Positions 1-29,926 of a DNA stretch of 29,926 nucleotides are shown here, one piece after another. Origin of the DNA: a virus. The DNA is taken from positions 1-29,926 of the IMG/VR virus record IMGVR_UViG_3300002141_000044; one strand, given 5' to 3'. The number at the start of each line of letters is the position of its first letter. Within the stretch, counting starts at the first letter, position 1. Both the position numbers and the translations under genes were made by a program. The notes beneath the pieces were generated by a model. That model made no database searches. It saw only the letters and a list, made by a program, of their open reading frames with translations, and was not told the origin of the DNA.

Positions 1-1569
1 GTTTTAAGATTCACAGGTGATTGCACAACAACGGGTTCGTGTTCGACAACAGGAACAACTTATGTTACAGGATTTACTATAACCGAATATTGTACACCAC
101 CAATCTATCCTGATTGTTTTAAGATAAATCCTGCGTGGTTAGAGTTAGAACATTGGTTCCAACTTGATGCCGTATGGGAAAGATATACATGGTTAGATTT
201 CTGTGATTTAAATTATAGAGGGGGATTAGGAGACATTACTAAAAAAGTTTACTTAGAGTCGTTAGCCCAAAATACGATGTCATTAGTTACCTCACAATAC
301 ACTCACGAAGGGTCAAAACCTGCCGAGGAAATCGAGATTGTTAATTTAAATGAAAAATGGTTGGTTAATGGTTATTATAGAAAAGGAAGATTGAAATTTT
401 ATATTAATGGTAAAATTTTTCATACTATAGAAGATTTTGAAGAGTTAATACCTAGAGCATTAAACACCGATAAAGAAAAACAAGTGGGGGTACCATTTAA
501 TGTTTCTTGGGGAGGTGGAACCCAAGGATTGAGAGAGAATTTAACCTTTTCATCAATGACACTACCTTATGGCCCTTATATTCAAGACCCAGAATGTTTT
601 CCAATTAACGACTTAACGGGAACAACTTTTAATGGATTAAAAACAAACATTCAAATTGAACAAAATTTTGCGGGAACATTTGAAGGGGGGATTTCTCAAT
701 TTAGAATGTACGTCACTCCGTTATCAGCACCTGAAGTTAAACATAATTTTAGTTTACTTAAAAATGTCTTTAGGATGTTTAATCCTGATTGTCCTGATTG
801 TTCTACTGAAGTTTGTTTGACAGATGATTTTACATATGATATTATAAACCCAACAACAACAACAACAACAATAATTCCAACGACAACAACAACCACAACA
901 ACAATATTTCCAATCTCAATATTAGGTAGGATTCATATTCCTGACAATAGAGACCATAATTATTTAATTGAGAATAAATTACCATTAACCGCACCAAGAA
1001 TCACTTCAAAGTATTGGCAGGATAATGTATGGTGGGGAGACCAAGGACAAACATCAATGTGTGTTGGATACGCTTGGGCTCATTGGATTGAGGATGGGCC
1101 AACATTACATACATCAAGAATACATCCTGTTATTGCTCCTCAAACAATCTATCGTGAGGCCCAAAAAGTTGATGAATGGTTGGGCGAGAATTATGATGGA
1201 ACTTCAGTTAGAGGTGGCGCAAAATATCTTAAATCAACAGGTAAAATTTCATCCTACCTTTGGACCTTTAATATTAATGTAATGGTCAATACAGTATTAA
1301 CTGTGGGTCCTGTAGTGGTTGGTACAAATTGGTATAACAATATGTTTAGACCTGACCGTAATGGTTTAATTAGAGTTGGTGGACGTATTGTTGGAGGACA
1401 CGCTTATGAAATCAACGGAGTTAACACAGTTACACAGTTATTTAGAATAAAGAATAGTTGGGGAAGAAGTTGGGGACAACAAGGTCACGCATTTATTTCT
1501 TTTTCTGATATGAGAAGATTAATTAACGAAAACGGTGAAGTATGTTTGGCCGTAGAAAATAACTTTTAA
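1..1569 (+). CDS. Virion protein with LamG-like region and C-terminal papain-like cysteine peptidase (5' partial)
   Basis: The frame is open from base 1, so the gene begins upstream of the window; 522 codons are present. Residues about 90-260 (window numbering) look like a LamG/concanavalin-type beta domain, with a KFYINGK strand and ending in a typical FRMYVTPLSAPEV segment. A Thr-rich linker (about 284-302) follows. The C-terminal part, about 310-520, is a papain-family (C1) peptidase. The oxyanion Gln is in DQGQTSMC (Q348), the nucleophile is C354 (1060-1062), the His is H467 in GGHAYEING (1399-1401), and the Asn is N485 in KNSWGRSWGQQG (1453-1455). The Gln-Cys spacing of six residues is that of papain. 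All key residues are intact, so it is probably active. Three bases separate it from the next gene, which carries the same kind of linker, suggesting a tail-fibre or baseplate-decoration operon. The peptidase could mature the virion or cut host surface protein; the target is unknown. Confidence 0.85.
   Translation, partial: VLRFTGDCTTTGSCSTTGTTYVTGFTITEYCTPPIYPDCFKINPAWLELEHWFQLDAVWERYTWLDFCDLNYRGGLGDITKKVYLESLAQNTMSLVTSQYTHEGSKPAEEIEIVNLNEKWLVNGYYRKGRLKFYINGKIFHTIEDFEELIPRALNTDKEKQVGVPFNVSWGGGTQGLRENLTFSSMTLPYGPYIQDPECFPINDLTGTTFNGLKTNIQIEQNFAGTFEGGISQFRMYVTPLSAPEVKHNFSLLKNVFRMFNPDCPDCSTEVCLTDDFTYDIINPTTTTTTIIPTTTTTTTTIFPISILGRIHIPDNRDHNYLIENKLPLTAPRITSKYWQDNVWWGDQGQTSMCVGYAWAHWIEDGPTLHTSRIHPVIAPQTIYREAQKVDEWLGENYDGTSVRGGAKYLKSTGKISSYLWTFNINVMVNTVLTVGPVVVGTNWYNNMFRPDRNGLIRVGGRIVGGHAYEINGVNTVTQLFRIKNSWGRSWGQQGHAFISFSDMRRLINENGEVCLAVENNF
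849..908 (+). repeat. ACA-rich microsatellite encoding Thr linker
   Basis: Tandem ACA/ACG/ACC codons, broken by IIP, encode two Thr runs between the LamG-like and peptidase domains. It is a low-complexity coding repeat, probably an extended flexible linker and a potential O-glycosylation region. Confidence 0.8.
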
Positions 1570-1572
1570 AAT

Positions 1573-2097
1573 ATGAGTCAAAGTATTATTATACAGAGTG
1601 TTAATTATAATGGAGAGATGGCCAATATTATCTTCAACCCATATGGGGAGGAAACCGTTTTAAATTTAGGTAACCATACGTTACCTTTTGAGTTTACCCC
1701 ATCGTTATTAGACCCACCAAAAGAAATTTATGGTACCTATACAATATTGGTATTAAGTTCTGATTGTCCAAACATTTTAAATGTCCCAAGACCAACACCA
1801 ACCCCTACACCGACACCGACAGTGACAAGAACTCAGACTCCGACCGCAACCCCAACTCAAACACCGACACCGACTTTTGACCCTTGTAAAGTACCGACAC
1901 CAACCCCAACAATAACTACAAGTCCAACTACAACACCGACTCAAACACCAACACCTTCTTCAACTTGTACTAATCCATGTGGGTGCCCTGAACCAAGTAA
2001 AACGCCAACTCCAAGTAAAACTCCTAAACCAACACCTAGTATGACTAGCGGTTATTGTTACCCAACACCAACACCGACTATAACACCGACTGTTTAA
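1573..2097 (+). CDS. Small virion protein with long Pro-Thr linker
   Basis: This protein has 174 residues. Residues 1-73 form a compact, beta-rich N-terminal part with no family I recognise. From about residue 74 to the end it is almost entirely PTPTPT-type sequence, broken by short Cys-containing islands (FDPCK, TCTNPCGCPEP, YCYP). It starts three bases after the upstream peptidase gene and its stop overlaps the next start (TAATG), so the three genes form one translationally coupled unit. There is no signal peptide or membrane segment. The look is that of a virion surface appendage with a stiff extended stalk cross-linked by cysteines. The Pro/Thr stretch is a natural candidate substrate for the glycosyltransferases encoded from 3113 onward, but that is inference. 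Confidence 0.75.
   Translation: MSQSIIIQSVNYNGEMANIIFNPYGEETVLNLGNHTLPFEFTPSLLDPPKEIYGTYTILVLSSDCPNILNVPRPTPTPTPTPTVTRTQTPTATPTQTPTPTFDPCKVPTPTPTITTSPTTTPTQTPTPSSTCTNPCGCPEPSKTPTPSKTPKPTPSMTSGYCYPTPTPTITPTV
1790..2094 (+). repeat. CCAACACC/CCGACACC coding repeats (Pro-Thr)
   Basis: Degenerate CCA/CCG-ACA/ACC dipeptide-codon repeats encode (PT)n. Similar tracts recur at about 2315-2366, 12640-12670 and 24060-24115 in other virion genes. They could promote recombination between tail genes. Confidence 0.8.
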
Positions 2098-2570
2098 TGA
2101 TAACAATTGATATAACAGGTGCAACAGGTACAGGGCCATATGACATATATGTGTGTGACATAACATTAACATATTGTTATTTAGTATCATTAGCAACAAC
2201 AATCCCCCCAACTTATACTGTCGTCATTCCAATCCCCCTTGATGTAGTTTCTCAAGTTATTGTTAAATTAATCGATTCGTTAGCATGCGAAACAATTCAA
2301 CTATATACGTGTTTAACACCAACCCCCACACCAACATTAACACCAACGCCTACTCCAACACCAATAATTAATTGTAACTGTATTTCTTTTAATAATACGT
2401 CAGAGTCCGAACAAGAGTTTACTTATACCCAATGTGACGGAACTGTTTTTTATGGTGTAATTAACCCTTTAACAATATTATATGTTTGTGGTAAACTTCC
2501 AAGTTCAAATATCGAATTTGTTAATATAACAATATCGGGTGTTTGTATTGACGGTGGTTGCCCTATGTGA
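2097..2570 (+). CDS. Small virion protein, two domains joined by Pro-Thr linker
   Basis: I choose the ATG at 2097, which overlaps the upstream stop by one base (TAATG); the earlier in-frame ATG at 2055 would overlap the previous gene by more than 40 bases. The 157-residue product begins MITIDITG, a beta-rich domain with several cysteines (about 1-72). A (TP)n linker follows (about 73-90), then a second Cys-containing beta domain (about 91-157). No family is recognised. Short tandem genes with similar linkers next to a LamG/peptidase protein suggest tail-surface decoration proteins. The abundant paired cysteines would allow disulphides or metal binding in the assembled particle. It is the last gene of the operon; about 185 AT-rich bases follow. 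Confidence 0.7.
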   Translation: MITIDITGATGTGPYDIYVCDITLTYCYLVSLATTIPPTYTVVIPIPLDVVSQVIVKLIDSLACETIQLYTCLTPTPTPTLTPTPTPTPIINCNCISFNNTSESEQEFTYTQCDGTVFYGVINPLTILYVCGKLPSSNIEFVNITISGVCIDGGCPM

Positions 2571-2755
2571 CCTGTAATATGTTTTACATACTACCTTCTT
2601 TTTCCAAATTACTTCTCTTTCTTAAAAAGTTTTATACCCCATTGAAACATAATTAAATACGGATATTATTAATTTAATAATGATTGTTATTTTTTTTTTA
2701 AAAATAAAAATTATTTTAATAAAAAATCAAATTTTTTTTACAAAATCAAGTATAT
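2571..2755. other. AT-rich intergenic stretch
   Basis: No gene longer than about 25 codons is visible. It holds a short A/T-only hairpin (ATTATT..AATAAT around 2666-2682) followed by a T-rich run near 2690-2699, which may act as a weak terminator for the upstream operon. No TATTTAT motif precedes the gene at 2756. Confidence 0.4.
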
Positions 2756-3022
2756 ATGTTTTATAAAACTACTATATTGAAAAAAAAAGAATTTTTACCT
2801 TATCATCAACACCTGTTGATGAAAGTATGGATTGAAAATCCTCCAAAAGAAGAAAAGATACTGAACGAATGGTTCATAAACCTTGTTCACGTTGTTGGCA
2901 TGGAACAAGTAATGGAATGTTTTAAACCTTGGGGCGTGTTGAAATCGGAATGGGTAATGATAGATAGAAATGAATTTCCTATAATCACCGAAACGGGTAC
3001 GTGGGAAAACCAAACAACATAA
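2756..3022 (+). CDS. Small hypothetical protein
   Basis: This 88-residue protein stands alone between an AT-rich gap and a strong terminator. The start is the first ATG after that gap. The sequence is well ordered, rich in Trp and charged residues (KVWIENPP, ILNEWFINLV, CFKPWGV), with no membrane segment. The middle (about 18-62) faintly resembles the N-terminal half of phage S-adenosylmethionine decarboxylase-like proteins in its HxLL..., helix, GM...P pattern. It lacks the catalytic Ser/His region of SpeD, so I do not assign that function; it may be a truncated or regulatory relative, or unrelated. The isolated position with its own terminator suggests a monocistronic accessory gene. Confidence 0.6.
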   Translation: MFYKTTILKKKEFLPYHQHLLMKVWIENPPKEEKILNEWFINLVHVVGMEQVMECFKPWGVLKSEWVMIDRNEFPIITETGTWENQTT

Positions 3023-3053
3023 AAGATACAATAAATCGTACTAAAAATAAAAC

Positions 3054-3083
3054 AAACTAAATCAAAACCATTTAGTTTTTTTT
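3054..3083 (+). terminator. Rho-independent terminator
   Basis: A perfect 9-bp stem AAACTAAAT/ATTTAGTTT (3054-3062 with 3070-3078) with a 7-base loop runs into a T tract to 3083. It lies 30 bases after the stop of the 2756 gene and isolates it from the glycan cassette. Confidence 0.75.
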
Positions 3084-3112
3084 ATTATTATATATTTTTT
3101 CATTAAAACTTT

Positions 3113-4360
3113 ATGAAGATATTTGTCCAAATCGCGTCTTATCGCGACCCTCAATTAATCCCAACAATTAAAAGTATATTGGAAAATGCCAAAAAACCTA
3201 AGAATGTCGTTTTAGGAATTTGTAGACAATATCATCCTGAAGATAACTTTGATAATCTTGATGAATATAGAGATGATAAACGATTTAGGATTAAGGATGT
3301 TTTATATTCCGAATCAAAAGGAGTTTGTTGGGCAAGAAATTTAACTCAACAATTATATAAAGGGGAAGAATATACTTTACAGATTGATTCTCATATGAGG
3401 TTTGAAAAGGATTGGGACGACACCTTAATCAAGATGATTAAACAACTTCAAAAGAAAGGATTCTCAAAACCTTTATTAACAGGATACGTTTCATCTTTTG
3501 ACCCTGACAAGGACCCTGCAGGTAGAGTTAACGAACCATGGAGAATGGCCTTCGATAGATTTATACCAGAAGGAGCGGTATTCTTTTTACCTGAAACAAT
3601 CCCAAATTGGAAAGAAATGAAAGAACCTGTAACGTCAAGATTTTATTCCGCCCACTTTGCATTTACGTTAGGAAAGTTTTGTGAAGAGGTTCAGCACGAC
3701 CCCGAATTTTATTTCCATGGTGAAGAAATATCGATAGCCGTTAGAGCGTTTACACATGGTTATGATTTATTTCACCCTCATAAAGTAGTGATTTGGCACG
3801 AATATACTCGTAAGGGTAGAACCAAACAATGGGATGATGATAAGGAATGGGGTAAGAAAAATGAATTATCCCATAAAAAAAATCGACAATTATTCGGGAT
3901 GGATGGAGAAGAAGTTACTTTAGATTTTAATAAATATGGATTCGGAACAGAACGAACTCTTAAAGATTATGAAATTTATTCAGGATTACGATTCTCAAAA
4001 AGAGCAGTCCAACAATACACATTAGACAAACATTATCCACCAAACCCACATGTGTTTGAAACAGAGGAAGAATGGGAAAGTAGTTTTGCCCGTATCTTTA
4101 AACATTGTGTTGATATTGGATTTACTCAAGTACCTGAAAAAGATTATGAATTTTGGGTGGTTGCATTTCATAATGACAAAGATGAAACTATCTTCAGAAA
4201 AGATGCGGATATAAATGAAATTAATAGAATGATGACAGACCCTGATGGGTATTGTAAAGTGTGGAGAGACTTTCAAACAATACATAAACCAAAATATTGG
4301 GTCGTATGGCCTTATAGCACATCTAAAGGATGGTGTGAAAGAATAACAGGTAATTTATAA
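3113..4360 (+). CDS. GT60-like (Skp1-type) polypeptide N-acetylglucosaminyltransferase
   Basis: 415 residues. The N-terminal ~290 residues match the 'GlcNAc' glycosyltransferase family (Pfam PF11397; CAZy GT60), typified by the Dictyostelium enzyme that adds GlcNAc to hydroxyproline of Skp1. Visible hallmarks are IFVQIASYRDPQLIPTI at the start, a DSH metal/nucleotide motif in LQIDSHMRF (92-94), a long acceptor region, FHGEEISIAVRAFTHGYDLF (GEE 203-205) and VIWHEY (228-231). Such enzymes are inverting/retaining GT-A type and use UDP-GlcNAc. The last ~125 residues form an extra domain I do not recognise, with many Trp (YWVVWPYS). The acceptor in this phage is unknown; Pro/Thr-rich virion linkers nearby are plausible. 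First gene of the cassette, 14 bases before the next gene. No TATTTAT motif is present upstream. Confidence 0.8.
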   Translation: MKIFVQIASYRDPQLIPTIKSILENAKKPKNVVLGICRQYHPEDNFDNLDEYRDDKRFRIKDVLYSESKGVCWARNLTQQLYKGEEYTLQIDSHMRFEKDWDDTLIKMIKQLQKKGFSKPLLTGYVSSFDPDKDPAGRVNEPWRMAFDRFIPEGAVFFLPETIPNWKEMKEPVTSRFYSAHFAFTLGKFCEEVQHDPEFYFHGEEISIAVRAFTHGYDLFHPHKVVIWHEYTRKGRTKQWDDDKEWGKKNELSHKKNRQLFGMDGEEVTLDFNKYGFGTERTLKDYEIYSGLRFSKRAVQQYTLDKHYPPNPHVFETEEEWESSFARIFKHCVDIGFTQVPEKDYEFWVVAFHNDKDETIFRKDADINEINRMMTDPDGYCKVWRDFQTIHKPKYWVVWPYSTSKGWCERITGNL

Positions 4361-4374
4361 TAAAAAAAAATATT

Positions 4375-4980
4375 ATGGACAAAACAAAATTTGGTGAAAA
4401 AGACGCTTGGGCTAACGATGACTTGAGATACAATTATGATTTAAATCAAGATTCAATAGTATTTGATTTAGGTGGTTATCACGGTATCTTTTCTAAACAA
4501 ATACATAATAGATACAAATGTAATATACACGCATTTGAACCAATAGATTATCTATATGACATTTGTTGTCAGGAATTAAAGGATTTAGATAATGTAAAAC
4601 TATATCGTAAAGTTTTAGGAGATAAAAATGATAGTGTGAATTTTTTCATTGCTGGAGATGCTTCATCAATTTATATGGGTGGCGTTAAAAATGAAGATTC
4701 ATACGTTGAAATGATTCCTATTGATAGTTACATGACCGATGAAAATATACATGAGGTTGATTTATTAAAAATGAATATTGAGGGGGCTGAGTATGATTTA
4801 TTAGAATATATAATAAATAAAGGAATGTTAACAAAATTCAAAAACATTCAAATTCAATTTCATGATAATTCGGTAGATAATTGGAGGGAAAGATATAACA
4901 AAATAACTGAGACTCTTAATCTTACACACTTTTTGACATACAAATTTGAGTTTAAATTTGAAAATTGGAAATTAAAATGA
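4375..4980 (+). CDS. FkbM-family SAM-dependent methyltransferase
   Basis: 201 residues. The SAM-binding motif I is VFDLGGYHGIFS (29-40), followed by the acidic strand-2 end HAFEP (52-56), a PID segment (115-117) and the FkbM signature LLKMNIEGAEYDLLE (130-144), as in Methyltransf_21. FkbM enzymes O-methylate sugars or polyketides; among glycosyltransferases this one most likely methylates a sugar hydroxyl of the glycan made by the cassette. The family is usually 200-280 residues, so this is a compact but complete copy. Its TGA stop overlaps by ATGA the start of a glycosyltransferase fragment (4977-5093). A second, divergent FkbM gene lies at 5086. Confidence 0.85.
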   Translation: MDKTKFGEKDAWANDDLRYNYDLNQDSIVFDLGGYHGIFSKQIHNRYKCNIHAFEPIDYLYDICCQELKDLDNVKLYRKVLGDKNDSVNFFIAGDASSIYMGGVKNEDSYVEMIPIDSYMTDENIHEVDLLKMNIEGAEYDLLEYIINKGMLTKFKNIQIQFHDNSVDNWRERYNKITETLNLTHFLTYKFEFKFENWKLK

Positions 4981-5093
4981 ACATTATAATAACTGCCGCC
5001 AATAATGTATATTTTGAATCATTAAAAACTTTAATTGTTTCAATTCATAGGACATCATATGATGTTGTCAATAAAATATATGTATATGATTAA
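4977..5093 (+). pseudogene. Truncated glycosyltransferase N-terminus, relic duplication of 5721 gene
   Basis: An ATG overlapping the upstream stop (ATGA) opens a 38-codon frame beginning MNIIITAANNVYFESLKTLI and ending at TAA 5091-5093. It is nearly identical in DNA and protein to the first ~37 codons of the intact gene at 5721; differences are mostly at third positions (AAC/AAT, GCC/GCT, GTA/GTG) plus V/A at residue 21. The similarity stops where the FkbM gene at 5086 begins. This is the stub of a former or duplicated glycosyltransferase that lost everything after its first strand-helix unit. It may still be translated as a coupling leader for the 5086 gene, since the stop lies inside that gene's first codons. 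Confidence 0.85.
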
Positions 5094-5721
5094 CTATTCA
5101 GATTTAATAAAAACAAAGACAAATATATCGCCAAAAACAATATTGGAGATAGGGTCAATGCACGGACACGATGCGAATACTTTAAAAAATGAGTTTAATT
5201 TAAACGATTCTGATGTGTGGGTAGTAGAACCAAATCCATATCAACAAGATGAAATTACTAAAGATTATCCAAATTTTAACTTAGTTAAGAATCCTATTTT
5301 TGATAAAAGTCAAGAACATGAATTTTATCAAGTCTTAGGTTATGATGCTGGAACTAGTTCATTATTTAATAGGGTTGATACTTGGTATGAAGCACAGGGT
5401 AGTGGATTAAAAAAAATTAAAGTTAACACAATAACGGGTTTAGAACTTTTAGAAACAATTAATAAAAAAATTGAACTTTGTAAATTAGATGTTGAAGGAT
5501 TAAGTTACGAAGTTTTAAATAGTTTTGGTGATAGGATAAATGAAATTTTATCTTTCCACATAGAATGTGAACATAGGGAAGTTTGGAAAGACCAAAAACT
5601 ATATTTGGATGTAAAAGAATTTATGGAAAATAAAAATTACGAACAGATATATTTTAAATATGTGGCCGAGGGAACTCTTCAATCTGATTCTATTTGGGTA
5701 TTAAAACAAAACATTATTTAA
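5086..5721 (+). CDS. FkbM-family methyltransferase (second copy)
   Basis: I choose the ATG at 5086 (MINYSDLIKT, 211 residues); the in-frame ATG at 5035 lies within the duplicated glycosyltransferase relic and would add 17 residues unrelated to the family. SAM motif I is LEIGSMHGHD (20-29), the acidic strand is VVEPNPYQ (46-53), and the FkbM signature is CKLDVEGLSYEVLNSF (132-147). It is only distantly similar to the 4375 methyltransferase, so it is not a recent tandem duplicate. The role is probably O-methylation of a sugar in the cassette's glycan, perhaps at another position or residue. It overlaps the relic by 8 bases and the next start by one base (TAATG). Confidence 0.82.
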   Translation: MINYSDLIKTKTNISPKTILEIGSMHGHDANTLKNEFNLNDSDVWVVEPNPYQQDEITKDYPNFNLVKNPIFDKSQEHEFYQVLGYDAGTSSLFNRVDTWYEAQGSGLKKIKVNTITGLELLETINKKIELCKLDVEGLSYEVLNSFGDRINEILSFHIECEHREVWKDQKLYLDVKEFMENKNYEQIYFKYVAEGTLQSDSIWVLKQNII

Positions 5722-6476
5722 TGAATATTATAATAACTGCTGCCAATAATGTGTATTTTGAATCATTAAAAACTTTAATTGCTTCAATTCATAGGACATC
5801 ATATGATGTTATTGATAAAATATTGGTTTATAATTTAGGTTTGGACGTTAACGAAATAAATTACGTTAATGGTCTTGATAAATGTGAAGTTTTAGATTTA
5901 AAATCACTAATAAATCCATTGCCATTCGATGATTATCTTTTACCAAAAGGATATGCGTTTAAATGTTTTTGTTTACAACACCAAAAAGGAAATGACAATG
6001 TGTTATGGTTAGATGCCGGAGTCATGACTTTAAAAAATGTAAATCCAATGTTTGAAATAATTCAAAATGAAGACATATTCACTGTTGGGGATATTCATTT
6101 AAATAAGAATTTCACTAAACCACTATGTGCTGAAATAATGAAAGCGTCAGACTCGGAATTAAATGATGTTCAATTATCGGCAGGTATTATTGGTTACAAA
6201 TTAAATGGAAAATTTCAACATTTATTTAATGAGGCTTTTGAGTATTCAAAAATTGATGGGTGTGTTCTTGGTGATGAAAATAATCATAGACATGACCAAA
6301 GCGTTTATTCAATACTTGTTAGTAGATATGGTGTTAACAAACAAGATATTGACATCTATGGGTATTGGACAGATTCCAATAGAAATTTACAAACCGCAAT
6401 AAATAATGGTGCAGTTATCTTTGTTCACAGAAGAGGACATCATGATGTGTCAGGATTAAAATATAAAAATATATGA
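5721..6476 (+). CDS. GT-A fold glycosyltransferase (LWLDAG type)
   Basis: The start at 5721 overlaps the upstream stop (TAATG), giving 251 residues; an in-frame ATG at 5694 lies inside the methyltransferase gene. The N-terminal Rossmann-like strand MNIIITAANNVYFESLKTLIASI, the KCFCLQH segment and the NVLWLDAGVMTLKN motif (about 93-106, metal-binding Asp D98) are typical of GT8-related and DUF1647-type enzymes, in which LDAG replaces the usual DxD. The tail HRRGHHD (about 240-246) may supply the His that completes the metal site. Donor and acceptor cannot be told from sequence. The first 37 codons are duplicated at 4977-5093. The stop overlaps the next start by 4 bases (ATGA). Confidence 0.75.
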   Translation: MNIIITAANNVYFESLKTLIASIHRTSYDVIDKILVYNLGLDVNEINYVNGLDKCEVLDLKSLINPLPFDDYLLPKGYAFKCFCLQHQKGNDNVLWLDAGVMTLKNVNPMFEIIQNEDIFTVGDIHLNKNFTKPLCAEIMKASDSELNDVQLSAGIIGYKLNGKFQHLFNEAFEYSKIDGCVLGDENNHRHDQSVYSILVSRYGVNKQDIDIYGYWTDSNRNLQTAINNGAVIFVHRRGHHDVSGLKYKNI

Positions 6477-7288
6477 AAAAAATTAAATTATTAGACGACA
6501 CACTAAACCCATATGATTATTTATCACATCATGTGGTACCATCAGAACCAGTATGGAAAAGAGACATGGAATCTCCTGATGTTGTTGTGGGTATTGCAAA
6601 TAATGGTATGAGACAACTTGACAATTACTCAGGCGTAATTAAATGTGCGTGGGTTATTGAACCCGAGATTATAAATGGGGAAGACTATCAATATACAATT
6701 AATAATCAAGATAAAATAGATTACATTTTTTTACATGACTTACGTAAAAAAGAATATTTTAACGGTGATAAATTTGTCTACATACCTCATGGAGGTACAC
6801 ATTTAAGAAACGAAGACATTCAAATACATGAAAAAAATAAATTAGTCAGTATGATTTTTTCAAACAAACAATGGAACGGTTATCACTCATTTAGACATGA
6901 AATATATCCATCCGTACAAGATAGAGTTGATGGTTATGGTACCGGTTGTGGAAAATACATACAATACAAGTCTGAAGGGTTAAACAGTTATTGTTTTTCT
7001 ATTGCAATGGAAAATTTTGACTCACCTGGTTTATTTACAGAAAAAGTTGTTGATTGTTTTTTAAGTGGAACCATACCTATTTTTTACGGTTCGGACGATA
7101 TTGGTAATTATTTTAACAAACAAGGATTTTTTCAATTTAAAACATTAGAAGAGTTAAATAACATTTTAGATAATATTAGTTTTGAGGTGTATAATAATAT
7201 GAAGGAATATGTAATTGAGAATTTTGAGAAGGCCAAAGAATATATGTTCCCTGAAGTAACGATAAAAAATTTTTTAAATAGTTTATAA
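6473..7288 (+). CDS. GT10-like fucosyltransferase
   Basis: 271 residues. The C-terminal half carries the alpha-1,3-fucosyltransferase donor-binding signature: YCFSIAMENFDSPG (173-186), LFTEKVVDCFLSGTIPIFYG (187-206) and the following FFQF (219-222). In GT10 the FxxxxEN...YxTEK...GxxPxxxG pattern binds GDP-fucose. The N-terminal half is short and lacks the membrane anchor of eukaryotic homologues, like bacterial enzymes. It probably transfers fucose, or a related GDP-sugar, to the glycan core made by neighbouring enzymes. No GDP-fucose synthesis genes are in the window, so the donor would come from the host or from elsewhere in the phage. It is coupled on both sides (ATGA overlap upstream, TAATG downstream). 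Confidence 0.8.
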   Translation: MKKIKLLDDTLNPYDYLSHHVVPSEPVWKRDMESPDVVVGIANNGMRQLDNYSGVIKCAWVIEPEIINGEDYQYTINNQDKIDYIFLHDLRKKEYFNGDKFVYIPHGGTHLRNEDIQIHEKNKLVSMIFSNKQWNGYHSFRHEIYPSVQDRVDGYGTGCGKYIQYKSEGLNSYCFSIAMENFDSPGLFTEKVVDCFLSGTIPIFYGSDDIGNYFNKQGFFQFKTLEELNNILDNISFEVYNNMKEYVIENFEKAKEYMFPEVTIKNFLNSL

Positions 7289-8007
7289 TGTTTGATGGTG
7301 TAAAAAAATATGTGATAAATCTAAAAAAAAGACCTAATAGATTAGAACACATGGTTAAAGAAATGAACTACATGGGGTTTAATTTTGAGGTTTTTGAAGG
7401 TATTGAAAGAAACTCTCATGAGGGTTGCGCGTTATCACATATTGAAATAATAAAAATTGCAAAGGAACAAAACTTAGATAAAGTTTTTGTTATGGAGGAC
7501 GATATATTTTTTATGCCGTATGCCAAATCATTACTAATTGATTTAGAAAAAACTTTGGAGATTGTTGACTATGGGGTATTAAATTTAAACATGTCAATAC
7601 ATAGACCATTAAATGTTTCAGATAAATCAAATCTATTATTGGATTTAACAAGTTTACCACCAAAAGATGAAAATAAATATAGAGGTATATTTGGAACCGG
7701 ATTTATGGTTTATACAAAAAATATGTATGATGAGGTTGATAAATATGACCCAAGGTACGCCATAGATGAATTTTTAGATAAACATATTTATCCAAAATAT
7801 CAAAGTTATAGTACTGTTTTACCGTCCTGTTGTCAGTTAAATAATGAATCGGATGTGTCGGGCGGATTTTATAATAATTTTTATACACAATCATATAATT
7901 GGAACGTTTATTCGCCAATAAAAATACCCATGTCATATACGGACCAAGATAACGTTATGAAAATTAGAAATAATAATGATGTAGATTATAAAACAATGTT
8001 AACATGA
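7288..8007 (+). CDS. GT25-like glycosyltransferase
   Basis: 239 residues. Hallmarks of family GT25 (LPS beta-galactosyltransferases and the collagen hydroxylysine galactosyltransferases) are YVINLKKRPNRLEHM (8-22), GCALSHIEIIKIA (46-58) and VFVMEDDIFF (66-75), where EDD is the metal site. GTGFMVYTKNMYDEV (about 136-150) corresponds to the family's GTxxYxxs segment. No signal peptide or membrane segment, so it acts in the cytoplasm. Donor probably UDP-galactose or similar, by family precedent only. Its start overlaps the upstream stop by one base and its TGA overlaps the next ATG (ATGA). Confidence 0.8.
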   Translation: MFDGVKKYVINLKKRPNRLEHMVKEMNYMGFNFEVFEGIERNSHEGCALSHIEIIKIAKEQNLDKVFVMEDDIFFMPYAKSLLIDLEKTLEIVDYGVLNLNMSIHRPLNVSDKSNLLLDLTSLPPKDENKYRGIFGTGFMVYTKNMYDEVDKYDPRYAIDEFLDKHIYPKYQSYSTVLPSCCQLNNESDVSGGFYNNFYTQSYNWNVYSPIKIPMSYTDQDNVMKIRNNNDVDYKTMLT

Positions 8008-8747
8008 AAATAGATTATGTTATCATGTCTACTGACGGAAATAAACTTTACGATGATTTTTGGGAAATTAATAAAAAAATTTGGAACGATATTATTGGTG
8101 TTCGACCAATATTAGTTATTATTGGTGATGAAGATAAAATAGAAACCAATAAAGATTGTATAATTATTTATTATAAAAAAGTTGAGGGAGTTGAAACTTC
8201 ATTTCAAGCTCAGATTGCCAGATTGTATGTTACGTTTCTATTTTTAGAAAATACACTATTAATATCTGATATTGATATGATACCTTTAAATAAAAAATAT
8301 TTTACGGACTTTGCTGAAGAGGCGAATGAAAATCAAATCTTAATTTACACCTCAGATGCGTATGGATATAATAAACAAAAAAGATATCCTATGTGTTATA
8401 ATTTAGCAAAAGGTAAAACATATCATGAAATTTTAAAATTTGACTTTTCATTTCAAGAATTTGTGTTAAGGTTAAAAAACCTAAACATCACACCTTTATG
8501 GGATACTGATGAATTATATTTTGGGGATTGTGTTTATGAATTTGAAAAAGAAAACCATAGTAGGATTATAAAAAAACAGAGAGGGTTTCGTGAGGGGTAT
8601 GCAACTAATAGAATTGACAGGAGTTATTGGTCTAACATTAATTATGATAAAATACTTGAGGGGGGTTATTATGATTGTCATTCATTGAGACCCTACAAAA
8701 AATATAAAAAAGAAATAGATAGTATTGTAAATTTAATTTTAAAATGA
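8004..8747 (+). CDS. GT-A fold glycosyltransferase with DID motif
   Basis: 247 residues. The protein begins with a nucleotide-binding strand (MKIDYVIMSTDG), contains an arginine-bearing helix FQAQIARLYVTFLF (67-80), then LLISDIDMIPLN (85-96), a DxD-type metal site (D89, D91) followed by the usual hydrophobic run. PLWDTDELYF (about 168-177) is a likely second acidic site for the acceptor. This arrangement is typical of bacterial GT-A transferases of the GT8-like sort; donor unknown. Coupled by ATGA overlaps to both neighbours. Confidence 0.7.
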   Translation: MKIDYVIMSTDGNKLYDDFWEINKKIWNDIIGVRPILVIIGDEDKIETNKDCIIIYYKKVEGVETSFQAQIARLYVTFLFLENTLLISDIDMIPLNKKYFTDFAEEANENQILIYTSDAYGYNKQKRYPMCYNLAKGKTYHEILKFDFSFQEFVLRLKNLNITPLWDTDELYFGDCVYEFEKENHSRIIKKQRGFREGYATNRIDRSYWSNINYDKILEGGYYDCHSLRPYKKYKKEIDSIVNLILK

Positions 8748-9646
8748 AAAACACATTAGTAACCGCAATTTATTTTTCATCTCCAATGTCAAGAATGGGA
8801 GGTAGAGGATATGATTTTGAATTTTATGAGGCTCCGTTCAGGAATATAATTAATTTGGGATGTAATCTTGTTGTTTATTCACACCCATCGGAAATTAATA
8901 AAATTGAGAATTTTTTTAAAAAGTATAATTTTGTTGATTATAAAATAATTGATTTTGATTTAAATCAATATAAACATTCAGATAAAATATATGAACTAAA
9001 AGAGATTGATGGGTTAATTGATGAAAATGGTTTAATAAGTGATAGGGACTATATGTCAAACGATAGAAATCATCATTTGTGTTTATTAAAACCATACTTT
9101 TTAAAACACACAATAGAAAATAATTTATTTGAAAGTGAAAATTATTATTGGGTAGATGCAGGATTATTTCATCACGGAATATTTCCAGAAACACATGGTG
9201 GCATAGAAAGGTTTACAAAGGTAAAAGATGAAAAATATTGGCCAATTTTAGAAAACAACATTTGTAATCCTACCTTACTTGAAAGATTAGAAAATAAAAA
9301 TAAAACAGATTTTATCTTTATGGGTATTGATGGGTATTGTGGAGCAACTCCTTGGTATTACACATTTACCGATATTAACAAAATGTCTCACATTATTGGA
9401 GGTCTATTTGGCGGAAAAAAAGAAATTGTGTTGGAATTGGAAAAAGAATTCGATGAAATGACAACAAAAATATTTAATGAGAATATATTAACATTAGAAG
9501 AAGAAGTTTTATCAATGTTGTATTCAATAAGTTATAATAAGTATAAACACATATCTTTTAAGACTTGGTATCACGATGTACCAACGGTTCCAAATTATTT
9601 TGGTACAAGCACAGATAGTGAATGTTTTTATAAAATTTTTATTTAA
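8744..9646 (+). CDS. HtrL/YibB-type glycosyltransferase
   Basis: 300 residues. The start TLVTAIYFS (4-12), the region RNHHLCLLKPYFL (108-120) and NYYWVDAGLFHHGIF (133-147) match the HtrL/YibB family pattern, in which TLVTA..., a Lys-containing helix and the WVDAG metal motif recur. The family is linked to LPS/glycan modification in bacteria and has a GT-A-like fold; biochemical knowledge is thin. The first half of the next gene belongs to the same family, so these may be distant duplicates. Starts in an ATGA overlap; 3 bases precede the next gene. Confidence 0.65.
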   Translation: MKNTLVTAIYFSSPMSRMGGRGYDFEFYEAPFRNIINLGCNLVVYSHPSEINKIENFFKKYNFVDYKIIDFDLNQYKHSDKIYELKEIDGLIDENGLISDRDYMSNDRNHHLCLLKPYFLKHTIENNLFESENYYWVDAGLFHHGIFPETHGGIERFTKVKDEKYWPILENNICNPTLLERLENKNKTDFIFMGIDGYCGATPWYYTFTDINKMSHIIGGLFGGKKEIVLELEKEFDEMTTKIFNENILTLEEEVLSMLYSISYNKYKHISFKTWYHDVPTVPNYFGTSTDSECFYKIFI

Positions 9647-9649
9647 TTT

Positions 9650-11326
9650 ATGTCTAAAATAACATTAGTAACAGGTTTATGGGATTTAGGAAGAGGCGAA
9701 CTAACGGAAGGTTGGTCAAGACCTTATGAAACCCATTATTTAACTAAATTTAATGAACTATTAAAAACGGAAAATAACCTCATTATTTTTGGAGACTCTG
9801 AGTTAGAAAATTTTGTGTGGGAAAGAAGGACCCCCTCAAATACCCAATTTATTAATAAAGATTTATCGTGGTTTAAAAATAATGAATTCTATGATAAAAT
9901 CCAAAAGATTAGAAATAACCCTGATTGGTTTAATCAAGCGGGATGGTTATCAGAGTCAACTCAAGCCAAATTAGAAATGTATAACCCACTTGTTATGAGT
10001 AAAATGTTTTTATTACATGACGCAAAAATATTGGACAAGTTTAATTCAGAATATTTATTTTGGATTGATGCCGGATTAACTAATACGGTTCATTCGGGAT
10101 ACTTCACTCACGATAAAGTAATCGATAAATTACCTAACTTAATTAATAAATTTACATTCATAACATTTCCTTATGAAACAAATTCAGAAATACATGGGTT
10201 TGAGTTTGAAAAATTATGCGAATTATCAGGAAATAAAGTTAATAAAGTTGCCAGAGGCGGATTTTTTGGGGGACCAAAAGAAACTATATCTGATATTAAT
10301 TCAATATATTATGGTTTATTATCATCAACATTAAATGATGGATATATGGGAACTGAAGAAAGTGTTTTTTCAATTATGTTATATAAACATTCAGATTTAA
10401 TTAATTATTTTGAAATAGAATCAAATGGGTTAATAGGTAAGTTTTTTGAAGATTTAAAAAATGATGACTTAAAAGTTAAATCTGAAAGTAAAATATCTGT
10501 TGATAATAATTTAAATATTAATAAAGTGGGCCTTTATGTTATAACATTTAATAGTCCAAATCAATTTGAAACATTAATTAAATCAATGTTAGAATATGAT
10601 AAAAATTTTATTCTTAAACCAACAAAGTTTTTACTTGATAACTCAACTGACCTATCGACAACACCAAGATATAAAGAATTGTGTGAGGAGTATAACTTTG
10701 AACATATCAAAAAAGATAATATTGGTATTGTTGGGGGTCGTGTATTTGTTGCAGAACATTTTGATGAAACGGGATTAGATTTTTATTACTTTTTTGAAGA
10801 CGATATGAGTTTTTATCCTAAAAAAGGTGAGGTATGTAGAAATGGGTTTCCTCGGTATGTTGATAATTTATATCAAAAATCATTAGAAATTATTCAAAAA
10901 GAAAATTTTGATTTTCTAAAGTTAAATTTTAGTGAATTCTACGGTTCAAATGATATTCAATTTTCATGGTATAATGTGCCCCAAGATTTCAGACAAAAAC
11001 ATTGGCCAAACAATCCTAAATTACCGGTAATAGGGTTAGATACCAATTCACCCAAAACAAAATTTGAAGAAATACATATTCACAAAGGGTTACCATATGT
11101 ATTAGGTGAAATATTTTTGTGTAATTGGCCAATTGTATTAACAAAAGAGGGTAATTATAAATGTTATTTAGAGACAAAATGGGCCCATCCTCACGAACAA
11201 GTACTAATGAGTTATTCTTATCAAGAAACAATTAAAGGTAAAGTTAAACCAGGATTACTATTACTAACACCGACAGAACATCATAGATTTCATCACTATG
11301 ACGGGTCATTAAGAAAAGAAAATTAG
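9650..11326 (+). CDS. Bifunctional glycosyltransferase: HtrL/YibB-like domain fused to GT2-like domain
   Basis: 558 residues in two enzymes. Domain 1 (1-285) is HtrL/YibB type: TLVTGLWDLGRGEL (5-18), MYNPLVMSKMFLLHDA (110-125), YLFWIDAGLTNT (135-146) and GGFFGGPKE (about 203-211). Domain 2 (from about 292) begins VGLYVITFNSPNQFETLIKS, a GT2-type nucleotide-binding start, continues with NIGIVGGRVFVAEHF and the acidic FFEDDMSF (EDD about 383-385), and ends with a His-rich segment (PTEHHRFHHYDG) near the C-terminus. A two-domain transferase of this kind often adds two consecutive sugars, as in polymerising enzymes. Last gene of the cassette; its stop overlaps by 4 bases the end of a convergent HNH endonuclease gene, leaving no room for a separate terminator. 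Confidence 0.75.
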   Translation: MSKITLVTGLWDLGRGELTEGWSRPYETHYLTKFNELLKTENNLIIFGDSELENFVWERRTPSNTQFINKDLSWFKNNEFYDKIQKIRNNPDWFNQAGWLSESTQAKLEMYNPLVMSKMFLLHDAKILDKFNSEYLFWIDAGLTNTVHSGYFTHDKVIDKLPNLINKFTFITFPYETNSEIHGFEFEKLCELSGNKVNKVARGGFFGGPKETISDINSIYYGLLSSTLNDGYMGTEESVFSIMLYKHSDLINYFEIESNGLIGKFFEDLKNDDLKVKSESKISVDNNLNINKVGLYVITFNSPNQFETLIKSMLEYDKNFILKPTKFLLDNSTDLSTTPRYKELCEEYNFEHIKKDNIGIVGGRVFVAEHFDETGLDFYYFFEDDMSFYPKKGEVCRNGFPRYVDNLYQKSLEIIQKENFDFLKLNFSEFYGSNDIQFSWYNVPQDFRQKHWPNNPKLPVIGLDTNSPKTKFEEIHIHKGLPYVLGEIFLCNWPIVLTKEGNYKCYLETKWAHPHEQVLMSYSYQETIKGKVKPGLLLLTPTEHHRFHHYDGSLRKEN

Positions 11327-11937
11327 AGTAATATTTTGTCGCTTTTTTTCAAATTATCTTCAGCCCATAGAGGTTGAAGATTTGTGTAATGATAAAGTTT
11401 ATAAACATGTTCTTCTGTTTTAGCAGAAGACACTGGTATTATATGGTCTAAATGCCACCCGTAGTATCCGTAATTATTCCAAGACATCCCTTCAGTAAAT
11501 TTATTCTCAATATATTCTATTAAAAATTCATAATCACATCCAACTAAATCAAGTGTTTTAGGATTATTGTATCTTTTATTAAGTAATTGATTTATTCTTG
11601 ACCTCAAAGAATTTTTAATTTTATTTTTTGGGTCTGAATTATACTTATTTATGTATTTTTTTCTATGTTCTTTATTTTTATCTAACCATTTTTTAAAATG
11701 TTCGGGATTATTTTTTTTATACGTCCGACATTTTTTTTTGTTAATTTCAGGGTTTTCTAGTCTAAATTGTTTTCCCTTTTCAGAAATTATTTTTGAGTTT
11801 TTTTTATTGTAATCAAAGGAAGATTCATTCATACACTTTTTACATTGACCTCTATAAATGTTCGGATTTTTACTATGTTTATAAAACTCACAAACCTCTT
11901 TTTCTTCTTGACATTTACTACATATCTTTTTTTCCAT
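11323..11937 (-). CDS. HNH endonuclease with N-terminal zinc ribbon
   Basis: 204 residues. The N-terminus has a CxxC...CxxC zinc site (C6, C9, C32, C35). A long Lys/Asn-rich helical middle (about 40-115) probably contacts DNA. The C-terminal HNH core is GWHLDHIIPV (160-169) with TNLQPLWAEDN (185-195), giving the His-Asn-His-type beta-beta-alpha-metal fold. This is the common free-standing phage homing-endonuclease layout. It runs against the surrounding genes at the junction between the glycan cassette and a virion gene, as expected of an inserted selfish gene. Its first 20 bases overlap the end of the RHH gene at 11918, so both are probably read from one promoter near 12085. Confidence 0.85.
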   Translation of the reverse strand: MEKKICSKCQEEKEVCEFYKHSKNPNIYRGQCKKCMNESSFDYNKKNSKIISEKGKQFRLENPEINKKKCRTYKKNNPEHFKKWLDKNKEHRKKYINKYNSDPKNKIKNSLRSRINQLLNKRYNNPKTLDLVGCDYEFLIEYIENKFTEGMSWNNYGYYGWHLDHIIPVSSAKTEEHVYKLYHYTNLQPLWAEDNLKKSDKILL

Positions 11938-12073
11938 AATACTCTTTTAATAGTTTATTAACTAATGTCGATTTTTTTGTTTTTTCTTTAACCATTCGGT
12001 CAAATAAATCACGGTCTAAACTTATTCCAAATTTAACCTTTCTGTCTTTTTCTAATTTTGTTGGTCTTGCCAT
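11918..12073 (-). CDS. Small ribbon-helix-helix DNA-binding protein
   Basis: 51 residues, starting MARPTKLEKD. After a basic arm, the strand KVKFGISLD (12-20) is followed by helix RDLFDRMVKEKT and helix STLVNKLLKEYY (35-46), the Arc/MetJ/CopG fold. Its stop lies inside the HNH gene (20-base overlap), so the pair is co-transcribed. The likely role is a repressor of its own promoter or partner to the endonuclease. A TATTTAT element sits 12 bases upstream of the ATG (12079-12085). Confidence 0.75.
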   Translation of the reverse strand: MARPTKLEKDRKVKFGISLDRDLFDRMVKEKTKKSTLVNKLLKEYYGKKDM

Positions 12074-12085
12074 ATTATATAAATA
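12072..12085 (-). promoter_or_regulatory. Candidate late-type promoter for the RHH-HNH pair
   Basis: Read on the minus strand, TATTTATATAATATG leads directly into the ATG of the RHH gene. The same arrangement occurs before the SOD-nuclease gene at 18639. Confidence 0.5.
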
Positions 12086-12150
12086 TCTCGTTTATTGTTA
12101 AAGTTTCACCACAACTAATAATAAATAAAAAATATTTTCCTTTTATCAAG

Positions 12151-12165
12151 TATTTATAAATAAAA
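12151..12165 (+). promoter_or_regulatory. Candidate late promoter (TATTTATAAATAAAA)
   Basis: Lies 22 bases before the ATG at 12173. It contains both TATTTAT and the T4 late-promoter-like octamer TATAAATA. It is one of eleven similarly placed copies in the window. Confidence 0.55.
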
Positions 12166-12172
12166 ACTTTAA

Positions 12173-12700
12173 ATGGATTGGTTTATCAAAAAAAACGCTA
12201 CGTTACCATTATTAAAACTTGCCATTATCAAAGACGGAAGAAGTGAATACAACAATTTTATGAAATTGATTGAGGTTTCTTCTATGTTTTTTTCTATGGT
12301 TGATATTGAGACAGGAATCCCAAAAATAACCTCAAGACCTGCGGGGTTTGTTGAGAAGACGTTTATAGAACCAAACGCGGAACCCGAATATTATTTGTAT
12401 TATCAATTTACTAACCGAGACACAAGTAAGGTTGGTAGATATGAGGCTCAGTTTATGTTGAGAAGTAGTGATGGTGTATTGATATTACCAATCAGAGAAA
12501 AACTTTATATTAATATTCAAGACTCATTTATTGCTGACGATTTACCATATGACAGTTGTTATGTGTCTGAATTCCCTTGTTGTATTAATGGACCTGTGGT
12601 CACTCAAACAACTACGACCCCATGTCCAAGTTGTCCAACATGTCCCCCACCAACACCGACACCATTACCGACAACAACAACGAGTACCACAATGTTTTAG
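12173..12700 (+). CDS. Virion structural protein with Pro/Thr/Cys-rich tail
   Basis: 175 residues. The body (1-140) is a soluble mixed domain of beta strands with conspicuous segments (WFIKKNATLPLLKL, GIPKITSRPAGF, YLYYQFTNRDTSKVGRYEAQF, LPIREKLYINIQDSF) resembling immunoglobulin-like baseplate or tail-decoration domains; I cannot name the family. The C-terminal ~32 residues are TTTTP, three closely spaced Cys-Pro pairs, then PTPTPLPTTTT. This tail is like those of the proteins at 1573 and 2097, so it probably belongs to the same class of surface proteins although it stands alone between an endonuclease and the polymerase. It has a clear TATTTAT-type element upstream, consistent with late expression. 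Confidence 0.7.
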   Translation: MDWFIKKNATLPLLKLAIIKDGRSEYNNFMKLIEVSSMFFSMVDIETGIPKITSRPAGFVEKTFIEPNAEPEYYLYYQFTNRDTSKVGRYEAQFMLRSSDGVLILPIREKLYINIQDSFIADDLPYDSCYVSEFPCCINGPVVTQTTTTPCPSCPTCPPPTPTPLPTTTTSTTMF

Positions 12701-12740
12701 AATAAATTTCATTTGTTTGATTTCTTCATTACACTTTATT

Positions 12741-12804
12741 ATACTTATTTAAGTAAGGTAAACCTCATTTCAAATGGGAGCTAATGAACCAACTAAATAA
12801 GTAT
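12741..12804 (+). promoter_or_regulatory. Inverted repeat in the DNA polymerase leader (candidate operator)
   Basis: ATACTTATTTA (12741-12751) pairs perfectly with TAAATAAGTAT (12794-12804); the second arm ends four bases before the polymerase ATG. The 42-base interior holds CATTT/AAATG complementarity and an 8-codon frame (12774-12800). In RNA this would sequester the start. T4 and RB69 gp43 repress their own translation through an RNA hairpin at this position, so a similar role is possible but untested. Confidence 0.45.
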
Positions 12805-12808
12805 ATTA

Positions 12809-15601
12809 ATGATAAGTCAAGAAGAAATTAAATTGTTCTTAGAAGGGAACGACCCTGAAGAGCACATTGTTGCCATTGAGTTCGATTATCTAACGAATTC
12901 AATTTATAAAATCAAAGAAATCCCTGGAAAAGGAAAAGAAATTCGTAAAGACACTTTTACCCCATTTGCTTGGGTTGGTGATTTACGTGGTTTAAATTTT
13001 TATCAATCATCTAAGGGTCTTCAGAAAGAAGCTATGTCCAAACATGGTATTATGATTGAAAAATTGGAGACCAAAGGTAATGACCGATTAGAACAAGGAT
13101 TAAAATATATTGTTAAGTGTCTAAAAGGTTATCGACAATTAATTCAATTTTTTAGAGAGGGTGGAGTAGACCCTTGGGGAGAAAACACTAAAGACAAGAT
13201 TATGATTCTACCTCCTGTAGAACAATATCTAATTTCAAGAGAGAAACGTTTATTTAAAGGATATGAAGAATATAACGACATTACCCGATTTGTATTTGAC
13301 TTAGAGACGACCGCGTTAGAACCAAAAGACGGTCGTATATTCATGATAGGAATTAAAACTAATAAAGGTTATCAGAAAGTTATTGAGTGTTCAGATGAAG
13401 ATGAGGAACGCAGAGGTTTGGTTGAATTCTTTAGAATTATTGACGAATTAAAGCCAAGTATTATTGGTGGGTACAATTCTGCAAACTTCGATTGGGTTTG
13501 GATATTAGAGAGATGTAAGGCTCTTCATTTAGACATTAAAAAAATCTGTCATACCTTAAATCCAAAACAAAATTTAAGACAGAGTGAAAATATGTTAAAA
13601 CTTGCCAATGAGGTTGAGAGATACAATCAAGTTGGTATATGGGGTTATAACGTTATTGACATTATCCACTCTGTAAGACGAGCCCAAGCGATTAATTCGG
13701 GTATTAAATCCGCAGGTTTGAAGTACATTACTCAATACATTAAAGCTGAGGCCCCTGACCGTGTATACATATCCCATGAAGAGATTGGGTCAATGTATAA
13801 GGATAAAAATGAATATTGGTTAAATGTTAAAAACGGTAAATACAAAAGAGCCGATAAACCCGAATTCAATGATTTAGATACTCGATTTCCTGGCACATAC
13901 ATTAAAGTTACGGGAGATAACATTGTGGAGAGATATCTTGACGATGACTTAGAGGAAACATTATTGGTCGATGATGAATTCAATCAGGGAACGTTTCTAT
14001 TGGCCTCATTAGTACCAACGACCTACGAAAGAGTATCGACTATGGGAACTGCGACATTATGGCGGATGATTATGTTAGCATGGTCATATAAACATAAATT
14101 GGCAATTCCAAAAAAAGAACAAAAAACCGATTTTGTAGGAGGATTATCAAGACTACTTAAAGTCGGATATTCAAGAAACGTATTAAAACTCGATTACTCA
14201 TCACTATACCCAGCAATTCAATTAACCCACGATGTGTTCCCTAAGTGTGATGTAATGGGGGCAATGAAAGGTATGTTAGCATATTTCCTTAATGCTCGTA
14301 TTACGTATAAAAACTTGGCGTCGGAATATAAGTCCATTGACGATAAAAAATCATTAACCTATGACCGAAAACAATTACCGATTAAGACATTCATAAATTC
14401 ATTATTTGGTGGTTTAAGCGCCCCTCATGTTTACGCTTGGGGAGAAATGAACATTGGAGAACAGATTACCTGTACTGGTAGACAATATCTTCGTCAAATG
14501 GTTAAATTTTTTATAAAAAAAGGTTACACTCCTTTAGTCCTTGATACAGATGGGGTTAATTTTAGTTTACCTGAAGGCGGCGTTAACGATAGAGTTTATA
14601 TCGGTAAAGGAATAAATTGGTTAGTTAAAGAGGGTAAGGAATATAGAGGATATTATGCCGACACCGCAGAATATAATGATTTGTTCATGAAAAATAACAT
14701 GGGTTTAGATTGTGATGGGACATGGGATTCTTGTATTAATTTAAGTAGAAAAAATTATGCCACAATGGAATCTAACGGTAAAATTAAATTAACAGGAAAT
14801 TCAATTAAATCTAAAAAACTTCCATTATACATTGAAGTATTTTTAGATAAAGGTGTTAAGTTATTGTTAGAGGGTAAAGGACAAGAATTTATAGAATGGT
14901 ATTATGAATACATACAAAAAATATATGAAAAAAACATTCCATTAAAACAAATTGCTCAAAGGGCTAAAGTTAAATTATCTTTGGCCGACTATAAAAAAAG
15001 GTGTACCCAAACAACTAAAGCGGGGTCATTAATGTCTCGGATGTGTCATTTGGAATTGGCGATAATTCATAAGTTAAATGTTAAGTTGGGTGATGTTATT
15101 ATGTATGTTAATAACGGTACTAAAGCATCTCAAGGAGACGTACAGAAAGTAAACAAACTTAAAAAAGGATGGACTACCGAACAACTTCAGTATCATTTTG
15201 ATGTGTATGGAGTTTATCCAAAGGAATCTGATACCTCAATGATTCAAGTTAATAGTTATATGTTAAACACAAACGATATTGAAAATAATCCTGATATGAG
15301 GGGGAATTACAATGTTCCAAGAGCGATTGTTACATTTAATAAACGAATTGAGCCTCTTTTAATCGTATTTAAAGAAGAAATTAGAAACAATATAATTGTT
15401 AATAACCCTGAAAATCGGTCTTTTTTTACTAAAGGACAATGTGAAATGATTAATGGAATTCCATTTAAAGAAGGCGACCAAGATACTGTTGAAGATTTAT
15501 TGACCATAACTGATTTAGAGTTTAAATTTTGGGACAGAGTTGGTATTAATCCAAATTACATTTATGGATTGGCGGAAACTGGATGGGAGGAATTTGTTTA
15601 A
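12809..15601 (+). CDS. Family B DNA polymerase with 3'-5' exonuclease
   Basis: 930 residues, close to T4 gp43 (898). Exonuclease motifs: Exo I VFDLETTALEP (D164, E166), Exo II GYNSANFDWVW and Exo III around YNVIDIIHS. Polymerase motifs: A, LKLDYSSLYPAI (D462); B, KTFINSLFGG (K526); C, VLDTDGVNF (D579, D581). Both active sites are complete and no intein or intron interrupts the motifs. It is the replicative polymerase of the phage. There is no TATTTAT element upstream, unlike the structural genes, consistent with early expression. The start at 12809 follows a long inverted repeat. The 3' end overlaps by 4 bases a convergent minus-strand gene. Codons past motif C (about 600-930) form a longer thumb/C-terminal region whose last helix would bind the sliding clamp. 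Confidence 0.95.
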   Translation: MISQEEIKLFLEGNDPEEHIVAIEFDYLTNSIYKIKEIPGKGKEIRKDTFTPFAWVGDLRGLNFYQSSKGLQKEAMSKHGIMIEKLETKGNDRLEQGLKYIVKCLKGYRQLIQFFREGGVDPWGENTKDKIMILPPVEQYLISREKRLFKGYEEYNDITRFVFDLETTALEPKDGRIFMIGIKTNKGYQKVIECSDEDEERRGLVEFFRIIDELKPSIIGGYNSANFDWVWILERCKALHLDIKKICHTLNPKQNLRQSENMLKLANEVERYNQVGIWGYNVIDIIHSVRRAQAINSGIKSAGLKYITQYIKAEAPDRVYISHEEIGSMYKDKNEYWLNVKNGKYKRADKPEFNDLDTRFPGTYIKVTGDNIVERYLDDDLEETLLVDDEFNQGTFLLASLVPTTYERVSTMGTATLWRMIMLAWSYKHKLAIPKKEQKTDFVGGLSRLLKVGYSRNVLKLDYSSLYPAIQLTHDVFPKCDVMGAMKGMLAYFLNARITYKNLASEYKSIDDKKSLTYDRKQLPIKTFINSLFGGLSAPHVYAWGEMNIGEQITCTGRQYLRQMVKFFIKKGYTPLVLDTDGVNFSLPEGGVNDRVYIGKGINWLVKEGKEYRGYYADTAEYNDLFMKNNMGLDCDGTWDSCINLSRKNYATMESNGKIKLTGNSIKSKKLPLYIEVFLDKGVKLLLEGKGQEFIEWYYEYIQKIYEKNIPLKQIAQRAKVKLSLADYKKRCTQTTKAGSLMSRMCHLELAIIHKLNVKLGDVIMYVNNGTKASQGDVQKVNKLKKGWTTEQLQYHFDVYGVYPKESDTSMIQVNSYMLNTNDIENNPDMRGNYNVPRAIVTFNKRIEPLLIVFKEEIRNNIIVNNPENRSFFTKGQCEMINGIPFKEGDQDTVEDLLTITDLEFKFWDRVGINPNYIYGLAETGWEEFV

Positions 15602-15951
15602 TCGAGCTTTATCCCGTCCGAGGATAATATTAACCACACATCTTCGACAAATTGGAATTGTACACAAGAACCTTTTTCTAAAAGGAGTTCATGCCATTCC
15701 TCATCTATCAATCCGATATCAGGTTTAATTATTGTTTTAATTAAAGATTTAACGATAACATGGGTATAATCAACAGAATTTAAAATAATTTCAGAGTTTT
15801 CTGAATCTCTAACCACAATTAAAACTTCTTTATTTAGTTTTTGAGTTTTTTCTTGAGGTATTCCCACACCATCAACAATTACTTTAGATGGTGTCATCGT
15901 TGTCTGATATCTGACGACATTTTTTCTTGAGGAATAACTAATAGTTCTCAT
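15598..15951 (-). CDS. Hypothetical small protein, probably structural
   Basis: 117 residues with no family I recognise. The N-terminal 35 residues are basic (RTISYSSRKNVVRYQTT), followed by strands (EVLIVVRDSENSEIILNS, HVIVKSLIKTIIKP) and an acidic helix (DEEWHELLLEKGS), ending in a hydrophobic strand pair (VQFQFVEDVWLIL). It looks like a small globular domain without signal or membrane segments. It starts in a one-base overlap with the stop of the 15951-17078 gene, so it is translationally coupled to that candidate neck protein; a head-completion or connector accessory role fits but is only contextual. Confidence 0.6.
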   Translation of the reverse strand: MRTISYSSRKNVVRYQTTMTPSKVIVDGVGIPQEKTQKLNKEVLIVVRDSENSEIILNSVDYTHVIVKSLIKTIIKPDIGLIDEEWHELLLEKGSCVQFQFVEDVWLILSSDGIKLD

Positions 15952-17078
15952 TAGATTACATATATTTGTCTTGGCATTGCCGTAAACCTTTTCTGTTTGT
16001 TTAGGTTCTCCGCAAGTAACGCCTCTCGTTCCATAACTTTTTCAGGTTTCAATCTTGTTAATCTACCTTCCGCACCAATAAGTTCCTCGATTAATTTTGA
16101 TTTTTCGTCTTTGGCTTCAGTCGCCAATGACGCATAATCCATAGTTAATTCACTATCAGGTGTTTTAATATTTCCACTAAATTTACCTCTAACTCTTGAT
16201 AGGGTTTCTTTAGCGTACGCGAAGAACCATCTACGAACCCATATTTGTGAAGGATTATTTAAATCAATCCAATCTATTTTATCAAAAGGAACATCGGAGG
16301 GTAATCTAATAATGTCAGGATTGTCTTTTAAACATTTGTCTCTATCGGCACCATCAACCTCATAATAATGATACCAAACTTTACCTTTTGTCATAGTACC
16401 ATTACCAAAGTCAAATTTACCACCAGGAGTGTTCATTAAATGAATCGCCTTTTTACCATCAGGTAAAGCGGTAATTTTATATGTTAAGTCTCCGGCAATA
16501 ATTCTTCTTTGAATATTAATTTCTTGCATTCTTAGTAACATGTCAAACGCTGGCATCATAAAGTACCCTCCAGCCATACCTCCTCCTTGAGCAAGGCCAC
16601 CTCCACCACCTAATCCACCGCCAGCGCCTAATGCTCCGAAAGACCATGGGTCAAACATTATATTGTTTAGTTCGGCAGGAGAAAACCATAAAAGTTCATT
16701 AATTTCTCTTCCCGCAGGAATTTCGTACATCTGTTGGTTCCTAACTAACTGTATATAATCTTTCTTTAAAACAGAATCTCCTCCGGCCTGTAAACCAACG
16801 ATTTTAGAATATGCGTAAGTATATTTTTCTTCGTAAGTCAAACTTTTTGTAATAAACGCTTTTGATAATGATTGTGTATCTAAATTAAGGTTGTATAACG
16901 ATGTCCACTGAGATTCGATTAACCAATCTTGAACATATTGAGAATAGTCCTCAATAGATAGTTCAAGTAGAGAGTCTAACATCTCATCCTCTAACTCAAC
17001 ACTTCTAAGTGGTGCTCCTAATAAGTGTTTTAGTCTTATGTACAATTGACTTCTTTCTGGTTCTGCGATAACTGCCAT
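15951..17078 (-). CDS. Candidate neck/head-tail connector structural protein
   Basis: 375 residues. The N-terminal region IRLKHLLGAPLRSVELEDEMLDSLLELSIEDYSQYVQDW (14-52) has the helical pattern LGAP...VEL.DE...L..A.E.Y seen in phage head-tail adaptor and neck proteins. A Gly-rich loop (149-171) precedes a long amphipathic helix (MLLRMQEINIQRRIIAGDLTYK). The C-terminal half contains an aromatic beta region (KVWYHYYEVDG, WVRRWFFAYAKETLSRVRGKFSG), then a helical bundle of alternating Glu/Lys. No T4 gene can be named with confidence; gp13/gp14-like is the best guess. It is the third gene of the minus-strand block and has its own late-type motif at 17087-17100. Confidence 0.6.
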   Translation of the reverse strand: MAVIAEPERSQLYIRLKHLLGAPLRSVELEDEMLDSLLELSIEDYSQYVQDWLIESQWTSLYNLNLDTQSLSKAFITKSLTYEEKYTYAYSKIVGLQAGGDSVLKKDYIQLVRNQQMYEIPAGREINELLWFSPAELNNIMFDPWSFGALGAGGGLGGGGGLAQGGGMAGGYFMMPAFDMLLRMQEINIQRRIIAGDLTYKITALPDGKKAIHLMNTPGGKFDFGNGTMTKGKVWYHYYEVDGADRDKCLKDNPDIIRLPSDVPFDKIDWIDLNNPSQIWVRRWFFAYAKETLSRVRGKFSGNIKTPDSELTMDYASLATEAKDEKSKLIEELIGAEGRLTRLKPEKVMEREALLAENLNKQKRFTAMPRQIYVI

Positions 17079-17086
17079 GATTTGTG

Positions 17087-17100
17087 TTTATATATAAATA
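17087..17100 (-). promoter_or_regulatory. Candidate late promoter (TATTTATATATAAA)
   Basis: Minus-strand copy of the recurrent motif, first T 22 bases before the ATG at 17078. It sits exactly in the gap after the SOD-nuclease stop. Confidence 0.5.
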
Positions 17101-18639
17101 TCAATTTAATGTATAAATTAAATCTTCTTCAGGGAAAACATAAACTCCATGAGTTATCTTTGCCCGTTTATTACTGAAAATCAGTATTTCTTTATTTTTT
17201 TTAGTAAACGCCATCCAATCTGTTGAGTATTTTTTGACCTGTCCCGAATCTAAAACAATAATTTTACCGTCTTCTTGTTTGATTCTACTAAACGGTTTTA
17301 TTTGGACCGTATTTGTTTTACCGTCAACCGTTACTTTACAGTCGATTCCCCCAATCATATCTTCTTTATTCCCTAACTCACCAATTTGTTCAACATTGTC
17401 ATCCCCAAACTTCTTCTTTAATAGAACAACCGCATAATCTTCGGTTTTACTTCCTATGTCGTGACTAATTCCTAATGTTGCCATTAAATTTTGAAATGTT
17501 CCTGATTGTGGAGTAAAAATTCTTGATTTATATTCGTCCAACATTTTAACAAATTTTTTGGTTTCACTAATTTGTTCAAAAGGTTTTAATCCAATAATTT
17601 TAATTTCAGGATTACCTTCATGAGCCATAACTTTGTTAATATCCGTTAACAGGATACAAAAACAAGTGTAGTTGGTGTTAAGTTTATTAATTACCGACCT
17701 ACCCTCAGTTTCTAAATCATAGATGCCCGACATTTGGTCGTCACCATATTCGTTTTGACCATAATAGTTATCGGGATAAATTTCCTGTAATATTTTTTCA
17801 ATACCATATCTGAAAATAGTTTTAACTTTTGGATTAATATTAAAAACAAATCTTATCGCCTCATTCATATCTCGACCACATTTTTCTGATTTACCCTCAG
17901 ATAAAACTTTTCGTAATGAAACAGACTCATCCATTTTTTTCTTTAACCTCATCCCTAATAATTGATTTACAAATTTCCAATTAACACATTTCCAAAAATT
18001 CTGAATATATTCGTCTTTCTTATTTCTGTATTTTAAATAATAAGCGTGTTCCCATAAGTCTAACCCTAAAACAGGGTAACCCCCATTTTCTACAACATTC
18101 ATTAATGGGTTATCTTGGTTTGGTGTCGAGACAATCTTTAGGGTATTACGATTAGTTAAAACTAACCAAACCCATCCTGAACCAAATCGGTCTTTACAAA
18201 CTTCTTCAAATTTAGTTTTAAATTTTTGGAATGTCCCGAAGTCTTTCTTTATCTTATCTAAGATATCACCATTTGGTGTTTGTATCTTTGGGGATAACAT
18301 TTTCCAAAATAATGCGTGGTTAAATGCTCCACCAGCATTATTTCTTATTGTCTTATCGTACTTACCAATTGATTTGATAATGTCTTCTAACTCTAAATCA
18401 CCATAATCCTTTTTAGATAGTGCAGAATTTAATTTGTCAACGTAACCTTTATAATGTTTGTTATAATGGTACTCCATTGTTTCCGCGTCAATAAACTGTT
18501 TAAGGGATGAGTAGGCGTAAGGTAATTTTTCAATTCCTATTTTTTTCATTTCAGTCAAAAAAAGTTTTTGGTTGTCTTTTTTTTCCTCTACGATTAACTG
18601 TTCTGTAATTATGTTAATCTTTTCTTGTATTTTTTTCAT
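17101..18639 (-). CDS. Mn-type superoxide dismutase fused to PD-(D/E)XK-like nuclease domain
   Basis: 512 residues. Residues 1-35 are a Lys/Glu leader with four (I/L)xE tripeptides (I4-E6, I11-E13, I16-E18, L28-E30). Residues 36-236 are a full Fe/Mn superoxide dismutase: EKLPYAYSSL, metal ligands H58, H108 (NNAGGAFNHALFW), D194 and H198 (GLDLWEHAYY), gateway Tyr Y66 and Q175 in STPNQD, the Gln position of Mn-type enzymes; G104 rather than Gln agrees with Mn. Residues about 240-512 are a second domain: helices followed by a candidate PD-(D/E)XK core, E400, D433 in GGIDCKV and Q446-I-K448 in VQIKPF. SOD is normally ~200 residues, so this is an unusual chimera. The leader suggests packaging in the head (see findings). 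Last bases lie 18 from the upstream SNF2 gene. Confidence 0.85.
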   Translation of the reverse strand: MKKIQEKINIITEQLIVEEKKDNQKLFLTEMKKIGIEKLPYAYSSLKQFIDAETMEYHYNKHYKGYVDKLNSALSKKDYGDLELEDIIKSIGKYDKTIRNNAGGAFNHALFWKMLSPKIQTPNGDILDKIKKDFGTFQKFKTKFEEVCKDRFGSGWVWLVLTNRNTLKIVSTPNQDNPLMNVVENGGYPVLGLDLWEHAYYLKYRNKKDEYIQNFWKCVNWKFVNQLLGMRLKKKMDESVSLRKVLSEGKSEKCGRDMNEAIRFVFNINPKVKTIFRYGIEKILQEIYPDNYYGQNEYGDDQMSGIYDLETEGRSVINKLNTNYTCFCILLTDINKVMAHEGNPEIKIIGLKPFEQISETKKFVKMLDEYKSRIFTPQSGTFQNLMATLGISHDIGSKTEDYAVVLLKKKFGDDNVEQIGELGNKEDMIGGIDCKVTVDGKTNTVQIKPFSRIKQEDGKIIVLDSGQVKKYSTDWMAFTKKNKEILIFSNKRAKITHGVYVFPEEDLIYTLN

Positions 18640-18651
18640 ATTATATAAATA
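18637..18651 (-). promoter_or_regulatory. Candidate late promoter before the SOD-nuclease gene
   Basis: Minus-strand TATTTATATAATATG, the ATG being the gene start. It is the same layout as before the RHH gene at 12073 and falls in the 17-base gap after the helicase stop. Confidence 0.45.
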
Positions 18652-18656
18652 TGAAA

Positions 18657-20432
18657 CTAACTCACATTATTAATCTTGTTCATTAACAACTCAACAAAAT
18701 CACCCTTGTCTTCGATGTTATCACCCATTACGGTATCGATAATATTCTTCTTTTTAGATAACATATCGTAGATTACTCCCTCGATAGTATTTTCAAAAAT
18801 TGGGTAATAAACTGAGACACTATTTTTTTGTCCATAACGATATGCCCTGTCTTGAGCTTGGTCGTGGTCCGATGGAACAAACGATAAATCGTTCATAATA
18901 ACCGCTTCACCAGCAGTTAATGTAATACCAACCCCTGCGGCCCTTAAGTTCCCAACAAAGACTTTTATTTTGTCGTTCTCTTGGAATTGGTCAACGGCAT
19001 ATTGTCTTTGTGGTTTAGTACAAGACCCGTCTAAATAAACGGATTGTTTCCCAAAGTGACTATGTATTTTTTGTAATGTATCAGTAAAATTTGTGAAAAT
19101 TATGACTTTCTTATCTTGGTCAATAATGTTTTGAGCTAGCTCAATTGTATCATTTATTTTTTCTTCGGCAATAACTTGTCTAACCTTCATTAGTTTAGAA
19201 AATTGCACGGTTAATGATGAGGATTCTTCTTTTTTATTTTTATACCAATCATAATACTCCCCCATCAGGCCTTCATATAATTTTGATTTTAATCTCAAGT
19301 AAATTGGTGAAATGATTTTATCAGGTAAATCTAACACCTCTGTTTTTAATCTTCGTAAAACTTGTCGGGAAGTTCTATCTCTCAACTCTTCCAAATTAGA
19401 CGCCCCACTAACATTCCAAATCTTACGGTTACCCGCTTTGAATTGATATCCTTGACAATAACGAATCGCATATGCCATCCAATTCTGAGCAACGGGACTT
19501 TCTATTAGGAACAATAGGTTATAATAATTCATCGGTCGTGAGGTCATTGGTGTTCCTGTTAACAACCAAAGTTTGTCTACATTTTTTACAAAACTGTTAA
19601 CTAATTTAGTTCTTTGAGCTTGACCGTTCTGAATATAATGAGCCTCATCAATTACGATTAATTCAAAGTTACTTTTGGTGATTAGAGAATTTTCCTTATC
19701 TTTTAAATCGTAAAAATTTTTTAGGATGTCGTAATTAACAATAACAAAATCGTGTTCTGTTGAAAAGAGTTTCCCTTCAGCAATATAAACACTTCTGTCT
19801 GTATAATTCTCAATTTCTCGTTGCCAATTAATTTTTAATGACGCAGGACAAATAATTAATATTTTCTTAACTTTTGTTTCTAACGCGGCAATGATTGTGG
19901 AAGTTGTTTTGCCAAGTCCCATATCGTCTGCCAAAATGAACCTTTTAGACCCGGCAAGTTTTTCAATTGCAAGTTTTTGATGAGTAAGTGGTGGTCTATG
20001 GTCGTATTTAGAATAATCAATTTCTACCTTCTCAGTCTTATGAGTTTTAAGTAACGCTCCTTTAGGTAACCAAAAATCATGAATAGTTTCTCCTGAAAGA
20101 ACTTTTCCCCAAACATGATAAGATTTTTCTTTCTCCGCTAAAAGTTTCTCAACCCAAACTTCTTTAGGGATTTCGGTGTATAATTTTTCATCAGCAATTT
20201 TCTTTGCAAAATAGGGGTCTAAATCAACCCATTTTTTTGCAACCTTAGGTGAGGTTTCATGAAAATTTATAATGTATTCAGATTGTGCTCTTGTGGGGTA
20301 AAACTTTTTGTTAGTTTCCTTTTGAAATTTTAATTTCAGAATATAATTATTTGCACCTGAATACGTGTCAAGTATCGACAACGCTTTTTGTTCAATCAAA
20401 TTGATTGTACTTCCTGTGTTTATATTATCCAA
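18657..20432 (-). CDS. SNF2-family DNA helicase/translocase
   Basis: 591 residues. Superfamily 2 motifs in order: Q-type LTHQKLAIEKL (149-159), Walker A ADDMGLGKTT (168-177), ICPASLKINWQ (194-204), DEAH (262-265), LTGTP (291-295), motif IV/V region VIIFTNFTDTL (443-453) and VGITLTAGEAVIMNDL (501-516), and motif VI QAQDRAYRYGQ (525-535) with the arginine finger. The order and spacing are those of SNF2 proteins of the short, SMARCAL1/UvsW-like sort that remodel forks and recombination intermediates. The start is TTG (20430-20432): the preceding in-frame codons are TCT then a TAA stop and there is no internal ATG before residue 171. A TTG start implies weak or regulated initiation. No TATTTAT motif precedes it, as for the polymerase. 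Confidence 0.9.
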   Translation of the reverse strand: MDNINTGSTINLIEQKALSILDTYSGANNYILKLKFQKETNKKFYPTRAQSEYIINFHETSPKVAKKWVDLDPYFAKKIADEKLYTEIPKEVWVEKLLAEKEKSYHVWGKVLSGETIHDFWLPKGALLKTHKTEKVEIDYSKYDHRPPLTHQKLAIEKLAGSKRFILADDMGLGKTTSTIIAALETKVKKILIICPASLKINWQREIENYTDRSVYIAEGKLFSTEHDFVIVNYDILKNFYDLKDKENSLITKSNFELIVIDEAHYIQNGQAQRTKLVNSFVKNVDKLWLLTGTPMTSRPMNYYNLLFLIESPVAQNWMAYAIRYCQGYQFKAGNRKIWNVSGASNLEELRDRTSRQVLRRLKTEVLDLPDKIISPIYLRLKSKLYEGLMGEYYDWYKNKKEESSSLTVQFSKLMKVRQVIAEEKINDTIELAQNIIDQDKKVIIFTNFTDTLQKIHSHFGKQSVYLDGSCTKPQRQYAVDQFQENDKIKVFVGNLRAAGVGITLTAGEAVIMNDLSFVPSDHDQAQDRAYRYGQKNSVSVYYPIFENTIEGVIYDMLSKKKNIIDTVMGDNIEDKGDFVELLMNKINNVS

Positions 20433-20469
20433 AGATTAATGTTTTACCTAACAATAATGAATCTTTTAA

Positions 20470-20484
20470 TATTTATCAATAAAA
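20470..20484 (+). promoter_or_regulatory. Candidate late promoter (TATTTATCAATAAAA)
   Basis: Recurrent motif 25 bases before the ATG at 20495, in the divergent gap between the helicase gene and the structural block. Confidence 0.5.
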
Positions 20485-20494
20485 GAAAATTTAT

Positions 20495-21010
20495 ATGAGT
20501 GATTTAAGAGTACCCATAACAAGAATTGGGAAATTTTTTGGGTCCGAAGATTATGATTTGGAAATCCGATTTGGAGAAGAATGGTTGTATGGTGATATGA
20601 ACTTCACATTGGTGTTGTATAGAGTAGATAGAAAAAAAACAAAGACGGACAACGTTTACGGGGAAACTGTAAGTGATGGTATTAAATTTTTACCTCCTAT
20701 CGAATTTAAAGGACACGTTCAGATTATGGCACCTGAAAATAAAAACTTAGGTAATTCTAAAATTGAACAGTTTGAGCCAGGTAATTTAAAAGTTTCTGTT
20801 TATCAAAAACAGTTAGATGAGTTGGGTGTTGATATTAGTTTTGGTGATTATATCGGGTATTATGAAACTGAGGATAGAGTTAGATATTATACGGTGAACA
20901 ACGATGGAAGGGTAATTTCGGATAATAAACACACATATGCGGGTTACAGACCGTTCTATAGAACGATTATGGCATCTGCGGTTGTAAATAATGAGTTTAG
21001 AGGTTTATAA
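20495..21010 (+). CDS. Structural protein, neck/tail-connector region
   Basis: 171 residues, beta-rich: ITRIGKFFG, LEIRFGEEWLYGDMNFTLVLYRVDR, then a YGE motif (56-58) followed by FLPPIEFKGHVQIM, LKVSVYQKQLDELGVDISFGDYIGYY and a terminal YRPFYRTIMA. The YGE...ppI...dlGvDI..GDyi pattern recurs in T4-like marine phage virion proteins of the neck region; I do not recognise an individual gp number. It opens a five-protein run ending in the tail sheath, and its stop overlaps the next start (TAATG). Late-type motif upstream. Confidence 0.6.
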   Translation: MSDLRVPITRIGKFFGSEDYDLEIRFGEEWLYGDMNFTLVLYRVDRKKTKTDNVYGETVSDGIKFLPPIEFKGHVQIMAPENKNLGNSKIEQFEPGNLKVSVYQKQLDELGVDISFGDYIGYYETEDRVRYYTVNNDGRVISDNKHTYAGYRPFYRTIMASAVVNNEFRGL

Positions 21011-21303
21011 TGGACATACTAATTACAGAATCACAAATAGACGTATTACGAAGAGTACATGAAATAAGTGACCTTGTTGATATTGTTATTTATCATTTGA
21101 ATAATAATATTAAACGTGGTGGTTCAGGTAATAATCCCGGCAATTTTGGGATATACGAAAATTGGGTGACACTAAGAGTTAGTGAAAGATTTAGAAGTAG
21201 ATATCCTGATATTAATTATACAAGAAGTGAATTTTTAAAAATAATATCATCGGTGTATAATGATAAACTAAAAAGTGGATTTAAAGAATCTAAAAAGAAA
21301 TAA
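21010..21303 (+). CDS. Small protein with N-terminal ITESQ motif
   Basis: 97 residues, MDILITESQIDVLRRVHEI at the start, followed by a mostly helical, Lys/Arg/Ser-rich body (SERFRSRYPDINYTRSEFLKI). No domain recognised. The start resembles that of the next gene (MKIVITERQKKMILETV): hydrophobic residues, then ITE, then a residue and Gln. In T4, N-terminal peptides ending in (L/I)xE direct internal proteins into the prohead and are then cut there. This gene may encode a small packaged protein; it overlaps both neighbours by one base. Confidence 0.6.
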   Translation: MDILITESQIDVLRRVHEISDLVDIVIYHLNNNIKRGGSGNNPGNFGIYENWVTLRVSERFRSRYPDINYTRSEFLKIISSVYNDKLKSGFKESKKK

Positions 21304-21851
21304 TGAAAATTGTAATAACAGAAAGACAAAAGAAAATGATTCTTGAAACTGTTACAAATAAAAAAATAATTTGTAACAAGTGTGGGTGGTCTTGGGATTT
21401 ATCAGATGGTGGTGAAGACCCTTATATTTGTCATAAGTGTGGTCATAATAATTCTGAAGAAGATTACCAAGGAAAGCGTGTTATGGTTTATTATAATTTA
21501 CATAAACACACTTTTTCTGTGACATATAAATCAATAGTAATATTACACGCCGATTATGTTAAACTAAAGGATGTTGAATTCAGAGTTAGACAAGGTGGTA
21601 AAGATAGAGTTAGAGGTGAAAAAAGAAAAAATGTTCACGCATTTGTTATTGGTAATTTAGTAGATTATTGTGAATACCCTTGTGAAAACATACCACAGGA
21701 ACCAACAGATAAAATTGTTACATATGACCCATACAAATACGATAGTTTTATTTATAAAGGAACAAAAGAACCCGTATACAAAGCCAAAGAGGTTGACATG
21801 ATTAACCAAAAAAATAAATTATTCGTAATTAACGAAGTAAGAAAGTTTTAA
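21303..21851 (+). CDS. Zinc-ribbon protein with RKNVHAFV domain
   Basis: 182 residues. After the MKIVITERQ start, a tight zinc ribbon follows: CNKCGWSWDLSDGGEDPYICHKCGHN (C24, C27, C43, C46), a form frequent in phages of Bacteroidota-type hosts. The next part, GKRVMVYYNLHKHTFSV... (57-73), ending with KRKNVHAFVIGNLVD (107-121), is a separate small domain that recurs in phage proteins; its function is unknown to me. It is probably a nucleic-acid-binding virion or head-interior protein, judged by the ribbon, the leader and the neighbours. Single-base overlap upstream and two bases before the next gene. Confidence 0.65.
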   Translation: MKIVITERQKKMILETVTNKKIICNKCGWSWDLSDGGEDPYICHKCGHNNSEEDYQGKRVMVYYNLHKHTFSVTYKSIVILHADYVKLKDVEFRVRQGGKDRVRGEKRKNVHAFVIGNLVDYCEYPCENIPQEPTDKIVTYDPYKYDSFIYKGTKEPVYKAKEVDMINQKNKLFVINEVRKF

Positions 21852-21852
21852 G

Positions 21853-22890
21853 ATGCCGTTACCTAAAAAAATAAAGAAACACATTCCTTTAACCGAATCC
21901 AAGACTCTTCTATCAAGAAGACAGGAGTTAGTTGATAAAATTAATAAGGATGGAACATTTCTTCCAAAATCATTATTACATGCCGATTTAGATGGTGGAT
22001 TTTTAGAATTTGTTAAAAATGAATTAAAGACAGTTATTGATGGTAAGGTAATACCAACAATTGATATTTTAGTAACAACACAGAATTGGAGTCAATTTAC
22101 TGAAACGTGGAATTTACAGAATCTTGATAAAAATGTTGAACCACCATTTATTACAACGGTAAGAGTTCCTGAAGTAAAATTTGGAACAAACCCCGCGGTA
22201 CTTTATAATATCCCAAATAGACGACAATATTTTTATGCTCAAGTACCGACATGGGACGGACAAAGAAATGGTATGGACATATACAAAATACCCCAACCCG
22301 TTCCTATAGATATTTCATATACTGTTAAAATAGTTTGTAACAGAATGAGAGAAATCAATGAGTTCAATAAGAACGTCATTGAAAAGTTTGCGTCAAAACA
22401 AGCTTACCAAGTTATTAAAGGACATTATATCCCAATTGTTATGGGTAATATTTCTGACGAATCTGTTATGGAATTGGAAAAAAGAAAATTTTATATTCAA
22501 AGTTACGAGTTCACCTTATTAGGTTTTTTAATTGATGAAAACGAATTTGAGGTTTCTCCAGCGGTTTCGAGAGTTTTACAAGTTGTTGAGTTTGATACTA
22601 GTACTACAAAAAGACGAGTTAAGAAAGATATTAATATAGGAGGTAATGAAATTGATGTATTGTTTGTCGTTGGTAATAATGTTAACTCACAAATATTTGA
22701 TTACACCACAAATATAATAATTGCGACTCCAACTAATGTTGAGAGTTTTGACGTTTATATTAACAATGATTATTATGGTTCTGATTTAACAGAAATCCAA
22801 ATAAACACCAATGATAAGTTAAAATTTGTGATTGTTAAAACAGACGATACCATAGACTCAATAATTAGGTTATTTGGTGACCCAATTTAA
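21853..22890 (+). CDS. Structural protein, candidate tail terminator (gp15-like)
   Basis: 345 residues. The basic N-terminus contains L13-T14-E15 (IPLTESKTLL). The middle holds PVPIDISYTVKIVCNRMREINEFNKNVIEKFASKQAYQVIKG (about 149-190), whose pattern of strand, conserved Arg/Asn, long helix and KG is typical of proteins that cap tail tubes. YIPIVMGNISDES and FYIQSYEFTLLGFLIDENEFEV follow. The C-terminal ~100 residues (from about 245) form an extra beta domain. Position immediately before the sheath gene is where T4-like phages keep the gp15 tail terminator. The assignment rests on pattern and context, not on a close match. It ends in a 4-base convergent overlap with the RHH gene at 22887. Confidence 0.5.
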   Translation: MPLPKKIKKHIPLTESKTLLSRRQELVDKINKDGTFLPKSLLHADLDGGFLEFVKNELKTVIDGKVIPTIDILVTTQNWSQFTETWNLQNLDKNVEPPFITTVRVPEVKFGTNPAVLYNIPNRRQYFYAQVPTWDGQRNGMDIYKIPQPVPIDISYTVKIVCNRMREINEFNKNVIEKFASKQAYQVIKGHYIPIVMGNISDESVMELEKRKFYIQSYEFTLLGFLIDENEFEVSPAVSRVLQVVEFDTSTTKRRVKKDINIGGNEIDVLFVVGNNVNSQIFDYTTNIIIATPTNVESFDVYINNDYYGSDLTEIQINTNDKLKFVIVKTDDTIDSIIRLFGDPI

Positions 22891-23051
22891 TTCTCACCGT
22901 ATACATCAGGTTTTTCCTTACACTTCTCAACTATCATTCTTTCTAAGAATCGATACATTTTAATTCCCTTCTTTTCACAATAGGTCTTTAGGATATTGTG
23001 AACCTCAATTGATATCTTTAGATTCTTTATTTTTTTTACTTTATCGTCCAT
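22887..23051 (-). CDS. Small ribbon-helix-helix protein
   Basis: 54 residues from ATG at 23049-23051. A charged arm (MDDKVKKIKN), strand LKISIEVH, helix NILKTYCEKKG and helix MYRFLERMIVEKCKEK give a CopG/Arc-type ribbon-helix-helix fold. It is convergent with the 21853 gene (4-base overlap) and divergent from the tail sheath, so it sits exactly at the sheath promoter. Upstream lie an inverted repeat and a TATTTAT motif on its own strand. A dimeric repressor of itself and perhaps of the sheath operon is the natural guess. Confidence 0.75.
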   Translation of the reverse strand: MDDKVKKIKNLKISIEVHNILKTYCEKKGIKMYRFLERMIVEKCKEKPDVYGEN

Positions 23052-23080
23052 GGTAGAAAAAAGGCAGAATTTATTCTACC
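23052..23080. promoter_or_regulatory. Inverted repeat, candidate RHH operator
   Basis: GGTAGAA (23052-23058) and TTCTACC (23074-23080) form a 7-bp inverted repeat separated by 15 bases, abutting the RHH start codon. RHH repressors commonly bind such sites over their own promoter. Confidence 0.4.
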
Positions 23081-23093
23081 CAATTTATAAATA
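23080..23093 (-). promoter_or_regulatory. Candidate late promoter for the RHH gene (TATTTATAAATTGG)
   Basis: Minus-strand copy of the recurrent motif, about 40 bases before the ATG at 23051 and next to the inverted repeat. Confidence 0.45.
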
Positions 23094-23127
23094 CTTACTA
23101 CAAAGTAAAGTATTTTGGTTTTTTTTC
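23091..23127 (+). terminator. Possible terminator before the sheath gene
   Basis: ATACTTACT (23091-23099) pairs with AGTAAAGTAT (23104-23113) with one bulged base, followed by a T-rich run to 23127. It could end plus-strand transcripts from the upstream structural block, or be an operator half-site. Confidence 0.35.
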
Positions 23128-23130
23128 TAA

Positions 23131-23144
23131 TATTTATCTATAAA
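23131..23144 (+). promoter_or_regulatory. Candidate late promoter of tail sheath (TATTTATCTATAAA)
   Basis: Recurrent motif 44 bases before the sheath ATG. The tail tube gene has its copy at a similar distance (41 bases), leaving a longer A-rich leader for these two highly expressed proteins. Confidence 0.55.
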
Positions 23145-23174
23145 ATAAATTAACAAGCTAAAAGAAAAAAAATA

Positions 23175-26100
23175 ATGGCAACAAACAACAAAGTATTCGT
23201 GTCTCCTGGAGTGTATACCTCTGAAGTTGATTTGAGTTTTGTGGCGCAAAGTGTGGGTGTTACAACTTTAGGTATTGTTGGTGAGACTCAAAAAGGTCCC
23301 GCTTTCGAACCTATCTTTATCAGAAACTTCGATGAGTTTTCGACATATTTCGGAGGAACTTCTCCTGAAAAATTCATAAACACACAAATCCCTAAATATG
23401 AAGCGGCGTATATCGCAAAGGCTTACTTACAACAGTCTAACCAATTGTTTGTAACAAGAGTATTAGGTTTATCAGGTTATGATGCGGGTCCGTCTTGGTC
23501 AATCACTACAAAGGCGAATGTTAATCCAGCAACAATTGAATTTGATTGTATTTCAGGTCAAACTGTTAATTGTGTATTTGATTGTACTTTATATAACATT
23601 ATTAGTTACTCAATTCCATTTACGGGATGTAGTAATAGTGTTGATAGTATTTCATTTACAGGACCTATTCCATCAGAAATTGCGGTTAAATTAAATTTAC
23701 CGTATGAAAACTTTAATGGTAGTACTGGTACATTATATCAAGATATGACAAATCAAATTTTTGATATTATGAACGCAACTAATCCATATATTGCAGAAAC
23801 AACTAACATTAATTATTACGGACCTATTTCAGGTGATGTATATAATTCACTATCACCAATTTTCACGGCAGAAACAAACGTATTTGACGTTGAGAATGTT
23901 GATGAGAGTATAATTAATTACGCGGCACCACAAAACGACCCTTGGTATTACGCATTATTTGATAATGTTGGAAATGCGGTTTATAGTGGTTACTCTTTTT
24001 GGTCGATTGTCACAGGTTTAACAGAAGTGATTAGTACTACAACAACAACAAGTACTTTACCAACACCAACACCAACACCTGACCCTTGTAACCCAACACC
24101 AACAGGAACAACAACAACAACAACATTACCTAAACCAACAAAATGTTATACAGGTACTTTAACAGGACAAATTTACATATATAAAGGAACCGCTTTCACA
24201 GATTTTGATGATTTAGTAGTTGCAACTTTACGTTCAAGAGGTTTGGCAACTTACGGTAGTGATGATGGTGCGGTATATGAAGTTCCAGGTGGGGTTAACT
24301 CTTATAACAGTTTTGACGGACATGACGTACAAATGGATTGTTCAGGAACTTATTCAGGCGTAACTAAAAACCCATTCTCAACATTTGGTATTAACGTAAC
24401 AGATAAAGACGGTAACCCATTCTTTTTTGAAACATCATTATCGAATTCCGATAGTAAATATATTTCCAAAGTATTTGGACAATCTAACTTTGCTAAACCA
24501 AGAACAGTAGTTCCGTTGTTTGTTGAAGAAAGATTCCAAGCATTATTAACTTATGGTTGGAGAAAAGGATTTATTAGAGGATTAAGTTGTGAGTTAACGG
24601 CATTACCAAATGCTAGACAAGGCAATGACCCAACATCAATCGCTTGGTATCTTGAAAGATATCAATCACCTGTATCACCATGGGTTGTATCTGAATTAAG
24701 AGGTACTAAAGTGTACAACTTATTTAAATTTACAACAATTGCTGACGGAGACGATGCGAACATTGAAGTCAAGATTTCAATAGCTAACATCTCATTTAAC
24801 AATGGTACTTTTGATGTAATCATTAGAGATTTCTTTGACTCGGATAACAGTCCTGTAGTTCTTGAAAAATTCACTAACTGTTCTATGGACCCTAACGATA
24901 ATAGTTTTATCGCTAAAAAAATTGGTACATTAGACGGAGAATACGCATTGAATTCTAAATATGTCATGATTGAACTTAACGAGGACGCACCAATAGACGC
25001 GTTACCTTGTGGTTTCGAAGGATATAACTTTAGAGAATATGCGGGAGTTCGTCCTCCATTCCCTATTTATAAAACAAAATATGATTTTCCAGGTGAAATT
25101 GTTTACAATCCACCATTTGGTTTATCATCAGGTGCTGATGATATCATAAGAAGTAATGGTGATAATGTTCGTAGAACTTATCTTGGTATTTCTGATACAG
25201 TTGGTTTTGACGTTGATTTTTACACATATAAAGGTAAACAATTACCATTAGATGTTTGTACAGACGTTTCAGGAGATGAATGGGCATACCGAACAAGAGG
25301 ATTCCATATGGACATTGATGCACTTGTAATCAAGGTACCGAACTATTTTTCAACAAGTGGTACACCAGCGTTTTACGTAGGTTCTGCACCATTTACTTCA
25401 GACCCTGACAACGAAGATAATCCGTACTATAGATTATACGCACGTAAATTCTCGTTATTATGTCGTGGAGGTTTTGACGGATGGGATATCTATACTGAAC
25501 ACAGAACAAATGCGGATAAATTTGTATTAGGCAAGATTGGTTATAGAAATGGAGCATGTCCTTCATTCAAATACCCAACGGCTACAGGATGGGGAGCGTT
25601 TAAACAAATCACTGTTGGTGACAACGGACAAGATTGGGCAAACACCGACTATTACGCTTACTTATTAGGTCAACAAACATTCTCTAACCCTGAGGCAGTT
25701 AATATTAACGTATTCGTTACTCCTGGTATTGATTATTTAAATAATTCTAACTTAGTGGGTGACGCAATCGAAATGATTGAGTTCAATAGAGCAGATTCTA
25801 TTTATATCTGTACAACACCTGACTACAACATGTTTGTTCCGTCAACAGGAGACCAATTAGATATGATTTATCCACAAGAAGCGGTAGACAATTTGGAAAC
25901 TGCAGGTATTGACTCAAACTACACGGCTACTTATTACCCATGGGTTTTAACAAGAGACACTGTAAATAACACACAAATCTATATCCCTGCTACGGCTGAG
26001 GTAACAAGAAACTTGGCGTTAACAGATAACATCGCTTTCCCTTGGTTCGCTGCGGCGGGTTACACTCGTGGTATCGTAAGTGCTATCAAAGCAAGAAAGA

Positions 26101-26534
26101 AACTTACTCAAGAAGATAGAGATGTTCTTTATAAAGGTAGAATTAACCCAATCGCAACCTTCTCTGATGTTGGAACTGTAATTTGGGGTAACAAGACAAT
26201 GCAAATTAGAGAATCTGCTCTTGACAGAATCAACGTAAGAAGATTATTGTTACAAGCTCGTAAATTAATTTCAGCGGTTTCAGTAAGATTATTGTTTGAA
26301 CAAAACGATGAGAAAGTAAGACAAGATTTCTTGGATGCGGTTAACCCTATCTTAGATGCAATCAGAAGAGACAGAGGTTTATACGATTTCCGTGTAACAG
26401 TTTCTTCAGACGCTGCGGATTTAGATAGAAACCAATTAACAGGTAAAATCTATATCAAACCAACTAAATCTCTTGAGTTCATAGACATCACGTTCTATAT
26501 TACTCCTACGGGTGCATCGTTTGATAATATCTAA
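23175..26534 (+). CDS. Contractile tail sheath protein with Pro/Thr-rich insertion
   Basis: 1119 residues, far longer than T4 gp18 (659). The N-terminus FVSPGVYTSEVDLSFVA (about 8-24) with GIVGETQKGPAFEP (33-46) is the standard sheath start. The C-terminus carries the conserved sheath core: RVLLQ-type helix, SVRLLFEQNDEKVRQDFLDAVNPILDAIRRDRGLYDFRV and GKIYIKPTKSLEFIDITFYI. The extra length is in the outward-facing middle, about 100-450, and includes a Thr/Pro linker at residues 287-324 (24033-24146) with STTTTT, TPTPTPDPC and TGTTTTTT. Sheath subunits tolerate insertions on the outer surface, so this segment should lie on the outside of the tail. Long A-rich leader and late-type motif upstream; strong terminator downstream. 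Confidence 0.93.
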   Translation: MATNNKVFVSPGVYTSEVDLSFVAQSVGVTTLGIVGETQKGPAFEPIFIRNFDEFSTYFGGTSPEKFINTQIPKYEAAYIAKAYLQQSNQLFVTRVLGLSGYDAGPSWSITTKANVNPATIEFDCISGQTVNCVFDCTLYNIISYSIPFTGCSNSVDSISFTGPIPSEIAVKLNLPYENFNGSTGTLYQDMTNQIFDIMNATNPYIAETTNINYYGPISGDVYNSLSPIFTAETNVFDVENVDESIINYAAPQNDPWYYALFDNVGNAVYSGYSFWSIVTGLTEVISTTTTTSTLPTPTPTPDPCNPTPTGTTTTTTLPKPTKCYTGTLTGQIYIYKGTAFTDFDDLVVATLRSRGLATYGSDDGAVYEVPGGVNSYNSFDGHDVQMDCSGTYSGVTKNPFSTFGINVTDKDGNPFFFETSLSNSDSKYISKVFGQSNFAKPRTVVPLFVEERFQALLTYGWRKGFIRGLSCELTALPNARQGNDPTSIAWYLERYQSPVSPWVVSELRGTKVYNLFKFTTIADGDDANIEVKISIANISFNNGTFDVIIRDFFDSDNSPVVLEKFTNCSMDPNDNSFIAKKIGTLDGEYALNSKYVMIELNEDAPIDALPCGFEGYNFREYAGVRPPFPIYKTKYDFPGEIVYNPPFGLSSGADDIIRSNGDNVRRTYLGISDTVGFDVDFYTYKGKQLPLDVCTDVSGDEWAYRTRGFHMDIDALVIKVPNYFSTSGTPAFYVGSAPFTSDPDNEDNPYYRLYARKFSLLCRGGFDGWDIYTEHRTNADKFVLGKIGYRNGACPSFKYPTATGWGAFKQITVGDNGQDWANTDYYAYLLGQQTFSNPEAVNINVFVTPGIDYLNNSNLVGDAIEMIEFNRADSIYICTTPDYNMFVPSTGDQLDMIYPQEAVDNLETAGIDSNYTATYYPWVLTRDTVNNTQIYIPATAEVTRNLALTDNIAFPWFAAAGYTRGIVSAIKARKKLTQEDRDVLYKGRINPIATFSDVGTVIWGNKTMQIRESALDRINVRRLLLQARKLISAVSVRLLFEQNDEKVRQDFLDAVNPILDAIRRDRGLYDFRVTVSSDAADLDRNQLTGKIYIKPTKSLEFIDITFYITPTGASFDNI
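24033..24146 (+). repeat. ACA/CCA coding repeat in the sheath insertion
   Basis: ACA runs flank CCAACACCAACACC repeats, encoding the Thr/Pro linker (residues 287-324) of the sheath. It is the same vocabulary of repeats as at 849-908 and 1790-2094. Confidence 0.75.
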
Positions 26535-26544
26535 AAATAATATT

Positions 26545-26580
26545 AAGACAAGTCGACATAAAACTCGACTTGTCTTTATT
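26545..26580 (+). terminator. Rho-independent terminator after the tail sheath
   Basis: A perfect 12-bp stem AAGACAAGTCGA (26545-26556) / TCGACTTGTCTT (26565-26576) with an 8-base loop, then TATTTATT. It is the strongest hairpin I see in the window, 11 bases after the sheath stop. Confidence 0.85.
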
Positions 26581-26583
26581 TAT
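26577..26583 (+). promoter_or_regulatory. Candidate late promoter overlapping the terminator tail
   Basis: TATTTAT begins on the first base after the terminator stem and lies 19 bases before the ATG at 26596, so the terminator's T-rich tail may double as the next promoter element. Confidence 0.4.
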
Positions 26584-26595
26584 TAAGTAACCAAC

Positions 26596-27420
26596 ATGTT
26601 AAAACATAAAAAAAGAATTATAGAAGGTATTGATGAAGAGGGTAGTCCCGACATGAAATACTACGCCTTTGATTGGGACGATAATATAATGACCATGCCA
26701 ACTAAAGTACGTTTAAAAGACGAAGACGGTGATAAAGTAGGAATGTCTACAGAAGATTTTGCAAAACATAGAATTGATGTTGGTAAAACCCCTTTTGAAT
26801 ATGAAGGACACACTATTGTAGATTTTGATGAAGACCCTTTTAAATATTTTGGAGTTAAAGGCGATAGACAATTTATTGTTGATTCTTTATTAGCCAAACC
26901 AGGTCCCGCTTGGAAAGATTTTGTTGAAGCAATTAACAACGGGTCAATTTTTTCAATAGTAACCGCAAGGGGACATACCCCAAGTGTTATTAAAGAGTCT
27001 TGCTATAACCTTATAGTATCTAACCATATGGGAATTAGTTCAAGTGAATTAGTTAAGAATTTGGAGAAATATAGAGATTTAGCCGATGAAGGTAAAATGT
27101 CTAAAAAAGACATGATTAGAGAATATCTTGATATGTGTAAGTTTTATCCTGTGTCTTATGGTGAAGGTTCTGCAACCAACCCTGAAGAAGGTAAAATTAA
27201 AGCTTTAAAAGAGTTTGTCCAATTTGTTAGGGAGATGTCTTCAAAGATTCACAAGAAAGCCTTCCTTAAAAACAAGATAACTAATAATTTTATACCTAGA
27301 ATAGGGTTTTCAGATGATGATGTAAGAAATGTTGAAACAGTTAAATCTTCATTTGAAAAAGAACCAAATAATATACTTAAAACATATTTAACCGCAGGAG
27401 GAATAAAAAAAGAATATTAA
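26596..27420 (+). CDS. HAD-superfamily phosphatase
   Basis: 274 residues. HAD motif I is AFDWDDNIMTMP (D26, D28), where D26 would form the phospho-aspartyl intermediate; motif II is IVTARG (T123); a Lys-bearing helix EEGKIKALKEF (about 197-207) supplies motif III; motif IV is GFSDDDVRN (237-245). Everything needed for Mg-dependent phosphate transfer is present. A cap insertion lies between motifs I and II. The substrate could be a nucleotide, a polynucleotide end or a phosphosugar; its placement between sheath and tube genes does not decide this. The lysine-rich N-terminus (RIIEG) also contains an IxE tripeptide. Single-gene transcript is likely, with a terminator and motif upstream and a 111-base AT-rich gap downstream. 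Confidence 0.8.
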   Translation: MLKHKKRIIEGIDEEGSPDMKYYAFDWDDNIMTMPTKVRLKDEDGDKVGMSTEDFAKHRIDVGKTPFEYEGHTIVDFDEDPFKYFGVKGDRQFIVDSLLAKPGPAWKDFVEAINNGSIFSIVTARGHTPSVIKESCYNLIVSNHMGISSSELVKNLEKYRDLADEGKMSKKDMIREYLDMCKFYPVSYGEGSATNPEEGKIKALKEFVQFVREMSSKIHKKAFLKNKITNNFIPRIGFSDDDVRNVETVKSSFEKEPNNILKTYLTAGGIKKEY

Positions 27421-27490
27421 CTAGATAATTTATACTAGAAAAATTAAAATAAAAAAAAACAAAGTAAAGAGAAAATTTTTTATCTCGATA

Positions 27491-27504
27491 TATTTATAAT
27501 AAAA
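27491..27504 (+). promoter_or_regulatory. Candidate late promoter of tail tube (TATTTATAATAAAA)
   Basis: Recurrent motif 41 bases before the tail tube ATG. The leader between is A-rich with AAAC repeats and no Shine-Dalgarno sequence. Confidence 0.55.
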
Positions 27505-27531
27505 TAAACAAACAAACAAAAAAATATTACA

Positions 27532-28020
27532 ATGGCTGATTTACTAATGAAAATGCCGATTCCTTACGAACCGAAAAGACAAAACAGGTTCATACTTCGT
27601 TTCCCTTCGACTTTGGGAATTAACGAATGGTTCGTTGAATCGACATCTAGACCACATATAACAATTAACGCTCTTGAGATACCATTCTTAAATACTTCAA
27701 CGTATGTAGCAGGTCGTTTCACTTGGGGAACAATAAACGTTAAATTCCGTGACCCAATCGGACCTTCAGCGTCACAAGCTCTTATGGAGTGGGTACGTTT
27801 ATGTGCTGAGTCTGTAACAGGTCGTATGGGATATGCCGCGGGGTACAAGAAAAATATTGACCTTGAGATGTTAGACCCAACAGGAGTTGTTGTGGAAAAA
27901 TGGATTATGGAGGGAAGTTTTTTATCTGACGTTAACTTTGATTCGTTGGGTTATAGTACTGACGCGATTGCGAGTATTACTGCCACGATTCGTATGGACC
28001 GTTGTATATTAGTTTACTGA
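27532..28020 (+). CDS. Tail tube protein (T4 gp19-like)
   Basis: 162 residues, the usual size for T4 gp19 (163). Family features: an N-terminal PYEPKRQNRFILRFP strand (12-26), the FVESTSRPHI segment (34-43), the GTINVKFRDPIGPSA region (about 66-80), and the C-terminal ATIRMDRCILVY strand. It forms the stacked hexameric rings of the inner tail tube through which DNA is delivered. It lies downstream of the sheath as in T4 (18-19), but separated from it by the HAD phosphatase gene. Monocistronic leader and own late-type motif are consistent with the high copy number of the product. Confidence 0.92.
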   Translation: MADLLMKMPIPYEPKRQNRFILRFPSTLGINEWFVESTSRPHITINALEIPFLNTSTYVAGRFTWGTINVKFRDPIGPSASQALMEWVRLCAESVTGRMGYAAGYKKNIDLEMLDPTGVVVEKWIMEGSFLSDVNFDSLGYSTDAIASITATIRMDRCILVY

Positions 28021-28060
28021 TTTTTTTACATACCCTTTACACCCAAAATAAAAATCCATA

Positions 28061-28074
28061 TATTTATCATAATA
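28061..28074 (+). promoter_or_regulatory. Candidate late promoter of the homing endonuclease (TATTTATCATAATA)
   Basis: Recurrent motif 23 bases before the ATG at 28084. Confidence 0.5.
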
Positions 28075-28083
28075 CGATAGTAT

Positions 28084-29664
28084 ATGGATTTTACTTTTTT
28101 TACGACAGATAATAAGTCGGGATATAAAACAACTGAAAAATGGTTATCAAATAATCATCCCCAATTATATAAAAAAATAATAGATTATTCTATTAATATT
28201 TCTTTAGAATTAACTTTTAAAGAAAAAATATGGTTTTATTATAATAATCTTTCGGAAAGACCAAAATGTCTTACTTGTAATTCGGGATTAAAATTTAGAA
28301 ATAGATTTGATAATCCATATGGTGAATTTTGTTCTTTAAAATGTATTAATGGCAACAAATTGGAAATGGTTAAAAGACAAAAAGAAACCTTCCAAAAAAA
28401 ATACGGGATTGACTTTTATCCCCAACATCAAGATTTTATAACTAAACAAAAAAAAACCAAATTAATTAACTTTGGTGATGAAAATTATAACAATCTTGAA
28501 AAAAGTCAAAAAACAAGAGTTGAAAAATATGGTGATAAAAATTATAATAATTTTAAAAAATATAAACAAACTTGTTTAGAAAAGTATGGTAATGAAAATT
28601 ATAGTAAAACTAATAACTATAAAAATAAAATTATTAAAACTTTTAAAGAGTTATATCCTGATATTATTTTTATTGACATAAAGAAAGAATCTCTAACCGT
28701 TTCATGTTCCATATGTAATGAAACGTCTGAATTATCAAAACAATTACTGTATGAAAGGCATAGAAGAAATTATATTGTTTGTTCTAAATGTAACCCTATT
28801 GGCTCTTCAAATAGAAGTGGGTATGAAAATGAAATTTGTGGTTTTTTAGATAAATTTAACATTGATTACGAAACAAACAAAAAGATACCAAATAAAAAAA
28901 CTGAAATGGATATATTTTTACCGAAGTTTAATATTGGTATTGAAATAAATGGGGTTTATTGGCATAACGAATTATTTAAAAGTAAAAATTATCATTTACA
29001 AAAAACGATTGATTGTGAAGAAAACGGAATAAAACTTATCCATATTTTTGAGGATGAATGGTTATATAAAAAAGAAATTGTTAAATCAATATTAACAGGT
29101 AAATTTGGGTTAATTAAAAATAAAATTTATGGTAGACATTGTGTGGTAAAAGAAATTACCTCAAAAGTATCAACTAAATTTTTAAACGATAATCATATCC
29201 AAGGAAACGTTAATTCAAAAATAAAATTAGGGTTATTTAAAGATGAAATATTAGTTTCTGTTATGACCTTTTCAAAAGGTAGAATTATAATGGGGGGTAA
29301 AGATACCGAGTGGGAGTTAAATCGTTTTTGTAATTTATTAAATCATAATGTAATTGGTGGAGCATCAAAATTATTAAAATATTTTGTTAAAACATATCAA
29401 TCAGATAAAATTGTATCGTATTCCGATATTAGAATATTTAATGGGGGAATGTATAATAAATTGGAATTTAAAAAGATATCCCAATCAAAACCAAATTATT
29501 GGTATGTTGTTAATGACTTAAGAAAACATAGATTTGGGTATAGAAAGTCAATATTAGTTAAAGATGGGTTTGATAAAAATATGACGGAACAACAAATTAT
29601 GTTTAACCGAAAAATTTATAGGATATATGATTGTGGAAATATTAGATGGGAATATAGTAATTAA
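28084..29664 (+). CDS. Homing-type endonuclease, Vsr-like (EDxHD-family type)
   Basis: 526 residues. A first zinc site (C62, C65, C83, C87) is followed by four short repeats, YG(D/N)xNYxN + Lys-rich helix (about 102-186), typical DNA-binding modules of phage homing enzymes. A second zinc site (C208, C211, C233, C236) precedes the catalytic domain: SGYENEI (E248/E250), EMDIFLP (D276), GIEINGVYWHNE (E287, H294) and IHIFEDEW (319-326). This matches the Vsr-like, EDxHD-type nucleases exemplified by phage I-Bth0305I. The C-terminal 200 residues (KFGLIKNKIYGRHC..., WELNRFCN..., IVSYSDIRIFNGGMY) are a conserved extra region of these proteins. It sits between tail tube and baseplate genes, as an intergenic selfish element would. 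Strongly Lys/Asn-rich and A-rich compared with its tail-gene neighbours. Confidence 0.85.
   Translation: MDFTFFTTDNKSGYKTTEKWLSNNHPQLYKKIIDYSINISLELTFKEKIWFYYNNLSERPKCLTCNSGLKFRNRFDNPYGEFCSLKCINGNKLEMVKRQKETFQKKYGIDFYPQHQDFITKQKKTKLINFGDENYNNLEKSQKTRVEKYGDKNYNNFKKYKQTCLEKYGNENYSKTNNYKNKIIKTFKELYPDIIFIDIKKESLTVSCSICNETSELSKQLLYERHRRNYIVCSKCNPIGSSNRSGYENEICGFLDKFNIDYETNKKIPNKKTEMDIFLPKFNIGIEINGVYWHNELFKSKNYHLQKTIDCEENGIKLIHIFEDEWLYKKEIVKSILTGKFGLIKNKIYGRHCVVKEITSKVSTKFLNDNHIQGNVNSKIKLGLFKDEILVSVMTFSKGRIIMGGKDTEWELNRFCNLLNHNVIGGASKLLKYFVKTYQSDKIVSYSDIRIFNGGMYNKLEFKKISQSKPNYWYVVNDLRKHRFGYRKSILVKDGFDKNMTEQQIMFNRKIYRIYDCGNIRWEYSN
28387..28641 (+). repeat. Tandem modules in the endonuclease gene
   Basis: Four degenerate ~28-codon units centred on KYG(D/N/I)xN/DxY encode repeat DNA-contact modules. 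The similarity is clearer in protein than in DNA. Confidence 0.6.
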
Positions 29665-29691
29665 TCTTTATAAAAAACTGACTTGTCCTAT

Positions 29692-29705
29692 TATTTATAA
29701 TAAAA
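29692..29705 (+). promoter_or_regulatory. Candidate late promoter (TATTTATAATAAAA)
   Basis: Same 14-base sequence as before the tail tube gene, 24 bases before the ATG at 29716. Confidence 0.55.
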
Positions 29706-29715
29706 ACAATTTAAT

Positions 29716-29926
29716 ATGGAACAAGACTTAATTAAAGCGGGAACCGAAGGGTTTAACTTACCTCATGATATTGTAACCCTACCTTCAGGTGGGATATACT
29801 ACAAATCTAAAAAGAAATCAATTAAAGTGGGTTATTTAACCGCAAATGACGAAAACATCTTAATTGGTGCTGCTCAAAACGCTAATACCAACGTTATTTT
29901 AACGTTACTTAGAAGTAAAATTTACG
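29716..29926 (+). CDS. T4-type baseplate protein, N-terminus (3' partial)
   Basis: 70 complete codons before the window ends. The start FNLPHDIVTLPSGGIYYKSKKKSIKVGYLTANDENIL (13-49) follows the pattern of the T4 baseplate family (Pfam PF12322; gp26/gp51 relatives): LPS.G..Y near the start, then a V..LTA.DE.IL segment. Such proteins act in the baseplate hub or its assembly. Late-type motif upstream; placed after the tail tube with only the homing endonuclease between. Confidence 0.6.
   Translation, partial: MEQDLIKAGTEGFNLPHDIVTLPSGGIYYKSKKKSIKVGYLTANDENILIGAAQNANTNVILTLLRSKIY

What the first reader, a model, noticed from the sequence alone, without database searches (positions are those of the whole stretch)
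3113..11326. Phage glycan cassette that may sugar the phage's own Pro/Thr-rich virion proteins
Seven glycosyltransferase genes (eight catalytic domains) and two FkbM methyltransferases are packed head to tail, most sharing 1-8 bases. The mix is unusual: a GT60-type enzyme related to the Skp1 hydroxyproline GlcNAc transferase, a GT25-like enzyme related to collagen hydroxylysine galactosyltransferases, and a GT10-like fucosyltransferase. Five nearby virion genes (1, 1573, 2097, 12173 and the sheath) carry (PT)n or Thr-run linkers. In Dictyostelium Skp1 a GT60 enzyme starts a glycan on hydroxyproline that later includes galactose and fucose, so the same order of chemistry could build a protein-linked, methylated glycan on the tail. 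I see no prolyl hydroxylase in the window.
Basis: partly seen in the sequence, partly recalled or inferred. Interest (0 to 1): 0.85.

Follow-up and report, generated by a model that had tools for sequence, protein, structure and literature searches.

The report
Phage mucin-like protein sugar-coating gene cassette
Large freshwater phages carry a swappable set of sugar-adding enzymes beside genes for long threonine/proline-rich particle proteins, so they probably coat their own virions with mucin-like sugars, using an enzyme type whose chemistry has so far been studied in protists.

Summary
The cassette is real: one GT60 (PF11397, E 8e-74), two FkbM methyltransferases, GT10, GT25, two HtrL/YibB-type and two unclassified GT-like genes, mostly overlapping by 1-4 bases. 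It lies between Pro/Thr-linker genes. Across 80 GT60 loci in related phages the order is fixed: PT-linker protein(s), GT60, a hypervariable interior (51 different cassettes), a conserved two-domain GT (HtrL2), a homologue of the T-run protein, then polB. The gene directly upstream of GT60 carries a linker in 42 of 51 distinct cassettes, against 68 of 535 other ORFs. Two large sister phages without GT60 have no linkers in 329 ORFs, and their version of the 12173 protein ends where the T/P tail would start. GT60 and HtrL2 also co-occur in jumbo phages XacN1 and RAS14 and in several bacteria, often beside TP-rich proteins; XacN1 virions are reported to contain at least two glycoproteins. The GT60 model matches polypeptide GalNAc-transferases (the enzymes that start mucin O-glycans) best. 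No glycan has been seen directly on a linker. I rate this as a new, mucin-type variant of phage/bacterial protein O-glycosylation.

The parts
1..1569 (+). Probable acceptor: virion-type protein with Thr-run linker (NPTTTTTTIIPTTTTTTTTI) and C-terminal papain-like C1 peptidase domain; 5' end outside the window
   Evidence: phrog_16701 1.9e-53; PF00112 3.1e-5
1573..2097 (+). Probable acceptor: 174-aa protein, 24% Thr, C-terminal half (PT)n
2097..2570 (+). Probable acceptor: 157-aa protein with (PT)n linker; homologues (up to ~1,800 aa) in 60 of 80 loci, often directly upstream of GT60
3113..4360 (+). GT60 (PF11397) glycosyltransferase, DxH motif D92-S-H94; proposed initiating polypeptide alpha-HexNAc transferase
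4375..4980 (+). FkbM-type methyltransferase 1 (variable interior)
4976..5091 (+). Truncated duplicate of the 5' end of the 5721 gene, 91% to 5720-5835: scar of a gene insertion
5080..5721 (+). FkbM-type methyltransferase 2 (ORF opens at TTG 5035; ATG at 5080/5086 more likely)
5721..6476 (+). Unclassified GT-like protein, no Pfam match (variable interior)
   Evidence: GT assignment from sequence reading only
6473..7288 (+). GT10 fucosyltransferase-like (variable interior)
   Evidence: PF00852 4.5e-8
7288..8007 (+). GT25-like (variable interior)
   Evidence: PF01755 1.4e-15
8004..8747 (+). Unclassified GT-like protein, no Pfam match (variable interior)
   Evidence: GT assignment from sequence reading only
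8744..9646 (+). HtrL/YibB-type GT (HtrL1), homologue in 26 of 80 loci
9650..11326 (+). HtrL2: conserved last enzyme, two GT-A domains (N-terminal resembling GT6, C-terminal resembling B4GALNT1/POMGNT1/GnT-I)
   Evidence: (77 of 80 loci)
12173..12700 (+). Probable acceptor: conserved protein with C-terminal Pro/Thr tail that is missing in GT60-less relatives
23175..26534 (+). Tail sheath with two Thr-run/PT linkers in an insertion (residues ~288-321)
   Evidence: (phrog_23 1.9e-56)

Best explanation
The cassette is a phage-encoded, cytoplasmic, mucin-type O-glycosylation system for the phage's own particle proteins. GT60 puts the first sugar (by analogy alpha-GlcNAc, or another HexNAc, from a UDP-sugar) on threonines of the Pro/Thr linkers. 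The interior GTs and methyltransferases, which differ from phage to phage, extend and methylate it. The conserved two-domain HtrL2 adds sugars common to all versions. Sugared linkers then sit on large adhesin-like proteins, the 12173-type protein and, in some phages, the sheath, as stiff, protease-resistant, antigenically variable spacers. Shown here: gene content, fixed architecture, hypervariable interior, acceptor-gene adjacency, linker absence in GT60-less sister phages, recurrence in unrelated phages and bacteria, and GT60 fold and motif. Inferred: enzyme activities, Thr as the linkage residue, order of addition, presence on the virion, and biological role.
For: Synteny: GT60 in 80/80 loci (by selection), HtrL2 77/80, 12173 homologue 68/80; gene directly upstream of GT60 has a linker in 42 of 51 distinct cassettes, against 68 of 535 other ORFs (p 1.5e-25). 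Variability: 51 cassettes, 160 interior families at 70% identity: GT25, GT10, GT34, GT2, GT7, GT11, FkbM and other methyltransferases, carbamoyltransferase, aminotransferase, epimerase. Controls: G022 (GT60+) has 60 linkers in 10 of 339 ORFs, sister phages G043/G033 (no GT60, about 80 shared ORFs) have none in 329; the 12173 homologue lacks the tail there. polB-matched contigs: linker pattern in 15/17 with GT60, 15/33 without (p 0.005). (PT)5 contigs carry GT60 in 10/41, Ala-Glu-repeat contigs in 0/27. Independent lineages: XacN1, RAS14 and bacteria such as Jiulongibacter have GT60 plus HtrL2, often beside TP-rich proteins; XacN1 has at least two virion glycoproteins (PMC5852040). Enzyme: best PDB matches all polypeptide GalNAc-transferases, Z 18.3-15.8 against 14.7 for the next; DxH shared by GT27 and GT60 (PMC7185993). 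274 of 275 interior ORFs have no membrane-like segment. GDP-mannose-dehydratase-type enzymes in 13/21 GT60+ records.
Against: No mass, activity or glycan datum exists for any linker. The freshwater/marine contrast may reflect one or a few ancestral events, so contigs are not independent. Some GT60-negative contigs keep linkers (15/33), though several look like fragments of GT60+ lineages. Two GT60+ contigs lack the PTPTPTP pattern (G115, G125). Some GT60+ sheaths have no linker. In bacteria adjacency is partial (6/13 with HtrL2, 11/65 without, p 0.03), and most Burkholderia-type GT60s show none. The GT60 model has pLDDT 79 with a weak segment at 202-215. The XacN1 glycoproteins could not be named, because supplements were not readable.
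Confidence: 0.75

Rival explanations
1. Skp1-like route: linker prolines are hydroxylated and GT60 adds GlcNAc to hydroxyproline, followed by galactose and fucose.
For: GT60 includes the Skp1 hydroxyproline GlcNAc-transferase (established knowledge); linkers are 29% Pro; GT10 and GT25 are present here; one lineage (G105, G109) encodes PF13640 oxygenases.
Against: PF13640 is in only 2 of 34 GT60 records, not in XacN1 or RAS14; T-run linkers with little Pro occur; Thr dominates linker composition; GT10/GT25 are not conserved parts of the cassette. A host hydroxylase or another oxygenase family is not excluded.
Confidence: 0.07
2. The enzymes remodel host surface polysaccharide (LPS/capsule) for superinfection exclusion or receptor masking; PT linkers next door are coincidental adhesin spacers.
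For: GT25, GT10 and HtrL/YibB are families found in LPS synthesis regions (and established knowledge); bacterial GT60 homologues without TP-rich neighbours exist.
Against: No flippase, polymerase or lipid-carrier GT seen; no membrane-like segment in the nine cassette proteins and in only 1 of 275 interior ORFs; adjacency to and joint absence with linkers would be unexplained.
Confidence: 0.08
3. The enzymes hypermodify phage DNA with sugars.
For: Phage GTs that modify DNA exist (discussed in PMC12619734); thymidylate-synthase-fold genes in 11 of 21 GT60 records, which could include hydroxymethylases.
Against: The other 10 records have no thymidylate-synthase-fold gene (some are fragments); GT60's structural neighbours are polypeptide transferases; PT-gene adjacency unexplained. 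The TET/JBP search found nothing, but its control did not ring either, so that is no evidence of absence.
Confidence: 0.04
4. PT/T-run linkers and the GT cassette are both traits of one phage clade, inherited together, with no enzyme-substrate link.
For: Marine sister clade lacks both in 14/14 contigs, so one event could explain that contrast.
Against: Linkers directly beside GT60 recur in XacN1, RAS14 and several bacterial groups at 40-70% GT60 identity; linker tails are absent from otherwise conserved proteins where GT60 is absent.
Confidence: 0.06

Closest known systems
Protist GT60 mucin initiation (Trypanosoma cruzi TcOGNT-2, Dictyostelium Gnt2; PMC3769586)
   Same: Same CAZy/Pfam family; acceptors Thr-dominated with Thr runs and Pro and almost no Ser (T. 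cruzi mucins ~50% Thr, ~1% Ser; here 49% and 2.3%).
   Different: Protist enzyme is a membrane-bound Golgi protein; here soluble, in phages and bacteria, with a swappable set of extending enzymes. Activity untested.
Streptococcal serine-rich repeat adhesin loci (Fap1; PMC5207161)
   Same: Low-complexity acceptor gene, conserved initiator, further GTs including a two-domain enzyme, in one locus; stepwise cytoplasmic O-glycosylation.
   Different: Initiator there is a two-protein complex acting on Ser; here a GT60, Thr/Pro acceptors, phage carrier. No accessory Sec genes seen in the window.
Mycobacteriophage virion glycosylation (Freeman et al. 2023, cited in PMC12619734)
   Same: Phage-encoded GTs sugar virion proteins.
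   Different: Sites there are capsid and tail-tube C-termini; here PT/T-run linkers and a GT60-HtrL2 core. The paper itself was not readable here.
Xanthomonas phage XacN1 (PMC5852040)
   Same: Carries GT60 (48% identity), carbamoyltransferase, HtrL1, HtrL2 and a ~160-aa mucin-like protein domain; at least two virion glycoproteins reported.
   Different: Different lineage and host; the authors did not link the GT to TP-rich proteins in the text read.
Skp1 hydroxyproline glycosylation (Dictyostelium)
   Same: GT60 initiator, soluble cytoplasmic enzyme.
   Different: No conserved prolyl hydroxylase; later enzymes not conserved.

Membership tests
GT60 (Pfam PF11397) | Profile match above curated cut-off | tested here: met
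   249.6 bits against cut-off 21
GT60 (Pfam PF11397) | DxH in place of DxD (shared with GT27) | tested here: met
   D92-S-H94 invariant in phage members; DSH-like motif in 78 of 80 bacterial/named-phage loci by a simple pattern, the two misses also have DxH; motif described in PMC7185993
GT60 (Pfam PF11397) | GT-A fold closest to GT27 polypeptide GalNAc-transferases | tested here: met
   top 29 entries, Z 18.3-15.8
GT60 (Pfam PF11397) | Retaining transfer of HexNAc to Thr or hydroxyproline of a protein | not testable with these tools
   needs enzyme assay
Skp1-type hydroxyproline glycosylation | Prolyl 4-hydroxylase partner | tested here: not met
   PF13640 in 2 of 34 GT60 records, one lineage; other oxygenase families not searched
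Serine-rich repeat adhesin locus | Serine-rich repeat acceptor | tested here: not met
   linkers 49% Thr, 2.3% Ser
Serine-rich repeat adhesin locus | GtfA/GtfB-type initiator | tested here: not met
   no such Pfam match among the nine cassette proteins; the initiator candidate is a GT60
Serine-rich repeat adhesin locus | Accessory Sec export | not tested
   virion proteins would not need export
Serotype-conversion (gtr) type cassette | Membrane flippase / lipid-carrier GT | tested here: not met
   no membrane-like segment in cassette proteins; 1 of 275 interior ORFs
Glycosylated-DNA hypermodification | TET/JBP or hydroxymethylase providing the base hydroxyl | tested here: inconclusive
   TET/JBP 0/22 but control silent; thymidylate-synthase fold in 11/21
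Phage virion protein glycosylation | Glycan detected on virion protein | not testable with these tools
   reported for XacN1 without protein names in the text read; none for the window phage

The most novel reading that the evidence does not exclude
A mobile three-part module (Thr/Pro mucin domain, GT60 initiator, two-domain HtrL2 finisher) is a general prokaryotic mucin-type O-glycosylation system, shared by jumbo phages and free-living bacteria. In the phages its hypervariable interior works as a glycan-switching locus that gives each phage a different sugar coat, a phage counterpart of antigenic variation.
Probability: 0.45. Interest if true: 0.88.

Novelty: new variant of a known kind. Interest (0 to 1): 0.78.

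Why it matters
Virion glycosylation is known in few phages, and GT60 chemistry has been characterised in protists. If right, mucin-type Thr-linked glycosylation exists in prokaryotes and their viruses with a defined acceptor, initiator and finisher, and it explains why many large aquatic phages carry long, quickly changing glycosyltransferase sets. It gives a testable reason for PT-repeat 'linkers' in phages, a handle on how phage particles vary their surface, and a possible cytoplasmic glycoengineering tool with replaceable extension modules.

Tried and rejected
Prolyl hydroxylase as a required partner: rejected. TET/JBP search: uninformative, control silent. Whole-locus linker comparison of GT60 loci against tail-tube loci is confounded by genome position; replaced by matched sister genomes and polB-anchored contigs. 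The relaxed T/P/S scan of bacterial loci picks up out-of-frame GC-rich artefacts (L370, L391, L399), so its p of 0.03 is weak. Pfam on the large linker proteins found only a LamG-like and a C1 peptidase domain, so their virion role rests on the sheath and synteny. Two handle searches failed on a limit of 50. A eukaryotic GT60 tree could not be made (no eukaryotic sequences held). Freeman et al. 2023 was not held. No paper in the library holds GT60, bacteria, phage and glycosyltransferase together as whole words. Whether these phages are the 'moraphages' of PMC12619734, which have four core GT groups, was not tested.
Full report
What is there. The window is a 29,926-base virus record with a T4-type contractile tail: sheath phrog_23 1.9e-56 and tail tube phrog_4542 2.4e-25. 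At 3113-11326 nine co-directional genes are packed head to tail. Pfam names GT60 (PF11397, 8.2e-74), two FkbM methyltransferases, GT10, GT25 and two HtrL_YibB proteins; the ORFs at 5721 and 8004 have no Pfam match and look GT-like by sequence only. Five flanking ORFs carry (PT)n or Thr-run linkers; the PTPTPTP-coding pattern is never met in shuffles.

Architecture in relatives. A viral-contig scan found 335 GT60 relatives; 80 loci were read. The order is nearly fixed: linker protein(s), GT60, variable genes, HtrL2 (77/80), a homologue of the 12173 protein (68/80), polB. Between GT60 and HtrL2 there are up to 13 genes, in 51 distinct combinations, from 160 families at 70% identity or 81 at 30%. 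Their domains are those of glycan assembly and decoration: GT25, GT10, GT34, GT2, GT7, GT11, FkbM and other methyltransferases, carbamoyltransferase, DegT aminotransferase, UDP-GlcNAc epimerase. Of 275 such ORFs 274 have no membrane-like segment, so the acceptor is probably cytosolic. GC falls to 26-29% in the interior, against 31-37% in most of the flanks, and a 116-nt truncated copy of the 5721 gene before FkbM2 is a scar of gene insertion. A conserved first and last enzyme with a changing middle is what one expects if the glycan root and one late step are fixed while the chain varies; that reading is inference.

Linkers go with GT60. The gene directly upstream of GT60 has a linker in 42 of 51 distinct cassettes, against 68 of 535 other ORFs. 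These linkers are 49% Thr, 29% Pro, 2.3% Ser. In one 322-kb GT60+ contig (G022) 10 of 339 ORFs carry 60 linkers; in two sister phages without GT60 (G043 191 kb, G033 156 kb; about 80 shared ORFs at 44-47% median identity, tail tube 86%) 329 ORFs carry none. Both keep the sheath and the 12173 homologue, but the latter ends at ~125 aa, before the T/P tail, as in the whole marine sister group. Among 50 polB-anchored contigs the pattern is in 15/17 with GT60 and 15/33 without (p 0.005); at least four of the 15 exceptions look like fragments of GT60+ lineages, by linker patterns shared with G113 and G124. Starting from linkers instead, 10 of 41 contigs with (PT)5 carry GT60, against 0 of 27 contigs with an Ala-Glu repeat (size and habitat not matched). 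Contigs are related, so these counts are not independent events.

Independent occurrences. GT60 with HtrL2 is also found in jumbo phages XacN1 and RAS14 (48% and 45% identity) and in Saprospiraceae, Jiulongibacter, Gemmatimonadota, Halieaceae and others; in L342 both are in one ORF. XacN1 ORF350 has a ~160-aa Thr/Pro domain, ORF325 has PT linkers, and the RAS14 counterpart of ORF325 has one. In Jiulongibacter a 262-aa TP-rich protein, GT60, a carbamoyltransferase-like protein and an FkbM-HtrL2 fusion lie together. In bacteria adjacency is partial, and most Burkholderia-type GT60s show none. XacN1 virions contain at least two glycoproteins (PMC5852040); which proteins they are was not in the readable text.

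Enzymes. The GT60 model (pLDDT 79) matches polypeptide GalNAc-transferases first and with a margin. It has the DxH motif reported for GT27 and GT60, families described as sharing polypeptide Ser/Thr O-glycosylation (PMC7185993). T. cruzi TcOGNT-2, a relative of Dictyostelium Gnt2, adds alpha-GlcNAc to Thr, and parasite microsomes use KPPTTTTTTTTKPP as acceptor (PMC3769586). HtrL2 (pLDDT 89) folds as two GT-A domains, the first like GT6, the second like B4GALNT1, POMGNT1 and GnT-I. Large GT60+ records often encode GDP-mannose-dehydratase-type enzymes (13/21), a possible source of GDP-fucose or a related donor.

Mechanism. Best-supported: GT60 starts a Thr-linked glycan on linkers in the infected cell's cytoplasm, interior enzymes extend and methylate it, HtrL2 adds common sugars, and the protein is assembled into the virion. 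The hydroxyproline variant lacks a conserved hydroxylase (2 of 34 records). Role is inference: stiff protease-resistant spacers and a variable coat against surface-binding defences or predators, or lectin-type adhesion.

Comparison with known systems. It works like the streptococcal serine-rich repeat adhesin loci (acceptor gene, initiator, extending GTs in one place; PMC5207161) but is not a member: acceptors are Thr/Pro and the initiator is a GT60. It uses the protist mucin-initiating enzyme family in a phage. Phage virion glycosylation as such is known (mycobacteriophages, cited in PMC12619734), so the kind is known and the variant is new.

Limits. No glycan has been measured; all activities are inferred from family, motif and fold. 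Segment 202-215 of the GT60 model is poorly predicted. Contigs are fragments. Virion location is sure for the sheath only; for the large linker proteins it rests on neighbours and domain types. GT60-negative contigs with linkers show that linkers can persist, or that another enzyme may serve.

Noticed in passing
window 4976-5091 and 5720-5835: 116-nt direct repeat, 91%: a truncated 5' copy of the 5721 gene precedes FkbM2, a scar of gene insertion; it also makes the TTG 5035 start of FkbM2 unlikely.
   Followed up: yes
window 11323-11937 (-): Endonuclease VII/HNH-like gene (phrog_1035 2.6e-19) on the opposite strand at the cassette edge; homologues in 7 of 80 loci. It may be a homing endonuclease that helps cassette exchange.
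   Followed up: partly
window 17101-18639 (-): Fe/Mn superoxide dismutase (Pfam 1.8e-39) fused to a ~280-aa C-terminal part without Pfam match; conserved at 63% in G022.
   Followed up: no
window 28084-29664: 526-aa ORF with DUF7487 and a weak Mom/PvuRts1I-type match between tail tube and the next gene; looks like an inserted nuclease.
   Followed up: no
window 1-1569: Papain-like C1 peptidase domain at the end of a linker protein (phrog_16701 1.9e-53); a related locus has the same fusion (L002).
   Followed up: partly
G105 and G109 (records of L468, L472): One GT60 lineage has PF13640 oxygenases (three matches in G105, one in G109), the only candidate seen for a hydroxyproline route.
   Followed up: no
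G113, G115, G130, G131: Two GT60 domains in tandem; in G115 both lie in one 856-aa frame.
   Followed up: no
L342 9998-12109: GT60 and the HtrL2 N-terminal domain in a single ORF in a Vicinamibacterales MAG, supporting a functional pair.
   Followed up: partly
window 21303-21851: Protein with an L5 gp82-type domain (PF25735 9.4e-30) in the tail region.
   Followed up: no
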